A stretch of 64,000 nucleotides of DNA from Pseudomonas sp. BN102 (GTDB taxonomy: Bacteria; Pseudomonadota; Gammaproteobacteria; Pseudomonadales; Pseudomonadaceae), in assembly GCF_029871245.1 (NCBI RefSeq), contig NZ_SSON01000070.1:186001-250000 (forward strand), in the 5' to 3' direction. The notes under the pieces were generated by a model that made no database searches, was not told the DNA's origin, and saw only the letters and a list, made by a program, of their open reading frames with translations. Below are positions 1-64,000 of the stretch, in pieces (position 1 is the first letter of the stretch; each line of letters starts with the position of its first letter). The position numbers were made by a program, and so were the translations under genes.

Positions 1-872
1 TTGGTAGCGGCGATCACGCGGATATCCAGCGGGATCAGCTGATTGGCGCCGAGGCGCTCGACCGCCCGCTCCTGCAGCAGGCGCAGCAGCTTGACCTGGA
101 CATCCAGGCTCATGCTCTCGATCTCGTCGAGGAACAGGGTGCCGCCATTGGCGAACTCGAACTTGCCGATACGGCGTTTCTGCGCGCCGGTGAAGGCGCC
201 CTGCTCGTGGCCGAACAGCTCGCTCTCCACCACCGACTCGGCCAGGGCGCCGGCATTGATGGCGACGAAGGGGCCGTCCCGGCGCGCCGACAGGTCGTGC
301 AGCGCACGGGCCACCACTTCCTTGCCGGCACCGGTTTCGCCAAGGATGAGGACATCGGCGTTGGTGGCGGCGAGGGCACCTATCTGTTCACGCAGCCGCC
401 GCATGGCCGGCGACTGGCCGACCAGGCGGCCGCTGAGCTGCTGGCGGTCGGAGAGGGCCAGGCGCAGGCTGCGGTTTTCCAGCACCAGGCGGCGCAGGTC
501 GAGGGCGCGGTGCACGCTGTCCAGCAGCTGGTCGCTGGGGAAGGGTTTTTCCAGGAAGTCATAGGCGCCGGCGCGCATGGCCTGCACGGCCAGGGGCACA
601 TCGCCGTGGCCGGTGATCAGCAGCACCGGCAGGTCGGGGTCGCGTTCGCGCAGTTGGCCGAGCAGTTCCAGGCCGTCGATGCCCGGCATGCGGATATCAG
701 TGACCACCACGCCCGGCCAGTCCTTGCCGATCCACTCCGCCACCCCTTGGGCGTCGCCCAGGGCCTGCACCTTGAGGCCGGCCAGGTCGAGGGTCTGGCT
801 GAGGGCCTGGCGCAGGTGCGGGTCGTCGTCGATCAGCAGCACCTGGGTGCGGGCATCAAGGGCGTTGGTCAT
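1..872 (-). CDS. dctD: DctD-type sigma-54 response regulator, C-terminus missing
   Basis: This is the response regulator of the C4-dicarboxylate two-component system, expected to activate sigma-54 promoters of dicarboxylate transporter genes. The window shows the first 290 residues. A receiver domain has acidic residues at 15-17, phospho-acceptor Asp59 and Lys109. The AAA+ domain has Walker A GETGAGKE at 178-185, the sigma-54 contact loop GAFTGA at 225-230 and Walker B GTLFLDE at 244-250. The DNA-binding C-terminus lies beyond base 1. Its ATG overlaps the stop of dctB by four bases, so the two are translationally coupled. Family assignment is firm; the exact transporter target is inferred from the partner kinase. 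Confidence 0.93.
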   Translation of the reverse strand, partial: MTNALDARTQVLLIDDDPHLRQALSQTLDLAGLKVQALGDAQGVAEWIGKDWPGVVVTDIRMPGIDGLELLGQLRERDPDLPVLLITGHGDVPLAVQAMRAGAYDFLEKPFPSDQLLDSVHRALDLRRLVLENRSLRLALSDRQQLSGRLVGQSPAMRRLREQIGALAATNADVLILGETGAGKEVVARALHDLSARRDGPFVAINAGALAESVVESELFGHEQGAFTGAQKRRIGKFEFANGGTLFLDEIESMSLDVQVKLLRLLQERAVERLGANQLIPLDIRVIAAT

Positions 873-2680
873 GCAGAGAGGTCCTCGGGAGGCTGTGGAA
901 TGACGCCAGGGGCGCCGTTACGCAGGCGCAGGGTCAGCAGGGCGCCGCCCTCCGGGTGGTTGGCGAGCAGCAGCTCACCGTCCAGGGCGCGCATCAGGCT
1001 ATCGCAGATGGCCAGGCCAAGGCCAAGGCCCTGGGCGCTGGTCTTGGTGGTGAAGAAGGGTTCGCGGGCATGGCGCAGGGCGTCCTCGGAGAATCCGGGA
1101 CCATTGTCGCGCAGGTGCAGGTCGACGCCGTCGGCGCTGGTTTCCGCACTGAGCCAGATGCGCCGCGGCTGGGCTTTTTCGGCCAGGGCGTCGAGGGCAT
1201 TGGCGAGCAGGTTGCCGAGCACCTGGCGCAGGCGGGTTTCGCCGGCCTGGACCCAGAGCGGTGCGTCCGGCAGGTCGCGGATCAACTCTACGTCCATGGC
1301 CCGGCGGCGCTTGGCCAGCAGCGCCAGGGCATCGTCCAGGGCGGGCTGCAGGGCGACGCTTTCCGGGGCATGGCGGTCGCGGCGGGCGAAGGCGCGCAGG
1401 TGGGCGATGATCGACGCCATGCGCCCGGTGAGTTCGCTGATCTGGCGCAGGTTGCCGCGGGCGTCGTCGAGGCGCTCGTGGTCCAGCAATACGCCGGCGT
1501 TGTCGGCGTAGCTGCGGATGGCCGCCAGGGGTTGGTTCAGTTCGTGGCTGATGCTCGCCGACATGGTGCCCAGGGCCGACAGCTTGCTGGCCTGCACCAG
1601 CTCGTCCTGGGCGCGCACCAGTTCCTGCTGGGCCTGTTCGCGCTCCAGCACTTCGCCCTTGAGACGGCTGTTCAGCGCTTCGAGGTCCTGGGTGCGTTCC
1701 TGCACGCGCAGTTCCAGCTCGTGACGGGCGCGGGCGTCGAGGGCGATGCGGTCGAGGTAATGACGGCGCCGCTGCATCATCAGGCCGAGCAGCAGCAGCA
1801 GGGTGAGGAGGGTGGCGCCGCCGATGGCCATGGTGGTGGTCACCTGGCGGTCGATCAGCTGGCGCGGGGCGAGGATGCTGGCGGTCAGGCCGGTCTCCTT
1901 GAGTTCGCGGCTCTGGGTGAGCCAGGCCTTGTCGACCAGCTTCAGCGGCGGCGGCGATTGCGTCGGGTATGGCTGGTTCGCAGCAATGGCGGCGCGCTCG
2001 GCATTGTCCAGCGGGCGGGTGGCATGGAAGCGCCAGTCGCTGCGCGAGGAAATGATCACCACGCCGTTGGCGTCGGTCACCATGAGCTGCTCCGGGGTGT
2101 TGCCCCAGAGGGTTTCGGCGTCGTCCAGGTCTACCTTGACCACCAGTATGCCGATGATCCGCGCGCCGTCGCGCACCGGGCTGGCGAAGAAGTAGCCACG
2201 CTTGCGCGACGTGGTGCCGAGGCCGAAGAAGCGCCCCTGTTTGCCGGCCAGTGCCTCACGGAAATAAGGGCGGAAGGGGAAGCTGCGGCCGACGAAGCTG
2301 TCGGGCTGATCCCAGTTGGAGGAGCTGAGGGTCAGGCCGGCGGGGCTCATCAGGTAGATGACGTCAGCGCCGGTTTCCAGGCGGACTTCCGCCAGCAGGC
2401 GGTTGGCCTCGGCCTGGAGGCCGGCGCTCTGCGGCTGGGCCAGCAGGGTGCGCAGGGGCGGCAGGTCGGCGAGGATCGGCGGCAGCACCTCGTAGCGACG
2501 TAGCGTGCCCAGCAGGTTGGCGACGTAGAGGTCGAGGGTCTGGCGATTCTGCTCGGCCAGGGACTCGCTGTAGTAGCGCTCGCTGAAGTGCTGCAGCGGC
2601 CAGAGCAGCGGCGCCAGCAGCAACGCCAGCAGCACCAGGCTGCGCCAGCGTGGGCGATGGGGAATGGGGGTGGTGGTCAT
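869..2680 (-). CDS. dctB: DctB-type sensor histidine kinase
   Basis: This 603-residue inner-membrane kinase should sense C4-dicarboxylates in the periplasm and phosphorylate DctD. A membrane segment lies at about 12-29, a periplasmic double-PAS/Cache region at 30-280, and a second membrane segment at about 283-302. A coiled coil spans about 320-365. The phospho-accepting His379 is in the motif HELNQPLAAIRS, the N-box is at 486-500, and the ATP lid motifs are DNGPGF (525-530) and GLGLGL (551-556). Length and domain order are those of DctB. It lies next to the rml operon, as in P. aeruginosa. The start was taken as the first ATG because the membrane anchor follows at once. Confidence 0.93.
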   Translation of the reverse strand: MTTTPIPHRPRWRSLVLLALLLAPLLWPLQHFSERYYSESLAEQNRQTLDLYVANLLGTLRRYEVLPPILADLPPLRTLLAQPQSAGLQAEANRLLAEVRLETGADVIYLMSPAGLTLSSSNWDQPDSFVGRSFPFRPYFREALAGKQGRFFGLGTTSRKRGYFFASPVRDGARIIGILVVKVDLDDAETLWGNTPEQLMVTDANGVVIISSRSDWRFHATRPLDNAERAAIAANQPYPTQSPPPLKLVDKAWLTQSRELKETGLTASILAPRQLIDRQVTTTMAIGGATLLTLLLLLGLMMQRRRHYLDRIALDARARHELELRVQERTQDLEALNSRLKGEVLEREQAQQELVRAQDELVQASKLSALGTMSASISHELNQPLAAIRSYADNAGVLLDHERLDDARGNLRQISELTGRMASIIAHLRAFARRDRHAPESVALQPALDDALALLAKRRRAMDVELIRDLPDAPLWVQAGETRLRQVLGNLLANALDALAEKAQPRRIWLSAETSADGVDLHLRDNGPGFSEDALRHAREPFFTTKTSAQGLGLGLAICDSLMRALDGELLLANHPEGGALLTLRLRNGAPGVIPQPPEDLSA

Positions 2681-2763
2681 GCTGTCACTGTGCGCCGGTC
2701 GATGAGGCGCATTATGGCATCAGACTTAGCGGTCAGGAGCGAGGAGGCCCCGGCGCGGGAAAT

Positions 2764-2813
2764 CGTAGGAGCCAGCTTGCTGGCGAAGGTTCGCGAGCAA
2801 GCTCGCTCCTACG
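2764..2813. repeat. REP-like inverted repeat
   Basis: An imperfect palindrome sits between the rmlD stop and the dctB start. The arms begin GTAGGAGC and end GCTCCTAC, with inner blocks around AGCTTGCTGGCGA and TCGCGAGCAAGCT. This is the sequence style of Pseudomonas REP elements. It may also act as a transcription terminator or mRNA stabiliser between the rml operon and dctB. A half-element with the same core occurs at 22474-22499. Confidence 0.8.
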
Positions 2814-2821
2814 GGAGCTAC

Positions 2822-3697
2822 TCAGGTGTGCGGGCGCGTGTCGCCCAGGCACTCGGCCAGCGCGCTGCGCCAGTCGGGCAGGCGGACCTGCCAGTCCTGC
2901 GCCAGCTTGCTGCCGTCCAAACGCGAATTGAGCGGCCGCTTCGTCGGCGTCGGGTACTCGCTGGAGGGGATGGCCACCAGCCGCGCGCAAGGCTTGCCTT
3001 CGGCGCGCAATTGATCGGCGATGGCGCTGGCGAACCCGAACCAGGAGGTTTCCCCCTGGTTGGTCAGGTGGTAGACGCCCCAGTTGCGATTGCCTGCCTG
3101 CCACTTCTCCACCAGTTGGGCGGTGGCCTGGGCGATGCTACCGGCCCAGGTTGGCGCGCCGATCTGGTCGTCCACCACGCGCAATTCCTCACGCTCCTGC
3201 AGCAGGCGCTGCATGGTCAGCAGGAAGTTGCGCCCGTGCAGGGAATAAACCCAGCTGGTGCGCAGGATCAGGTACGCGCCGCCGACGGCCCGGATCGCCT
3301 GTTCGCCGGCGAGCTTGCTGCGGCCGTAGGCGCCCAGGGGATTGGTCGGGTCGTCTTCGTGGTAGGGAGCCGGCTTGTCGCCGTCGTAGACGTAGTCGGT
3401 GGAGTAGTGGAACAGCGGGATGCCGAGCGCGGCCGCTTCTTCCGCAAGCACGCCGGGAGCAGTGGCATTGATGGCGAAGGCCGCTTCGGGCTCGCTTTCC
3501 GCCTGGTCCACCGCCGTGTAGGCGGCGGCGTTGATCAACAGGTCGGGCGACTGGGCGCGGATCTGCTGGCGGATCAGCTCGGGCTGGGCCAGATCGAGTC
3601 GATCACGCCCCAGGGCGACGACCTCTGCCTTGCCGGCGAGGATCAGCTGCAGCTCGCGGGCGACCTGCCCGTTGTTGCCAGTGATGAGGACCTTCAT
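2822..3697 (-). CDS. rmlD: dTDP-4-dehydrorhamnose reductase
   Basis: RmlD performs the last step of dTDP-L-rhamnose synthesis, the NAD(P)H reduction of dTDP-6-deoxy-L-lyxo-4-hexulose. At 291 residues it has the usual length. The nucleotide-binding loop GNNGQVA is at 7-13 and the short-chain dehydrogenase pair Tyr124/Lys128 (YGRSK) is present, followed by a substrate-binding C-terminus. It is the last gene of the operon and overlaps the rmlC stop by four bases. P. aeruginosa has the order rmlBDAC; here rmlD has moved to the end, giving rmlBACD. Confidence 0.96.
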   Translation of the reverse strand: MKVLITGNNGQVARELQLILAGKAEVVALGRDRLDLAQPELIRQQIRAQSPDLLINAAAYTAVDQAESEPEAAFAINATAPGVLAEEAAALGIPLFHYSTDYVYDGDKPAPYHEDDPTNPLGAYGRSKLAGEQAIRAVGGAYLILRTSWVYSLHGRNFLLTMQRLLQEREELRVVDDQIGAPTWAGSIAQATAQLVEKWQAGNRNWGVYHLTNQGETSWFGFASAIADQLRAEGKPCARLVAIPSSEYPTPTKRPLNSRLDGSKLAQDWQVRLPDWRSALAECLGDTRPHT

Positions 3698-4239
3698 GGG
3701 AACAGGTCCGCATCCTTGAGGGCAACGCCTGCCTGGTCTTTGACGGACAGGATCGGGGCCCCGGTCAACGGCCAGTCGATCGCCAGGTCCGGGTCATCCC
3801 AGCGGATGCAGCGCTCGTGCACGGGTGCGTAGTAATTGGTGGTCATGTAGAGGAACTCGGCCGTCTCGCTGAGCACCAGGAAGCCATGTGCGAAGCCTTC
3901 GGGCACCCACATCTGAAGCTTGTTCTCGGCTGACAGATAAGCTCCGGTCCATTGGCCGAAGGTGGGCGAACTGCGACGGATATCCACCGCCACGTCGAAG
4001 ACCTCGCCTTGCACCACGCGCACCAGCTTGCCCTGGGCCTGTTGCACCTGATAGTGCAGGCCACGCAGCACACCGCGCTGGGAGCTCGAATGATTGTCCT
4101 GCACGAAATCCGGCTTCAGGCCAGTGAGCTCCTCGAACACGCGCGAATTGTAACTCTCGTAAAAAAAACCGCGCTCATCGCCGAAGACCCTGGGCTCCAG
4201 GATCAATACGTCCGGCAGCTCGGTTGCAATTACTTTCAT
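3694..4239 (-). CDS. rmlC: dTDP-4-dehydrorhamnose 3,5-epimerase
   Basis: RmlC is a cupin that epimerises C3 and C5 of dTDP-4-keto-6-deoxyglucose, the third step of dTDP-L-rhamnose synthesis. Its 181 residues match the family. The catalytic His62 lies in RGLHYQ, the cupin strand motif VPEGFAHGF follows, and the Tyr-rich strand near residue 130 is in place. Its start codon overlaps the rmlA stop and its stop overlaps the rmlD start, each by four bases, so the genes are translated as a coupled set. Confidence 0.96.
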
Positions 4240-5108
4240 GCGTGTTCACCTGCAAGTTTGAATAAATACTGGCCATAACCGGTCTTGCCGAAGGCCTTGG
4301 CTTGGGCCAGCAACTGGTCCTTGTCGATCCAGCCGTTCTGAAAGGCAATTTCTTCGAGGCAGGCCACCTTGAGCCCCTGGCGATGTTCGATGGTCTGCAC
4401 GTACTGGGAGGCTTCCAGGAGGCTGTCGTGGGTGCCGGTATCCAGCCAGGCGAAACCACGGCCAAAGCGCTCGACGCGCAGGTCGCCTCGTTCGAGGTAG
4501 GCGTTGTTGACATCGGTGATCTCCAGCTCGCCCCTCGCGGAGGGTTTGACCGCCCTGGCGATGCGGATCACATCGTTGTCGTAGAAGTACAGGCCGGTCA
4601 CCGCATAGCTGGACTTGGGCTGCTTGGGCTTCTCTTCGATGGAGACGGCTCGACCCTCGCTGTCGAACTCGATCACACCAAAGCGCTCCGGGTCGTTCAC
4701 CCAGTAGCCGAAAACAGTCGCCCCGCTCGGATGGCTGGTCGCGCGCTTGAGCTTCTCGGTGAAGTGCTGGCCGTGGAAGATGTTGTCGCCGAGGATCAGG
4801 CACACCGAATCCTGGCCAATGAACTCTTCGCCAATCAGGAAAGCCTGAGCCAGGCCATCTGGCGACGGTTGCACGGCAAAGGTGAACCGGACTCCGAACT
4901 GGCTGCCATCGCCCAGCAGGTCGCGATACTGCGGCAGGTCGTGCGGGGTAGAGATCACCAGGATTTCGCGAATGCCGGCGAGCATCAACACCGAGATCGG
5001 GTAGTAGATCATCGGTTTGTCATAGATCGGCAGCAGCTGCTTGGATACGCCCAGGGTGATCGGGTGCAGGCGTGTACCGGAGCCTCCGGCAAGGATGATC
5101 CCTTTCAT
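4236..5108 (-). CDS. rmlA: glucose-1-phosphate thymidylyltransferase (copy 1)
   Basis: RmlA joins glucose-1-phosphate to dTTP, giving dTDP-glucose for the rhamnose pathway. The 290-residue protein carries the nucleotidyltransferase loop GGSGTRL at 8-14 and the motifs [10 protein letters not shown] and GDNIF. The start at 5108 was chosen because MKGIILAGG is the conserved beginning of the family and this ATG overlaps the rmlB stop by four bases. An in-frame upstream start at 5186 would add a non-conserved tail inside rmlB. A second rmlA lies in polysaccharide system 2 at 43896-44771. Confidence 0.95.
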
Positions 5109-6169
5109 ACAGAAGCTCCCAGCCGTTCGCGTTGGTAGCTGCCGTCCTGTACGCGGCGGCACCATTCGAGGTTGTCCAGGTACCACTGCACGGTCTTGCG
5201 CAGACCGGTGGCAAAGGTCTCTTGTGGCACCCAGCCCAATTCGCGCTCGATCTTCCCGGCGTCGATGGCGTAGCGCAGGTCATGGCCCGGGCGGTCCTTG
5301 ACGAAGGTGATGAGGTCTTCGAAGCGGGCGACGCCGTCCGGCTTCTGCGGTGCCAACTCTTCCAGCAGGCTGCAGATGGTATGGACCACGTCGAGGTTCT
5401 TCTGCTCGTTGTGGCCGCCGATGTTGTAGGTCTCGCCCACCTGCCCGCGGGTGACGACTTCCAGCAGCGCGCGGGCATGGTCCTCGACGAACAGCCAGTC
5501 GCGAACCTGCTGGCCGTTGCCATAGACCGGCAGCGGCTTGCCTTCCAGGGCGTTGAGGATCATCAGCGGAATCAGCTTCTCGGGGAAGTGATAGGGGCCG
5601 TAGTTGTTCGAGCAATTGGTCAGCAGCACCGGCAGGCCATAGGTGCGATGCCAGGCACGGACCAGGTGGTCGGACGCCGCCTTGCTCGCCGAGTAGGGCG
5701 AGCTGGGCGCGTAGGGCGTGGTTTCGGTGAAGAGGTCGTCGACGCCATGCAGGTCGCCGTACACCTCATCGGTGGAGATGTGGTGGAAACGGAAGGCGGC
5801 CTTGCGTTCGGCGTCCAGGCCCAGCCAGTAGGTGCGCACGCTTTCCAGCAGGCTATAGGTGCCGACGATATTGGTCTGGATAAAGGCGGCCGGCCCGTCG
5901 ATGGAGCGATCGACATGGGACTCGGCGGCGAGGTGCATCACGGCATCGGGCTGGAAGCGGGCCAGGGCCTGGCCAACCACCTGGCTGTCAGCGATATCGG
6001 CCTGGAGGAACTGATAGCGCGGGTTGTCTGCCACGGTTGCCAGCGACTCGAGGTTACCGGCATAGGTCAGCTTGTCCAGGTTGAGGACGTCATGGCTGGT
6101 ATGCGTGAGCACGTGGCGGATCAGCGCCGAGCCAATGAAGCCGGCTCCGCCAGTGACCAGAATTCGCAT
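5105..6169 (-). CDS. rmlB: dTDP-glucose 4,6-dehydratase
   Basis: RmlB is an extended short-chain dehydrogenase that converts dTDP-glucose to dTDP-4-keto-6-deoxyglucose. The protein has 354 residues, with the NAD loop GGAGFIG at 7-13, the catalytic region STDEV at 132-136 and the Tyr159/Lys163 pair. It is first in the rmlBACD operon. It is also the only dTDP-glucose dehydratase in the window, so its product is the likely substrate of the VioA-like aminotransferase at 44768-45889 as well as of RmlC. Confidence 0.96.
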
Positions 6170-6562
6170 GTCTATTCCCCGAATTTGAAGATGATCGGCA
6201 TCTAGTGTGGGCTCGCATCTAACCGTGTAGGCGAGCCGGTTGTAAATGCGGGAATTCTACCCCCTGTCTGGGCCAGCCGTTGCACAAAACCCACCGGCGT
6301 ATCGCACAACCTGTCGTGTGACAGGGGCTACTTGCTGGCTGCGACAACCCGAGCCTTGGGGGTAATCTTTGACGGCAACTTGCCACCATATTGGCCGCCG
6401 TGGCAGAGTCCGCGGGAAAGGATGGATAGGAAATTTTCTATGCATTCATTATCAGCGGTGGCAGGCGGTACGGCCGCCCACCAATGCTGATGAAGGCCCT
6501 GTCAGATCAGCGTCAGTTCTGGTCGGCAAGGAGGACTCCAACAGGGAACGTGTGGGGTGAGC
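6170..6562. other. divergent intergenic region, rmlB / FleN-like gene
   Basis: About 390 bases separate the divergent rmlB and FleN-like genes and should hold both promoters. The rmlB leader contains a short inverted repeat, GGCTCGC at 6210-6216 and GCGAGCC at 6231-6237. I see no convincing sigma-70 hexamer pair and no small gene. Confidence 0.5.
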
Positions 6563-7357
6563 ATGGAAGCGAATCCGATTCAGGTTATTGCAGTGACCAG
6601 CGGCAAGGGCGGCGTCGGCAAGACCCAAGTGTCGACCAATCTGGCGATCGCGCTGGCGAGAAGGGGACGCAGAGTTGCGCTGCTGGACGCTGACCTGTCA
6701 TTGGCCAACATCGATATCGCCTTGGGCCTGAATGCCAATTTCAGTTCCGCTGACGTTTTTGCCGGCAGGTGCAATCTCGCAGAGGTTGTCCAAATCGGGC
6801 CGGCAGCCATTCAGGTGGTGCCGTCGGCTTCCGGCGGGGCGCAAACCAGCTCCACCCAGCTTGCGGGGCTCATTCACGCGTTCAGTGAGATTGCCCAAGA
6901 CCTGGATGTACTGGTCATCGACACGGCCAGCGGCATAGACCAGTCAGTCGTCAGCTTCGCGGTTGCTGCCCGGGAAGTCCTGGTCGTGGTGTGCGATGAG
7001 CCGGCGTCGGTCGCCAACGCATACGCCCTTATTCGACTGCTTCATCTCACTCACGGCGTAAGCCGCTTTCACCTGCTCGCAAACATGACGCGGACGCCGG
7101 AGGAAGGGCCCTATCTGTACAAGAAAATGCTCAAGCTCACAGAGCGGTCTCTCGACGTGGCCCTGCATTACCTGGGCGCCGTACCTTACGACGAGCAATT
7201 GCATGCCGCAGTCCGCAAACAGCGTGCCGTTGTCGAAGAGTTCCCCCGATCGAAAAGCGCAGTTGCCTTCAAGAAGATCGCCAATCGGGTCTACGGCTGG
7301 CCCTTGCCAGATACGCCAACGGGCAACCTGGAGTTCTTTCTCGAAACGCTCCTGTGA
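6563..7357 (+). CDS. FleN-like MinD/ParA family ATPase
   Basis: This 264-residue deviant-Walker ATPase resembles Pseudomonas FleN, which opposes FleQ and limits flagellar number, along most of its length. Shared stretches include VVDTA/VIDTA-type Walker B, VCDEP, the FPRSKSA motif and the ending WPLP…LEFF. The deviant Walker A is KGGVGKT at 15-21. No flagellar genes adjoin it. FleQ and FleN also control exopolysaccharide genes in P. aeruginosa, so a role in regulating the neighbouring clusters is possible but inferred. The ATG at 6563 was preferred because GGGGTGA lies just before it; an in-frame GTG at 6557 is the alternative. Confidence 0.85.
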   Translation: MEANPIQVIAVTSGKGGVGKTQVSTNLAIALARRGRRVALLDADLSLANIDIALGLNANFSSADVFAGRCNLAEVVQIGPAAIQVVPSASGGAQTSSTQLAGLIHAFSEIAQDLDVLVIDTASGIDQSVVSFAVAAREVLVVVCDEPASVANAYALIRLLHLTHGVSRFHLLANMTRTPEEGPYLYKKMLKLTERSLDVALHYLGAVPYDEQLHAAVRKQRAVVEEFPRSKSAVAFKKIANRVYGWPLPDTPTGNLEFFLETLL

Positions 7358-7398
7358 GCGAGACGCCCACAGCACACTGCAAGACCGCCCGCCTGCTC

Positions 7399-7419
7399 CC
7401 CTCTCCCTTTGGGAGAGGG
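7399..7419. repeat. perfect CCCTCTCCC hairpin, possible terminator
   Basis: A nine-base perfect stem with a TTT loop (CCCTCTCCC / GGGAGAGGG) lies 41 bases after the FleN-like stop. No T-run follows on the plus strand, so it is recorded as a repeat. Related CCTCTCCC palindromes occur inside the beta-CASP gene (about 21479-21504) and between wzc and rfaH (25252-25277). Confidence 0.7.
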
Positions 7420-7472
7420 CCGGGGCGGGCCGCGTTCGGATGAGGGATGCCTGCCCCCGCTCGGAGCGCCCC

Positions 7473-8001
7473 GCGGCCCGGCGGGAATAAGGCGGGGGTG
7501 CGGATCCACACGTCATAGGGCGGACAGCGCTTTTGTTGTGGGGGCGAATTCATTCGCTAACCGGGCAGCAGGTTCGGCCTGCAATGCCTCAGGGGGCAGC
7601 TGCGCTGCCCTAAGCGATTGAAATCGCCCCCACAAGTCGAGACGTGGCATCTATCGCGATGGTTGAGAATTCATTCGCGAAAGCCGGTGGGGTTATCCCC
7701 GGCCTGCTCGACCTGGCCAGGCGACCAGAACCGGCGCAAGACCAGCGTGCAGCCAATGCCGCTCAGCACGCCCGGCCCACCGGAAAAGAGGCGGAGGTGC
7801 GGATCCACACCTAATGGAGTAGACAGCGCTTTTATTGTGGGGGCGAATTGATTCGCTAACCGGACCGCAGGTTCGGCCTGCAATGCCCCAGGGGGCAGCT
7901 GCGCTGCCCTATGCGATTGAAATCGCCCCCACAAGTCGAGACGTGGCACCTATCGCCATGGTTGAGAATTTATTCGCGAAAACCGGTGGGGTTATCCCCG
8001 G
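7473..8001. repeat. two direct copies of a ~210-base repeat unit
   Basis: Bases 7492-7702 recur at 7791-8001 with an offset of 299 and only scattered differences; homology extends a little leftward to about 7473. Each copy holds facing arms built on GTGGGGGCGAATT and GCGATTGAAATCGCCCCCAC around a CAGCTGCGCTG palindrome. Copy 1 is followed directly by a copied fragment of the vanZ-like gene. Related arms occur at about 28458-28494 and 33952-33995. No gene is supported within the region. Confidence 0.88.
7701..7773 (-). pseudogene. duplicated 3' fragment of the vanZ-like gene
   Basis: These 73 bases are identical to 8063-8135, which encode part of the C-terminus of the vanZ-like gene at 8036-8431 (GIGCTLVLRRFW and following residues). 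The fragment lacks the rest of the gene and its native stop. It lies between the two direct repeat copies, so it was probably copied with them. Perfect identity points to a recent event. Confidence 0.85.
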
Positions 8002-8035
8002 ATGTTAACCGGGCTGATGGCTCGCACCAGAGCCT

Positions 8036-8431
8036 CTACGAGGCATCCACCTCAGGCTCCCCGGCCTGCTCGACCTGGCCAGGCGACCAGAACCGGCGCA
8101 AGACCAGCGTGCAGCCAATGCCGCTCAGCACGCCCAGCACGTTGGCCACGATGTCGGCCAAGGATGCCGTGCGCAGGGGCAGCAGTTCCTGCCCCAACTC
8201 GACGCCCACGGACACCAGGAAGGGCCACAGGAACAGCCACGGCAACCGGGTACGTGGAAAGGCCAGCCACGCGCTCAGCGTGAGGCAGGCAAAACCCACC
8301 CAATGGTGCAGCTTGTCCTGGTTTTCGAAGGCCTCGGGCACCGGATCGCTGCGCAGGCCGGCAAGCAGGATCACCAGCAGCACGGCGCAGAAACCCAGGC
8401 GCGCGAGACGGGTGGTCCAGACAGGGTTCAT
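8036..8431 (-). CDS. VanZ-like membrane protein
   Basis: A 131-residue protein with about four hydrophobic segments (roughly 8-25, 44-60, 66-80 and 92-110). It carries the VanZ-family signatures QDKLHHWVGF and VGVELGQELLP. The function of small VanZ-like proteins is not established; they are frequent at the ends of polysaccharide clusters. Its start overlaps the gfcD/yjbH-like stop by four bases, making it the last gene of that transcription unit. A paralogue lies at the far end of system 2 (62133-62543). Confidence 0.8.
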   Translation of the reverse strand: MNPVWTTRLARLGFCAVLLVILLAGLRSDPVPEAFENQDKLHHWVGFACLTLSAWLAFPRTRLPWLFLWPFLVSVGVELGQELLPLRTASLADIVANVLGVLSGIGCTLVLRRFWSPGQVEQAGEPEVDAS

Positions 8432-10527
8432 TCCACTACCTTGTCGAAGTTGTTATGGAACAGATCGATGTTGCGTCCCTCGGTCAGCGAGTAGAGCGAG
8501 TAGCTGCGGCCCAGGGAAGCGCCACCGTCACGGGTCAGCGGCGACCAGGCCAGGTTGGCACGGCGCATGGTGGAGCTGGCCATCAGCTCGTCGAAGGGAA
8601 TCGAGAAGTAGATGCCTTTGCTGAAACTACCCTCACCGTACTCATCCTGTGTGACGTTGGTGAGTGTCACAAAGCCGCCGAAGCGTACGCCGTTACGGAA
8701 TTCCCGCGAGAGGTCGACCGTCACGCCGTAGTCACGGGCCAGATAGCGGCCCACGCTCACGGCAGCGAGGATGTCCTCGAAGGGCAAGCGGTAGTAGCCA
8801 GTCACATGGCCGGTGAGCACGTTGTAGTCGCGCAGGCCGAAGTCCTGCTCGAAGTCGCGCTGTTGGACCCAGTTGAGGTTGCCGCCGATGGCCCAGCGCT
8901 CGCCCATGGGGCGATACAGCAACTCGCCACCCACACCCGCGAACATCGATTCCAGGTAACCGCCATAGACCATGCCGTAGAGGTCTTCATCCAGCTGACG
9001 CGCCTTGTTCAGCTGGAAGGTGGGCATGGTCACATCCGAGGTGGTCATGTACTCGCGCACGAAGGTGCGCACCCGCGGCAGGTTGCTCGGCGCGGTGTAC
9101 TTGAACTTGTCGAAGTTGTTCACCAGGTTTCCGCTGAGCATACCGTTCCACCACAGGTCACGCTGGAAGCGGTACTCGGCAGTCAGGTCGGCGGTGAACT
9201 GATAGAGGATGAAGCCGTCCGGGCCACCGACGTTCTGCTTGTAGCCCACGCCCAGGCCATAGGTGAAGGGCGACAGTTCCTGAGCGAACAGCTCCTTCTC
9301 CTGATGCGGTACGGGGGCGTTCTGCTCGGTGACGCGGCGCAGGTCCTCGATGGAGCGGTCCTTGTTCGCCACCTCGCGGAAAGTTTCGCGAGGCAGGCTT
9401 ATTTCCTGTATCGGCACGCCGTTGCGGTTATCCACAACAGTGAACCAGTCGATCTCGTCGTTCACGCTGTTGTCGAGAATGCGCGCGGCGCGGCCCACGG
9501 CCTTGGGCTGGTGGAAGTAACGGGTCTGCTCGCCGTAGACGATCAGCTCCGAGTCGCGCTGGGCGATGCGCTCCACCCGGTAGCCGGCATTCTTCTGCAG
9601 GCGCTGGGCAACGCCGGCCCACTTCACATCTTCAGGCGCCACCTTGGGCATGCTCGCCTGCACGGGTTCGGCCGGCGGGTCGAAGGTCTTGGCCGGCGCC
9701 TTGCGGGTGGCGAAGTTGGTGTGCAGGGTGATGCCGAACATGGCCGTGTTGCCACGCTCCCAGGCGGCATGCAAATCCACCGAGTCCCCGGCCTTGAACA
9801 CCAGGCCCAGGTTGATGGGCGAATCCTGCACCTGGTTGTTGTTCAGCGGTTCGTTCTCGTAGTCGTTGCCTTCGTACTCGATCTTGATCGACAGCGGATC
9901 CCAGGGCGTCTGGTAGTTCACGCCGCCGAAGAAGGACGGGCTGCCACGGAAGTAGCTGTCACCGTTGAATTCACCGGCATCGGCAACCGTTGCGGAGTTG
10001 TCCGGCCGGTCGTTGAACTTGTCGCCCAGCACGCCGAAGGGGTTGTCGATATCGCCCCGGTTACCAAGGTAACCCCAGGCCAGGCCCAGGCTGACATCCA
10101 GGTCGCCGAAGCGCTTGTTGCCCACGAAGTATTCGCTGGAGAACAGGCCGGTACCGCCGATATCTCGGCCACCCAGCGCCACTTCCGGCAGCCAGTGGCT
10201 TTCCTTGAGCAGGCGCAGCTTGGCGTCGATGGCCTTGTCCTTGTAGCTCTGGTCGCCGCTGAGTGCTGCGGCACCATAGTCACGGTTGCTGATGGCGGTA
10301 TAGCGGAAGCTGCCCTCCAGCCAGTCGAAGGGCTGGAAGGACACGCTGTAGCGGCTGTACGGGTCGGTGCGGTTGGCGTTCACCGACAGCTCGCCGGCCG
10401 GGGCCATGCGCGCGGTGGGGGTTTGCAGCAGGCCTACGCCGCCGAAGTCGCTCTGTGTGTATCGCGGTTCAGCGTGAGCACAGGTGGCGCAGCCCAGCAA
10501 GAGGCAGGGCAGGAAGTGGCGCTTCAT
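8428..10527 (-). CDS. YjbH/GfcD family outer-membrane polysaccharide protein
   Basis: The 699-residue protein matches E. coli YjbH in length and in several stretches, such as QSDFGGVGLLQTPTARM, GGRDIGGTGLF, WGYLG, QTPWDPL and LPRVRT. Such proteins are predicted outer-membrane barrels for polysaccharide release. The N-terminus is a signal sequence (1-19); LLGC at 9-12 might serve as a lipobox, but is not typical. The start at 10527 was chosen because the signal peptide begins there and the codon overlaps the gfcC-like stop by four bases. An upstream start at 10671 would add 48 residues with no similarity. Confidence 0.88.
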   Translation of the reverse strand: MKRHFLPCLLLGCATCAHAEPRYTQSDFGGVGLLQTPTARMAPAGELSVNANRTDPYSRYSVSFQPFDWLEGSFRYTAISNRDYGAAALSGDQSYKDKAIDAKLRLLKESHWLPEVALGGRDIGGTGLFSSEYFVGNKRFGDLDVSLGLAWGYLGNRGDIDNPFGVLGDKFNDRPDNSATVADAGEFNGDSYFRGSPSFFGGVNYQTPWDPLSIKIEYEGNDYENEPLNNNQVQDSPINLGLVFKAGDSVDLHAAWERGNTAMFGITLHTNFATRKAPAKTFDPPAEPVQASMPKVAPEDVKWAGVAQRLQKNAGYRVERIAQRDSELIVYGEQTRYFHQPKAVGRAARILDNSVNDEIDWFTVVDNRNGVPIQEISLPRETFREVANKDRSIEDLRRVTEQNAPVPHQEKELFAQELSPFTYGLGVGYKQNVGGPDGFILYQFTADLTAEYRFQRDLWWNGMLSGNLVNNFDKFKYTAPSNLPRVRTFVREYMTTSDVTMPTFQLNKARQLDEDLYGMVYGGYLESMFAGVGGELLYRPMGERWAIGGNLNWVQQRDFEQDFGLRDYNVLTGHVTGYYRLPFEDILAAVSVGRYLARDYGVTVDLSREFRNGVRFGGFVTLTNVTQDEYGEGSFSKGIYFSIPFDELMASSTMRRANLAWSPLTRDGGASLGRSYSLYSLTEGRNIDLFHNNFDKVVE

Positions 10528-11294
10528 CGGGCCACCTCCAGCGGCTGGGTACCGATAAAGGCCGCAAGCTCCGCATTCAGGTCCGGCGTCGGGTCGCCCA
10601 GGCCGGCACCGCGCACGGGCACATAAATGCGTGCGCCCGGCGCCGGTGGGGGCGCCTCCTGGCGGTTCCACAGGGCAACGCCCTGGCGCTGCACCTGGCC
10701 ATCGGGCTGGACCACGAAAAGCTCATCCGCGTCGGCCTCGGCATGCCGGGGGCAGGCCTCCAGGTAGTCCCGCGCGGGCTTGAACGGCTCGAAGCGCAAG
10801 CTGCACTCCGCCTGCACGGCGCCCTCCACCCGCACAAAGTCGGGTCTCGGCGGGTACAGTAGGCGGTCGCCGGCGCTGAGCACGGGGTTGTGCTCGCGGT
10901 TCAGCTCCACCTTCACCGGGTCGAGCACGGCCAGGCGGCGGCCGGTCACCGGCATCGCCTGCACCTTGTCGGTCAGGCGTTTGGCCAACTCGGCCAGGGC
11001 CGGGCGGTTGTCCAGCAGCGCATTACGTTCCAGGGTGGCCAGGTCGAACAGTACGCCGAGCTTCAGGCGTGTCTGCTTCTCCCGCAGTGGGCGATGCAGC
11101 CAGGCCGCGCCCAGCAGGTAGGCATTGGGGCTTACCTGTGCAGGCAGCAGCACATCATGGAGGCGTGTTTCTGAAGTGATGGAATAGGGGCCAGGCTCGG
11201 CGGCATCACCCTCAACCGTTACGGTGGGGGCGGCGCTGGCGGCGCAAACGAACAGGGCGCTGCAAAGCAGCAACCAGGATGCGGGAAGACTCAT
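10524..11294 (-). CDS. GfcC/YjbG family periplasmic capsule protein
   Basis: A 256-residue exported protein with a signal peptide at 1-21 that ends in AASA. After the signal come two ubiquitin-like/SLBB-type beta-grasp regions (about 24-75 and 130-200) joined by a helical part, as in GfcC of the group 4 capsule operon. GfcC-family proteins are periplasmic and needed for capsule assembly, though their exact reaction is unknown. The gene overlaps its neighbours by four bases on both sides. Confidence 0.82.
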   Translation of the reverse strand: MSLPASWLLLCSALFVCAASAAPTVTVEGDAAEPGPYSITSETRLHDVLLPAQVSPNAYLLGAAWLHRPLREKQTRLKLGVLFDLATLERNALLDNRPALAELAKRLTDKVQAMPVTGRRLAVLDPVKVELNREHNPVLSAGDRLLYPPRPDFVRVEGAVQAECSLRFEPFKPARDYLEACPRHAEADADELFVVQPDGQVQRQGVALWNRQEAPPPAPGARIYVPVRGAGLGDPTPDLNAELAAFIGTQPLEVAR

Positions 11295-11947
11295 TGTGCG
11301 TTCGGTTTCATCGGGCGCACCTGGACGATGCGCAAAGGCAGCTCGGGGGTTACATGCTGGACGCTGGCCAGGATGAAGCCGTCGGCGGGGTCCACCCAGT
11401 ACTGGTTAAGGGCCGAGAAACCCAGGCCGGGTATCTCGATATGCTCATCCACCCGCAACAGCTCCAGGTCAAGGTCGAGGATGCGCACCGTCTCCAGGCC
11501 CTGCTTCTCGAAATGACTGATCAGGCGGGCGCCCATCTGGTAGCGCCCGGCAAAATCCACCTGGCGCTCGGCGCGCAGGCCATCCGGAATGCGGTGCAGG
11601 CCGGTGCGAAAGGGCGATTCGCCGACAAAGCGCGTACCGTCCAGGTTGTCGTTGAATCCCACGGAGCGGATGGCCAGGCCGTCCTTCATCATCAGCACCT
11701 GCTGGGTCGAGGCGAGCCAGAACTCCACCCCTTCCTGCAGGCGCACCAACGCCATCACCGCCTCCCCGGTTGGGGCGGTGATCACGATCTGGTAATAGGG
11801 AACGGCATCGACCTGCTCGCGAGTCAGCTCCAGGGGCTCAGGCCCCTGCACGGCCGCCTTGAAGGTATCCAGGCTGGCCGTCATCAACGGGTTGCAGGCA
11901 CTGAGTAGAGCGGCCAGGGGCAGCATGGCCAGGCGCGTTATCTTCAC
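11291..11947 (-). CDS. GfcB/YjbF family lipoprotein
   Basis: A 218-residue lipoprotein with lipobox LLSAC, lipidated Cys18, and a beta-rich domain typical of the GfcB/YjbF family. In E. coli these proteins belong to the gfcABCDE and yjbEFGH operons for group 4 capsule or a related exopolysaccharide. The gene lies 11 bases after the wza-like gene and overlaps the gfcC-like gene. The family is clear from length, lipobox and neighbours; its molecular function is unknown. Confidence 0.82.
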   Translation of the reverse strand: MKITRLAMLPLAALLSACNPLMTASLDTFKAAVQGPEPLELTREQVDAVPYYQIVITAPTGEAVMALVRLQEGVEFWLASTQQVLMMKDGLAIRSVGFNDNLDGTRFVGESPFRTGLHRIPDGLRAERQVDFAGRYQMGARLISHFEKQGLETVRILDLDLELLRVDEHIEIPGLGFSALNQYWVDPADGFILASVQHVTPELPLRIVQVRPMKPNAQ

Positions 11948-11958
11948 GTCACTGGCTC

Positions 11959-13065
11959 TCAGTTGCTGTTGTCGCTCATGTCATCCTGAATGGCGACCCC
12001 GGTGCGCAGCAGATTGGCGGTGGGGAACACCTGGCTGATAAAGCGGTTCCAGCGGGTGACATCAGCTGGGCCGACATAGACCACATCCTGGGGCTGGAGC
12101 TTGAAGTGTTCGGCCAGGATGAAGGCGGACGGCGACTTGAGGTTGAGTTGGTAGACCTTGGCAACGTCGCGCTGCAGGTCATCCACCCCACGGATCACAT
12201 ACACCTCCTTGCCGCTGGAGGTTTCCTGGCGCAGGCCGCCGACACTACCCAGGGCGTCGGTGAGGTTCATGCTGCTGCCCTTGAAGAACAGGGAGCGGGC
12301 GGCATTCACCTCACCCAACAAATAGACCTTCTTGTTGTCGTTGTAAGGCAGGTGCAACTGGTCACCGTCCTTCAAGTAGATGCTGTGCAGGACGGAGTCC
12401 TTGCGGTTCAGCGTGTCGAGGTCGATGACATACTCGCGACCTTCGCGCTTGAGCACCAGGCCGGAGATATCGGCAGCGTTCGCAACAACAGCGCCCTGTC
12501 CGACGGCATCCAGAAGGCTTAGGGGCGTATTGGTGACCGGTACGGTGCCGGTCTTGCCAAAGGCACCAGAGAGAATCACCTTCTGGCTGGCAAAGCGCAG
12601 GACGCTCACGTCCACCTGGGGCTCTGTCACCACGCTGGTGAGCTGCGATGCGATCAATGAGCGCAGTTCTTCGATGGTCTTGCCTGCAGCTTCGATGGTG
12701 CCCACATAGGGATAGAACAGGGTTCCATCCGGGCGCACCAGGCGGCCGTTGGCCTCGATCTGCTGCTGCGGGCCGGAGGGGGCGGTCAGTTCGGGATGGT
12801 CCCACACGGTGATATAGACCAGGTCACCGGCACCAATCCGGTACTCGCCCGGCTGATAGCTGAGCAGCTCGGGCGCTACTTTGGCACCGTTCATGCCGTT
12901 CTCGATGGCCACCAGCTTCGGCGTGATGGGGACTAACTCGATGCGGCTGCTTTCCGGCGAACCTTCGCGCACCAGGTTGCCGGAATCCATGTGTTGGCCA
13001 GGGGAGAACATACAGCCTTGCAGGGTGAGGCCAAGCAGCATGGCCAGGGGAAGTGCGCGAGTCAT
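11959..13065 (-). CDS. wza: Wza/GfcE polysaccharide export lipoprotein (system 1)
   Basis: This is the outer-membrane polysaccharide export channel of system 1. The 368-residue precursor has lipobox LTLQGC with lipidated Cys18. A poly-export domain (about 75-165; DLVYITVWDHPEL) is followed by two SLBB domains (about 170-250 and 255-335) and a C-terminal segment that would form the amphipathic outer-membrane helix. Length matches E. coli Wza. It should dock on the Wzc kinase encoded at 25289-27529, which is unusually far away. Confidence 0.92.
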   Translation of the reverse strand: MTRALPLAMLLGLTLQGCMFSPGQHMDSGNLVREGSPESSRIELVPITPKLVAIENGMNGAKVAPELLSYQPGEYRIGAGDLVYITVWDHPELTAPSGPQQQIEANGRLVRPDGTLFYPYVGTIEAAGKTIEELRSLIASQLTSVVTEPQVDVSVLRFASQKVILSGAFGKTGTVPVTNTPLSLLDAVGQGAVVANAADISGLVLKREGREYVIDLDTLNRKDSVLHSIYLKDGDQLHLPYNDNKKVYLLGEVNAARSLFFKGSSMNLTDALGSVGGLRQETSSGKEVYVIRGVDDLQRDVAKVYQLNLKSPSAFILAEHFKLQPQDVVYVGPADVTRWNRFISQVFPTANLLRTGVAIQDDMSDNSN

Positions 13066-13255
13066 GGTCGGGTGGTCTTGTGCAGTAGTACAGGCCTGAC
13101 CGAAGTGGCAGCGCCGGTATCAGAAGTAATGGGTCATGTTTTCAGGTTGATGCCGTAGCCAGCAGGAGCGTACCGCAAGGCTATGCGCAGAAGGGCGCAA
13201 GGAAGCTGGGCTTATGTGACGATCAACCGGGGCCGGAAGTTTCAGCCCGAATGCG

Positions 13256-13282
13256 AAACCTCCCAGCACAGCTGGGAGGTTT
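13256..13282 (-). terminator. strong hairpin after the gfcA-like gene
   Basis: A perfect 12-base stem (AAACCTCCCAGC / GCTGGGAGGTTT) with a three-base loop starts 27 bases after the gfcA-like stop. No T-run follows on the minus strand. It may be a partial terminator or 3'-end stabiliser that sets the small first gene at a higher level than the wza-gfcBCD genes behind it. Confidence 0.6.
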
Positions 13283-13308
13283 CAGGGTACAGCGGCTAAG
13301 CGCAGGGC

Positions 13309-13665
13309 TTAGTTGGTGGTGCCGGTGGTGCCAGTGGTACCAGTGGTGCCAGTGGTGCCGCCAGTGCCCGGGGTGTTGTCGTTGCCGCCGCCGCCGCTGT
13401 TGGAGGCAGCGACGCCCGCCGCAATGGCTGCCGCGCCGATTGCCAGGCCGGTACCCACAGTAACGCCGCCGGCAACCGGGGTGGACAGGCTGAGGCCTTG
13501 GGTGGCGCCTGGTTTGTTGGGCATGGCATTGCCGGCCCTGGAGGCGTTCTGGGCGCCAGTTGCCGATTTGGTCGCGGCGTTGGTGGTGCCCTGTGCGGGA
13601 GGATTGGCAGCCATCAGGGGGGTGCTGATGACAGCGGCTATAGCCAGGGAGAGAAGTTTTTTCAC
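13309..13665 (-). CDS. GfcA/YjbE-like small secreted protein
   Basis: A 118-residue exported protein with a signal peptide MKKLLSLAIA…PLMA (1-19), an Ala/Asn/Gly-rich body, a hydrophobic Ala-rich stretch at about 75-93 and a tail of GTT triplets ending in Asn. YjbE and GfcA, the first genes of the E. coli yjb and gfc operons, have the same design: a short, signal-bearing, Ser/Thr/Gly-rich sequence with a Thr tail. The assignment rests on design and position, not strong sequence identity. The GTG at 13665 was chosen over the ATG two codons earlier because AGGAG lies seven bases upstream of the GTG. Confidence 0.72.
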   Translation of the reverse strand: MKKLLSLAIAAVISTPLMAANPPAQGTTNAATKSATGAQNASRAGNAMPNKPGATQGLSLSTPVAGGVTVGTGLAIGAAAIAAGVAASNSGGGGNDNTPGTGGTTGTTGTTGTTGTTN

Positions 13666-13672
13666 AGTCATG

Positions 13673-13677
13673 CTCCT
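13673..13677 (-). promoter_or_regulatory. Shine-Dalgarno that sets a GTG start
   Basis: AGGAG on the minus strand lies seven bases before GTG at 13665 but only one base before the in-frame ATG at 13671. The spacing favours GTG, which also gives a canonical Lys-Lys signal peptide. Confidence 0.65.
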
Positions 13678-13781
13678 TTTGAGGGGGGATCCCTGATGGC
13701 ACAGATAGTGGCATAGGGTAGGGGAAAGACGGCTGCCGCTGCAAGAAAAAACAGTATCGATGATTAACAGCCGAATAATGT

Positions 13782-13795
13782 CGGAAATGTTTCCG
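13782..13795. promoter_or_regulatory. 14-base palindrome upstream of the gfcA-like gene
   Basis: CGGAAATGTTTCCG has six-base perfect arms around a TG centre and lies about 120 bases upstream of the gfcA-like start. It may be an operator for a separate promoter of the gfc set, since a 234-base gap precedes this gene while the genes behind it are packed tightly. No regulator can be named. Confidence 0.35.
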
Positions 13796-13899
13796 TTGCC
13801 AGTGCGCGAGGAATTAAGGAGTCGTCGCAGCCTTAATTGGGCCAAAGCAACTCAAACGACATGCATCGCTAATGCTGGTGCTGGCGACGAGTGAGCGAA

Positions 13900-14646
13900 T
13901 CAGCTTCTACCAAAGACCTGTTTGCACTTCTCTTTCAGTAGTAACCAGGCAAATCGGCTATTGGTGGTCAAATAACGCTTCCACATCCGGCCGGGCTCCT
14001 GGATGACTCGATAGAACCACTCGAGGCCCCAGTTCTGCATCCAGACAGGTGCGCGTTTGACCTTGCCGGCAACCACATCGAAGGTTCCCCCTACGCCCAT
14101 TACAAAGTTGACGCCGAGTTGATCCTTCCAGCGATTGATGAAGTTTTCCTTCTTGGGAGAGGTAATCGCCACGAATAGGAGCCGTGCACCGGAATTGCGT
14201 ATCTTTTCCACCATGGCTTCTTCATCATCCCAGAAATAACCATGGTGGTAACCGGCTACCTTGAGGCCAGGGTATAGGGATTGCACCGTAGCAGCCGTCT
14301 TGGAGACTACTTCATCGGTTGCGCCCAGCAGATAGACGGAAAAGTCATTGCTGGCGCTCATGGCAAGAAGCTCGTGAAAGAGATCGACGCCGGCCACTCG
14401 TTCGGGAACCTTGTGCCCGAGAAAACGCGCGCCCCAGACTACTCCCATGCCGTCTATGTTGATGATGTCGCAAGACGTAACGGATTCTCTAAGAGTCGAG
14501 TCACTACCCATGTGAACTATTTTTGCGACATTGACGACTACGTGTTGGGTGAACTTGTCTCGCACTATGGCGTTTCGTATTGCATCAATCGTTTCGCCCA
14601 TTGTGCCTACATCCATGGGGCAATTGAATATGTCAATTCTATTCAT
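13900..14646 (-). CDS. WecG/TagA/CpsF family glycosyltransferase (GT26)
   Basis: A 248-residue GT26-family transferase. Family motifs include NVAKIVHM, INIDGMGVVW, the RVAGVDLF block and the GVGGTFDVVAGKVKRAP stretch with WYRLIQEP-like GLEWFYRVIQEP. E. coli WecG adds ManNAcA to lipid I of the enterobacterial common antigen. The presence of wecB and wecC upstream in the same unit makes UDP-ManNAcA a plausible donor here. It is the last sugar gene before the gfc set; a 185-base AT-rich gap separates it from the GT4 gene. Confidence 0.9.
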   Translation of the reverse strand: MNRIDIFNCPMDVGTMGETIDAIRNAIVRDKFTQHVVVNVAKIVHMGSDSTLRESVTSCDIINIDGMGVVWGARFLGHKVPERVAGVDLFHELLAMSASNDFSVYLLGATDEVVSKTAATVQSLYPGLKVAGYHHGYFWDDEEAMVEKIRNSGARLLFVAITSPKKENFINRWKDQLGVNFVMGVGGTFDVVAGKVKRAPVWMQNWGLEWFYRVIQEPGRMWKRYLTTNSRFAWLLLKEKCKQVFGRS

Positions 14647-14831
14647 TGGCTGTCGGGCTTTTGGTTAAGTTTTGTGTTGAATGTTCAGGGTGTAAACAGT
14701 AGAAAATGTTGGGGTAGGTATTTCTCTGGTGTGGCGTTCTCTTGTTTGGCTGCCGTCAAGAAATATATTGCAAGTTACGGGGCTATTAGCATTCTGGTTA
14801 TTGGTTGAGTTACTGCTCGCATCCATTGCGC

Positions 14832-15842
14832 TTAGGCAGACTGAGGGTCAATAAGTGATAGATATTTTTTGGAGAAGCTGTCGGCGCCGTAATTCTTTGT
14901 TATTCGTTGGCTTCTTCTAACTAGCTCTTCTTTTTTGATGCCGTTCTTCACTAGCTCAATGGCTTCGTTCAAAGCCCTTGTGAATGAGCTTTCGTCTTCT
15001 AAGTTGAACGGCAAGGAAAAATTGTCTGAGTCGCAGATTTCGGTCAGGGCCGGAATGTCGGAGTAAAGGACAATTCTTCCATGGAAAATTGATTCTAACG
15101 CTACCAGGCCAAAGCCTTCCTCTTTTGAAGGGACTATATTTATTTGGCAGTTCCTTGCATGGAGGAAAGGGGCTTCTCGTTGGCCCGCAAGCTGCACTTT
15201 GATATTTTTGGGTAGGATTTTTATCCGGTCTTCAATGTCTTTCCGTAGTGGGCCGTTCCCTATGATTGTAAGGTTTACATATAGCTTGGAGTTGGCGAGA
15301 TGTAATATTAATTCGGATATCCCTTTCCATTCATAGAGACCGCCTATGTAGCTTACATTCACCGCCTCTGTCGTGTGGTCTGGGTAGATTTCTTTCTGTG
15401 CGAAAATTGGGTTTAGCAATAGGTCTATTTTTTTGTCGGGAACGCTTTGGTTTTTCAGGTTGTCTCGGACGGCGTTCGAGACGGCGATGTATCTGTTTGC
15501 CTTAAACGCTCTGAACAGCAGATTTTTGCTCTTGTAGTTGGCGTGCGCATAGAACACTGTGTGTATTCGAAGTGCTCTGAAGATTGGGCAAAGTGGCAAG
15601 AATAGCCTCGAGTGTATGAATATCACTTTAGGCTTCTTTGTGAGGGCAATGGAAATTGCCTTTAATGGCCAAAGCTTCCCTCCTGTAATATTCATCGCGT
15701 CCTTGAGGTTGTCGTTTCTTTGTTTGCTGAATGAATATGACTCTTTGCCTGCGGACGACTCTTCCTTGCGCAGGTGTGATAGTAGCCTTTGTGCTCCCCC
15801 TCTGGTGGGGGTGGCATCATTAATGAAGTGAATGATCTTCAT
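14832..15842 (-). CDS. GT4 family glycosyltransferase
   Basis: A 336-residue retaining glycosyltransferase of the GT-B fold. The N-terminal nucleotide loop region contains TRGGAQRL (about 13-20). The C-terminal donor domain contains VSYIGGLYEWKG (about 184-195) and the EX7E-type segment SKEEGFGLVALESIFHG (about 247-263). Codon use is AT-rich like the next two genes, suggesting shared recent transfer. It lies 35 bases after the wzy stop. The sugar it adds cannot be read from sequence. Confidence 0.87.
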   Translation of the reverse strand: MKIIHFINDATPTRGGAQRLLSHLRKEESSAGKESYSFSKQRNDNLKDAMNITGGKLWPLKAISIALTKKPKVIFIHSRLFLPLCPIFRALRIHTVFYAHANYKSKNLLFRAFKANRYIAVSNAVRDNLKNQSVPDKKIDLLLNPIFAQKEIYPDHTTEAVNVSYIGGLYEWKGISELILHLANSKLYVNLTIIGNGPLRKDIEDRIKILPKNIKVQLAGQREAPFLHARNCQINIVPSKEEGFGLVALESIFHGRIVLYSDIPALTEICDSDNFSLPFNLEDESSFTRALNEAIELVKNGIKKEELVRRSQRITKNYGADSFSKKYLSLIDPQSA

Positions 15843-15876
15843 TTATGATATTTCCTGGGTGTGGGCTTTGGAGGGG

Positions 15877-17118
15877 TTATAGCTTTGCAATATTTAATTG
15901 GGGTTGGTTGTCTTGGTGAAAGTTATTGGCGTGGCTGCTTTTCTTGTTTGCAAGGCAGTAGGACCTTGTCGCGAAATAGGGAGCCATGTACATCATGAAG
16001 AAGAATATCGGGTAGTAGAAGGCAGATGTAAGCATCAATGAGGCCAGAAGAATGATCTGGGCGCCCTGGGGACTGGCTCTTGATAGGCGGTATGCTGAAA
16101 TTATGTCTAACAAGAACAGTGCCGCGCCCAGTACTCCTAGCTCAAATAAAATTACATAGGATTCGCTAGTGTCTCTCGCTACTTTGCTTCGCTCTGGGTC
16201 CGATCGTGATGAGAGGCTCTCTTCATATGAGACCTCGCCCCATGTCGAGAGGCCATTTCCAATTAGTATCTTGGTTGGCGTGAAATTCTCAATCATATAG
16301 GTGTATGTCTTGTACGCTGTAATACTTCTTGCGGCAGCGGATCGATCGGACTCTACACTGGCGGTTAGGATTGGGTTGAAGGTTAGCAATATAAACAGGA
16401 TTACAGGGACTACAGACGCAAACATAGAAAGGCCGATAGTTCTTTTTTGTACTCTTTGACCGGCAATGAAAAGTACGGATGATATTAGGCTGTAGTATAG
16501 TGTGAGTCTGTTTCCACTAAGGAATAGGCATATCAGTGAGCCTGCAATTAGTGCGATTGATACATCTTTTCTTTTTGTTGTGATGAAGTAGCCCAAAAGA
16601 GTTGCGGAAAGATAAAGGCCGTACCAGTTTGGCTCTAGGAACATTCCTCTCATTCTTCCGGCGATACTTCCGCCATTGTTGTAATAGGACGCATCGAGCC
16701 CGCCAAGTGTAAGTTGGTATCCGAAGGCGATATGTAGGGAGTACTGAGTTAGACCTGTTGCTATGAGTGTGTAGATAGAGATTTTGAATATGGAAGAAAA
16801 GTCAATTCTATCCCTGAAGGAGTAGATTGTTATATGGGTTATTATGGCAATCGTGAAATATGAAAGAACTATAAAGTAGCTTTTTTTGTCGTCTACAAGT
16901 ATGAAGTGTAGGGCGAGGTAGATGGATAGTGCGCCAATGGCCTTGTGTTTTCTAAAATAATCTTTTGCTGGTAGTTTTGAGCTGAGGGCTGCTGCAGCGA
17001 AAACAAGTAGTAGAAGTATGTGGGAAATGTGTACTCTGATGCTCTCTAGATTTATCTTTAATAGGCTGTCTAGTGAGAAAAGAATAATGGCGATTATGAC
17101 GACCTTGGATGTTCTCAT
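15877..17118 (-). CDS. Wzy-like polysaccharide polymerase (system 1)
   Basis: A 413-residue protein with about ten to twelve hydrophobic segments and a long periplasmic loop near 260-330 (after FNPILTASVESDRS), the layout of Wzy polymerases, which join repeat units in the periplasm. Sequence is too variable for firm naming; an O-antigen ligase is the alternative. The start at 17118 was chosen because its ATGA overlaps the wzx stop by four bases, and the hydrophobic N-terminus starts here. An upstream in-frame start at 17169 is less likely. Confidence 0.75.
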   Translation of the reverse strand: MRTSKVVIIAIILFSLDSLLKINLESIRVHISHILLLLVFAAAALSSKLPAKDYFRKHKAIGALSIYLALHFILVDDKKSYFIVLSYFTIAIITHITIYSFRDRIDFSSIFKISIYTLIATGLTQYSLHIAFGYQLTLGGLDASYYNNGGSIAGRMRGMFLEPNWYGLYLSATLLGYFITTKRKDVSIALIAGSLICLFLSGNRLTLYYSLISSVLFIAGQRVQKRTIGLSMFASVVPVILFILLTFNPILTASVESDRSAAARSITAYKTYTYMIENFTPTKILIGNGLSTWGEVSYEESLSSRSDPERSKVARDTSESYVILFELGVLGAALFLLDIISAYRLSRASPQGAQIILLASLMLTSAFYYPIFFFMMYMAPYFATRSYCLANKKSSHANNFHQDNQPQLNIAKL

Positions 17119-18191
17119 TTTTTGATGATCGGGATTAGTGTCGTTAACATTGTGCCGACTATAAAGCAACTGGTGATTGCAATTATTACGAAATTTAGAT
17201 TGTTGGCTAGTGGTGATGAAATGATCAGGGCGAAAGCAGCGCTAGAACTGGAGATTATTAGTGTTTTTGCTCTCTTTTTTATTCTTGCTGATATTGATGT
17301 GATGCCGGACAGATTCATTGCGACTGCCATAAGCGTGGCGAGTAGCAATGATTCGATCGGGAGTTCAATGTTTGTTATTTTTTCTAATGTATCGGGTCCA
17401 ATTATGGTTAGTGTGCTGCCGTACAATATTGATGCCGCTAATGATAGTCCAAGTGATTTTTTGTGGTTTGTTTTTCCGGTGATTAATAAGGAACCCAATA
17501 TTGTTCCGAGTTGTAGTGCTGGCATGAAGAGTGTCAATAGCATTCTAAGCTGCCCGCTTATTTCTGGGTGTCCAGAGGCCGGGAGGTAGTAAAAATAGAA
17601 ATTTGTGCATAGCCAAACCATTATTGCTGCTATAAGGCTGTTTAGGTCGGGCTGGGGCTTTATCTTTGTTTGTTTTGAATTGTTTTTTATCGTAAATGCA
17701 GTTGCGATTCCTATTAGGCCGTAAACAAATAGCCAGTTATTTATTGTTGTGTTTGTGTGCGAAAGTGCCAGTGTTGCTGCTGATATTGAGGCCAGGCTGA
17801 ATATTGAAGCGGCGTAGAGTTTGTTGTGCTCTCCAGTTAGAGTATTTATTCTTCTTGCTGAGTAAAGCACAGAGTTTCCAACGGTGAAAACAAGAATGGA
17901 TGGGGCGTTTCCTATCTCTGTCGTTATGAGGCAAATGAACGTTGCAAAGATGCTAAGGGTTAGTGCTAGTTTTAATATAAGAGGTGCGCTTATGTTGTTT
18001 TGCTGACTTATCGCGTTGGGCTCAATGAATGCTGAGTTCAGTATGGCGATAACAATTAGACTTGAGCTGAGAGAGGTGGCGAATAAGGAGAAGTCCGACG
18101 CCCCAAATTCGCGAGCTAGGCTTACTGAAAAAATAAATAGGGAAAGTGAAGATATCCCTTGGTCTAGGGCTAGTCTGAAGAGATTCCGCAT
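17115..18191 (-). CDS. Wzx-like flippase (system 1)
   Basis: A 358-residue integral membrane protein with about ten to eleven hydrophobic segments, starting LFRLALDQGISSLSLFIFSVSLAREFG, the usual opening of MOP-superfamily polysaccharide transporters. It is shorter than typical Wzx proteins (about 400-500 residues), so one or two C-terminal helices may be absent. It would move lipid-linked repeat units across the inner membrane. AT-rich and coupled to wzy by overlap. Confidence 0.7.
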   Translation of the reverse strand: MRNLFRLALDQGISSLSLFIFSVSLAREFGASDFSLFATSLSSSLIVIAILNSAFIEPNAISQQNNISAPLILKLALTLSIFATFICLITTEIGNAPSILVFTVGNSVLYSARRINTLTGEHNKLYAASIFSLASISAATLALSHTNTTINNWLFVYGLIGIATAFTIKNNSKQTKIKPQPDLNSLIAAIMVWLCTNFYFYYLPASGHPEISGQLRMLLTLFMPALQLGTILGSLLITGKTNHKKSLGLSLAASILYGSTLTIIGPDTLEKITNIELPIESLLLATLMAVAMNLSGITSISARIKKRAKTLIISSSSAAFALIISSPLANNLNFVIIAITSCFIVGTMLTTLIPIIKK

Positions 18192-18264
18192 GCGTGGCTT
18201 TTAGTTATTGGTTCGTGATTTGATTCTGAAATTTTCAGTCTAACATTTTGATTTTTTTTAATAA

Positions 18265-18318
18265 GGCTCGCGCGCTGGCTATTTTGAATAGCCAAGAGCA
18301 GTTCCTAGCGCGCAAGCC
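18265..18318 (-). other. nested stem-loop between wecC and wzx
   Basis: Outer arms GGCTCGCGCGCT (18265-18276) and AGCGCGCAAGCC (18307-18318) enclose a second perfect hairpin, GGCTATT…AATAGCC (18277-18293). It lies exactly where the GC-rich wecBC block meets the AT-rich wzx-wzy-GT block. On the transcribed strand it is followed by an A-rich, not U-rich, stretch, so a simple terminator is unlikely. It may be a processing site or a recombination scar. Confidence 0.6.
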
Positions 18319-18332
18319 TGGTGAATTTCAGA

Positions 18333-19568
18333 TTACCAAATGCCCTTTGTATCAATGGCAATCAGGCGGCTTAGCTTCTCTTTGTTTATGGTCTTAAACT
18401 CTTTGTGATCTACAAGGAGAACCGCAAGATCAGCTTTTTCCAAAGCGTTATTAACATCGACAAGGCTGATTTGTTTTTCTAGGTTGCGAGGAAGCTTCTC
18501 AATGTTTGGTTCAACAGCCATCACCGCGTCGGGGAAGAGTTGAGAAAGCTTCTTGGTGATTTCGAGAGCGGGGCTTTCCCGCAGGTCATCGATATCCGGC
18601 TTGAACGCGAGGCCAAAGCACGCAATTCGCGGGTTTTTAAAGCGCGACGCTTCTGCTTTGACCTTCTCGATGACAAGTTCCGGTTTGCTGTCGTTCACTT
18701 CGCGTGCGGTACGGATCAGCCGGGCCTGTTCGGGGGTCTTGCTGACGATGAACCAGGGGTCGACCGCGATGCAGTGGCCGCCTACACCCGGGCCGGGCTG
18801 GAGGATATTCACTCGCGGATGGCGGTTGGCCAGGCGAATAAGCTCCCACACATTGATATCCAGCTTGTCGCAGATGATCGAGAGTTCGTTGGCAAAGGCG
18901 ATGTTCACGTCGCGGAAGCTGTTCTCGGTGAGCTTGCACATTTCAGCAGTGCGGGCATTGGTGATAACGCAGTCGCCCTCGACGAAGGCTTTATAAAGCG
19001 CCACGGCCGCCTCGGAGCACTTGGGGGTCATGCCGCCGATAACGCGATCGTTTTGCACCAGTTCACGAAGCACATGGCCTGGAAGTACACGTTCGGGGCA
19101 GTGGGCTACGCGAATGTCCGAAGCCTCGCCATGGGTCTGCGGGAAGGTCAGGTCCGGGCGGGCCTCGGCAAGCCAGGCGGCCATCTGCTCGGTAGCGCCG
19201 ACCGGCGAGGTGGACTCCAGGATCACCAGGTCGCCCTTCTTCAGCACCGGTGCGATGGATTTGCTGGCCGTTTCTATATAGCTGAGGTCCGGCTCATGGT
19301 TTTCCTTGAACGGAGTCGGAACCGCGATCAGGAAGGCTTCGGCCGGCTCGGGGACCGTGGTGGCACGCAGATAGCCTTCGACCACGGCAGCATGCACCAC
19401 CATGTCCAGGTCCGGCTCGACGATATGGATCTCACCGCGGTTGATGGTTTCGACGGCGTGCTGGTTCACGTCGACGCCGATCACTTTCTTCTTGCGCGAG
19501 GCAAAAACGGCGGCGGTCGGCAGGCCGATGTAACCCAAGCCAACTACGGAGATCGTCTGGTAAGGCAT
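18333..19568 (-). CDS. wecC: UDP-N-acetyl-D-mannosamine dehydrogenase
   Basis: This NAD-dependent enzyme oxidises UDP-ManNAc to UDP-ManNAcA. The 411-residue protein has the NAD loop GLGYIG at 10-15, the substrate loop VPTP near 83-86, and the catalytic Cys266 in GVGGHCIAVDPWF, typical of WecC rather than the Ugd type (GGSCFPKD). It follows wecB by 67 bases in the same direction, which supports the pathway. The motif VDPWF is characteristic of HexNAc dehydrogenases; WbpA-type UDP-GlcNAc dehydrogenase is the less likely alternative. Confidence 0.92.
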   Translation of the reverse strand: MPYQTISVVGLGYIGLPTAAVFASRKKKVIGVDVNQHAVETINRGEIHIVEPDLDMVVHAAVVEGYLRATTVPEPAEAFLIAVPTPFKENHEPDLSYIETASKSIAPVLKKGDLVILESTSPVGATEQMAAWLAEARPDLTFPQTHGEASDIRVAHCPERVLPGHVLRELVQNDRVIGGMTPKCSEAAVALYKAFVEGDCVITNARTAEMCKLTENSFRDVNIAFANELSIICDKLDINVWELIRLANRHPRVNILQPGPGVGGHCIAVDPWFIVSKTPEQARLIRTAREVNDSKPELVIEKVKAEASRFKNPRIACFGLAFKPDIDDLRESPALEITKKLSQLFPDAVMAVEPNIEKLPRNLEKQISLVDVNNALEKADLAVLLVDHKEFKTINKEKLSRLIAIDTKGIW

Positions 19569-19635
19569 CTTGCTTCCTTATTAAAGCCAAAGTTCAAAGT
19601 GAAAACGGTGTATCGCGGTGCCTTGCGGCGGTTGC

Positions 19636-20763
19636 CTATCGAGCGGAGCGCAGTGCGCTGAGAATGCGCTTGCAAGCCTCGCCATCCCCATAGGGGTTAT
19701 GGGCGAAGCTCATTTGACGGTAGGCATTGGAGTCCGAGAGCAGCCTGTTGAGTTCGCGGACGATGTTTTGAGTGTCGGTACCCACCAACTTCACCGTGCC
19801 GGCGGCTACGGCCTCGGGGCGTTCGGTGGTGTCGCGCATTACCAGCACCGGCTTGCCCAGGGAGGGGGCTTCTTCCTGGATACCACCGGAATCGGTCAGG
19901 ATGATGTACGAGCGGCTCATCAGGTAAATGAAGGGCAGGTAGTCCAGCGGCTCGATCAGGTGCACGTTGGAGATACCGCTCAGCAGTCGGTTTACCGGTT
20001 CCCGCACATTGGGGTTGAGGTGGACGGGGTAGACGATATCCACTTCGGGATGCTGCTGGGCCACTTCCATCAGGGCCTGGCAGATACGCTCGAAGCCACC
20101 ACCAAAACTCTCGCGGCGATGGCCGGTGACCAGGATGATCTTGCGGTTCAGGTTGAGGAACTCGAAGGGCTTTGCCGCTTGTGCCTGGAGGAGGTGATCT
20201 CTGTCGAGGCGGGCCACCACATCGAGCAGGGCATCGATCACGGTGTTGCCGGTCACGATGACTGCCTTGGAATCGATACCCTCACGCAGGAGGTTATCCC
20301 GCGAAGTGTTGGTCGGTGCGAAATGCAGATTGGCCAGGGCGCCGGTCAGTTTGCGGTTGGCTTCTTCCGGCCAGGGCGAATAGATGTTGCCGGTACGCAG
20401 GCCCGCTTCGACATGGGCGACGGGAATCTGCTGGTAATAGGCCGCCAGGCTGGCGGCGAAGGTAGTGGCGGTGTCGCCGTGTACCAGTACCACATCCGGT
20501 TTGTAGGCAGAGAAGATGCCTTTCATGCCCTGGAGAATGGTAGCGGTGACGTCGGTAAGGTCCTGGCCGGGCTTCATGATATTGAGGTCGAAGTCCGGCT
20601 CGATTTCGAACAAGCCCAATACCTGGTCGAGCATCTCCCGGTGCTGCCCGGTGACGCATACCTTGGCGTCGAAGTTTTCATCAGCGGCCAGGGCCAGAGC
20701 CAGTGGGGCCATCTTGATGGCCTCGGGGCGGGTGCCGAAAACACAGAGGGTCTTGATCGTCAT
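19636..20763 (-). CDS. wecB: UDP-N-acetylglucosamine 2-epimerase
   Basis: WecB converts UDP-GlcNAc to UDP-ManNAc, the substrate of the wecC product. The 375-residue GT-B-like protein starts [16 protein letters not shown] and includes [17 protein letters not shown] and the [16 protein letters not shown] segment, all family hallmarks. The ATG at 20763 was chosen because GGAGAAAGTA precedes it; an in-frame GTG at 20775 is the alternative. It lies 43 bases after the beta-CASP gene. Confidence 0.95.
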
Positions 20764-20806
20764 TACTTTCTCCACGCGTCCTTGTGGACTGCTTTCTGGA
20801 AATTGC

Positions 20807-22348
20807 TTAAGGGATACGTATGTCGGCGGCTTGGTCTTGCTGCCGGTAATGCGTGGTGAGTTGTTTGCTCAGGGCGGCCTTGGCGTCTTGCTCGCCATGC
20901 ACCAGGCGGATTTCGCCAGGCCAGTGCCGCATGCGGGTTACGAAGTTCACCAGACCTTGTTGGTCTGCATGGGCGGAGTAGCCGCCAACGCTGTGAATGC
21001 CGGCGCGGATCTCGAAGCGCTCGTTATCGAGGTCGACATAGCCGCCTTTGGAACCGAACTGCTGAATCATCTGGCCGGATGTGCCGCGTGCCTGGTAACC
21101 CACGAAGAGCACGTTATGGCGTTTGTCGCCGAGCATGGCCTTCAGGTAATTGACGATGCGTCCGCCACTGCACATGCCGTTGCCGGCAATCACGATGGCG
21201 GGGCGGGCAGTTGCGGCCAGGTGGCGCACCATGCGCAGGTGGGCGTCGTGGCCTTCGACCGTTAGTAGTTGCTCGAAGCCAAGCGGCGTGCGGCCGACCT
21301 TGATGCGCTTTTGTGCTTCGGCGTCCCAGAAGTGCTGGAGGTCGCGGTAGGCCTGGGTGAAGCGTGTGGCCAAGGGCGAGTCGAGGATGATGGGGAGGGT
21401 GGGCCAGTGGGTGGTGGCTTGTTCTATGCCATCTTCGTCGGAGGCTTTTCCATGAGCGCTGGTTTCCCTCTCCCCCGGCCCCTCTCCCGCAGGCGGGCGA
21501 GGGGAGACAAGCTGCGGGCGAGGGGAGGCAAGCTGGGGGCGAGTGGAGTTTGTTGCCTGGTGGATGATGTCTTCCAGCTCGTAGAGCAGTTCCTGAGTGC
21601 GGCCGATGCTGAAGGCGGGAATCAGCACGGTGCCGTTGTCGGCCAGGGCTTGTTCGATGATGGCTTTCAGGCGTTGTTTGCGCGTGCGGCGGTCTTCGTG
21701 CAGCCGGTCCCCGTAGGTGCTTTCCAGCACCAGGATGTCGGCCTTCCAGGGGGATTTCGGTGCCGGCAGCAGGGGCGTGTGGGTAGCGCCCAGGTCGCCG
21801 GAGAAGACGATGCGCTTCTGTTCTGCCTGCTTGGGATAGCGGAGGTCGCACTCGATGTAGGCGGAGCCCAGGATATGGCCGGCTCGCTGCAGGCGGATGC
21901 GCGCTTGCAGGTCGGGGGTGTCGATCAGGCTATGCCAGGTGCGGTAGGGGAGAGGCATCAGACGTTGGCGAATCAGCTTTAGGTATTTCTGCAGCTGCTG
22001 CGGATTGCGCCCGAAGGTGAACTGGAATGCATCTTCCAGTACCAGCGGTAGCAGGTGTGCCGAGGGCTGGCTGCAGAAGATCGGGCCCTGGTATCCGGCG
22101 GCCAGGAGATACGGCAGCCGGCCTACGTGGTCCATGTGTACGTGGGTCAACACCAAGGCCTTCAGGGTGGAGATATCGAAGTCGATGTCCAGTCGGCCAG
22201 CATCGGCTCGCCCATCGGCAGAGGTTTCCGCGCCCTGGAAAAGGCCGCAATCCACCATCAGGCTGTGCTGGTCATCCATCAATAACTGATGGCAAGAGCC
22301 GGTTACGCCGTTGGCGGCGCCGTGGTGCTGGATGTCCGGGTAACGCAT
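20807..22348 (-). CDS. MBL-fold/beta-CASP metallo-hydrolase, likely RNA-acting
   Basis: A 513-residue metallo-beta-lactamase-fold protein of the beta-CASP RNA-processing type. It has the zinc motif THVHMDH at 68-74, GHILGSA near 157-163, FSGDLG near 182-187, STYGDR at 210-215, the beta-CASP segment [10 protein letters not shown], and GYSAHADQQ near the C-terminus. Homologues are exo- or endonucleases. The gene lies between wcaJ and wecB within the polysaccharide operon, where an RNA-processing enzyme is unexpected. About 30 residues near 268-298 (PRPQL and GEGPGERET) look like an inserted repeat and may be a disordered loop. A decayed relative is at 31278-31640. Confidence 0.9.
21455..21545. 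repeat. intergenic-type repeat inserted in frame in the beta-CASP gene
   Basis: This segment holds a CCCCTC…GAGGGG palindrome (about 21479-21504) and three tandem copies of a CAAGCTGSGGGCGAG-like unit, resembling the CCTCTCCC hairpins at 7399-7419 and 25252-25277. It keeps the reading frame and adds about 30 Pro/Gly/Arg-rich residues with no family counterpart. Confidence 0.7.
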
Positions 22349-22473
22349 GGGTGTCAGTCCTTTAGCTCGTTCCTGAGCCCGCTCCGTTCCTGGGGCGGGT
22401 GCCGCAAATCATGCTAGCGGGGCAGGCATCTGCAAGGCAGATCCGGCCTGCTGATAAGGGGCAGGAAACGATT

Positions 22474-22499
22474 CATTTGCGAGCAAGCTCGCTCCTACG
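22474..22499. repeat. half REP element
   Basis: The block TTGCGAGCAAGCTCGCTCCTACGG, split here as TTGCGAGCAAGC and TCGCTCCTACGG, matches the right half of the REP at 2764-2813. It lies between wcaJ and the beta-CASP gene, inside the presumed operon. Confidence 0.75.
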
Positions 22500-22520
22500 G
22501 AGTCGAGCTGGCGTTCAGGA

Positions 22521-24038
22521 TTAGTAGATGTCCTTGGAGAGCAGGGTGAATGGCGTTTTGATCAGGATCTTGAGATCCAGCCAGATGGACCAGTTGTTGA
22601 TGTAGGCCAGGTCCAGTTCGACACGCCTTTCCATCTTGTCGATTGTTTCCGTCTCGCCCCGGCTGCCGCTGATCTGCGCAAGGCCGGTAATGCCGGGCTT
22701 GATGCGGTGACGGGCCATGTAGGCGTCGATCTTGCCGGTGTAGTAGTCGTTGTGCGCGACGGCGTGTGGGCGCGGGCCCACCAGGGACATGCGGCCTTGC
22801 AGCACATTGAACAGCTGCGGCAGTTCGTCGATGGAGGTGCGGCGGATGAAGCGGCCAACGCGGGTGATGCGTGGGTCTTCACGGGTGGCCTGCTTGACCT
22901 GGGCATCGGCATGCACGCGCATGGAGCGGAACTTCCAGACCTTGATGACCTTGCCATTCCAACCGTGGCGCTTCTGCTTGAACAGCACCGGGCCCGGAGA
23001 GGACAGCTTCACCGCCAGGGCAGTACCCAGCAGGAGCGGGCTGAGCAGCAGTATGGCCAGCAGGGCAACACAGCGGTCCAGCGCGGCCTTGGTGAGCGCG
23101 CCGGTGGGGTAGCTTGTGAGCGGGCTTTCGTTGAGGTTGATCGCGGCCAGGCCGTCGATATCTGAAACCGAGTGGTTGAGCAGCTTCAGGCTTTGCAGGT
23201 CGGGGATCCACACCACGTCGACGTTGGCATCGAGCAGATCGATGTAGAGCCCTTCGATCTGGTCTGCGGCGGAGAGGGGCAGGGCGATGTAGAGACGGCG
23301 CACCTTGTGGGTGGCGATCAGTTCGCGCAGATGGCTCAGGTTGCCGACGATGGGGTAGAGGCCATCATCCAGGTGAGGGTGATCGTCGGCGGTCACCAGG
23401 CCCACCAGGGGCTCGTTACGCTTGCGCACCAGCTTGTCGGCCAGTTCCTGGGCCAGGTCTCCGGTGCCGATCACCAGTGAGGTGCGGGCGGATTGAAGCT
23501 GTTGGTGGTAACGGCGGGAGAAGGCATGCAGGGGCAGGAACAGGCAGGCCTGAACGATGAATCCGACCCCCGCCCAGGTGATGACGATCTCGCGGGAGAA
23601 CAGCTCGCTGGTCTTGGTGAGGAAGGCGATCACCGTCAGGCCGGAAAGCAGGACCAGCCAGCCGGCCAGCAGCCGACCCAGGCCTGCCACGTAGCCATGA
23701 TGCTTGTGGTAGACGCCCATCAGCGAATAGGCCGGCACGGAACCCAGCAGGGTGTACAGGGCGAGGATGCGGTATTGGGTTTCGATATGCCCGGTCTTGC
23801 CCATGGCCAGGGCACAGAGCAGCAACGTCAGCATGCCGATTGCGGCTGCCCACTGGCCCCAGAACGTCAGGCCGCGTGCATCCGGTGTAGTGTTTTCCCG
23901 CTTGCTGATCAGATTGATACGGCTGGTGCGCGTACCGGCGGCATTGTGGCGGGCCTTGGTGGCCTGTTGGGGAGCGCCTGGCGCGGTGCGGTGTTGGGCC
24001 TGGGGCCGTTGAGAGGCTGCCTGAGTGTGTGTGGGCAC
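22521..24038 (-). CDS. wcaJ: WcaJ-type undecaprenyl-phosphate glycosyl-1-phosphate transferase (system 1)
   Basis: This inner-membrane enzyme starts repeat-unit synthesis by moving a sugar-1-phosphate, probably glucose, onto undecaprenyl phosphate. The 505-residue protein has a Gln/Ala-rich N-terminal tail (1-45), four hydrophobic segments (about 58-180), a CoA-binding-like Rossmann region (about 185-290), a fifth hydrophobic segment (about 315-335) and the catalytic domain with KFRSMR, RFIRRTSIDELPQL and SLVGPRP. It is the first gene after the ops leader. A full paralogue lies in system 2 (42194-43645) and a remnant of a third copy at 31278-31640. Confidence 0.92.
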   Translation of the reverse strand: MPTHTQAASQRPQAQHRTAPGAPQQATKARHNAAGTRTSRINLISKRENTTPDARGLTFWGQWAAAIGMLTLLLCALAMGKTGHIETQYRILALYTLLGSVPAYSLMGVYHKHHGYVAGLGRLLAGWLVLLSGLTVIAFLTKTSELFSREIVITWAGVGFIVQACLFLPLHAFSRRYHQQLQSARTSLVIGTGDLAQELADKLVRKRNEPLVGLVTADDHPHLDDGLYPIVGNLSHLRELIATHKVRRLYIALPLSAADQIEGLYIDLLDANVDVVWIPDLQSLKLLNHSVSDIDGLAAINLNESPLTSYPTGALTKAALDRCVALLAILLLSPLLLGTALAVKLSSPGPVLFKQKRHGWNGKVIKVWKFRSMRVHADAQVKQATREDPRITRVGRFIRRTSIDELPQLFNVLQGRMSLVGPRPHAVAHNDYYTGKIDAYMARHRIKPGITGLAQISGSRGETETIDKMERRVELDLAYINNWSIWLDLKILIKTPFTLLSKDIY

Positions 24039-24231
24039 GACTGATACCTGTCCTGGGGGCGACGCTACGATCGGGAAGCTAGCCTGCCTTCCTGGGGCTA
24101 GCGGTGTGGTTCCAATACGAAATTCCGCGGTGCTTCCTTGTCTGTTTCCGAACCTTGTCCGGGTTACCTGGGCTTGTGGCCCTGCCTTGTATTGCTCTGG
24201 GATTCAGATTTGGTCCGATCGTGCTTTTGGC

Positions 24232-24242
24232 ACGCTACCGCC
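24232..24242 (-). promoter_or_regulatory. ops element (RfaH recruitment site), system 1
   Basis: The minus strand reads GGCGGTAGCGT, the exact ops sequence known from E. coli rfb, rfa and capsule leaders, where it pauses RNA polymerase and recruits RfaH. It is about 194 bases upstream of wcaJ and downstream of an RfaH paralogue gene. The flank CTGGGGCGGTAGCGTG is identical over 16 bases to that of the second site at 34809-34819. Confidence 0.9.
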
Positions 24243-24702
24243 CCAGGGTTATCCGTTGATTCCCTGAGAACGGTCGCCACAGGCGATGGCTTGCCTCGGG
24301 CATGGCCCGAAGCGGCAGTGGTTGGAGTGGATGAAAGCGGGCGTACCGAGTCTGCGCTCGGCTAGCGCTTTGCAGGGGGAGAGTCATTCCCTGACGACGT
24401 GACTGCCTGTAGGCAGTTGCCTTACATCCCATAGGAATAGGCCTTGCCTGTTCCTGCGGGGGCATTCTACGGATTCGTCTGAGATTGTGAAGAGCATCAA
24501 CATACACCGCTCGTCGAAAAGTTGACGTTTCAGAAATGTGTCTATCTTGCGGATGACCGGTTAGTCAGAAATCTGCCTACGGCAAAAATGGCAAAATTCC
24601 TACGCGCTAATGGGACGTATTACCCAAGAGAAAGTTCCGACGGACGGGGTCGTTTTTATGGGGGGCTCGTTGAAAGAGCCCGAACCCTGGTCGGCGGAGC
24701 CG
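24243..24702. other. long leader between rfaH-1 and the ops site
   Basis: This stretch should hold the promoter of the wcaJ operon. A stem-loop, GGGCTC (24663-24668) and GAGCCC (24676-24681), lies just after the rfaH-1 stop with no U-run behind it. No gene and no clear promoter hexamers are seen. Local base composition is more AT-rich around 24500-24620. Confidence 0.5.
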
Positions 24703-25209
24703 TCAGAGCTTGTCGATGCAGTCCAGCGGGACGCTGAGGGTGTGCTGACGCTGCATGAGTTGCAGGAGAATAAGCACGCGCTCGGTTCCGTCCTTGGCCA
24801 GGAAGATGGCCTCCAACTCCTTCAGGTTGCCGCTCTTGATGCGGACGCGATCGCCTGCGCTCAGGTCGGGTTCGGGGAGTAGGGGGGAGGTGAGGCGTTG
24901 CTTCAGGTCTTCGACAAGCTCATCGGCTATGGCCGCCGGCTGGCCACCGAAGCACACCAGTTGGCTGACGCCGCGAGTGGAGCGAATCGGGAGCCAGTTG
25001 TCATTCACCTGGTCCAGTTGAATGAACAGGTAGCCGGGAAACAGTGATTCATCGTGCTGCTGCTTTCGACCAGCACGCAGGCGCGTTACGCAATGGGTGG
25101 GCCGGAAGCACGTGAAGGCTTGGCGATGCAGGTGCTCTTGCGCGCGCGCATCTTGTTTCGGCTTGCACTGGATCAGGTACCAGCGGGGGGCTGCAAGTTT
25201 GCCTTCCAT
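24703..25209 (-). CDS. rfaH: RfaH-type transcription antiterminator (paralogue 1)
   Basis: A 168-residue NusG-family protein. The N-terminal NGN domain (about 8-100) contains WYLIQCKPKQ, the aromatic/basic DNA-contact region and ESLFPGYLF. The C-terminal KOW domain (about 115-168) has GDRVRIKSG and AIFLAKDG, close to E. coli RfaH (GAFEGFQAIF). RfaH binds the ops site on the non-template strand, suppresses pausing and termination, and recruits ribosomes. It is encoded directly upstream of an ops leader. Start at 25209 is the internal ATG; a GTG at 25218 is possible. Confidence 0.9.
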   Translation of the reverse strand: MEGKLAAPRWYLIQCKPKQDARAQEHLHRQAFTCFRPTHCVTRLRAGRKQQHDESLFPGYLFIQLDQVNDNWLPIRSTRGVSQLVCFGGQPAAIADELVEDLKQRLTSPLLPEPDLSAGDRVRIKSGNLKELEAIFLAKDGTERVLILLQLMQRQHTLSVPLDCIDKL

Positions 25210-25251
25210 GCAATTCACATCCCTTCTCGGTCTGGAGCCTTGGCTACTTGT

Positions 25252-25277
25252 CCCCTCTCCCGTTTGCGAGAGAGGGG
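25252..25277. repeat. CCCCTCTC palindrome between wzc and rfaH-1
   Basis: Arms CCCCTCTC (25252-25259) and GAGAGGGG (25270-25277) form a hairpin in the 79-base gap between wzc and rfaH. It belongs to the same family as 7399-7419. It could reduce read-through from wzc into rfaH. Confidence 0.65.
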
Positions 25278-25288
25278 AGTGGGTGGGC

Positions 25289-27529
25289 TTATGCCTTGTC
25301 CGATTTGTACTCGTACTGGTAGTAGGCGTAGTTGCCGTAGTAGCCGTAGGCCGAGGCCTTGCGCTCCACGGCGTTGAAGATGGCGCCCTTGAGGTTGATG
25401 CCGTTCTGCTCGAAGCGGCGCTTGGTCAGCAGGATTTCCTTGGCGGCGTTCATGCCGAAGCGGGTGACGATCAGGCTGGTGCCCGCCTGGCGGCCCACCA
25501 GGGCGGCATCGGTTACTGCGAGGATTGGCGGGGTGTCGACTATCACCAGGTCGTAGCGGCCGCTCACCTGTTCCAGGAACCGGGTGAAGTTGGCGTGCAT
25601 CAGCAGTTCCGAGGGGTTCGGCGGAATCTGCCCACGGGTGATCATGTGCAGGTTTTCCACCTCGGTATGAGTGATGGCCGTATCCAGGTCGATGCGCGCG
25701 GCCAGCAGCTCGGAGAGGCCGTTTTCCGCCTCGTCGCGGAACATCCTGTGCAGATAGCCTTTGCGCATGTCGGCGTCCACCAGCAGTACGCGCTGACCGG
25801 TCTGGGCAACGATGGCGGCGAGGTTGGCGGAGACGAAGGACTTGCCCACGGCCGGGCTGGGGCCGGAAATCATCATGATGTTGTTCTTCGCCTCCAGGGT
25901 GGCGAAGTGCAGGCTGGTACGCAGGCTGCGCAGGGACTCCACCGCCAGGTCCGCCGGATTGGTCACCGCCAGCAGATGGGAGCCGGTGCTGGCGTGGGAC
26001 TTGCCCCTGAAGCTCTGCTCGTGGGCCGCCTGTTCCTTGCTGTGGGGGATGGCGGCGTACACCGGCAGGCCCATCTGTTCGATGACGTCCGGGTCTTCCA
26101 CGCCGCGGTTCAGTGCCTTGCGCACCAGCACATAGGCGACCGCGATCAGGCCGCCCAGCAAAGTGGCGATCATCACAATCAGCGGCTTTTTGGGTTTGAC
26201 GGGCTTCTCGACGTTGGCGTCGGCGGCGTCGATGATGCGCACGTTGCCCACGGTGCCGGCACGCAGGATATCCAGCTCCTGGGACTTGTTCAGCAACTGG
26301 GTGTAGATCTCTGTGCTCACCTGCACGTCACGGGTCAGGCGCAGCAGTTCCTGCTGGGTTTCGGGCAGGTTCTCCACCTTCTTCAACAGCTCGCGCCTGG
26401 TCTGCTCCAGTTGACCCATCTGGGTGATCAGGGCCTGGTAGCTGGGGTGCTGACGGGTGAAGCGGCGCTCCATTTCAGCACGCTTGAGCTTCTGCTCGGA
26501 AATCAGGGTTTCCAGCTGGACGATCTGGTCCAGTACCGCCTTGGTTTCGATGGTGATATCCACCGAGCGGGCGCTGGTCTGGTACGTGTTCAGCTTGGCT
26601 TCTGCCTCCTCAAGCTGCTTGCGCACTTCCGGCAGTTGCCCCTGGAGGAACTCCAGGCTCTGCGCCGCTTCGGCGGAGTTGCGCTGCACGTTCTGCAAAA
26701 CATAGAGGCGGCTCACTTCATCCAGCACGCGAGTAGCGTGCGCCGGGTCTTCGCTTTCCAGCGAGAGGGCAATGATGCCGGATTCCTTACCGCGCTCACC
26801 TGCCCCCAAGTCTTCCTGATACTGCAGGATGGTGGTCAGGCGGCGTTGCTTAACCACGCTGAATTCAGTGCCAGCATTGGCGCGCAGCTCAGCGACTTGC
26901 AGCTTGAAGCCGTCTTGCTCGATCTGGGCGCCGACATTGCCGGTCAGAACGGCCTCATCGTCTTCATTCAACAGAGTGAAGGCGCCATTGCCTTCCGCGC
27001 GGAGGGTCAGCTCCTTGCCCAGGTAACTATCGGGTACTTCCAGCTGGAAGATGTCCAGCTTTTCACCGCCCCAGGCGAAGCCACTGAGGCCAAAGAGTGG
27101 CCCCGCAAGCTCCTGACCGGGTTCGGGCTGGAAGCGCCGCGCGAGGAACCGGCCGAACAGCGGGAAGTGATGGGGCTCGACAATCACATCCAGCTTGAGG
27201 TTTTCCACCGCCTGGCCCAGCACGGCGCGGGATTTCAGCAGTTCGATTTCAGTGACCGCCGCCGAGGTGCCGCCGAACATCTCGGTCATTTCCGACATGC
27301 CGGTCATGGCTGCCAGGCCGCCCTTTTTCTCCTCCACCTGCACCAGGGCGTTGGCCTGGTACACGGGGGGAGTCAGCACGGCATAGGCCGCGCCCATTAC
27401 GGTAAAGAAGGCGGTGATGCCGACGATCAGCCACTTGTTGTCCAGCAGGGTGCCGGCCAGCGCGAGCAGGTCGATATCGTCATCGTCATCACGGGTGTCC
27501 TGCACGGGCAGGCTGTTTTGGCTGGTCAT
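25289..27529 (-). CDS. wzc: Wzc-type polysaccharide co-polymerase and tyrosine autokinase (system 1)
   Basis: This 746-residue inner-membrane BY-kinase controls chain length and export with Wza. An Asp-rich N-terminus precedes membrane segment 1 (about 33-53). The periplasmic Wzz domain with long coiled coils follows (about 54-430), then the GNVR-type region, membrane segment 2 (about 440-460) and the kinase. Kinase motifs are Walker A GPSPAVGKS, Walker A' LLVDADMRKG and Walker B VIVDTPP. The tail carries eight tyrosines (YGYYGNYAYYQYEY), the autophosphorylation cluster. It follows wzb by 22 bases. Confidence 0.95.
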   Translation of the reverse strand: MTSQNSLPVQDTRDDDDDIDLLALAGTLLDNKWLIVGITAFFTVMGAAYAVLTPPVYQANALVQVEEKKGGLAAMTGMSEMTEMFGGTSAAVTEIELLKSRAVLGQAVENLKLDVIVEPHHFPLFGRFLARRFQPEPGQELAGPLFGLSGFAWGGEKLDIFQLEVPDSYLGKELTLRAEGNGAFTLLNEDDEAVLTGNVGAQIEQDGFKLQVAELRANAGTEFSVVKQRRLTTILQYQEDLGAGERGKESGIIALSLESEDPAHATRVLDEVSRLYVLQNVQRNSAEAAQSLEFLQGQLPEVRKQLEEAEAKLNTYQTSARSVDITIETKAVLDQIVQLETLISEQKLKRAEMERRFTRQHPSYQALITQMGQLEQTRRELLKKVENLPETQQELLRLTRDVQVSTEIYTQLLNKSQELDILRAGTVGNVRIIDAADANVEKPVKPKKPLIVMIATLLGGLIAVAYVLVRKALNRGVEDPDVIEQMGLPVYAAIPHSKEQAAHEQSFRGKSHASTGSHLLAVTNPADLAVESLRSLRTSLHFATLEAKNNIMMISGPSPAVGKSFVSANLAAIVAQTGQRVLLVDADMRKGYLHRMFRDEAENGLSELLAARIDLDTAITHTEVENLHMITRGQIPPNPSELLMHANFTRFLEQVSGRYDLVIVDTPPILAVTDAALVGRQAGTSLIVTRFGMNAAKEILLTKRRFEQNGINLKGAIFNAVERKASAYGYYGNYAYYQYEYKSDKA

Positions 27530-27551
27530 CTGGAGCGCTTCTTCAAGGGGG

Positions 27552-27986
27552 TCAGAGTTTTTGCGACCAGCTTTCGACGCCTTGCGCCATCAGCTGATAG
27601 ACATGTTCGAAGGCAGGCTTTTGCTGGCGATAGGGGTCAGGGATTTCCTGATTGCCCTGCCATTTGCCGAGAAGGAAGGTCTTGCCCCGCGCTTCTGGCG
27701 CCAGTTGCACGATCCGCTGGATATGGCCCTGCTCCATGGTGAGGATCAGGTCGTACTGGCGCAGCATTTCACGGGTCAGTTGGCGGCCCTGGTGGTCGGG
27801 GTGGTCCCCGCCGTGCTCACGCAGCACTTCGAGTGCGGTGGCGTCCATGGGCTTGCCCTCCAGGGCATGGATGCCCGCGGAGGCGACGGTGATCCCGCGC
27901 GGGGCGAGTCTGGATACGAGCAGGGCTTCGGCGGTCGGGCTGCGGCAGATATTGCCGATGCAGACAACCAGGATGTTCTTGAACAT
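27552..27986 (-). CDS. wzb: Wzb-type low-molecular-weight protein tyrosine phosphatase
   Basis: The 144-residue phosphatase should dephosphorylate the Wzc tyrosine cluster, allowing cycling of polymer assembly. The active-site loop is C9-IGNIC-R15-S16 and the general-acid motif DPYR lies near 116. The start at 27986 was chosen because the family begins FKNILVVCIGNICRSP. An in-frame start at 28175 would add 63 residues with no similarity. It is first in the wzb-wzc-rfaH series. Confidence 0.93.
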   Translation of the reverse strand: MFKNILVVCIGNICRSPTAEALLVSRLAPRGITVASAGIHALEGKPMDATALEVLREHGGDHPDHQGRQLTREMLRQYDLILTMEQGHIQRIVQLAPEARGKTFLLGKWQGNQEIPDPYRQQKPAFEHVYQLMAQGVESWSQKL

Positions 27987-28529
27987 AAGGGCCAGCACGG
28001 GTTGCAGGGTCGTTTTTACAGCCGCGCGGGTGTGCTGCGAAGGAGGAAAGCGGATTCCGTTCCAACATCCCGATACGGCATCCCCAGAATTTCGCAACTG
28101 CTGGGGAGCGTGAAGGGGGGCAACTGTAGGGGGGGCGGGGATGAGGGTCAAGACTCCTTGGTCGCTTTCTGCCATAGAAACGAGCCTCGGTCCGATATGT
28201 TGGCCCGGGCAGGGTGGGCGAATATTCGACCCAACGTCAGGCGCAGCTTCATATGAACTTGGGAAACCACGTTTCAGAACGGGGTGATGAATAACTGACT
28301 CTGCCCGTTACTTAAGTTGTTTGGATAGAGCGCCGAAGTCGGCCAGGTAGGGTGCGCTGTGCACACCAGCGGTTGGGCGTGGCGTCGGATCTGATCTCGG
28401 GATTGGTGCGCATGGCGCACCCTACGAAGTTGACCCCCGGAGGTCCCGAGGGCAGACCTTTGGTCTGCTTCGCGAATGAATTCGCCCCCACAAGGTTCGC
28501 CCAGCTCCTTTTAGATGTAGGGCACTGGA
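27987..28529. other. intergenic region upstream of wzb
   Basis: Bases 27987-28240 should carry the wzb promoter; the segment GAATATTC near 28220 is a small palindrome. From 28245 to about 28440 the sequence is homologous to 33095-33290. A GTAGGGTGCGC element sits at 28347-28425 and a GAATTCGCCCCCACAA repeat arm at 28458-28494. No gene is supported. Confidence 0.55.
28347..28425. repeat. GTAGGGTGCGC dispersed repeat, copy 1
   Basis: A 79-base element with inverted ends GTAGGGTGCGC and GCGCACCCTAC around a GGTTGGGCGTGGCG core. Two further copies are at 33199-33278 and 51148-51226. Its size and palindromic ends suggest a REP or miniature element without coding capacity. Confidence 0.82.
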
Positions 28530-29189
28530 TCACTTGATTGTGGCGAGGCGTCGCTCATCTGTTGGCTGCAGTTTCGCCTGGAGCAGCATCCATTCCCGCT
28601 GGATGACCGAATAGGGAATGAACACGCTGATTCGCTGGGCTCCCTGCAAGCCCGGGTGGTGGCTGACGTCGTTGAGGTTGACTGAGTAGATGCCCATGTT
28701 GATGCCGACAATGCTGCCGTCTTCGGCCATCACCGGGCCACCCGACATGCCTTTGGCGATGGGGGCGTCATGAATGGCGTAGAGCTCGCCGCTGTCTTCA
28801 TTGGTATTGAGGAAGGGCGCCGGATAAACCTTGCCATGGCTGCTGCCGCCAACCAGATAAGGGCTGGAGCCTGCGGCAGTGATGCTTTCGCCCGGTTGCG
28901 CGGTGCGCCAGCTCGGTATTTTGCCGTTGGCCTTGTGCCTTATGAACACCAGGTCGCAGCCCGTACTGCAGCGGTACTTCTCGTAGGGGATCAGCGGCGT
29001 GTGGGCAGTGGTGACGGCGTATTCCTCGTTCCACTGCACGGCCGAAGCCATATAGAAGTAGGGAAGCGGAAAGCCCGAGAAAATCGAGAAGTACGTTTCT
29101 GTGCTGGGGCCTGAAATATCAGGTTTGACCAATCCGTTGCATCCTGCACACAAGGCTCCTGCCATGAAGATGGCGGCAATCTTGCGCAT
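28530..29189 (-). CDS. exported trypsin-like serine protease
   Basis: A 219-residue exported protein whose N-terminus (MRKIAAIFMAGALCAGC) is a signal sequence with a CAG-C lipobox-like end at Cys17. The chymotrypsin-fold triad can be traced as His63 (TTAHTP), Asp79 (GCDLVF) and Ser149 (KGMSGGPV), followed by GSIVGINMG, the usual closing strand. No PDZ domain is present, unlike DegP/DegS. It stands alone between the two polysaccharide systems. Its substrate is unknown; processing of exported polysaccharide proteins is one possibility. Confidence 0.82.
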   Translation of the reverse strand: MRKIAAIFMAGALCAGCNGLVKPDISGPSTETYFSIFSGFPLPYFYMASAVQWNEEYAVTTAHTPLIPYEKYRCSTGCDLVFIRHKANGKIPSWRTAQPGESITAAGSSPYLVGGSSHGKVYPAPFLNTNEDSGELYAIHDAPIAKGMSGGPVMAEDGSIVGINMGIYSVNLNDVSHHPGLQGAQRISVFIPYSVIQREWMLLQAKLQPTDERRLATIK

Positions 29190-29945
29190 GGTGGCTCACC
29201 GACGTTTTGCTTTAAGAGGCGCCTCTCCTGGCTGGGTTATGTCCGCCGGTGCCCCTGTACTGCTTCATCAGGTAAAGCCCGTTGCCATCACTTATGGGTG
29301 ACGAACGGTAGTCACATTGGATCGCGTCGATATAGGTCAAATAGCGTTTGACCATATGACCGCTGGTCTGGATTGCCCGGACGTTGGAGTGGGGTGCACG
29401 GCTGGCAATTTGCTGCTACGGCTCCAAAAGCTGCGTCGCGCCAAGGGGTTGCGTTGCTGCTAATTCGTTTGCAAATCAATCCAGAAGGATCAATGAGCCG
29501 ATTTGTAGTTCCCGCTAGTCGTTATTTTGGCGGGGCTTGTCGGCCCGCCCGCCATTTGCCCCGGCTTGGCTTTTAGACGGAAGGACATGTGATAGCCGCG
29601 TGTTGGATGGCTGTAGCCGAACCCATTCGGCATCAGGTGCCTCGCCGCATGGCCACCCGCGAGTACGCCGGACGCTCACCTTCACTTTTCGGGTAGTGCG
29701 ACTCGATCGGTGCATTCAAACTCTGCCGTCGCACCGCCTGAGCTTGCGGTCCGCGTACGTATCGGCAAAGGTCATCTGCTTCACCAGATGGATTGGCTAA
29801 CGGGTTCGACCTATTGCACCAGAAACCGGAAGCCCTTCTTAGACCTTCCTGTGGTTCGACAGTCTTCCGTCTGTGGAGTCATCCTTGACCGCAGTAGTCT
29901 TTTTATTCACATTTTTCGCTGCTTTATATTTAGCGATTAAGGTTA
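29190..29945. other. 756-base stretch without a recognised gene
   Basis: Upstream of the protease gene lies a dyad (29335-29353). The rest, about 29360-29945, includes a CCCGCC/GGCGGG-rich segment near 29530-29560 and an AT-rich end before ugd. Short open frames here look random and no function or family is visible. Confidence 0.5.
29335..29353. promoter_or_regulatory. dyad, possible operator
   Basis: GGTCAAA and TTTGACC flank a five-base centre, about 146 bases upstream of the protease start. A second CCATATGACC follows at once. The regulator is unknown. Confidence 0.35.
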
Positions 29946-31268
29946 TTACCGGCCAATAGACAGGTACGTGAAGCCTTTTTGGGTCATCCGCTTCCGCTCA
30001 AACAAATTGCGGCCATCAAAGATAACCGGCTGTTTAAGTTGCGTCTTGATGAAATCGAAGTCTGGCGCCTTGAATGCTTGCCACTCTGTAACGATTATCA
30101 GGGCATCGGCGCCTTTCAACGCAGCCTCTTTGGTACCGCACAGGCTCAATGCTTCATCATTACCATATAGGCTCTGGGCTTCTTCCATAGCTTCCGGGTC
30201 GTATGCCTGGACTTTTGCACCTGCCTTCCAGAGTGCTTCCATCAGCACTCGACTCGGCGCTTCACGCATATCATCGGTATTGGGTTTGAAACTAAGCCCC
30301 CACAGGGCAAAATTTTTGCCGCGCAGATCGCTATTGAAGTGCTGGAAGATCTTGCTGAACAGCACGGTTTTTTGTTCGTTGTTACGGTCTTCGACCGCCT
30401 TAAGCACCTTGGCGTCAAAGCCGATGCTGTCCGCAGTGCTAATCAACGCCCGGGTGTCTTTAGGGAAGCAGGAGCCGCCGTAGCCGGCACCGGCATAGAT
30501 GAAGTGGTAGCCAATGCGCGGGTCAGAGCCTATTCCTTGGCGAACCATTTCAATATCGGCACCCAGCTGTTCCGCCAGGTTGGCCATTTCGTTCATAAAG
30601 CTGATTTTGGTGGCCAGCATGCAGTTGGCTGCATACTTGGTAAGCTCTGCGCTGCGCACATCCATGACGATGATTCTTTCACGGTTGCGATTGAACGGAG
30701 CGTAAAGCTCCCGCATGAACTCTTCAGTCTGTTGGCTACCGGTACCGATGATGATGCGGTCCGGGCGCATGCAGTCGGCAACCGCGGAACCTTCCTTGAG
30801 GAATTCCGGGTTGGAGGCGACATCGAAGGCCAAGTCCTCCCGGCCACGCTCGGCGAGGATTTTGGTCACACAGGCACTGATCTTGTCAGCTGTGCCTACG
30901 GGCACAGTGGACTTGTCGATGATGATCTGGTGGCTTTCCATGTTGCGAGCAATGGTCTCTGCCACGGCAAGCACGTATTTCACGTCTGCCGAGCCGTCTT
31001 CACCAGGCGGGGTGCCGACTGCAATGAATTGAATTTCCCCGTGTTTCACCCCGGCAGCAGCATCTGTGGTGAAGTTGAGGCGCCCAGCTGCATGGTTTTC
31101 CTTGACCAGGTTTTCCAGGCCGGGTTCATAGATTTGGATATCGCCCTGCTTGAGACGCTCAACCTTATTGGCATCCACATCGATGCATACAACGTCGTGG
31201 CCTACTTCTGCGAGAACTGCACCTTGCACCAGGCCGACGTAGCCGATGCCAAAAACGGTCACTTTCAT
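29946..31268 (-). CDS. ugd: UDP-glucose 6-dehydrogenase
   Basis: The 440-residue enzyme oxidises UDP-glucose to UDP-glucuronate. The NAD loop is GIGYVG at 7-12, the substrate lid includes [12 protein letters not shown] near 85-96, and the catalytic Cys267 sits in [11 protein letters not shown], the Ugd version of the motif. It stands alone on the minus strand, right after a decayed wcaJ/beta-CASP remnant, so it may be the survivor of an older polysaccharide operon. Either system could use UDP-glucuronate. GDP-mannose dehydrogenase is less likely, given the motif and length. Confidence 0.93.
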
Positions 31269-31277
31269 GGGGTTCCC

Positions 31278-31640
31278 TCAGCGCTTGAATCGATTGAATG
31301 GCGTGAGCACCAGCGTCTTGGGCTCTGGTGAGATCAATACTAGGCGATGGGTAGGTAGTGCGGATTTTTCTTCTCGCTGGCGGTCACCATAGGTGCTTTG
31401 CAGTACCTGGATGTCGTTTATCCAGCGCAATTCAAGCTCGTGTAGCTGGGGGGTTGGCGCGGAACGGCGTTGGACCTGGGGTTGGTGCAAGCGGTTGCCT
31501 GGGCGTGTCGGTACGACTGGAACTTGCCCTGGGGCGGCCCTGCGATGGGGAGGCTGGCTCGCCTTCGTGTGGCTAGCGGCGGTGGACTTCCAGCGAAATC
31601 TCGTCAGTCCGGATAAAAACAAATAGTCAAGAAAGTTCAT
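31278..31640 (-). pseudogene. decayed fusion of wcaJ 5' end and beta-CASP gene fragment
   Basis: The frame encodes a wcaJ-like N-terminal tail (VPTRPGNRLHQPQVQ beside VPTHTQAASQRPQAQ of the system 1 enzyme) joined directly to a beta-CASP fragment (WINDIQVLQSTYGDR beside [15 protein letters not shown]). At the DNA level about 31446-31605 aligns with 23975-24115, including sequence upstream of the wcaJ start. Order and strand match the intact wcaJ and beta-CASP genes at 20807-24038, so about 2 kb was lost between the two fragments. It is unlikely to make a working protein. Confidence 0.8.
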
Positions 31641-32337
31641 ACGACTGCAAGTGCAGCTTTATGTTTTCCACGTCATTGTTCATGAGTACATCAATAACCG
31701 ATAGCCCAGCGACGAACTCTCTTGCGCTGATTTGTTTATAGCTTTTTAATTTCGGATTCACAAATGACAGGTTTACGCCTCTGTCGGCGAAATAATCCTT
31801 TTCATACAGTTCAGTTCCTCCTATGGAGTTAACGTAATTATCTGAATCAAGAAGCTTTGTTATTTCAATGAGTCTGTCTGGCCTGGCCATGCCCCTTGTA
31901 TTCGAAAAGCAGGCCGAAGAGCGAACGAATTTCTTGTCCACTCCAATCACCTCATAAAACCTCTCGATCGATTTTATTGCCACATCAGAAATTGAACTCT
32001 GTTCGGTGCTTAGGACGTCAAGAACATACCTGTAGCCAACTTCGTAGAAGGGGCATTTTCCATAGGCTAGCTGTATCTGCTTCAGGAATTTCCGTTTAAA
32101 GTCGTCAAAAGAATGCGTCTTGATGTCGCAGATTAGTTTATTCTGGCTGCCATTCGACAGTGGGATGGTGAAGTTGTATGGGGTCCCGTTTATCAGGATT
32201 CTATTGCGATTTATCCATCCGCGGTTTATGAAGTTCACGTCATCATAAAAAACAAATACGTCACTCTCCTCGATCAGGCAGAAATACCCAATATAGGGAA
32301 AGACATACGGCTGCATTATTGATATGGTGTTGGGCAT
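31627..32337 (-). CDS. WbqC family protein (copy 1)
   Basis: A 236-residue WbqC-family protein. Family motifs are SIMQPYVFPYIGYF at the start, INRGWINRNRIL, IPL, a PFY segment and SIGGTELY near the C-terminus. WbqC-like proteins occur in O-antigen and capsule clusters and are thought to act in nucleotide-sugar amine modification, but the reaction is not settled. The ATG at 32337 places the conserved strand at the N-terminus; starts at 32349 and 32397 are alternatives. It is AT-rich and stands alone. A paralogue lies at 47117-47854. Confidence 0.83.
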   Translation of the reverse strand: MPNTISIMQPYVFPYIGYFCLIEESDVFVFYDDVNFINRGWINRNRILINGTPYNFTIPLSNGSQNKLICDIKTHSFDDFKRKFLKQIQLAYGKCPFYEVGYRYVLDVLSTEQSSISDVAIKSIERFYEVIGVDKKFVRSSACFSNTRGMARPDRLIEITKLLDSDNYVNSIGGTELYEKDYFADRGVNLSFVNPKLKSYKQISAREFVAGLSVIDVLMNNDVENIKLHLQSYELS

Positions 32338-33410
32338 ATTGCGCACCATCAAACGAGGATTCAGCTTTGCGGAGATTCTAGCAGTGCCCGCATCCACTGT
32401 TTTCTATGTTGCAGTCGAAGGTTATTCGAAATGTTTCATGCTGCCTGCGTAAAGTGTTGGTATTTGGCTTCCAGACCCGTAGGGGCGTACGGCGCTCCGC
32501 TTTAGCCCACAGTTGAACTTGCTGGTGAGCTAAAGCCCTACCTACCTGGTATTGCGCCCCAGCGTGGATTTCTTGGAAGCAGCAAACGCAGGCATAACTG
32601 AATATCTCGACGTTTCGATACTTTACCCAGGCACTCTAGCCAGCCTGATAGGTGATGCGAGATAGGGTGTTATCTGTCTTCTCTCCGGGCTTCTTCACTC
32701 CACACTTGGCATAGGTGGAACTGCCTGCGACAGTCCCTGGCGAGCCTCTCTGAACTTCGTGCTGCGCACCTAAAACCCCTTTACAGTCGTCACAAGGTGC
32801 TTCTCCAGTGCGAGCGGACAGGCGTTAAGAATTCCTGATCGCCGGTTGCCGTCGAATCGTTACCGGACTGATGTAGCCCGGCATCGAATGACGTCGACGG
32901 TGGCGGCAAATTGAGACTGGTCGGCTCGATCTGCTTTCTCCTGGCCGCGTGGTATCGACGATGGTGCCCTGGAGCAAGGACGAGTCACGATCTGTGCGAG
33001 TCGCCGGTAAGAAAGCTCTGTTCAGCCGCCTGATGGATGGCACCGAGCCATGATGTGCCCTATGTTCTTATGGTCACGAGGCGCAATGCATCACTTCATT
33101 TGAGCTCGGGAAACCACGGCCTTAAGACGTCGTCATGAGTAACTGGCTCTGCCCTTTACGGCTCGAGTTGTTTGGAGTGAGCGACTGGAGCCAGCCAGGT
33201 AGGGTGCGCCGTGCGCACCGACGGTTGGGCGTGGCGCAGCGGCTGATCCGGGGCAAGTGGTGCGCATGGCGCACCTACGGTGGCCCAAGCGCTGGAGTTA
33301 TGCCAGGGCTGCGACGGTAGGCGTCGCCCCTTCCAGAGGGCCAAAGCAAGTCGACGTTCTACGAACGTGGATGGTTACTGGCCGCGTCATAAGCAAGGGA
33401 GTTTCCACGG
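32338..33410. other. 1.07-kb stretch without an intact gene
   Basis: A minus-strand frame at about 32860-33043 contains LLQGTIVDTT, which recalls the GTIVDAT motif of IS5-family transposases, but it is too short and broken to name. Bases 33095-33290 repeat 28245-28440. The remainder shows only short random frames. The end of the stretch holds the promoter region of rfaH-2. Confidence 0.45.
33199..33278. repeat. GTAGGGTGCGC dispersed repeat, copy 2
   Basis: Same element as 28347-28425, with ends GTAGGGTGCGC and GCGCACCTAC. Here the homology with the first locus also extends about 100 bases to the left (GGGAAACCACG…AACTGGCTCTGCCC), so the two loci share a larger block. Confidence 0.82.
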
Positions 33411-33917
33411 ATGAGTTCCAGTCAGGAAAGCGCAGGTAGAGCCTGGTACGTGGTTCAGTGCAAGGTGCGCCAGGAAGAGCGCGCCGAGGAAAATCTGCTG
33501 CGTCAGGGCTATGCCTGCTATCACCCCAAACTCAGGCGTGAGCGCCTGGCCAAGGGGCGGCGGGAGATCGCGGAAGAGTCACTTTTCCCCGGATACCTGT
33601 TCGTCCATCTCAGCCAGGAGGATAACTGGGGGCCCTTGCGCTCTACGCGAGGTGTCAGCCGTATCGTGAGCTTTGGCAATCAGCCGGCGATTCTCAGTGA
33701 CAGCCTGATCGAACAACTACAGCAGCGCGAACATGTGCCTTGCGCAGTGGAGATGCTCTCGGTTGGTGAAAAGGTTCGTATCAACGATGGGCCATTTACC
33801 GACCTTGAGGCCATTTTCATGGCAATGGATGGGGAGGAGCGGGTGGTTCTGCTGCTCAAGTTTTTGCAGCGCGAGCAGAAGCTTCTCATGCCTTTGGCCG
33901 GCATCAGAAAGCTCTGA
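33411..33917 (+). CDS. rfaH: RfaH-type transcription antiterminator (paralogue 2)
   Basis: A 168-residue NusG-family protein, the same length as paralogue 1 but clearly diverged. NGN domain motifs are WYVVQCKVRQEERAEENL and EESLFPGYLFVHL; the KOW domain has GEKVRINDGPFTDLEAIF and ends MPLAGIRKL, close to E. coli RfaH. It precedes, on the same strand, the ops site at 34809-34819 that opens system 2, so each polysaccharide system has its own nearby RfaH. Start at ATG 33411, with AAGGGAG upstream at 33397-33403. Confidence 0.92.
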   Translation: MSSSQESAGRAWYVVQCKVRQEERAEENLLRQGYACYHPKLRRERLAKGRREIAEESLFPGYLFVHLSQEDNWGPLRSTRGVSRIVSFGNQPAILSDSLIEQLQQREHVPCAVEMLSVGEKVRINDGPFTDLEAIFMAMDGEERVVLLLKFLQREQKLLMPLAGIRKL

Positions 33918-34808
33918 AGAGGGCGTCGTTTTCCCTGGCATCTACCCACAGGGCAGGCCTGCGGCCTGCCAAGCGATTGAAATAGCCCTTACAAGCTTGG
34001 CCCGTGCTTACCGGGAAACGCTGAGCCGCCAAGTACCATGGCATCCGTAGGGGGATCACGCTTCACGGGTTCACCATCGATGCCACGCCGGACCGCGAAG
34101 ATGGATATGAAAAGCGCTGTCCGCCGATCGTCATCGGGGTGAATCGCCCTGGGTTTTCCAGGTGCTGGTCAGGCTTTGGGAAGACTTCTGGATGTATTCG
34201 AATCCATCGCTGCGAGCTTCTTCGCGAACCCCTCGTGTTGTTCACCGGATGCGTCCGCGCTTGCGCAACTGAAGAACGCTGTTCGGCCACCGTATGGTCG
34301 TGGCAGATACCCCGCCAACTCATAGTGCCGATCGGGCTCTTGGCCAGGAGAAGGCTTGCCCAACCCGAACGATAGAGAGGCTGCTCACGGAGTCGGACTG
34401 CTTGAGCTGGGCGATATCTTGACGTCGGGTTTCTGCAGAGGTGCGCGCCGCAGCCTCCAATGTGACGCCGAACTCAGAGTCTCGGCCCGCTGGTCACAGG
34501 CTTGCCGTCGCAGCGCCAAGTCCTTGCTGTGAAGCTTGATCCAGGCATTCATGCGATACACCGACATGCCCACGCGCGCAGCGACCGCTGCGATGAGCAG
34601 GCAGTGGATCTGTCGGCCTAAGAGCCGAGCAAAATCCGACTAGCGGCCAAGAGGGCCATACGGGCGTCAGTCTGCCCAATCGCCCCCCCAACTATCCTTC
34701 CACTCGTCACGGTGCGCCGAAATTTGTTCGGTGCGCGGGGGCCTTGGGTTTTGCTTCTAAAAAATCGGATCTAGCACTACCGCTGTCAGATGAAGGTCGG
34801 AAATCTGG
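33918..34808. other. intergenic region between rfaH-2 and ops site 2
   Basis: A perfect eight-base hairpin (GGCAGGCC / GGCCTGCC, 33952-33970) followed by AAGCGATTGAAATAGCCC lies just behind rfaH-2 and belongs to the repeat family seen at 7540-7930. A degenerate transposase-like segment lies at 34380-34600. The promoter of the system 2 operon should be near 34650-34800, but no clear hexamers are seen. Confidence 0.5.
34380..34600 (-). pseudogene. degenerate IS3-type OrfA remnant
   Basis: A minus-strand frame reads VAARVGMSVYRMNAWIKLHSKDL, given here as VAARVGMSVYRM and NAWIKLHSKDL. It resembles the helix-turn-helix of IS3-family OrfA (VAxRLGVSxxSLYxWIK). The rest is broken by frameshifts. No terminal repeats were found, so this is a tentative reading. 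Confidence 0.4.
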
Positions 34809-34819
34809 GGCGGTAGCGT
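34809..34819 (+). promoter_or_regulatory. ops element (RfaH recruitment site), system 2
   Basis: GGCGGTAGCGT on the plus strand, identical to the ops consensus, lies 228 bases upstream of the first gene of system 2. It shares 16 identical bases (CTGGGGCGGTAGCGTG) with the system 1 site. Confidence 0.92.
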
Positions 34820-35046
34820 GTCTGGACGCTCAGGTTGATTTAGGTGGTGCGGGGCTATTGGGGTTGTGTCCGAGATCGAACAAGAACTTTGTTGTTGATG
34901 GCCGGGCCACTGAAGCGGCCGATGGCTGAGGGCGGTTTGAAATCGTCTTCGAGGAAAGAAGCGTTGTCGCAATTCCCGATAACTGTCCACTGCTCGCAGG
35001 AGAAGGGAGACAGGATTCCATGCACCACCCAACGAGGACGCTCCAT

Positions 35047-35856
35047 ATGCGTAACAACCTCTGCGCTCTTACCGTGGCTGTAGCGCTGGCCTCTGGCCAA
35101 GCCTTGGCTGACCAATCCACCCTGGCTGCATTGCAGTCTGCAGGCGTTGCTTTGACCAAAGCCCAGGCTCAGGCCGTGAAGGCCGCAGAAGGTGATGCCC
35201 TGGCCAAAGCCGTCGCCAGTATCGTTTCGGCCCATTCTACGGCCGCTGCACCGTCGCATACGGCAAACATCGTTGCCGCGGCCGTGGCCGCCGCTCCAGC
35301 GCAGGCTGCAAACATCATTGCCGAGGCCGTGGCCGCCGCTCCCGCTCAAGCTGTAAGCATCGTTGCCGCAGGCGTGACCGTCGCCCCGGCTCAGGCTGCA
35401 AAGATCGTTGCCGCAGGCGTGAGGGCCGCTCCGTCCAAGTCCGCAGCCATCGTTGCCGCTGGCGTAACCGCCGCTCCGTCCAAGTCCGCAGCCATCGTTG
35501 CCGCTGGCGTAACCGCCGCTCCGTCCAAGTCCGCTGACATCGTTGCCGCTGGCGTAACCGCCGCTCCGTCCAAGTCCGCAGCCATCATTTCCGCCGGCGT
35601 GGCCGCCGCTCCGGCTCAGGCCCCTGGCATCGTTGCCGCATCGGTAGCCGCCGCTCCGGACCAAGCTATTGCAATCACCGGTGCTGCGGCGAGTGCTGCC
35701 CCGGCGCATGCCGCTGCGATCGTCGCCGCAGCGAAGATGGCCGCCGCCGTCAACACGGCCGCGGCAGGTCCCACCCCCGGTAACCCGGGCAACACCGCTG
35801 CCAGATCCAGAAACCCGGGTAACGGCGGTGGTGGCGGCTCTGCCAGCCCAAACTAA
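35047..35856 (+). CDS. secreted Ala-rich protein of 15-residue repeats
   Basis: I do not recognise this 269-residue protein. It has a signal peptide (1-21, ending ALA), a short non-repeated region (22-66), eleven 15-residue repeats at 67-231 of the form AAPxxxAxIVAAGVx, and a Pro/Gly/Asn-rich tail ending GGGGGSASPN. Four repeats (35425-35604) carry SKS and are nearly identical in DNA. It is the first gene after ops site 2, the position that the GfcA-like protein has in the gfc set. Such repeats suggest a helical or coiled surface or periplasmic protein. Start at ATG 35047, with GAGG nine bases upstream; 35020 is an alternative. Confidence 0.75.
   Translation: MRNNLCALTVAVALASGQALADQSTLAALQSAGVALTKAQAQAVKAAEGDALAKAVASIVSAHSTAAAPSHTANIVAAAVAAAPAQAANIIAEAVAAAPAQAVSIVAAGVTVAPAQAAKIVAAGVRAAPSKSAAIVAAGVTAAPSKSAAIVAAGVTAAPSKSADIVAAGVTAAPSKSAAIISAGVAAAPAQAPGIVAASVAAAPDQAIAITGAAASAAPAHAAAIVAAAKMAAAVNTAAAGPTPGNPGNTAARSRNPGNGGGGGSASPN
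35245..35739 (+). repeat. eleven tandem 45-base repeats inside a coding region
   Basis: Eleven in-frame 45-base units begin at 35245. Units 5-8 are the most alike, differing at only a few positions, which would allow repeat number to change by slippage or recombination without breaking the frame. Confidence 0.9.
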
Positions 35857-35962
35857 TAGAGTGAGCTCCCGCTGAAAAAGCTCTTATGCTGGTACTTTAT
35901 GCGTCGGCGTTGTTTTGCAATATCCGCCGAAAAAATCACAGGAAAGGATCACTGGGGTTTCT

Positions 35963-37144
35963 ATGTGCATGAAGTTGAAAGCAAGCTCATTGGCTGCCGT
36001 CGTTTCAGTTGCGCTATCTACCAATGCCTGGGCGATAGAGCCGCAATTCATCAAACTGACCGATAGTCTGACCTTCACGCCAACGCTGAAAGTCGGCGAG
36101 CGATACGACGACAATTTCCGGGCTGTTGAAGAGGGTGAGAAGTCCTCTTGGATAACCCAAATCGCCCCGTCCTTCGAACTGGGTGCCGAAGGCCGCAAGA
36201 GTGCTTACAAGCTCACATACTCGGCTAACACTGACATTTTTCATTCGAGCCACAAGGACGACAACACGGACCACCACCTGAACGCTGATGCCGTGCTCAA
36301 GTTCGATGCGCGCAACCAACTGAAGTTGGACGCCGGTTACCAGCAGGTTGAAGACACCGCTGTCGATGACCGGAATCTCACGAATGGCCAGAGCCTGGAG
36401 AACAACAAGTACACCATCGCCAATATTGGTGGGGTGTACACCTACGGTGCCGAGAGCGCTCGTGCGCAGATCGATCTCGGTGCCGACTACAGGGAGTTGC
36501 GCTATCAGAATAGCGACCATCTCAACGCCGAAAACGAATACGACACCACCGCTCTGCGCAGTACCTTCTATTACCGCGTGGCGCCCAAGACCCGAGCCCT
36601 GCTGGAGGCCCGCCATAGCGACTACGACTACGTCACGAACGATCGCCTCAACAGTAATGACATCGCTCTGCTCGGCGGCCTGACCTGGGAAGCTACTGCC
36701 AAGACCAGCGGCTCCGTCAAGATTGGTGCAGAAAAGAAGCGTTTCGATGATTCCAGCGTCGACGAGCAAAGCGGCTCGATGTGGGAGGTGGGTGTCAAAT
36801 GGAAGCCGCGCACCTACTCCACGTTCAACCTCGAGACCAGTCGCGAACTCGACGAAGGTGACGATGGTTCTTCCTCTATTCAGTCGCAGAGCGTTTCCCT
36901 GAGTTGGGAGCACGAGTGGCTCGAGCGCCTGAGCTCAGATGTCAGCTACTCGTACGCCGACGAGGAGTACCAGGACATAGATCGTGACGACAAGATCAAG
37001 TCTTTCAGCGTGGCACTGACGTACGAGATGCGCCGCTGGTTGGATGTGGGTGTCGGTTACATATACGCCGAAGACGACTCCACCGCGATTGGCGAAAGCT
37101 ACGAACGCAATATCTACTCGGTCAGCGTCATCGTCAGCCTCTGA
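35963..37144 (+). CDS. outer-membrane beta-barrel protein (BBP2/VpsM-like)
   Basis: A 393-residue exported protein with a signal peptide (1-28, ending AWA) followed by alternating amphipathic strands throughout, such as YKLTYSAN, ARAQIDLGADYREL and SVSLSWEHEW, and ending in a C-terminal aromatic-poor but hydrophobic VSL. It fits the putative beta-barrel porin 2 family, whose members VpsM and EpsL occur in exopolysaccharide clusters and are predicted outer-membrane export barrels. The start at 35963 follows a GGGG at suitable spacing. It replaces YjbH in this system. Confidence 0.82.
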   Translation: MCMKLKASSLAAVVSVALSTNAWAIEPQFIKLTDSLTFTPTLKVGERYDDNFRAVEEGEKSSWITQIAPSFELGAEGRKSAYKLTYSANTDIFHSSHKDDNTDHHLNADAVLKFDARNQLKLDAGYQQVEDTAVDDRNLTNGQSLENNKYTIANIGGVYTYGAESARAQIDLGADYRELRYQNSDHLNAENEYDTTALRSTFYYRVAPKTRALLEARHSDYDYVTNDRLNSNDIALLGGLTWEATAKTSGSVKIGAEKKRFDDSSVDEQSGSMWEVGVKWKPRTYSTFNLETSRELDEGDDGSSSIQSQSVSLSWEHEWLERLSSDVSYSYADEEYQDIDRDDKIKSFSVALTYEMRRWLDVGVGYIYAEDDSTAIGESYERNIYSVSVIVSL

Positions 37145-37220
37145 CTCTGCGTCCGTAGAGAAAATAGGGGGTACCCGCCCCCTTTCGTTACTTCGCTATT
37201 TTCAGGAGCAAACGAGCCAA

Positions 37221-37760
37221 ATGATCATTCGATTTTTTTCCAGACTGATCCTCGGCATGCTGCTGATCAATGGCGGCATCGTACAGGCGGACGGTAACTC
37301 CCAGTACAAGTTGGCTTCTGGAGATGTCATCCGTATCAATGTTTTCGGCGAAAAGGACCTCAGCTTCGAAGAACTCCGCCTTACCGATGCTGGTACTTTC
37401 TCCTACCCCTTCATTGGTGAGGTGCAGGCCAAAGGCAAAACCGCTGCCGAGATCGAGCAGATGATCATTGCCAAGCTCAAGGGCGATTACCTGGTCGACC
37501 CTCGCGTATCGGTCAGCGTCCTGAAATACCGTGAATTCTTCATCAGTGGCGAAGTGAAAACCCCTGGCGGCTACGCCTTCCAGCCGGGGCTGACCTTGCG
37601 TCGTGCCGTCGCTCTTGCCGGCGGCCTGACCGAGCGCGCCTCGGACAAGCGCATCACCATCATCCGTGACCACGATGCCAGTCGTACCCCCGAGCGCGCC
37701 ACGCTCGACACGCTGGTAATGCCTGGCGACACCATCACGATCGACCAAGGCTTTTTCTAG
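37221..37760 (+). CDS. small Wza-like polysaccharide export protein (VpsN-like)
   Basis: A 179-residue periplasmic protein with a signal peptide (1-23, ending VQA), a poly-export domain (about 27-105; DVIRINVFGEKDLS) and one SLBB domain (about 108-170). There is no lipobox Cys and no C-terminal outer-membrane helix, so unlike Wza it cannot itself span the outer membrane. It presumably links the tyrosine kinase to the beta-barrel encoded just before it, as suggested for VpsN/VpsM pairs. ATG 37221 was chosen for the signal peptide. Confidence 0.88.
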   Translation: MIIRFFSRLILGMLLINGGIVQADGNSQYKLASGDVIRINVFGEKDLSFEELRLTDAGTFSYPFIGEVQAKGKTAAEIEQMIIAKLKGDYLVDPRVSVSVLKYREFFISGEVKTPGGYAFQPGLTLRRAVALAGGLTERASDKRITIIRDHDASRTPERATLDTLVMPGDTITIDQGFF

Positions 37761-37860
37761 CGCGAGCCATCGTCTCGGCAAACCAGGGAATGGGGTCGCA
37801 CCACGTGGTTTACCCCATTGGTGCCTGAGCGCCCTTAACCTTTTCAGGGGTGTCCCACTC

Positions 37861-40101
37861 ATGGAAAGTAATATGCATATCATCGAGCGCAGTCTGGTCA
37901 CCCAACGTCAGGAAGAGGTCGACGTTGGGCTCGACCTGCTCAAGCAGTGGCGCGCCGTCTGGCACCGAAAGTGGAGCATTGTCGCCCTGGTGCTGGTCGT
38001 TACCATGGTGACTATCCTCGCGGTATTTGCCATCACCCCCGTCTACCGCGCTGCCGCCACCCTGATGATCGAGGAGAAGACCGCCAAGGTGCTCTCCATC
38101 GAGCAAGTCTACGGCGTCGAAGGCGCTGCTAGCGATTACCTCCTGACCCAGATCGAGCTACTCAAGTCGCGTGCCCTGGCAGAGCGCGTTGTGCGCCAGC
38201 TGAACTTGACCACTCACCCCGAATTCGATCCTCGGCAACAGCCCGAACCGCTGATCGACTTTGACGGCCTGTTTGCTCATCTGGATTTCAACAAGATAGT
38301 GCCCGTGACTCTGCCCGGCGACCTGGAGGAAGAGGGCGGTACCACCGAAGCGCAAATCTTCGACTCGGTCACCAAGGCTTTCATGCGACGTATCAGTGTC
38401 GAAGCTCAGGGCAAGAGCCAGCTGGTCAAGTTGCAGGTGGACATGGCGGACCCGCGTACGGCCGCTCTGGCCGCTAACGCCATGGCCAAGGGCTTTATCG
38501 AAAGTCAGCTGGAAGCGAGCATGGAAATGTCCATGACCGCGGCCAGCTGGATGAACAACCGCCTGGGAGAGCTGCGCACCAAGCTGAAGGAAGCCGAGAA
38601 CCGCCTCCAGGCCTTCCGTGAATCGGAGAATCTGGTGGACGTGGACGGTGTGGCTACCATCAGCGCCGCCGAACTTTCCCTCACGGGTGACCGCATGATC
38701 GACGCGCGCCGCCAGCGCGCCGAAGCCGAAAGCCAATACCGCCAAGTCCAGGCCATGCGCGGCGGTGGCTGGGGGCGCCTGGCAACTGTTCCGGCTGTAT
38801 TGGGCCATCCGCTTATCCAGCAGTTCAAGGCGGACGAAGCCAAGGCCCAGGCCAGAGTCGAAGAGTTGTCGCGCCGCTACGGTAAACTCCACCCGTCCAT
38901 GGAGGCCGCTCGCTCCGAGCTGAGTGCAGCCTCCGCCAGCCTGCGCGGCCAGGTCGAACAGGTGGTGGCCGGTATCGAGCGCAACTACCAACTGGCAGTA
39001 GCCAACGAGAATTCGCTGCAGGCCTCTTTCAACGCCAACAAATCGCAGATCCAGAATATTTCGCGCAAGGAGTTCAAATTTCGTGAACTGCAGCGTGAAG
39101 TCGAGGCCAGCCGTGCGCTCTATGACACCTTCCTGATCCGCCTGAAGGAAACAACCGCCACTTCCGACCTGGAATCCGCCAACGCCCGAGTAGTCGATCC
39201 TGCGGCAGTGCCAACCTCCCCGATCAAACCGAAGAAGTTGCAGATTGTCGCCGCTGGAGCGTTGCTTGCCCTGCTGGTGGGCATCGGGATGACCCTGTTG
39301 CTGGAGACGCTGAACAACACGGTCAAGAGTACTGAGCAGTTGGAAGGGCGCCTGAACATTCCAGTACTTGGCATCCTGCCACTCCTGAGGAGCAAGGAAC
39401 GCAACCAGATGGCCCACATGTTCGCCATCGACAAGGACAAGAGCTTCTCCGAGGCGATTCGGACCATTCGTACTGGCGTGGTGCTTTCTGCAGTCGACAA
39501 CCCGCACAAGGTAATAGTCATAACTTCCTCTATTCCCGGCGAGGGAAAGAGTACCGTTTCGGCCAACCTGGCCTTCGCCTTGGGACAAATGGAACGCGTA
39601 CTGCTGATTGATGCTGACTTGCGCCGCCCGAGCCTGGGCAGGAGTTTCGAATTCCCGGTAGGCACCCCAGGTTTGGCCAACCTGATCGCTGGCACCGCCA
39701 TGTTGGAAGACTGCATCAAACGGGTGGATAGCATTGACGTCGTAGGTGCGGGCACCGTGCCTCCCGACCCCCTGGAACTGCTGTCCTCGCCGCGCTTCGC
39801 CAAGTTCCTCGAAGCGCTCAAGGGCAAGTACGAGCGGATCATCATCGACTCGCCACCGACCCAGGCGGTCAGCGATGCCGTGCTCCTGTCCACATTCGCC
39901 AACTCCGTGATCTACGTGGTCAAGTCCGCCTCCACCAACATTCCGCTGGTGGAGAAGGGGATCGGCCAGCTACTGCAGAACAATGTCCCGGTGAACGGGA
40001 TCGTCCTCAATCAGGTGGATATCAAGAAAGCCAAGCGAGACGGCTACAGCTACGGCAGTTATTACGACTACTACGGTTACAGCACCACCAAGCAGGTTTG
40101 A
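37861..40101 (+). CDS. Wzc/VpsO-type co-polymerase and tyrosine autokinase (system 2)
   Basis: The 746-residue BY-kinase of system 2. Membrane segment 1 is at about 40-62, followed by a periplasmic Wzz domain with long coiled coils (about 63-445), membrane segment 2 (about 460-480) and a kinase domain. Kinase motifs are IPGEGKST (Walker A), LLIDADLRRP (Walker A') and IIIDSPP (Walker B). The tail holds seven tyrosines in YSYGSYYDYYGY. It is only distantly related to the system 1 Wzc, arguing against a recent duplication of the whole locus. A second in-frame ATG at 37873 is a possible start. Confidence 0.94.
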   Translation: MESNMHIIERSLVTQRQEEVDVGLDLLKQWRAVWHRKWSIVALVLVVTMVTILAVFAITPVYRAAATLMIEEKTAKVLSIEQVYGVEGAASDYLLTQIELLKSRALAERVVRQLNLTTHPEFDPRQQPEPLIDFDGLFAHLDFNKIVPVTLPGDLEEEGGTTEAQIFDSVTKAFMRRISVEAQGKSQLVKLQVDMADPRTAALAANAMAKGFIESQLEASMEMSMTAASWMNNRLGELRTKLKEAENRLQAFRESENLVDVDGVATISAAELSLTGDRMIDARRQRAEAESQYRQVQAMRGGGWGRLATVPAVLGHPLIQQFKADEAKAQARVEELSRRYGKLHPSMEAARSELSAASASLRGQVEQVVAGIERNYQLAVANENSLQASFNANKSQIQNISRKEFKFRELQREVEASRALYDTFLIRLKETTATSDLESANARVVDPAAVPTSPIKPKKLQIVAAGALLALLVGIGMTLLLETLNNTVKSTEQLEGRLNIPVLGILPLLRSKERNQMAHMFAIDKDKSFSEAIRTIRTGVVLSAVDNPHKVIVITSSIPGEGKSTVSANLAFALGQMERVLLIDADLRRPSLGRSFEFPVGTPGLANLIAGTAMLEDCIKRVDSIDVVGAGTVPPDPLELLSSPRFAKFLEALKGKYERIIIDSPPTQAVSDAVLLSTFANSVIYVVKSASTNIPLVEKGIGQLLQNNVPVNGIVLNQVDIKKAKRDGYSYGSYYDYYGYSTTKQV

Positions 40102-40466
40102 ACACAGGGACCTGGTGTCACCTCGGGTTGAGCGAGTTGTGGACGACACATGACCGCAGAACCTCGAGGCCTTCAGGGGCAAGGTCGCTCGCGGACCGAT
40201 GATCTCGGAGCCCATTTCGCGAGCAAGCACCACGCGCCCCGTTCTGCTCCCGATGGAGCGACTGCTCAACGCATGACCTGATCGGCGCATAGCCAACAAG
40301 GCTCTGTTTCGCGTTGAGCGCGTTGCCGACCAACGCGCCCCAACCCGGAAATTTTCAGCAGGAGCTCAGGCTCCCAGGTATTGCTTTGCCCGCGAGAAAC
40401 CCATCGAGGGTCCGCGCCTTCTGGCCAGTCAGGATTGGCCGCCAGCGAAAGGTTTCGACAGCCGCC
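40102..40466 (+). other. 365-base gap inside the system 2 operon
   Basis: This gap separates the kinase from its phosphatase gene. It contains no recognisable gene, repeat or hairpin with a U-run; a CGCGTTGAGCGCG palindrome near 40310-40322 is the only structure noted. It may contain an internal promoter. Confidence 0.45.
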
Positions 40467-41192
40467 ATGATTGACATGCACAACCATCTGCTACCTGGCA
40501 TCGACGATGGGGCTCCCGACCTCGAGACTTCGCTTGCGCTGGCGCGCATGGCCGTTCAGGACGGGATCACTCACCTGGTCTGCACACCGCATATCCACCC
40601 CGGCCGTTACGACAACACGTCTGTCAGCATCCAGCGCGCGCGAGCCCCTTTCGAGGCGGCGCTGAAGGAGCAGGGAATTCCCCTGCGGGTGGCGGCAGCT
40701 GCGGAAGTACGTTTCGGCATGGAGCTGATGGCCGGTGTGTGTGAGGGAACCATTCCCTTCCTGGGCAAATGGCAGGGCAAGAAGGTCCTGCTGCTGGAGT
40801 TCCCCCATGGCGAGATCCCTTTTTGCGCCGAACGCCTGATCAGTTGGCTATTGCAACGCAACATCCTGCCGATGATCGCCCACCCGGAGCGCAACAAGGA
40901 ATTGATGCGCACGCCGTCCAGGCTCAAACCCTTGCTCGAACTGGGTTGCCTGCTGCAAGTCACGGCTGCTTCGGTGGCCGGTCGTTTCGGCCACGCCGCC
41001 GAGGTGCTCGCCCACGCACTACTGGAACAAGGCGTAGTCACCATACTCGCCAGCGACTCCCACAACCTGCAGCATCGCCCGCCCCTGCTCAGCGAGGGCA
41101 TGCAGCATGCCGCGCGCATTGTCGGCGACCGCAAGGCTGAGTCTCTGGTCCTGCACACGCCTTGGGAAATCGCTCAGAGCCATTTCGCATGA
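40467..41192 (+). CDS. CpsB/YwqE PHP-type protein tyrosine phosphatase
   Basis: A 241-residue metal-dependent phosphatase of the PHP fold, found mostly with BY-kinases of Gram-positive bacteria and some Proteobacteria. Metal ligands can be traced as His5 and His7 (MHNHLLPGIDDG), His in CTPHIH, Glu in AAAEVRF, His in IAHPERN and Asp-His in ASDSHN. It should dephosphorylate the system 2 kinase. System 1 uses an unrelated Cys-type enzyme for the same job. The start at 40467 gives the family N-terminus; an upstream start at 40314 is not conserved. Confidence 0.9.
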   Translation: MIDMHNHLLPGIDDGAPDLETSLALARMAVQDGITHLVCTPHIHPGRYDNTSVSIQRARAPFEAALKEQGIPLRVAAAAEVRFGMELMAGVCEGTIPFLGKWQGKKVLLLEFPHGEIPFCAERLISWLLQRNILPMIAHPERNKELMRTPSRLKPLLELGCLLQVTAASVAGRFGHAAEVLAHALLEQGVVTILASDSHNLQHRPPLLSEGMQHAARIVGDRKAESLVLHTPWEIAQSHFA

Positions 41193-41956
41193 ACACCAGC
41201 CAATTGCTCGACAGTCCAGGCGCTCGGAAGCACCAGCACTCGCATACGCATTCACGAGGAGAGCGCGCGCTCATGCAGCAAGTGCCACCGCTGCTGCTGG
41301 GGGTGCTGTCCATCGTGCTGCTGGTTTCGGGCGCACGTATCCTGCTGGCCGGCATCGCCAGCTATCAGACCGAAGCCTTCATCAGTTCATGGGATAAGCG
41401 CGATACCGAGCCAAGCGCCCGTGCCTGGGAAGTCGCTCACAGCGCAGCGCAACGCGCCATCAGCCTGTATCCGGTCGCCGATGGCGATCGGCTGGACCGC
41501 CTTGCGCGTATCTACAGCTGGAAGCAATTCCGCCAGCCCTATGCCGACCCTGCTGCGCAGGAATCGCGGCGTGCGGCCCTCGCCGCATTTCGTGCCGCCG
41601 TAGCTGCACGGCCGAGCTGGCCTTACACCTGGTCAGGCCTGGCTTACAGCAAGCTGTACCTTCAGGAGTTCGACGGCGAGTTCGATCAGGCCCTGGATCA
41701 GGCATTCCAGCTTGGCCCCTGGCGTATCGGGGTGAACCGTGAGCTGGTCGAAATCGGCTTCAGCGCCTGGCCACATTTGAGCCAGGTCCAGCGCCTGGCA
41801 ATTCTCGAATCTGCCAGGCGCAGCGTGGCTTTCGGAAATGCCGAGGCCCAGAACTTGTTCGAACTGGCCCAGGAGGCCGGCCTGCTCCGGGAACTGTGCG
41901 ACAGCCTGAGTGAAGCGCTCATCGGTTCGCGCAAGCTCTTGCAGTGCCGGCATTAG
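41189..41956 (+). CDS. VpsP-like membrane-anchored protein
   Basis: A 255-residue protein with one membrane segment (about 34-55; LLLGVLSIVLLVSG) and a helical, TPR-like periplasmic part (60-250) with SAWPHLSQ and WPYTWSGLAY. The gene overlaps the phosphatase stop by four bases. Position after kinase and before wcaJ, with this size and layout, resembles VpsP of Vibrio, whose role is not known in detail. The name is an inference from context and design. Confidence 0.6.
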   Translation: MNTSQLLDSPGARKHQHSHTHSRGERALMQQVPPLLLGVLSIVLLVSGARILLAGIASYQTEAFISSWDKRDTEPSARAWEVAHSAAQRAISLYPVADGDRLDRLARIYSWKQFRQPYADPAAQESRRAALAAFRAAVAARPSWPYTWSGLAYSKLYLQEFDGEFDQALDQAFQLGPWRIGVNRELVEIGFSAWPHLSQVQRLAILESARRSVAFGNAEAQNLFELAQEAGLLRELCDSLSEALIGSRKLLQCRH

Positions 41957-42193
41957 CGCGGCAGCGAACGCTTGCGGCCCATGCAGTCTCCGGGGGCGCA
42001 GGCTGGTCTTCGATCGCAGGCAGCACTGGCAGGAATGTTGCGCAGACAAACCAGCTCCATAGCCAGCTAGCACCACTGCTCGTACCGGTACCACAGGGAA
42101 AAAACCGCAACGAGCCATTACCCACGCTTTGCCACAGGGCAGTTAAGAGCAAGCGCACCACTCACACCGCTGCACTGTTTACAGGTATTCGTC

Positions 42194-43645
42194 GTGTCTC
42201 AGTCCGAAGCAACCGCGCCAGCCAGCCATGAAGCATCCACCAGGCGCGATCCCAATGTTCAAACCGGTCCTCGATCGACCTTCCTCGGTCGCGGCCTGAC
42301 CTTCTGGGGCCAATGGCTGGTGGCCGTCAGTCTGATGATCTTGCTGCTCTGCGTGCTGGCCATGATGGAGACCGGCGAGATCGGATTGCACTATCGCATG
42401 CTGGCGCTGTTCGTCCTGTTCGGTTCAGTGCCCGTCTACTCCTTGATGCGGGTCTACCACAAGAAGCATGGATACCTGGTTGGCCTCTGCCGTTTGCTCG
42501 GTGGCTGGCTGATTCTGCTGGGCGGCCTCACGGTGGCGGTGTACGTCACCAAGACCGGCGAACACTTCTCCCGTGAAGTGGCCCTCGCCTGGGGGATGTT
42601 CGGCTTTGCCCTGCAAGCAGGCGCTTACGTGCCGTTGCATACCTTCGCCAGGCGGTACGACCGTAAGCACCAGGCCGCGCGCTCCTCACTGATCATTGGC
42701 ACCGGCGAGCTGGCCTGGAAGCTGGCGGGCAAGCTGGTGGAATACAAGTACGGGCCCGTGGTCGGTCTGGTCGCAGCGGATGAGGAGCAACTACCGAGCA
42801 ATAGTCGGTACCCGGTAATCGGCAACCTCTCGAACCTGCATGATCTGATCGTCATCCATCGCATCAGTCGCCTGTACATCGCTTTGCCGCTGACTGCGGC
42901 CGACAAGATCGAAGAGCTGTATTTCGAGCTGCTCGACGCCAATATCGATATGGTCTGGCTTCCAGACCTCCGCAGCATCATGCCGCTCAACCACTCGGTT
43001 GGTGATATCGAAGGCATGCCGGTCATCCACCTGAATAAATGTCCGCTCTCGGCTTATCCCAGTGCGGCCCTGAGCAAGGCGCTGATGGACCGCACCTTGG
43101 CCCTGCTGGCGCTTATCGTCCTGAGCCCGGTCCTGCTGGCCACCGCCGTTGCCGTGAAGTGCTCATCGCGGGGCCCGGTTCTGTTCAAGCAGGATCGCCA
43201 TGGTTGGAATGGCACCATCATCAAGGTATGGAAGTTCCGCTCCATGCGGCTGCATGACGACCCTCGGGTCATGCAGGCCCGTCGCGATGATCCGCGGATC
43301 ACCCGCGTCGGCCGCTTTATCCGCCGTACCTCGATCGACGAGTTGCCGCAGCTGTTCAACGTGTTGCTGGGGCAGATGTCCCTGGTCGGCCCGCGCCCGC
43401 ATGCTGTGGCACATAACGACTACTACATCGACAAGATTGCCGCCTACATGGCTCGACATCGGATCAAGCCCGGGATAACCGGGCTGGCCCAGATCAATGG
43501 TTGGCGCGGCGAGACCGAAACCATCGACAAGATGCAGAAGCGCGTCGAGCTGGACCTGGCCTACATCAACAACTGGTCGTTGTGGCTGGACATCAAAATC
43601 ATGGTCCAGACCCCTTTGGCACTGTTTTCACGAGATGTCTATTGA
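42194..43645 (+). CDS. wcaJ: WcaJ-type undecaprenyl-phosphate glycosyl-1-phosphate transferase (system 2)
   Basis: The 483-residue paralogue of the system 1 enzyme, alike over its whole length (GLTFWGQW, YHKKHGYL, ARSSLIIGTGELA, RFIRRTSIDELPQLFNV and the MARHRIKPGITGLAQI stretch), diverging mainly in the N-terminal tail. It should load the first sugar, probably glucose-1-phosphate, of the system 2 repeat unit. The GTG at 42194 was chosen because the conserved region starts about 35 residues later, as in the paralogue. It lies 237 bases after the VpsP-like gene. Confidence 0.92.
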   Translation: MSQSEATAPASHEASTRRDPNVQTGPRSTFLGRGLTFWGQWLVAVSLMILLLCVLAMMETGEIGLHYRMLALFVLFGSVPVYSLMRVYHKKHGYLVGLCRLLGGWLILLGGLTVAVYVTKTGEHFSREVALAWGMFGFALQAGAYVPLHTFARRYDRKHQAARSSLIIGTGELAWKLAGKLVEYKYGPVVGLVAADEEQLPSNSRYPVIGNLSNLHDLIVIHRISRLYIALPLTAADKIEELYFELLDANIDMVWLPDLRSIMPLNHSVGDIEGMPVIHLNKCPLSAYPSAALSKALMDRTLALLALIVLSPVLLATAVAVKCSSRGPVLFKQDRHGWNGTIIKVWKFRSMRLHDDPRVMQARRDDPRITRVGRFIRRTSIDELPQLFNVLLGQMSLVGPRPHAVAHNDYYIDKIAAYMARHRIKPGITGLAQINGWRGETETIDKMQKRVELDLAYINNWSLWLDIKIMVQTPLALFSRDVY

Positions 43646-43895
43646 GGCGGTCGCACCCCGATCGAGACTCCATGACGCAGCGTTGCCTGCAAATCCGAGT
43701 GATGCGGTTACAAGAGCCTCGCTGACGTTCCGGCCATCGATGCGAGCCAATGCTCGCGCGTAAACGCGCTGCCTCCCGCCGGGCAGCGCATGAGCTCGGT
43801 ATCCCTCCTCCCGCCCAGTGGTAACTGCTGTCGCCGCGTTCAGAGCGGTAACTCCATTCGTGGGCGCCCAGGCGCCTTGGCATAAGGACTGGAAG

Positions 43896-44771
43896 ATGAT
43901 GAAAGGCATTATCCTGGCCGGCGGCTCCGGAACCCGGCTCTACCCCATCACCCGGGGTGTGTCCAAGCAGCTGTTGCCGATCTACGACAAGCCCATGGTC
44001 TATTACCCGCTTTCTGCACTGATGCTCGCGGAGATTCGCGACATCCTGCTGATCAGCACGCCAGACGATATGGCGGGGTTCCAGCGGTTGCTCGGTGACG
44101 GCAGCGAGTTCGGTATCAATCTGAGCTATGCCGTGCAGCCCAGCCCCGATGGCCTGGCGCAAGCCTTCCTCATTGGCGAAGAATTCATCGGCACCGACTC
44201 GGTGTGCCTGGTGCTCGGCGACAACATTTTCTATGGCCAGGGCTTCCGGCTCATGTTGTGCGAGGCTGCCCGGCGTGAGAAGGGCGCCACCGTGTTCGGC
44301 TATCAGGTGAAGGACCCGGAGCGCTTTGGTGTGGTCGAGTTCGATGACCAGAAGCGTGCAGTCTCAATCGAGGAAAAGCCGCTCAAGCCCAAGTCCCAGT
44401 TCGCCGTCACCGGTCTGTACTTCTACGACAACGGCGTGGTGGAGATCGCCAGGCAGGTGAGGCCGTCCGCCCGGGGCGAGCTGGAAATCACCAGCATCAA
44501 CCAGGTGTATCTGGAGCGCGGCGACCTCTATGTCGAACTGCTCGGCCGCGGCTTCGCCTGGCTGGACACCGGTACCCATGAAAGCCTGCAGGAGGCCGGC
44601 GTATTCGTCGAAACCGTCGAGAAACGCCAAGGCTTCAAGATCGCCTGCCTGGAAGAAATTGCCTTCACCAATGGCTGGCTGAAGGCCGATCACCTCTACC
44701 GGATCGGCCAATCCCTGAGCAAGAACAGTTATGGCCAGTATCTGCTGTCCCTGGTGAGGGAGGTCGTATGA
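43896..44771 (+). CDS. rmlA: glucose-1-phosphate thymidylyltransferase (copy 2)
   Basis: A 291-residue second RmlA with GGSGTRLYP near 9-17, [10 protein letters not shown] and GDNIF. It differs from copy 1 throughout, so it is not a recent duplicate. It overlaps the VioA-like aminotransferase by four bases and no rmlC or rmlD follows; it therefore probably feeds a dTDP-amino-sugar pathway rather than rhamnose, with RmlB supplied from 5105-6169. The start at 43896 has AAGGA seven bases upstream; ATG 43899 is also possible. Confidence 0.95.
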
Positions 44772-45889
44772 ACGACAAACCGGTTTACGTCACTCAGCCT
44801 TACCTGCCCCCGCTGGAGGAGTTCCTCCCCTATCTGCAGCACATCTGGGACAACAAGATCCTCACCAATGGCGGACCGATGCACAAGGAGCTGGAAGCTG
44901 CTCTTTCCAACTACCTTGGCGTCGAGCACATCGCCCTGTTCAACAATGGCACCATTGCCCTGCTGACGGCGTTGCAGGCCCTGCGCGTGGCAGGTGAGGT
45001 CATCACCACACCCTACTCCTTCGTCGCCACCGCCCATTCGCTGCTGTGGAATGGCATCAAGCCTGTGTTCGTGGACATCGATCCACATACCCTCAATCTC
45101 GACCCGGCCAGGATCGAAGCCGCCATTACCCCGCAGACCACCGCCATCATGCCGGTGCACTGCTATGGCAACCCATGCGATGTCGAAGCCATCCAGAAAA
45201 TCGCCGATAACTACAACCTGCGGGTGATCTACGACGCAGCCCACACCTTTGGCGTGGAGGATGAAGGCGGCAGCATTCTCCGCCACGGCGACCTCAGTGT
45301 GCTGAGCTTCCATGCCACCAAGGTGTTCAACACCTTCGAGGGCGGCGCCATCATTTGCCCGGATGCCAAAACCAAGCAGCGCATCAACAATCTGAAGAAC
45401 TTCGGCTTTGTCGATGAAGTCACAGTGGTCGCCTCCGGCATCAACGGAAAAATGAGCGAAATCAACGCGGCCTTTGGTCTGCTGCAACTCCAGCATATCG
45501 ACAGCGCAATCGCCCGCCGTAAAGAGATCGACCAGACCTATCGCGAACAGCTGAAAGATGTCAAAGGCATCCGCATCGTCGAGAGAGCCGGTCAAAAGGT
45601 CGCCAATTATTCCTACTTCCCGATCCTGGTCGAGGGGGATTACCCGCTGAGCCGCGACGAGCTGTACCAAAAGCTCAAAGAGAACAACATATTCGGTCGT
45701 CGCTACTTCTATCCGCTGATAAGCGAGTTCCCGATGTATCGGGGGCTGGTCTCGGCGCAGCGCAGCAACCTGCCCGTAGCACACTCGGTATCTGAAAAGG
45801 TGATCTGCCTGCCAATGTATCCGGCGCTGCAGGAAGCATCGATCATTGCCATTGGGGAACTGATAAGTAATGTGCGGGAACGCGTGTAA
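44768..45889 (+). CDS. DegT/DnrJ family dTDP-sugar aminotransferase, VioA-like
   Basis: A 373-residue PLP-dependent sugar aminotransferase. Lys185 in FHATKVF binds PLP, Asp156 in YDAAH supports the ring, and [11 protein letters not shown] near the N-terminus is typical of VioA-type enzymes, which convert dTDP-4-keto-6-deoxyglucose to dTDP-4-amino-4,6-dideoxyglucose. Coupling to rmlA fits that pathway. WecE (galacto product) and FdtB (3-amino) are alternatives; no FdtA-like isomerase is present nearby. Confidence 0.85.
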
Positions 45890-46025
45890 CTAAGCTCGCA
45901 GTAATGCTCTTCTGTATTCGGGGTGTATCGAGTTCGATGCTGGGCAAATTCGTCTTTTATGTTGGCATGATGGCGTCCGGTTGCTCTGACAACAGTTCTC
46001 CAATCATCAACCGGGGTGAGAAAAC

Positions 46026-47000
46026 ATGAATGAAGCTGTTGGCGGTTATTTTGAACTTGAATTGCCGTCAGGCACCGCAGATCTCTATCCGGAGGCGCTA
46101 CGGTTTCAATCCGCGCGCGCCAGCTTCTACGCATTGCTCTGCGCCGGCCGCCCTCGCAAGGTCTGGATGCCACACTACATTTGTGACTCCATGCTTGGCC
46201 CCCTGAGCAAGGCAGGTATCGAGGTTTCCTTTTATTCTGTCAATGAAGATTTCTCCATCAAGGATGAAATAAATCTTCATCCTTATGAGTGGATTCTGTA
46301 TGTAAATTATTTTGGTGTCTGCTCGAGTCGGCAGCGTGAAATCCTGAATAAATTCAATCCCGAACAAGTCGTCTTTGACCATTCTCAGGCATTCTTTGTC
46401 CCCCCATTTGATTGCTTGGCCACTATTTACTCTCCACGGAAATTTTTCGGTATACCGGATGGTGGACTCCTGATTACGAAGCTTCACGTTCCTGAACCGG
46501 AGGAGATTGACGAAGGATCGATCCAGCGCTCGCTTCCTCTCTTGATGCGGCTTGCTGGAACCCCGGAATCTGGATACGCCGATCACCAGGCTGCAGAAAA
46601 AACGCTCGAGGACTTCCGCTATAGAAGGATGTCCGCGCTTACGGAAAGGCTTCTATCCAGTATCGATTACGAAGCAGCACGATTAAAAAGAGACGAAAAT
46701 TTCAGGTTTCTCCATAAGGCGCTTGGTCCACACAATAGGCTGGAGATAGATACTGGAGATATTGATGGGCCGTTGTGCTACCCGTTCTTTAACGACCTGA
46801 AAGGTCTTAGAGCGGTGCTTATCAAGGAAAGAGTATTCACGCCAACGTATTGGGAAACCTGTCTCTCTCGTGTTAAGGCCGAGTCTCTGGAGTACGAATT
46901 TGTCAGTAGCCTGGTTCCAATTCCATGTGATCAGCGTTACAGCGCGAAAGATTACGGGGCCACGATGCGCATAATCAATTGCAGCATCACGAGTGCGTGA
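46026..47000 (+). CDS. divergent PLP-fold (DegT-related) protein
   Basis: A 324-residue protein I cannot name. Its pattern follows the fold-type I sugar aminotransferases: KVWMPHYICDSM (about 45-56) as the cofactor-phosphate region, Asp118 in VFDHSQAF as ring-binding Asp, and Lys139 in SPRKFFGIPDGG as the possible Schiff-base Lys. It is shorter than DegT enzymes and lacks their usual C-terminal motifs. It is followed by WbqC, suggesting that the two act together in modifying an amino sugar. Its own start is at ATG 46026. Confidence 0.6.
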   Translation: MNEAVGGYFELELPSGTADLYPEALRFQSARASFYALLCAGRPRKVWMPHYICDSMLGPLSKAGIEVSFYSVNEDFSIKDEINLHPYEWILYVNYFGVCSSRQREILNKFNPEQVVFDHSQAFFVPPFDCLATIYSPRKFFGIPDGGLLITKLHVPEPEEIDEGSIQRSLPLLMRLAGTPESGYADHQAAEKTLEDFRYRRMSALTERLLSSIDYEAARLKRDENFRFLHKALGPHNRLEIDTGDIDGPLCYPFFNDLKGLRAVLIKERVFTPTYWETCLSRVKAESLEYEFVSSLVPIPCDQRYSAKDYGATMRIINCSITSA

Positions 47001-47116
47001 GTTCGACCTGGGGGATGGTGCTGGCAAGCGGATTCAGTGTCTCGGGACCATGCTATTGAGCTGGCGATGGCGTGGACTTCGCTTCGAATCAGTGTCTCTA
47101 TCAAGGGGTTACATCG

Positions 47117-47854
47117 ATGTCCAGAACGATTGCAATGATGCAGCCCTATCTATTTCCTTATTTGGGGTATTTTCAGTTAATAGCAACCTCGGATTTATTT
47201 GTGCTTGGCGATGACTTGCAGTATGTCAAGGAGAGCTGGATAAATCGAAATCGTATTCTTGTTAATGGCGAGCCTAAGTTCATAACTTTTCCGCTCAAGA
47301 AGGATTGCCATACACTGAATATAAACCAGCGTCAATTGTGCGATGGGATTCAGGATGAATTGACTCGGATTCTCAAGACGATTTCCTTGAATTACTCGCG
47401 AGCGCCATTTCTAAGCGAAGTGTTCCCGTGGCTGGAACAGGTAATGCGCCACCCGCAAACGAATCTCGCTCGATATGCTGAAAATGCCATACGTGAGACC
47501 TGTTCCTATCTGGGTATTACTACACCGCTAGTGCGCTCATCCGACTTGGTCCTGCCGCCACCAATCGACCACCAGGATCGAGTTATCCAAACCATGAGAG
47601 TAATGGGTGGCAATACATACATAAATCCGATCGGTGGATTGAGTTTGTATTGCCCTGAGTATTTCATGAGTCGTGGCATACAGCTGCGTTTTCATCGCAC
47701 CGACAAGATCGAATATAGGCAATCGAAGAATCCGTTTGTGGCGAACCTGTCGATCATCGATCTACTTATGTTCAATAGTATCGATGAAATTCGCCTGATG
47801 TTGAGCAGGTTTTCATTAGGACGATCAGCAGAAGACTTTATTGACCTGATTTAA
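47117..47854 (+). CDS. WbqC family protein (copy 2)
   Basis: A 245-residue WbqC-family protein with AMMQPYLFPYLGYFQL, VKESWINRNRIL, FPLKK, a PF-rich segment and NPIGGLSLY. It is AT-rich like its neighbours and sits between the divergent PLP protein and the WecF-like transferase. The start at 47117 has AAGGGG eight bases upstream. The isolated paralogue at 31627-32337 shares the family core but is diverged. Function is probably in building an unusual amino sugar; this is inferred from context. Confidence 0.85.
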   Translation: MSRTIAMMQPYLFPYLGYFQLIATSDLFVLGDDLQYVKESWINRNRILVNGEPKFITFPLKKDCHTLNINQRQLCDGIQDELTRILKTISLNYSRAPFLSEVFPWLEQVMRHPQTNLARYAENAIRETCSYLGITTPLVRSSDLVLPPPIDHQDRVIQTMRVMGGNTYINPIGGLSLYCPEYFMSRGIQLRFHRTDKIEYRQSKNPFVANLSIIDLLMFNSIDEIRLMLSRFSLGRSAEDFIDLI

Positions 47855-48004
47855 TGCGCTTGCGCAGTTACTTGGTTTGCCCTGTCGGCGAATTCAAATA
47901 TCTGACGCTAAGTATGCCGGGTGATGAAAATAATCCGTATGGCCCCTTCTGAAGTCGTCAGTGATTCCTAGGGGGAAATCTCATCGAAATTATGGGCTTA
48001 GTAA

Positions 48005-49147
48005 ATGGCTGATCTAAAGATTCTCCACTTGGCGCATGACGAGAAATTCATTGACGCGGCAATAAGCGACTTTGAGAGAGTGGCACCGGGCTCCAATCAC
48101 TTATATGTTTACAGTAGGAGGCCGATAAAATATATAAAATCTCCTGCGAAGATGCCTTCGATAATTTCGATACTGACCGGAGGGGTCTCGAAGGATCTTG
48201 GTGGTTATGATATGGCGATCATCCACTCGCTCAACCCTGTTTGGTATAAAACAATTTCCAGGCTTCCAAAAGAAATGCCCGTAGTCTGGATAGGGTGGGG
48301 CTATGATTACTATGATGTCATATACGGAAGTCGGGATAAGATGCTACTGCCCCTGACACGTATGGAAATCCAAGAAAATATTCCTCAAAAAAGCCCAATA
48401 GAGAAGTTGAAGGACCTAATCCGTAGGTCGTTGGTTCCAATAAGCAAGGAAAAAGTCATTAGAAGAATTAATTTCTTCTCGCCCGTACTGCCCGGGGAGT
48501 ATGAGTTGGTGAGACAAAAGCATCCGGCGGGTGGGTTTCCAGATTATTGTTCCTGGAATTACGGTGAAATAGAGGAAACTCTGGAGAATGATCTTAAAGA
48601 CGCTCGAGTGACAGGGCGCTCAATTTTGGTTGGCAATAGTGCATTTGCTGAAAACAACCACATCGACTCTTTTGCTCTTCTGTCAGAATTGGGCGTTGAC
48701 GACAGAAGGGTTGTCGTCCCGCTCAGCTACGGTGACGCGCGCTACAGAGACCTGGTCATGAAGAAGGGAAGAAGACTGTTCGGTGAACGGTTTTTCCCGC
48801 TCGTTGATTTCATGCCTTTGATGGATTATGTGAAAACCCTGGAGTCGTGCGGTTTCGTAATTATGAATCATCTGCGGCAACAGGCGGTAAGCAATATAAT
48901 TATCATGCTCCATATTGGGGCAAAGGTGTTCTTGCGAAAAGAGTGCCCGACTTACGCATTTTTTCGCGAGATGGGTGCTGTGATTTTTTCAGTGCAAGAA
49001 CTCGAACAGGATCCCGGATTACTCGAGAATCGCCTTGACCAAGCGAGCACGGAAATCAATCGGGACATAGTCAGGAAAAACTTCTCGAAAGAAGTTTGCC
49101 AAATAAAAACCATAAATCTGCTCAAGCAGGTGTGCCAATCACTCTAG
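48005..49147 (+). CDS. WecF-like glycosyltransferase (GT56)
   Basis: A 380-residue protein that matches the GT56 family typified by WecF, the dTDP-Fuc4NAc:lipid II transferase of enterobacterial common antigen. Key segments are ILVGNSAFAENNHID, VVVPLSYGDARYRD, FGERFFPLVDFMPL and NHLRQQAVSN. The presence of a dTDP-amino-sugar pathway (rmlA-2, VioA-like) in the same operon fits a dTDP-4-amino-4,6-dideoxyhexose donor. The exact sugar is not determined. Confidence 0.85.
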   Translation: MADLKILHLAHDEKFIDAAISDFERVAPGSNHLYVYSRRPIKYIKSPAKMPSIISILTGGVSKDLGGYDMAIIHSLNPVWYKTISRLPKEMPVVWIGWGYDYYDVIYGSRDKMLLPLTRMEIQENIPQKSPIEKLKDLIRRSLVPISKEKVIRRINFFSPVLPGEYELVRQKHPAGGFPDYCSWNYGEIEETLENDLKDARVTGRSILVGNSAFAENNHIDSFALLSELGVDDRRVVVPLSYGDARYRDLVMKKGRRLFGERFFPLVDFMPLMDYVKTLESCGFVIMNHLRQQAVSNIIIMLHIGAKVFLRKECPTYAFFREMGAVIFSVQELEQDPGLLENRLDQASTEINRDIVRKNFSKEVCQIKTINLLKQVCQSL

Positions 49148-49268
49148 TGGCGGATGAGTTTGGCTTAAGGGCTATACATCGCCTGTCCAGTTCTTGAAGA
49201 GCGCGACGCCCTGCTTGACGCGATCTCATCGCGGAAGAATCGAAATCCAACCCGGAAGACCATCCGAC

Positions 49269-50552
49269 ATGAGCGTAGCCAAGAGGCTGTATTCTGCCCT
49301 CGGGGCGAATCTGACCAGCCAAGCGATAACTGTTTTAATCCAAGTGCTTTCAGTCCCGATTTTTCTGTATTTCTGGGGGGTTGAAAGATATGGCGAATGG
49401 ATCCTCATATCGGCCATACCGGCATATTTTGCACTTTCTGATTTTGGATTCATTTCCGTAGCCATCAACAGAATGAGCATTCTGAGCTCAGCGGGCGATC
49501 ACAAGGGTTCCGAGACGGTTTTTCATACGGCAATAAAATTTACGGCTATTACCTCGTTTGCTGTATTTGTCGGGGCAATTCTCATCCTGGCGCTATTGGA
49601 AGTGGTTTTTCCGTGGGGGATCGAGAAGAAATTGGCTCTGATGCTGTTGATTACGACGTCGCTACTTGCGATGGCGGGTGGTCTTTTTGATGCGGTATTC
49701 AGGGCGTCGGATGAATATGCGCTTGGAACCAATATGGCCAATGTGGCCAGGCTGGTTGAATGGGGGTTTCTAATACTGGGAGCCAGTCTCGGTGGAAGCG
49801 TAATTTATGCAGCGCTGAGCCAATTCATTGGTAGGGTTATCGAAACGATAATAATATTCTGGATAGTAAAAAGTCGGCATCCACATTTCAGTTGGTCAAC
49901 AAAATACGCCGATATGAACGAGTTCAAGGAAATGATCAAGCCTTCCTTGGCATTCATGGCCTTTCCGACTGCCAACGCATTGAACATCCAGGGCGTCACA
50001 CTTCTTGTTGGTTATCTGTTTGGGCCGGCGTCCGTGGTGATATTCAATACATACCGAACTATCTCCAGGGTTCTCGTCCAGGTTATCGCCTTGCTTGGAA
50101 GATCCTTGTGGCCTGAAATATCGAAGCAGTTTGGCGCTGGGAATTTCAGCGCTGTAGTCTCTCTATATAAATATGGGATCCTGGGCTCTGTGTTCATCAG
50201 CCTTGCAGCGTCTCTGCCGGTATATTTCCTGGCGCCTTACATACTGGAGGAGTGGACTTCTGGACATGTTCAATTCGACGGGTTCCTCCTTAAGGCATTT
50301 CTGCTTTCGACCATACTCACATCGTTTTGGCAGATGAGCATGATCGTCTTGTCTGCCACCAATCAGCATTCCGGGTTTTCAGTGACATATTTGTTGTCGG
50401 CATTGCTCTGCGTGCTTGTGACTTACAGCATCAGCGGTGTATTCGGGTTCAACGCTCCTTTGATTGGAATGATCTTGTTCGAGTTGTTGGTGATCATGTC
50501 GTCTGGCTATTACGTAAAAGATCTAATATTCAAAAATGGTAGATGCGTATGA
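49269..50552 (+). CDS. wzx: Wzx flippase (system 2)
   Basis: A 427-residue MOP-superfamily membrane protein with about twelve hydrophobic segments, normal length for Wzx. Typical features are the opening LTSQAITVLIQVLSVPIFLYFWGVERYGEW, split as LTSQAITVLIQ and WGVERYGEWIL, and DFGFISVAINRM. It moves the lipid-linked repeat unit of system 2 across the inner membrane. The ATG at 49269 was chosen for the family N-terminus; the upstream start at 49194 is not conserved. Confidence 0.87.
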   Translation: MSVAKRLYSALGANLTSQAITVLIQVLSVPIFLYFWGVERYGEWILISAIPAYFALSDFGFISVAINRMSILSSAGDHKGSETVFHTAIKFTAITSFAVFVGAILILALLEVVFPWGIEKKLALMLLITTSLLAMAGGLFDAVFRASDEYALGTNMANVARLVEWGFLILGASLGGSVIYAALSQFIGRVIETIIIFWIVKSRHPHFSWSTKYADMNEFKEMIKPSLAFMAFPTANALNIQGVTLLVGYLFGPASVVIFNTYRTISRVLVQVIALLGRSLWPEISKQFGAGNFSAVVSLYKYGILGSVFISLAASLPVYFLAPYILEEWTSGHVQFDGFLLKAFLLSTILTSFWQMSMIVLSATNQHSGFSVTYLLSALLCVLVTYSISGVFGFNAPLIGMILFELLVIMSSGYYVKDLIFKNGRCV

Positions 50553-51151
50553 TTGCTTATCTATGGAAAAACCGCGAGGCGCCCGATTTTCTCTCGAAGC
50601 GTTGGTTTGTGGTCTGGGCCAAGCGAGCATTGACCAGCGGAGGTCTTCTTAAGATCGTGTTTGAAAGGGCCAGGCTGACCATAAGAGGTGTGACCGTTGG
50701 TAATCTGTCCGTAGTTCGCGGGGTAGATATCAATGGGCGTCCGCTGAACCTGAAAATAGGAACCAACACTTCCTTGGTTGGCCCCTTGCATATCGCCTGT
50801 CATGACATTGTTGAAATAGGCTCGCATGTGACCATAAACAGCGGGGTTACAATCTTGACGGCCAGCCATAGCCTATCCGACCCGAAATGGCTGTCTTTCA
50901 AAAAGCCGATATACATAAAGGATTACGCCTGGATTGCCACTGGAGCGACAATCCTACCTGGGGTAACCATTGGCCGAGGGGCTGTAGTCGGTGCGGGCGC
51001 GGTAGTTACCAAGGATATTCCCGACTACTCGGTGGCTGTGGGAAATCCTGCAACGATCAAGGAAAACAAGCGCTGCATGGACCTTGAATATAACCCGGTC
51101 ATATTTTGTGCCCCTTATGAGGCATGGGTTGGGAAAGCGCTGACGAGGTAG
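50549..51151 (+). CDS. left-handed beta-helix acetyltransferase
   Basis: A 200-residue acyltransferase with hexapeptide repeats (about 75-185), including IGSHVTINSGVTIL, the catalytic-type His in TASHS, and GATILPGVTIGRGAVVGAGAVVT. It probably acetylates a sugar of the repeat unit. The ATG at 50549 overlaps the wzx stop (ATGA); ATG 50543 is possible. The stop TAG is supplied by the first bases of a dispersed repeat (51148-51226), so the C-terminus may have been altered by its insertion. Confidence 0.85.
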   Translation: MIAYLWKNREAPDFLSKRWFVVWAKRALTSGGLLKIVFERARLTIRGVTVGNLSVVRGVDINGRPLNLKIGTNTSLVGPLHIACHDIVEIGSHVTINSGVTILTASHSLSDPKWLSFKKPIYIKDYAWIATGATILPGVTIGRGAVVGAGAVVTKDIPDYSVAVGNPATIKENKRCMDLEYNPVIFCAPYEAWVGKALTR

Positions 51152-51226
51152 GGTGCGCCGTGCGCACCAATGGTTGATCGAGGCGCAGGGACTGATCCCG
51201 CGATCGGCGCGCATGGCGCACCCCGC
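51148..51226. repeat. GTAGGGTGCGC dispersed repeat, copy 3
   Basis: Third copy of the element at 28347-28425 and 33199-33278, with ends GTAGGGTGCGC and GCGCACCCCGC. It provides the acetyltransferase stop codon and lies inside the system 2 operon, just before a GT4 gene. Confidence 0.8.
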
Positions 51227-51267
51227 GGTGGGGCAAGTGCCGAAATACGACTTTTCATGGTGAACCA

Positions 51268-52449
51268 GTGAATACTGTATTTGTAGCTCACCCCGGATTG
51301 CAGCATTCGCATCAGCTGGCTCTTGCGCTACATGAAGGCGGTCTATTGAGTAAGTTCTATTCGGGCGTGCCGATCTTGTCCGAAGGTGAATGCCTTCCCT
51401 GGTGGCTGCCCGAGATGTATGGAGCCAGAATAAAGCGTGTAAACATTCCCAAAGCAGCCAGGTGCCATCCATTGAGATTTCAGGCACTTATCAGGGCAAA
51501 TAGATTCCTGCCTTCTGGCTTTTCGCGAAGCGACTACACACACAGAATATTTCACCTTTTCGATGCGTGGGCAGCAAAGCAGGTCTTGAAACTTAAGCCG
51601 CGTATAGTAGTAGGCTATGAGAATTCCAGCTCTAAAACATTTCTTGCCGCGAAGTCGATTGGGGCTTACTGCGTTCTGGATGCGTCGTCCTTGCATCACA
51701 AGTCTATTGCCAGTTTGTTGAATTTTCCAAATACAAATTATTTGTCCGAGATCGTAAGGCGCAAGGAGGCGGAGGTCGAATCGTCTGACTTGATAATCAC
51801 CTGCTCCCCCTGGGCAAGGGAAAGTTTCATAGAAAATGGGGTTCCTGCGGATAAAGTAAGATCCATATTGCTTGGATCTGAGTTGCCTAAAGGGATCCCG
51901 GCATGGAAAAAGGGCAAGGGGCCTGTCAGGTTCATATTTGCAGGCGGTATAAGGCATCTGAAGTCGATCGATATAATTCTCGATGCCTTCAACAGGCTAT
52001 ATGAAGAGGGGTTCAGGTATAGTTTGACGTTTGTCGGGGGAGGGGGGGATGCTGATTTGCTGGGAAGAATACAGAAGACTCCACTTGCTTCTCGGCATAA
52101 GAACCTACCCCAACCAGCACTCTACTCCAGGTTCGCTGACTCGGACTGCCTCCTGCTTCCATCAAGATTTGACTCGTTCGGCATGGTCGTTGCCGAAGCC
52201 ATGGCCTGTGGAACCCCGGCAATCGTATCTACGAATACCGGTTCAAAGTCAATAATCGAAAAATTTCCAGGGAGTGGTTGGATCGTTGAACCTACAGTTG
52301 ATTCGCTATACGAAAAATTACGGGAATTATTGATAGACCCGGAGATCCTTTATTGCGCCAGAGCCCGCGCCTTGGAAGCGTCAGGTTGCTTCACATGGCA
52401 AGCCTATCGCGCGAGGGTGAGAGAAACCTTTAAGGAGATATTTCCTTGA
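51268..52449 (+). CDS. GT4 family glycosyltransferase
   Basis: A 393-residue GT-B transferase starting NTVFVAHPGLQHSHQLAL. The donor domain has FIFAGGIRHLKS near 225-236 and the EX7E segment FDSFGMVVAEAMACGTPAIV near 298-317. The start is GTG 51268, with GGTGA upstream; an ATG at 51258 runs into a stop. It is coupled to the wzy gene by an overlapping TTGA. Sugar specificity is unknown. Confidence 0.87.
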   Translation: MNTVFVAHPGLQHSHQLALALHEGGLLSKFYSGVPILSEGECLPWWLPEMYGARIKRVNIPKAARCHPLRFQALIRANRFLPSGFSRSDYTHRIFHLFDAWAAKQVLKLKPRIVVGYENSSSKTFLAAKSIGAYCVLDASSLHHKSIASLLNFPNTNYLSEIVRRKEAEVESSDLIITCSPWARESFIENGVPADKVRSILLGSELPKGIPAWKKGKGPVRFIFAGGIRHLKSIDIILDAFNRLYEEGFRYSLTFVGGGGDADLLGRIQKTPLASRHKNLPQPALYSRFADSDCLLLPSRFDSFGMVVAEAMACGTPAIVSTNTGSKSIIEKFPGSGWIVEPTVDSLYEKLRELLIDPEILYCARARALEASGCFTWQAYRARVRETFKEIFP

Positions 52450-53798
52450 AAACGTATCTGCTCCCTGACGTCAAGCTCAGTGAGAACATCGCGCAAAAAA
52501 CCAATGTCAGGATCAGTCACAACGGAAAAATATTCATATCTGTACTTCTTATCGCGATTTTCGAAGGTGCCATTCGGAAGTGGCTGTCATCTTCATTGAC
52601 GTTGCCGTTGGTTCTGATTCGTGATCTTCTTGCGCTGTACCTGATAATAAATGCGATAAGGCATGGCAGCCTGAAAGGTAAAGGCCAAAGTCTGAAGGTG
52701 CTTTTCTATTGCTCTTTCTTCTTGGTCTTATGGGGGTTGTTGCAGCTTATGCTGGGTGAGAATAATTTTCCCATATTCTTATTCGGTGTGCGGTTCTGGC
52801 TGCTGTATCTATGGTTTGGTTACTTCGCCTCGTTGACGCTAAGCGAGTATGACTACCAAAGAACGGCCTATTTCCTGGTCGTGGCCTTGATCGCCATGAC
52901 GCCACTTGTGGTGCTCCAGCATTTTTCACCGCCGACATCGTTCATAAATACCCAGGTGGATAGTGAAGAGGGTAATGTCTTTCTTGTGATTGCCGGTGTG
53001 GTCAGAACAACGGGGACCTTCAGTTTTACACTTGGGTATACAATCTTCCTGGCGCTCGTAACCCCTTTTGTATTGTCATTGTTGGCCGCCGCCAAGAATA
53101 CTAGAAAGGATAAATTGATACTTGCTCTTTCGGTTTCATCCTTGATCATATGTACTCTTGTCAGCGGCTCCAGGTCAGCCATAATCTATTTGCTCGGCAT
53201 GTTTGCTGTGTACTCTCTGTTTGCTGTTGTGTTCGTTAGAGGTTCACAAAAAGTCTACGTTCTGTTCGCTGTCATAGCAGCCGTTCTGGCGGGTTTATTC
53301 ATATCCACAGTTTTTGAAGGGGCCTTGAGTGCCACGCAAGAGCGATTCAGCGAAGCCTCTCTGCAGGAAAACATAATAGAAAGGGTGTTGACTATTTTCC
53401 TTGGTGAGTCTGTCGCTCTCGAGAGATTTTCCTGGCTGGGCTATGGAATTGGTTTTGGATCGAATCTGGCAGCTTTCTTTCAGTCCGGGGAAAGGATGTT
53501 CATGCTTACAGAGACAGAAACCGGAAGAATCATAATGGAGGGTGGACTCCTTGGATTCGCATATATTTTTCTGAAGATGGCGGTTATATTTTATCTTGCC
53601 AGAAAAGCGTTTCGCGCTGCCAGGGAAAACAAGTCCATCTGCTGCGTATTGATGGTTGTCGCGTTTAGTCTGGCGTTATTGATCTGGTCGGCGATTGGCC
53701 AATTAACCGCAAATGTATTTCTCGGGATCATGTTTGGATTGACTCTACTTTCCATAAAGTATCCCAAGGTCTCGCTGCTTTCTTTAGCTCGGCCCTGA
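52446..53798 (+). CDS. wzy: Wzy-like polysaccharide polymerase (system 2)
   Basis: A 450-residue membrane protein with about ten to twelve hydrophobic segments and a long periplasmic loop (about 290-360, including ATQERFSEASLQEN and FSWLGYGIGFG), typical of the O-antigen ligase/polymerase superfamily. It is probably the Wzy of system 2. The start is TTG 52446: AAGGAGAT lies six bases upstream, and the codon overlaps the previous stop as TTGA. Confidence 0.8.
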   Translation: MKTYLLPDVKLSENIAQKTNVRISHNGKIFISVLLIAIFEGAIRKWLSSSLTLPLVLIRDLLALYLIINAIRHGSLKGKGQSLKVLFYCSFFLVLWGLLQLMLGENNFPIFLFGVRFWLLYLWFGYFASLTLSEYDYQRTAYFLVVALIAMTPLVVLQHFSPPTSFINTQVDSEEGNVFLVIAGVVRTTGTFSFTLGYTIFLALVTPFVLSLLAAAKNTRKDKLILALSVSSLIICTLVSGSRSAIIYLLGMFAVYSLFAVVFVRGSQKVYVLFAVIAAVLAGLFISTVFEGALSATQERFSEASLQENIIERVLTIFLGESVALERFSWLGYGIGFGSNLAAFFQSGERMFMLTETETGRIIMEGGLLGFAYIFLKMAVIFYLARKAFRAARENKSICCVLMVVAFSLALLIWSAIGQLTANVFLGIMFGLTLLSIKYPKVSLLSLARP

Positions 53799-53941
53799 TC
53801 CGCTGGCTGAGTGATTCAAGTTGCAATGGGAGAGTCTGCATAAGACTTTCCGAATCCGATCCAATACATGCATTTCCATTATTCCCATGGCCCGATGGTG
53901 CATTTGTACTTGGCGATGCCATAGTTCTATGGAGCGCAACT

Positions 53942-55120
53942 GTGAACCAGCTTTCAGTAATCAGTCGGGAATTGAAGATTCTCAGGGTCATCCCATCAAT
54001 AAACCCCGAGCGTGGCGGGCCAATGGAGGCTGCGTGCAAGATTGACGAGGTGCTGATTCAGTCAGGTCATCAAGTTGAAGTGGTTTGCCTGGATGAACCT
54101 AACAAGTCGTTTCTGAAATCTTACCCTGCGAAAGTGCATGCGCTCGGTCCATCTCGCCTTGGCTATTGCTATAACTCGCGCCTTGTTCCTTGGCTTAGAA
54201 AGAATAAGCAAAATTATGATGTGATAATCGTCAATGGTATCTGGCAATACCATAGCTTTGCCGTGAGGAAGGCCGTGGCAGGAAGCAATATCCCCTACTA
54301 TGTGTTCACCCACGGCATGCTGGACCCCTGGTTCAAGCATACCTATCCGCTCAAACATATTAAGAAGTGGCTGTATTGGCCCTGGGCCGAGTACCGGGTG
54401 CTGCGCGATGCTCGTGCCGTGATCTTCACTTGTGAAGAGGAACGACTCCTGGCCCGCCAATCGTTCTGGCTTTATCGAGTAACCGAAGCCGTCACGGCTT
54501 ATGGCACGTCCAACCCGCCATGTAACGCAGATGATCTGAAACAAGAGTTTTTAGCCACTCACCCAGAACTGCAAGGTAAGCGCATCGTTCTTTTCCTGAG
54601 CCGCATTCATGAGAAAAAAGGCTGCGACATGTTGCTCGAAGCCTTTGCCCGGATTGCGAGCCAGGACGAGCGCCTGCATCTGGTGATGGGGGGACCGGAC
54701 CAGACTGGGCTGGCTACTGCACTGAAAACACAGGCCCAACGTTTGGGCATCGACGGGCGCATTACCTGGCCCGGCATGCTGCGGGGTAACGCCAAGTGGT
54801 CGGCATTCTACGCCGCCGAGGTGTTCTGCCTGCCTTCCCATCAGGAGAATTTCGGCATCGTCGTAGCCGAGGCGCTGGCCTGCGGCACACCCGTACTTAT
54901 CAGTAACAAGGTCAACATCTGGCGTGAAATCGAAATGGATGAGACCGGTTTCGTAGATGAAGACACGGTTGAAGGAACGGTACGAAATCTACAGCGCTGG
55001 TTGACAATGGATCACGATGCTTATACCCGGATGAGCGATCGCGCAAAAGAATCCTTTATCCAAAGGTTCCATATCAGGCGCGCTGCCGAGCGACTGCTTG
55101 AAATCATTCGGGGGCCTTGA
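53942..55120 (+). CDS. GT4 family glycosyltransferase
   Basis: A 392-residue GT-B transferase. The acceptor domain begins LKILRVIPSINPERGGPMEAAC; the donor domain has VLFLSRIHEKKGCD near 200-213 and EX7E in HQENFGIVVAEALACGTPV. It resembles capsule and LPS transferases that act on mannose or glucose acceptors, but specificity cannot be assigned. Start is GTG 53942. A 143-base gap separates it from wzy. Codon use becomes more GC-rich toward its 3' half. Confidence 0.87.
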   Translation: MNQLSVISRELKILRVIPSINPERGGPMEAACKIDEVLIQSGHQVEVVCLDEPNKSFLKSYPAKVHALGPSRLGYCYNSRLVPWLRKNKQNYDVIIVNGIWQYHSFAVRKAVAGSNIPYYVFTHGMLDPWFKHTYPLKHIKKWLYWPWAEYRVLRDARAVIFTCEEERLLARQSFWLYRVTEAVTAYGTSNPPCNADDLKQEFLATHPELQGKRIVLFLSRIHEKKGCDMLLEAFARIASQDERLHLVMGGPDQTGLATALKTQAQRLGIDGRITWPGMLRGNAKWSAFYAAEVFCLPSHQENFGIVVAEALACGTPVLISNKVNIWREIEMDETGFVDEDTVEGTVRNLQRWLTMDHDAYTRMSDRAKESFIQRFHIRRAAERLLEIIRGP

Positions 55121-55122
55121 AA

Positions 55123-55680
55123 ATGATCATTCAAGGAAATGACTCATATACAGCAGCTTCCTTTTCCTTGGGTCATCGAATCCGTAGACAGGTATGGAAC
55201 TCGGTTTGGCTGCTGCTTTTTCGCCCTAGCCCACGCCCGCTCCACATGTGGCGTGCGTTCCTGTTGAGGATATTTGGCGCAAAACTTGGAAAGGGTATTC
55301 ACGTTTATCCGGCCGCTAAGATCTGGGCGCCTTGGAACCTTGAACTTGGTGATCATGTAGGAATTGCCGATGGTGCGACAATCTACAATATGGATTTGAT
55401 CAAGGTTGGTCGTTACAGCGTGATATCCCAAGGAGCGCATCTTTGTGGTGGCTCTCACGACTACAACAGCAGGAATTTCCAGCTATACGCCAGGCCAATA
55501 GTCATTGGCGAACATGTCTGGATTTGTGCGGAGGCGTTCGTATCCCTGGGTGTGTCCATTCCTGATGGTGTTGTCGTCGGCGCGAGATCTCTTGTCTCGA
55601 AAAGTATCACCGAACCCTGGACAGTCCATGCTGGATTTCCGGCCAAAAAGATCAGTATCCGCACCAGGAACGATCGATGA
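55123..55680 (+). CDS. WcaF-like acetyltransferase
   Basis: A 185-residue hexapeptide-repeat acyltransferase of the WcaF/NodL group. It has WRAFLLRIFGAKLGKG near 43-58, LGDHVGIADGA, the catalytic His in GGSHDY, and GEHVWICAEAFVSLGVSI. It probably O-acetylates fucose or another sugar of the system 2 repeat. ATG 55123 was chosen because GGGGG lies at normal distance; TTG 55117, overlapping the previous stop, is the alternative. It overlaps the GT2 gene by four bases. Confidence 0.88.
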   Translation: MIIQGNDSYTAASFSLGHRIRRQVWNSVWLLLFRPSPRPLHMWRAFLLRIFGAKLGKGIHVYPAAKIWAPWNLELGDHVGIADGATIYNMDLIKVGRYSVISQGAHLCGGSHDYNSRNFQLYARPIVIGEHVWICAEAFVSLGVSIPDGVVVGARSLVSKSITEPWTVHAGFPAKKISIRTRNDR

Positions 55681-56636
55681 ATACTTATCGTTCGAGCGAA
55701 GATGAGACTTCAATTTCAGTAGTTATCCTGACTTTCAATGAAGAAATTCACATAGGGCGCGCGATAAAGTCTGTTTCAGCTATTTCCAGCGAAGTTTTTG
55801 TGATCGACTCATTTTCGAATGACAAGACCGTGGAAATCGCCAAATCCCTCGGTGCATTCGTTCTGCAAAATAAATTCGTGAATCAGGCCAGGCAATTCCA
55901 ATGGGCCATGGATAACGCTCCTATTACAGGGAACTGGATCATGCGCCTGGATGCCGACGAAATTATCGAGCCGGATCTGGCCGAGGAAATAACAAGAAAG
56001 GTTCCAAACCTTTCAAAGGATGTTGTTGGTATAAACCTGAAACGCAAGCACATTTTCATGGGGCGCTGGGTCAGGCATGGCGGGCGTTACCCTCTGCTGA
56101 TGCTGCGTATTTGGCGCAATGGTCACGGTCGAGTTGAAGACCGCTTGATGGACGAGCATATAGTTGTCTGGGGCGGAAATACGGTGACGTTTGAAGGTGG
56201 TTTCGCTGACCACAACCTGCATGACCTCACGTTCTTTTCCGAGAAGCACAACAATTACGCCACCCGCGAAGCTATCGAGATCTTGAATCAGAGACTTCGC
56301 CTCTTCTCGCGTGACCAGGCGGTTAACCGGGAGAGTACCTGCTTGCAGGTATCGACCAAGCGCCTGATAAAGGAGCGAGTTTACAACCGAATGCCTTTCA
56401 CCTTGAGCGCCATGCTTTATTTTTTCTGGCGTTATATTTTTCAGCTCGGGTTCCTCGATGGCCGTTCCGGCCTGGTTTATCACTTCCTGCAAGGCTATTG
56501 GTACCGCTTCCTGGTCGGCGCCAAGGTGATGGAGCTTGAAAGTGCCATCGTGCATCTTTCAGACAAGGATCAGATAGTCGAAGAGCTGTCTCGTCTAACC
56601 GGGCATTGTTTATCGAGTTTTAAAGACAAGAAGTAG
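55677..56636 (+). CDS. GT2 family glycosyltransferase
   Basis: A 319-residue GT-A transferase. SVVILTFNEEIHIGRA (about 14-29) is the nucleotide-binding opening, DSFSNDKT (about 44-51) the first acidic motif and RLDADEI the DXD metal site. The C-terminal segment MLYFFWRYIFQLGFLDG is hydrophobic and likely membrane-bound. Such proteins resemble WcaE/KdtX-type transferases. It begins in the stop codon of the acetyltransferase and is the last gene of the AT-richer segment. Confidence 0.88.
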   Translation: MNTYRSSEDETSISVVILTFNEEIHIGRAIKSVSAISSEVFVIDSFSNDKTVEIAKSLGAFVLQNKFVNQARQFQWAMDNAPITGNWIMRLDADEIIEPDLAEEITRKVPNLSKDVVGINLKRKHIFMGRWVRHGGRYPLLMLRIWRNGHGRVEDRLMDEHIVVWGGNTVTFEGGFADHNLHDLTFFSEKHNNYATREAIEILNQRLRLFSRDQAVNRESTCLQVSTKRLIKERVYNRMPFTLSAMLYFFWRYIFQLGFLDGRSGLVYHFLQGYWYRFLVGAKVMELESAIVHLSDKDQIVEELSRLTGHCLSSFKDKK

Positions 56637-56708
56637 GTCGCTGAGTTCAGCCTTAATTGTCTTGCAGATATATCCCATCCACTATAAGCAAACCATACGG
56701 ATAGCGAT

Positions 56709-57830
56709 ATGATTAAACGTGCCCTCATCACCGGTATCACCGGCCAGGACGGTTCCTATCTCGCAGAGTTCTTGCTGGAGAAGGGATATGAAGTTCATGG
56801 CATAAAGCGTCGTGCTTCCTCGTTTAACACCCAGCGTGTGGATCATATCTATCAGGCCCCGCACGTCGATAATCGAAACTTCGTGCTGCATTACGGCGAT
56901 CTGACTGACTCATCCAGCCTCACTCGTATTATTCAGGAAGTTCAGCCTGATGAAGTCTATAACCTTGGCGCACAGTCCCACGTAGCCGTGAGCTTTGAGG
57001 CGCCGGAATATACGGCGGATGTGGATGCGATGGGGCCGATGCGAATTCTTGAAGCTATCCGTCTGCTGGGTCTGACGAAGAAGACTCGCTTCTATCAGGC
57101 GTCCACTTCGGAACTCTTCGGGCTGGTGCAGGAAATCCCGCAAAGGGAAACGACTCCGTTCTACCCACGCTCGCCTTATGCAGCGGCGAAGCTCTACGCC
57201 TACTGGATAACGGTCAATTACCGGGAAGCCTATGGCATGTATGCGTGCAACGGCATCCTGTTCAACCATGAGTCGCCGCGCCGCGGGGAAACCTTCGTGA
57301 CGCGCAAGATCACCCGCGGTCTGGCCAACATTGCCCAGGGCCTGGAACAGTGCCTGTACCTGGGCAACATGAATGCGTTGCGTGACTGGGGACACGCCAA
57401 GGACTACGTCCGCATGCAGTGGATGATGTTGCAGCAGGAGCAGCCGGATGACTTTGTGATCGCCACAGGTGTGCAGTATTCGGTTCGAGATTTCATTCGC
57501 TGGTCAGCTGCGGAGTTGGGGCTCACCTTGCGCTTTGAAGGCGAAGGTGTGGATGAAATGGCCATTGTCGAACGCATCGAGGGCGACAAGGCACCAGCGC
57601 TGAAAAGCGGCGATGTCATTGTCCGCGTCGACACTCGCTACTTCCGTCCAACGGAAGTGGAAACCTTGCTCGGCGATCCCGCCAAGGCCAGGCAGAAGCT
57701 GGGCTGGGTGCCGGAGATCCCTGTGCAGGCAATTTGCGCAGAGATGGTCCGCGAAGACCTCAAGGTCGCGCAGCGTCACGCGCTCCTCAAACAGCACGGC
57801 CATGAAGTGCCGGTAGCGGTGGAGAACTGA
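56709..57830 (+). CDS. gmd: GDP-mannose 4,6-dehydratase
   Basis: Gmd converts GDP-mannose to GDP-4-keto-6-deoxymannose, the first step to GDP-L-fucose. The 373-residue protein has the NADP loop GITGQDG at 9-15, RRASSFNT near 35-42, STSELFG near 132-138, and Tyr157/Lys161. The gene order gmd-fcl-wcaI-wcaH-manC resembles the colanic-acid cluster of E. coli. fcl follows after two bases. Confidence 0.96.
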
Positions 57831-57832
57831 GC

Positions 57833-58810
57833 GTGGCACGACATCTGGACCAGACTGTGTTCGTCGCCGGCCACCGCGGTATGGTGGGCTCGGCCATCGT
57901 CCGGCGCCTCAGGGCGCTGGGTTACGCCAACATTCTCACTGCCGCCCATGACGAGCTGGACCTGCTCGATCAGGCCGCCGTGCAAGCGTTCTTCAAGCAC
58001 AACCAGATTGATCAGGTGTATCTGGCCGCTGCCAAGGTGGGCGGGATTCATGCCAACAACACCTATCCGGCGGACTTCATCTACCAGAACCTGATGATCG
58101 AAGCCAACGTCATCCAGGCCTCCCATCAGGCCGGCGTCCAGAAGCTGCTGTTCCTCGGCTCCTCCTGCATCTATCCCAAGCATGCTGAGCAGCCGATGCG
58201 TGAAGAGGTCTTGCTCACGGGCATTCTCGAGCCCACCAACGAGCCTTACGCCATCGCCAAGATCGCCGGGATCAAGCTGTGCGAAAGCTATAACCGTCAG
58301 CATGGCCGCGACTACCGCAGCGTGATGCCGACCAACCTGTATGGCCCCCACGACAACTTCCACCCGGAGAACAGCCATGTGATCCCGGCACTGCTCCGCC
58401 GTTTTCACGAGGCGGTGCAGCGGGGTGACGAAAGCGTGGTGATCTGGGGGAGTGGCAAGCCGATGCGCGAGTTCCTGCATGTGGACGACATGGCAGCCGC
58501 CAGTGTGCATGTGATGGAGCTCGATCGTGCTACCTATCAGGCCACTACCCAGCCGATGCTCTCACATATCAACGTGGGTACCGGTGTGGACTGCACTATT
58601 CGCGAACTGGCGGAAACCATTGCCAAGGTCACGGGATTCACCGGCCAGTTGAGCTTCGATCCCAGCAAGCCGGACGGTACCCCTCGCAAGCTGATGGATG
58701 TGGCAAGGCTCAAGGCGCTGGGTTGGCAAGCCAGTATCGGCTTGGAGGAAGGCCTGCGCGATGCCTATGGCTGGTACGTCGAGGCGCTCGACCGGACGAG
58801 GGCGCTCTGA
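57833..58810 (+). CDS. fcl: GDP-L-fucose synthase
   Basis: Fcl (WcaG) epimerises and reduces GDP-4-keto-6-deoxymannose to GDP-L-fucose. At 325 residues it is normal. The NADP loop is GHRGMVG at 13-19, and the catalytic pair is Tyr139/Lys143 in EPYAIAK; SSCIYPK is also present. Start is GTG 57833. Its stop overlaps the wcaI-like start (TGATG). Confidence 0.96.
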
Positions 58811-60033
58811 TGAAAATCCTCCTGTATGGCATCAACTACAGTCCCGAGCTGACCGGCATAGGCAAGTACAGCGGCGAGATGGCGCGCTGGTTGGCGGCCC
58901 ACGAGCATGAGGTAAGGGTCGTGACGGCGCCGCCCTATTACCCGCAGTGGAAGGTCTGGCAGGGATTTCCTGCCTGGCGCTTCAACAGGTGCGTCGAGGA
59001 TGGCGTGACCGTCATCCGTTGCCCGCTTTACGTGCCATCCAGGCCCAGCCCCCTTAAACGCATCGTGCACCTTGCCAGTTTTTCCCTGTCTTCGTCCCTG
59101 GCGATTCTCAGCCTGCTGCGCTGGAAGCCAGAGCTCGTCATCCTGGAAGTACCGACCATGTTCTGCGCACCCCAGGCGCTACTGTTGGCAAAGCTGACGA
59201 AGGCAAGGTCCGTGCTGCATATCCAGGACTACGAGGTGGATGCGCTGTTCGGTCTGGGGCTTGCCAGAAGCAGCGCGCTCAAGCGCTTCGCCAGTGCAGT
59301 CGAAAGGGTTGTCCTGCGGGCATTCGACCGGGTTTCCACCATTTCCAGCGGCATGCTGCAACGGGCCCGGCAGAAGGGCGTGGATCAGCAGCGTCTGCGC
59401 TTTTTCCCCAACTGGTCGGAAACGGCTCTATTTCGTGATGTACCTCGTTCCCTTGGCCTGTTGAGTCGCCTCGGCGTCGAGCCTGGCAAACGCGTTCTGC
59501 TCTATGCCGGCAACATCGGTGAAAAACAGGGCCTGGAGTCGGTAGTTGAAGCCGCCGGGCGCTTGCGGGAACGGGACGATCTGGTCTTCCTGATCGTGGG
59601 TGAGGGCGCCGGCAAGCTTCGTCTGATGGAATCGGTGCAGTTCAAAGGCCTGAGCAATGTGCTGTTCGCACCGCTGCAGCCCTGCGAGGAGCTACCGGCA
59701 TTACTCGCCTCTGCGGATTGCCATCTGGTCATACAGAAGCGCGGTGCGGCCGATGCCGTACTGCCTTCCAAGCTGACCAATATCCTGGCGGTGGGCGGCA
59801 ATGCGGTGATTACCGCTGACCCCGATACCAGCCTCGGCTTGCTGTGCCGCGAGTATCCGGGAATTGCGACCTTGGTCGAGCCGGAGTCGGTGGATGCCCT
59901 GGTCCAGGGGATCGAACGCACCTTGGCAATGCCTCTTCCCAACCGGATCGCAACTGGCTACGCCCGTGATTTCCTCGACAAAGAGCAGGTTCTGGCGCGT
60001 TTTCTGGCTGAGGTCGGAGACGAATGTGGCTGA
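58810..60033 (+). CDS. wcaI: WcaI-type glycosyltransferase (GT4)
   Basis: A 407-residue GT4 enzyme matching WcaI of the colanic-acid pathway: [21 protein letters not shown] at the N-terminus (split as [11 protein letters not shown] and PELTGIGKYS), APPYYPQW, HIQDYEVDALF, NWSETALF and YAGNIGEKQGLE. WcaI is thought to add fucose. The start at 58810 gives the conserved N-terminus and overlaps the fcl stop; a start at 58723 would lie inside fcl. Confidence 0.9.
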   Translation: MKILLYGINYSPELTGIGKYSGEMARWLAAHEHEVRVVTAPPYYPQWKVWQGFPAWRFNRCVEDGVTVIRCPLYVPSRPSPLKRIVHLASFSLSSSLAILSLLRWKPELVILEVPTMFCAPQALLLAKLTKARSVLHIQDYEVDALFGLGLARSSALKRFASAVERVVLRAFDRVSTISSGMLQRARQKGVDQQRLRFFPNWSETALFRDVPRSLGLLSRLGVEPGKRVLLYAGNIGEKQGLESVVEAAGRLRERDDLVFLIVGEGAGKLRLMESVQFKGLSNVLFAPLQPCEELPALLASADCHLVIQKRGAADAVLPSKLTNILAVGGNAVITADPDTSLGLLCREYPGIATLVEPESVDALVQGIERTLAMPLPNRIATGYARDFLDKEQVLARFLAEVGDECG

Positions 60034-60494
60034 GTAACCAATCCTTTCGCACCGTGGTGGCTCTGACTCCGCTGGTGTCCATCGACCTGGTGGTGCAGAA
60101 CGCCGAGGGAGCCATTCTCCTGGGGCAGCGGCTGAACCGCCCGGCCCAGGGATATTGGTTCGTACCCGGGGGCCGAATTCTTAAGAACGAGAGCCTCGAT
60201 GCCGCGTTCCGAAGACTGACCCTGGACGAGTTGGGGCAGGCTTTCGAGCGACACCACGCACGTTTGCTGGGTGTCTATGAGCACTTCTACAGCGATAGCG
60301 TGTTTGGTGATACGCAAGCCAACCCTGACACCCATTATGTCGTGCTGGGTTACCAGCTCCTTTTACGCCCCTCCATGACGCTCATACCCCCTGCCGCCCA
60401 GCATGGCTGCTTCCGCTGGTGGCGCGTGGCCGAGATGCAGGCCAGCCCCGAGGTGCATGACAACACCCGCGCCTATCTGGATGCCCTGCAATAG
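60024..60494 (+). CDS. wcaH: GDP-mannose mannosyl hydrolase (Nudix)
   Basis: A 156-residue Nudix protein of the Gmm/WcaH group, which hydrolyses GDP-mannose (and GDP-glucose) to GDP and the sugar. It has LLGQRLNRPAQGYWFVPGG and the atypical Nudix box GGRILKNESLDAAFRR, like E. coli Gmm, plus the Asn-Pro-Asp-His region NPDTHYVV. It would tune the GDP-mannose pool used by gmd. It overlaps wcaI by ten bases. Confidence 0.93.
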   Translation: MWLSNQSFRTVVALTPLVSIDLVVQNAEGAILLGQRLNRPAQGYWFVPGGRILKNESLDAAFRRLTLDELGQAFERHHARLLGVYEHFYSDSVFGDTQANPDTHYVVLGYQLLLRPSMTLIPPAAQHGCFRWWRVAEMQASPEVHDNTRAYLDALQ

Positions 60495-60524
60495 CACTTC
60501 CAACAGCTTGAGAGGACGCCCGAA

Positions 60525-61934
60525 ATGTTCCTACCGGTGATCATGGCCGGCGGTTCAGGCTCCCGCCTGTGGCCGTTGTCGCGCCAACTCAAACCGAAGC
60601 AGTTCTTGCCGTTGGCCGATGCCGGCCTTTCCATGCTGCAGGCCACCATCAAGCGCCTTGAGGGGCTCGATGCCGCTGTACCGCGGCTGATCTGCAACGA
60701 GCAGCACCGATTCCTCGCGGCAGAGCAATTGCGCCTGCTGGGTATGGAGAAGGCCAACATCCTGCTCGAACCTGTGGGCCGCAATACTGCGCCGGCCATT
60801 GCCCTGGCTGCCTTGCAGGCGTGCGCCGAGGCTGATGATCCGTTGCTGCTGGTGCTGGCGGCGGATCATCGGATCCGGGATGTGCCGGTTTTCCATGCGA
60901 GCATCCTGGCAGCCGTGCCGCTGGCAGCGGATGGCAAGCTGGTGACGTTCGGTATCGTCCCGACCCACCCGGAAACCGGCTACGGCTATATCGAGAAGGG
61001 TGAAGGCATCGGTGATACCGGTTTTGCGGTGAGCCGCTTTGTCGAAAAACCCAACTTGATCGACGCCCAGGAGTACCTGGCCAGCGGTAACTACCTCTGG
61101 AACAGCGGCATGTTCATGTTCCGTGCCAGCCGCTATCTGGATGAGTTGCAACGCTTCCGTCCTGACATTCTCGCGGCTTGTCGTTCGGCCCTGGAGGGGG
61201 CCTCAAGGGATATGCAGTTCACCCGCGTAGATCAGGCCGCCTTCGCTGCCTGCCCTGAAGACTCCATTGACTATGCGGTGATGGAGAAAACCGAGGATGC
61301 GGTAATGGTGCCGCTGGATGCGGGCTGGAGCGATATCGGCTCTTGGTCGGCGCTCTGGGATATCAGCGAGAAGGATGATCAAGGCAATGTCTTCAGGGGC
61401 GACGTCCTGCACCAGCGATCGAGTAATACCTTTGTGCATGCCGACAGCCGCCTGGTCGCAACCGTCGGGGTCGAAGACCTGGTCATTGTGGAAACCAAGG
61501 ATGCCGTACTGGTTGCGCACAAGGATCATGTGCAGGACGTGAAGAAGATCGTCGATCAGTTGAAGGGTTGCTCGCGACACGAACACCTCAACCACCGTGA
61601 GGTTTATCGTCCATGGGGCGTATATGACTCGATCGACAGAGGTCAACGTTACCAGGTCAAGCGAATTACCGTGCAGCCCGGCGCCAAGCTCTCGGTCCAG
61701 ATGCATCACCACCGCGCTGAACACTGGATCGTCGTTAGCGGTACGGCCAAGGTCACCAACGGAGACAACACCTACCTGGTGACGGAAAATCAGTCCACCT
61801 ACATCCCCGTTGGCCAGGTGCATGCGCTGGAAAATCCAGGCGTCATCCCGTTGGATCTGATCGAGGTGCAGTCGGGCTCCTATCTGGGCGAAGACGACAT
61901 CGTGCGATTCGAGGATAGGTACGGCCGGGAATGA
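60525..61934 (+). CDS. manC: mannose-1-phosphate guanylyltransferase / mannose-6-phosphate isomerase
   Basis: A bifunctional 469-residue enzyme. The N-terminal nucleotidyltransferase (1-280) has [13 protein letters not shown] at 8-20 and FVEKP, making GDP-mannose from mannose-1-phosphate and GTP. The C-terminal cupin (about 350-465) has [10 protein letters not shown] and the metal-binding [10 protein letters not shown], the isomerase part. It supplies gmd. Homologues include AlgA, WbpW and PslB. GAGAGGA lies eight bases upstream of the start. Confidence 0.95.
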
Positions 61935-62132
61935 CGCATCCGTACAGGCGGTTCTCCAAATTGCATTCGATTTGGTTGTTGCCTGAACTCCCCGTCGGCG
62001 TAAGCGGTTCGCAGTGATCGAGGTGCCGCCGCTCATTCCCTCGCGCCCGGATCGCTCGCTACATCCCGATTACAGGGAATCGATTCGCCCTTGCTTTCAC
62101 GCTCATTCGAAAACTTGAGAGTCCCAGTCCTC

Positions 62133-62543
62133 ATGCGGTATCTGTGTGTTCTGCTCTTTTTGGCCGTACTGGTGGTCATTCTGTTCGCCGGCTTCAGGCC
62201 CCAGCCCTTGCCGGAGGCCGTTGACCAGCAGGACAAGTTGCACCATCTGCTCGGTTTCGCTGCCTTGGTGGTGAGCTCGCGGTTGGCGTTTCCCCGTGCG
62301 CATTTCATCTGGCTCCTGGCCTTCAGCCTGGGGACTGGTCTTCTGATCGAATTTGGCCAGGGCTTGCTGCCCAATCGCACACCATCGACCGGCGACATGC
62401 TGGCCAACGCCCTGGGCGTAATGCTGGGATGGATCTGCTCGTTGCTGTTGCAAAGTGGGTTGCGTATACGCCGTGAGGGTGCCGCCAGGCTGGAAGGGCA
62501 GGCGAAAGGGCGCCCAACTGAGTCGGAGAGATCTCCGCGTTGA
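62133..62543 (+). CDS. VanZ-like membrane protein (copy 2)
   Basis: A 136-residue membrane protein with QDKLHHLLGF and LLIEFGQGLLP, the same signatures as the copy at 8036-8431, and a similar AGFRPQPLPEA opening. The C-terminus is longer, Arg/Glu-rich. It closes system 2 as the first copy closes system 1. The ATG at 62133 was preferred over a TTG at 62091. Function unknown. A 198-base gap separates it from manC. Confidence 0.8.
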   Translation: MRYLCVLLFLAVLVVILFAGFRPQPLPEAVDQQDKLHHLLGFAALVVSSRLAFPRAHFIWLLAFSLGTGLLIEFGQGLLPNRTPSTGDMLANALGVMLGWICSLLLQSGLRIRREGAARLEGQAKGRPTESERSPR

Positions 62544-62567
62544 TGGGCATCACGGCAGGGAGCGCGG

Positions 62568-63938
62568 TCAGGCTCGTTGCGTTTGCACTACGTGCTTGCC
62601 CGGGGCGACCTGGCCTCCGGCGAGCACGGCTATCGCACAGAGAACGACCAGGGTCGCGGCATTGGCCGGGATCTGCAGGTTGAAATCAGTGGTGGAGTGG
62701 ATCAGCAGGGCGATGATGCCCATTGCCGCACCGAAACCTACCCCCCTGCGGTAAACCGATTCGCGCCGCCAAAGCGCCTTGAACGCATGCCACAAGGCCA
62801 GCAGGATGAAGCCTGCCAGTGGGAGGCTGCCCAGCAGTCCGAACTCGACGGCGAACTGGATGTAGTCATTGTGCGCATGGTCGAAGTGAATGCGGATGTC
62901 TTCGCCCGGGTACTTGGGGAACACCGCTTCGAAGCTGCCGGCGCCTTGGCCAAGTAGCGGGCGCTCCTGTAGAAGCTGCAGGGCGTAGCTGAACACATCG
63001 TCGCGAACTTCGTTGGCCTGCTGGACCACTTCGCCATTCACCACCACATCGTCCAGGCGGGTATCGAGCACGCGGTCCTTGAGCCGCTCCAGCCCGAAAT
63101 ACTGGCTGACCACCAGAACGTCTATGAGGATGATGCTGGCCAGAACCAGGCCGTTGCGCAGGCGGTGCTCCTTCTCCAGCAGCACGAACAGGCCGCCCAC
63201 CAGCAACAGGCTGGCGAAGAAGGCGGTATTGCCCATGCGCGAGTGGGTCATGACGAGCGCGATGACCATGACAACCAGTGCCAGGCGCAGGCGTGCCTTG
63301 GGGCCCAGCAGCAGCTCCATCAAATTGACCCAGCTGAAGGGGCGACCATCGCGCAGAGCCAGTAGCAGACCGATGCCGCAGGCCAGGGTCATTTCCAGGT
63401 AACCGGCCAGATGGTTACGGTTCACAAAGGTGCCGGTGGCGTCGCCGAGATAGCTGCTTTTGGGAACGGCCAACAGCCACTCCACGTTGGAAAGGGTCAT
63501 GAAGGCGCCGAAGAAGGCCTGCAAGGTGCCACTCACCACCAGCGTGCCGAGCAGCAGGTTGAGTCGCTGTCGGGTGTGGAACAGGCTGACCACCAGGAAG
63601 AACAACAGGCAGTAGGCCAGACCGAGCATCAGGTACTGGAAGGTCGATCCCTCATCCACAGTCAGTCCGGCCAGCCATTGCACCGCCACCCAGGCCTGCG
63701 TGAGTAGGAGCAGCGCAAGCAAGGGCCGGGCAGTTTTAATGGCCTTGTTCCGAGCGCCTCGCTCGGCACCTCCGCGAAGCTGTCCTATCGCCCAGATGCA
63801 GCCCAGGCCACCCATCAAAAGGATGAATAGCCCAACCGCCCAATCACGATTGCTGCCCAAGGGAAGTGGCAACCACACCAATACGAAAAGGATCGCAGCG
63901 ATCAGAAATCCCTCAAGGCGGCTGGTGGGCTGAGACAT
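62568..63938 (-). CDS. O-antigen ligase / Wzy-superfamily membrane protein
   Basis: A 456-residue protein with about eleven hydrophobic segments. It carries the family motifs GTFVNRNHLAGYLEM (about 172-186) and HAHNDYIQFAVEFGLLG in the large periplasmic loop, which contains the conserved His-Asn-Asp used by O-antigen ligases. It faces the vanZ-like gene convergently and is outside the two operons. It may be a ligase, a third polymerase or a protein glycosyltransferase; sequence alone does not decide. ATG 63938 was chosen over 63977 because the latter adds a poorly conserved extension. Confidence 0.83.
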   Translation of the reverse strand: MSQPTSRLEGFLIAAILFVLVWLPLPLGSNRDWAVGLFILLMGGLGCIWAIGQLRGGAERGARNKAIKTARPLLALLLLTQAWVAVQWLAGLTVDEGSTFQYLMLGLAYCLLFFLVVSLFHTRQRLNLLLGTLVVSGTLQAFFGAFMTLSNVEWLLAVPKSSYLGDATGTFVNRNHLAGYLEMTLACGIGLLLALRDGRPFSWVNLMELLLGPKARLRLALVVMVIALVMTHSRMGNTAFFASLLLVGGLFVLLEKEHRLRNGLVLASIILIDVLVVSQYFGLERLKDRVLDTRLDDVVVNGEVVQQANEVRDDVFSYALQLLQERPLLGQGAGSFEAVFPKYPGEDIRIHFDHAHNDYIQFAVEFGLLGSLPLAGFILLALWHAFKALWRRESVYRRGVGFGAAMGIIALLIHSTTDFNLQIPANAATLVVLCAIAVLAGGQVAPGKHVVQTQRA

Positions 63939-64000
63939 AGGCAGACTGCTCCGTTGGCTGGCAGACAGGCGCGGCACCTAGCGAATGGCGTAAGTGTAGG

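Follow-up and report, generated by a model that had tools for sequence, protein, structure and literature searches.

Two rfaH-ops cassettes in one window

The window (the whole stretch of DNA that was analysed, 64,000 nt of a Metapseudomonas genome) holds two rfaH genes, each followed on its own strand by an ops element that heads a long Wzx/Wzy-type polysaccharide operon. The two cassettes lie back to back and point apart.

24703-25209, minus strand: rfaH1, RfaH-family antiterminator, 168 aa, downstream of wzb-wzc (TIGR01955, 185.8 bits)
33411-33917, plus strand: rfaH2, RfaH-family antiterminator, 168 aa (TIGR01955, 173.7 bits)
24231-24244, minus strand: ops1, exact match to the extended 14-mer GGGGCGGTAGCGTG
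34807-34820, plus strand: ops2, exact match to the same 14-mer
24464-24491, minus strand: predicted sigma-70 promoter between rfaH1 and ops1, TTCACA-N16-TAGAAT (10/12 consensus matches)
25289-27529, minus strand: wzc, upstream of rfaH1
27552-28175, minus strand: wzb, upstream of rfaH1
24038 down to 8428, minus strand: left operon, wbaP to yjbH
22521-24038, minus strand: WbaP-type initiating sugar transferase, first gene past ops1 (PF02397, 4.2e-69)
20807-22348, minus strand: beta-CASP metallo-hydrolase (RNase-like), second gene of the left operon (PF10996, PF07521)
8428-20775, minus strand: remainder of the left operon, with the enzymes UDP-GlcNAc 2-epimerase, UDP-sugar dehydrogenase, a glycosyltransferase and WecG; Wza, GfcB, GfcC, YjbH and a 173-aa protein without assignment; and two multi-spanning proteins, candidates for Wzx/Wzy
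35020-61934, plus strand: right operon, Vps-like, first gene to manC, with an envelope/export part (278-aa unknown, beta-barrel porin, Wza, Wzc, CpsB/CapC, VpsP-like), a sugar part (WbaP, RmlA, DegT, WbqC-like, glycosyltransferases, Gmd, epimerase, Nudix, ManC) and two multi-spanning proteins, candidates for Wzx/Wzy

The window has two exact copies of the ops sequence GGCGGTAGCGT, 24232-24242 (minus) and 34809-34819 (plus), against an expectation of 0.03 copies from shuffled windows, none of which held two (0/100). As the original prediction had it, each site lies downstream of one RfaH gene on the same strand (by 460 nt for ops1 and 891 nt for ops2), and both 168-residue ORFs translate as described and exceed the TIGR01955 RfaH equivalog cut-off of 144.5 bits. 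The 16 identical flank bases that it counted turned out to be the total identical stretch, CTGGGGCGGTAGCGTG, ops included; beyond this common 16-mer the two leaders differ. Both leaders carry, on the operon strand, the motif GGCGGTAGNNTG by which ops membership was judged. A complete operon had also been expected past each ops. Long operons do follow both sites, but rfaH1 comes after wzb-wzc, and therefore some of the left export machinery sits upstream of ops1. The predicted promoter is the sole match in 23900-25300 (0.2 in shuffles) and lies in a block kept in five genomes, so rfaH1 and ops1 would not require a common transcript; a search of the right leader for a sigma-70-like promoter found none.

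Across the whole genome, the ops 11-mer has nine matches, compared with four for the reversed control, and only three of the nine extend to GGCGGTAGCGTG. The 14-mer is confined to the two window sites. Looser patterns gave background counts (19 vs. 22 reversed for GGCGGTAGNNTG; five, the two exact ones counted, vs. five for the 14-mer with at most one mismatch), and further targets proposed on their basis were rejected. A chance origin of the ops sites is ruled out by the window shuffles and by the family-wide linkage to rfaH described below. The genome has three RfaH matches, and its fourth NGN protein is presumably NusG.

RfaH proteins and ops linkage across Pseudomonadaceae

RfaH1 and RfaH2 are 51% identical. 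Neither reaches the cut-off of 100 bits for the UpxY model NF033644 (77.4 and 84.2 bits). In a tree of 110 RfaH proteins they fall on opposite sides of a 97/92 branch, with RfaH3 in a third set, which rules out a local duplication of rfaH; judged by this tree, RfaH1 and RfaH2 belong to two lineages that separated long ago, and each has remained with its operon.

A comparison of NGN surface residues, which the original prediction had proposed, covered 13 ops-contact or recognition positions and found a single difference, at position 20 (His in RfaH1, Asn in RfaH2). In E. coli RfaH, the residue at this position contacts ops in a base-specific manner. K10, Q13, R16, R23, Q24, T72, R73, G74 and V75 are common to both proteins, and E. 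coli T68, N70 and A71 are replaced by Pro, Arg and Ser in both. Of the contact side chains K10, H20, R23 and R73, RfaH1 keeps four of four and RfaH2 three. Asn is the most frequent residue 20 among ops-linked relatives (32/56), and the same 14-mer is linked downstream of 22/59 His20 and 32/49 Asn20 proteins. Operon specificity through residue 20 is thereby rejected, and given that the contacts differ nowhere else, specificity at the DNA level seems unlikely from these alignments.

The autoinhibitory-interface residues E48, F130, R138 and L142 are kept in both proteins, and I93 in RfaH2 as well. AlphaFold2 nevertheless predicted a NusG-like beta KOW for both C-terminal domains, rather than the autoinhibited alpha form. 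A 2026 preprint (PMC13015549) associates the beta-KOW class with action that is independent of ops and takes place close to the gene; if the models are right, ops dependence and trans action would be weakened.

We surveyed 248 Pseudomonadaceae genomes, which contain 115 ops 14-mers. An rfaH match is also present in 84 of the 86 genomes with a 14-mer, and for at least 61/115 14-mers a listed rfaH match on the same strand ends 74-1029 bp before the site; among the listed matches, one 14-mer is upstream of rfaH and none within 2 kb is on the opposite strand. Viewed from the genes, 56 of 110 distinct rfaH genes have a 14-mer within 1.5 kb downstream, and 200 shuffled 14-mers gave none. Canonical ops beside rfaH is thus common in the family, and some genomes have two or three pairs. 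The layout had been called unusual, which does not hold for an rfaH-linked ops as such but does for two linked pairs in one genome (at least 4/248: G000, G001, G015 and G037). Sixteen of the 248 genomes combine one rfaH match with two to four 14-mers, which favours use of ops in trans, although chance sites may inflate some of the multi-ops counts, as the reversed pattern occurs about 15 times in the 248 genomes. No listed rfaH accompanies 54 of the 14-mers; 16 of these were inspected and one turned out to be linked; eight of the other 15 precede genes resembling the polysaccharide genes of the window, and at seven such genes are absent from the stretch inspected. Single-rfaH genomes with an extra ops ahead of polysaccharide genes are G032, G064, G074, G088, G124 and G152.

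Within the genus, RfaH1 has orthologues in four other genomes, all with ops 438-531 bp past the stop codon, and RfaH2 in G001, G015 and G011 (77-98% and 67-90% identity, respectively); both frames are open. G001 has both cassettes intact, but facing each other instead of pointing apart. In the rfaH2 cassette of G011, the last G of ops is changed to T and contact residue 23 from R to L; both are unchanged in its rfaH1 cassette.

A covarying leader RNA behind ops

24244-24272, minus strand: left JUMPstart-like RNA (covariation over 74 leaders; sub-threshold RF01707)
24272-24269 with 24257-24254, minus strand: left stem 1
24266-24262 with 24248-24244, minus strand: left stem 2
34777-34807, plus strand: right JUMPstart-like RNA
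34780-34782 with 34798-34800, plus strand: right stem 1, read by eye where the alignment is gapped
34787-34791 with 34803-34807, plus strand: right stem 2 (CAGAT/ATCTG)
34777-34783, plus strand: right anti-ops arm, complementary to 34810-34816

Stem 2 was found in 63/73 leaders, and RNAalifold recovered it (four pairs) together with two pairs inside ops. Stem 1 covaries independently (26 doubly changed cells vs. 4.0 shuffled), ruling out a plain nested hairpin as the full structure. For the anti-ops pairing, 88.9% of cells pair, compared with at most 60.3% when the arm is slid; ops is invariant, hence this pairing carries no covariation signal. The upstream arm alone does not have a special folding energy (z = 0.46 and 0.23), whereas the arm with ops does better (z = −2.0 and −2.5). 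The upstream consensus is mostly common to RfaH1-like and RfaH2-like leaders, with the right leader of the window departing from it. When 18 genomes of the genus were searched with an RNA model of such leaders, partly built from them, 10 significant elements came up; every one is at these leaders, and two are in this genome.

Rfam at gathering score reported nothing in the window and no JUMPstart in eight relatives; with a relaxed threshold, 24000-35100 yielded three chance-looking matches only. A class-wide JUMPstart search over 369 genomes gave 20 matches, spread over 19 genomes, and none of them exceeded the cut-off. At the left site (24231-24266), RF01707 scored 18.3 bits, under the gathering score of 35, compared with 20.2 bits for the relative L151 and 61.1 bits for a true E. 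coli JUMPstart; the left CAGGG/CCCUG aligns to the RF01707 stem with its 3' arm abutting GGGCGGUAGCGUG, and the L151 match omits most of that stem. The covarying element behind ops would be a divergent JUMPstart and is new here.

From the pairing pattern, the leader RNA is best drawn as an H-type pseudoknot (stem 1 CGTT/AACG, stem 2 CAGGA/TCCTG), which with polymerase at the U11 pause would end 12 nt behind the RNA 3' end. The pseudoknot could hold the pause or block backtracking, so that the RfaH loading window stays open. Once polymerase has gone, the 5' arm of stem 1 could re-pair with the ops RNA as an anti-ops hairpin, resetting the signal. We suggest tentatively that in Pseudomonadaceae ops may close a composite signal whose leader RNA is bistable, forming first the pseudoknot and then the anti-ops hairpin. 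The classical E. coli JUMPstart, as a single sequence, has bases for a like fold (CAG..CUG around CUGG..CCAG). JUMPstart is not named in the portions of the structural literature on the ops-paused complex considered here; the covarying RNA suggests an RNA half of ops recruitment, which those portions of the ops literature do not include.

Probable sharing of two ops sites by two antiterminators

Action of RfaH at these ops sites has good support at the sequence level: from the family score, the contact residues, the conservation of the sites and the family-wide linkage. The genes, sites, linkage, conservation and RNA covariation are seen in the sequence, and from them binding, pausing, antitermination, cross-action and joint inheritance are inferred. 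We consider it probable that the window holds two self-contained cassettes, each combining rfaH, a leader that bears canonical ops and a structured JUMPstart-like RNA, and a long Wzx/Wzy-type operon, whose RfaHs form one redundant, cross-acting pool at both ops. RNA polymerase would pause at ops while transcribing the leader, and RfaH1 and RfaH2, reading one address, could each load at either site. As the landing sites are identical, both proteins probably work on both clusters. Linkage would then mean that each antiterminator is inherited with its operon as a local supply, not that it has a private address. The earlier proposal that each paralogue serves its own operon holds in a genetic sense, the cassettes being kept through rearrangement in G001, but probably not in a biochemical one, with one of 13 positions differing and the 14-mer shared by His20 and Asn20 proteins.

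Privacy could instead arise by cis action, with nascent or fresh RfaH loading a nearby polymerase under little or no autoinhibition. The conserved linkage, the predicted beta-KOW folds and the G011 rfaH2 cassette, altered in both ops and residue 23 beside an unaltered rfaH1 cassette, fit such a mechanism, but the retained autoinhibitory interface and most ops contacts, the additional ops in the six single-rfaH genomes and the predicted promoter separating rfaH1 from ops1 make it rather unlikely. It is improbable that rfaH is merely carried along, with one or both copies idle and the whole task left to one of them or to the third RfaH: identical ops does predict redundancy, but both frames are open and conserved. 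Biochemically orthogonal pairs, in which each RfaH reads extra bases of its own leader, would draw on the leader differences beyond the 16-mer and on His20 versus Asn20; we regard them as very doubtful, since the same 14-mer accompanies both residue types and the two leader groups are mostly alike upstream, the right leader of the window excepted.

Competition that switches between two surface polysaccharides, argued originally from the shared address and the two paralogues, found no backing and is the most remote of these readings. Both RfaHs would be activators, so that exchanging one for the other turns nothing off; both score below the UpxY cut-off; and Pfam named no UpxZ-like inhibitor among the window ORFs submitted to it.

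RfaH is the textbook fold-switching, trans-acting antiterminator, and in E. coli a single gene acts in trans at the ops/JUMPstart of O-antigen, capsule and other long operons. The window resembles E. coli in RfaH family, identical ops, a leader upstream of the first gene and a stem directly behind ops, but here every operon has an adjoining rfaH, the left leader RNA falls under the RF01707 gathering score and a second stem in these leaders also covaries. Bacteroides, too, has several NusG paralogues that are linked to operons for different polysaccharides; there UpxY is encoded within its operon and the product of the adjacent upxZ interferes with other operons (PMC7593976), whereas the window proteins are RfaH, with no UpxZ seen among the Pfam-searched ORFs. 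The same source (Wang et al., 2020), in the part considered, describes RfaHs of Shewanella cluster CL7 that are encoded within exopolysaccharide operons, as well as duplication of rfaH in Pseudomonadaceae, a similar association with operons that is not tied there to a neighbouring canonical ops or to paired cassettes. With canonical ops beside rfaH, in some genomes as two or three pairs, the Pseudomonadaceae are a test case provided by nature for the proposed evolution of a cis-acting NusG copy into a trans-acting regulator, and for the question whether paralogues that share an address remain distinct. At another locus of this genome, the gene for the third RfaH is linked, in divergent orientation, to an eCIS cluster that has a variant ops; as described, AnfA1 of Serratia entomophila, an RfaH homologue beside the Afp cluster (PMC6748792), is alike in its link to an eCIS-type cluster and an ops-like element.

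rfaH–ops linkage in the window and across the Pseudomonadaceae

The window is part of contig C70, one of 81 in a 6.48-Mb genome, and holds two exact ops elements where 0.03 are expected. As originally predicted, each has an RfaH gene upstream on the same strand, with the ops 11-mer 460 nt past the rfaH1 stop codon in the left cassette and 891 nt past that of rfaH2 in the right. The 16 identical bases described as flanking ops do exist (CTGGGGCGGTAGCGTG, common to both sites), but this total includes ops itself.

Among 18 genomes of the host genus, Metapseudomonas, under which NCBI also classes Pseudomonas boanensis DB1, the extended 14-mer GGGGCGGTAGCGTG occurs nine times in five genomes. Eight of the nine follow an RfaH match on their own strand by at most 1 kb, and the ten genomes that have no RfaH match contain none. 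Across 248 Pseudomonadaceae genomes we found 115 14-mers, spread over 86 genomes, vs. 15 matches to a reversed control pattern; 84 of the 86 also have an rfaH match (the exceptions are genomes G195 and G235). For at least 61 of the 115, a listed rfaH match in the same orientation ends 74–1029 bp before the 14-mer; among the matches listed, one 14-mer lay upstream within 2 kb and none on the opposite strand. Over half of these 61 distances fall at 74–170 bp, next to which both window spacings are long. Fetched loci gave 110 distinct RfaH proteins (those named are the best 80 of 534). For 56 of them the 14-mer follows within 1.5 kb; 200 shuffled 14-mers gave none. The 14-mer is commoner than chance would make it. 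RfaH genes at five loci (L134, L113, L186, L208 and L212) have, in place of the exact 14-mer, a 12- or 13-of-14 match 54–247 bp past the stop codon; since such matches follow several rfaH genes, 56 of 110 is a lower bound.

Duplication of rfaH in Pseudomonadaceae and RfaHs resident in operons are already in print (available text of PMC7593976; also PMC7819879). In the literature covered, which comprised main texts of mostly non-subscription papers, we found neither rfaH-then-ops linkage in this family nor paired rfaH–ops cassettes.

The two operons and the history of their cassettes

With extents defined by gene order alone, the cassettes lead into two operons:

Left operon, minus strand: wbaP, beta-CASP hydrolase, UDP-GlcNAc 2-epimerase, dehydrogenase, two multi-spanning proteins, glycosyltransferase, WecG; after WecG, one unknown, Wza, GfcB, GfcC, YjbH
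Right operon, plus strand: porin, Wza, Wzc, CpsB/CapC, VpsP-like protein, WbaP, then sugar genes up to ManC

The left operon is group-4-capsule-like, and wzb–wzc stands immediately upstream of rfaH1. The right operon is Vps-like, its VpsP-like protein scoring 93.9 bits (under the cut-off of 125). Calling both operons complete was reasonable, with flippase and polymerase taken from a crude membrane-span count and sub-threshold matches.

RfaH1 and RfaH2 are 51% identical. Within the genus, RfaH1 has orthologues in four genomes (G001, which is P. boanensis DB1; G007; G011; and G015, which is Pseudomonas sp. BN417) at 77–98% identity, and RfaH2 in G001, G011 and G015 at 67–90%. A supported branch (97/92) splits the two in a tree of 110 RfaHs, where the RfaH1 set has 15 rows, all with linked ops, and the RfaH2 set four rows, from the genus only, three with linked ops. 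Local duplication as their origin is rejected, given their placement on opposite sides of the supported branch.

In P. boanensis both cassettes are present, about 50 kb apart and facing each other rather than pointing away as in the window, and each rfaH still has its own ops and operon attached despite the changed orientation. In BN417 (L082:3303-5496 / L083) a short contig has rfaH2, an ops 263 bp downstream of it and then a Wzy-like gene (31.2 bits against a cut-off of 31.7), and the right operon, on a separate contig, carries a further ops; because a repeat is common to both contig ends, the ops sites are possibly in tandem. Finally, the rfaH2 cassette of G011 (L087) has an ops with a final T instead of G and an RfaH2 that has lost R23 to Leu, while its rfaH1 cassette is intact; in this single case ops and protein seem to be decaying together.

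Two genes on the left side recur elsewhere. In other genera (L088, L094-L098, L107, L131-L133), genes similar to that for the beta-CASP RNase-like metallo-hydrolase (20807-22348, minus strand) also neighbor rfaH/ops, directly before rfaH or directly after ops, and an RNA-processing role at ops leaders is possible. The gene upstream of wzb, for a 219-aa protein (28530-29189, minus strand) that weakly matches a trypsin-like peptidase (26.0 bits vs. a cut-off of 27.6), is kept alongside the left cassette in three genomes, G001, G011 and G015.

Shared pool or local action, and a third RfaH

E. coli RfaH contacts the ops loop via K10, H20, R23, Q24, T68, N70, A71, T72, R73, G74 and V75 (available text of PMC5995543). 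Over 13 address positions, these 11 plus Q13 and R16, RfaH1 and RfaH2 differ only at position 20 (His vs. Asn). Both proteins are unlike E. coli RfaH at 68, 70 and 71, as are nearly all ops-linked relatives. Among the 110 RfaHs, the 14-mer lies downstream of 22 of 59 His20 proteins and 32 of 49 Asn20 proteins; because Asn20 proteins often have the same 14-mer, Asn20 is no marker of another site. One rfaH match accompanies two to four 14-mers in 16 of the 248 Pseudomonadaceae genomes. We fetched 16 of the 54 14-mers that have no listed rfaH: one (L129) turned out to be linked, and, judged by comparison with window proteins only, 8 of the other 15 stand ahead of genes resembling the polysaccharide genes of the window and 7 do not. 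A 2004 study by Carter et al., to judge by its title, also concerns divergent orthologs. Together, the matching address residues, the Asn20/His20 data and the multi-ops genomes favor, at the level of sequence, a single shared pool in which RfaH1 and RfaH2 would act at both ops.

A less likely alternative is that RfaH1 and RfaH2 are monomorphic and may act near their own genes rather than as a shared pool. A 2026 preprint takes beta-KOW models as monomorphic proteins working near their own gene (available text of PMC13015549). AlphaFold2, run with no E. coli control, gave a beta KOW (C-terminal domain) for both proteins, which counts against a shared pool (RfaH1: 54 alignment rows, mean pLDDT 85.0; RfaH2: 51 rows, 83.6). 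The top PDB match of the RfaH1 model was a NusG model and its best RfaH match was recruited RfaH (8phk, full length); the alignment to free RfaH (2oug) spans 93 columns. Both proteins, on the other hand, retain the interface residues E48, F130, R138 and L142, and ops is intact.

The genome has a further RfaH on contig C6:

L014:6300-6803, plus strand: RfaH3, third RfaH of the genome
G000:C6:5968-5981 (host genome), minus strand: ops variant TGGCGGTAGC(A/C)(T/A)TG, conserved in the sheath-gene leader

The stretch read around RfaH3 contains no 14-mer. In the six genus genomes having RfaH3, position E48 is Leu or Gln instead, and in all six the gene is linked, in divergent orientation, with a contractile-sheath gene. 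The linked cluster is a contractile tail of eCIS type; in genome G002 it has sheath, tube, Pvc16, baseplate J and eCIS core domains. In Serratia entomophila the RfaH homologue AnfA1, which is linked to Afp, controls it, and an RfaH operator is present (available text of PMC6748792). The sheath-leader variant is retained in G001 despite different flanks; genome-wide, its pattern occurs no more than background.

RNA element and predicted promoter in the ops leaders

CGTTCTCAGGAAACCAACGGTAAATCCTGGGGCGGTAGCGTG or variants of it stand upstream of ops in linked leaders of both the RfaH1-like and RfaH2-like groups. From 149 14-mer instances in fetched loci (106 distinct) we retained 73 non-redundant leaders. 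In 63 of the 73, a 5-bp stem can form (counting G-U pairs) with the four bases preceding the 14-mer and its first G as the 3′ arm; shuffling the upstream bases gives a mean of 13.3 and a maximum of 22. The stem is found in 34 of 39 rfaH-linked leaders and 29 of 34 others, and at 106 of 538 other GGGGCGG sites of those loci.

When the left window site was added (74 leaders), the alignment fitted a pseudoknot (stem 1 CGTT/AACG, stem 2 CAGGA/TCCTG) with 88.1% of cells pairing, vs. at most 48.7% when slid. Doubly changed cells numbered 62 vs. 12.3 shuffled (stem 1 alone, 26 vs. 4.0; stem 2 alone, 36 vs. 7.6), counts that are inflated by kinship among leaders; in the single-stem tests, 43 and 77 shuffles out of 500 reached the observed number of pairs altered on both sides. 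The right window leader has CAGAT/ATCTG where others have CAGGA/TCCTG, and in a few RfaH3-like leaders (e.g. L112, L129, L135) a short plain hairpin replaces the pseudoknot. An RNA model built from these leaders, its rows including those of the window and five others of the genus, returned 10 significant elements (E ≤ 4e-5) across 18 genomes of the genus, every one of them at these leaders, and a next-best match of E 0.0035. The literature covered, again main texts of mostly non-subscription papers, yielded no pseudoknot behind ops.

Stem 2 occupies the position of the stem in the Rfam JUMPstart model, which scores the left site at 18.3 (gathering threshold 35) and the true E. coli element at 61.1. 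Its last base is 12 nt from U11, the pause position within ops, and pause-hairpin geometry is 11–12 nt. Weinberg et al., 2010 (available text of PMC2864571), who reported that JUMPstart contains a conserved stem-loop, was the only paper on that element found in a search for JUMPstart together with pseudoknot, and JUMPstart is absent from the main text of two ops-complex papers (PMC11001881, PMC5995543). The ops pause is described as unlike a hairpin-stabilised one (available text of PMC11001881), which argues against a simple pause-hairpin role for the stem. Once ops is transcribed, its RNA could pair with the same 5′ arm, a state that would be mutually exclusive with the pseudoknot.

A search of the right leader for a sigma-70-like promoter found none. 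Between rfaH1 and ops1 lies a sigma-70-like promoter (TTCACA-N16-TAGAAT, 24491-24464) that is kept in five genomes, with the second hexamer altered in two; counted from the start site it predicts, U11 would fall about 225 nt into the left transcript.
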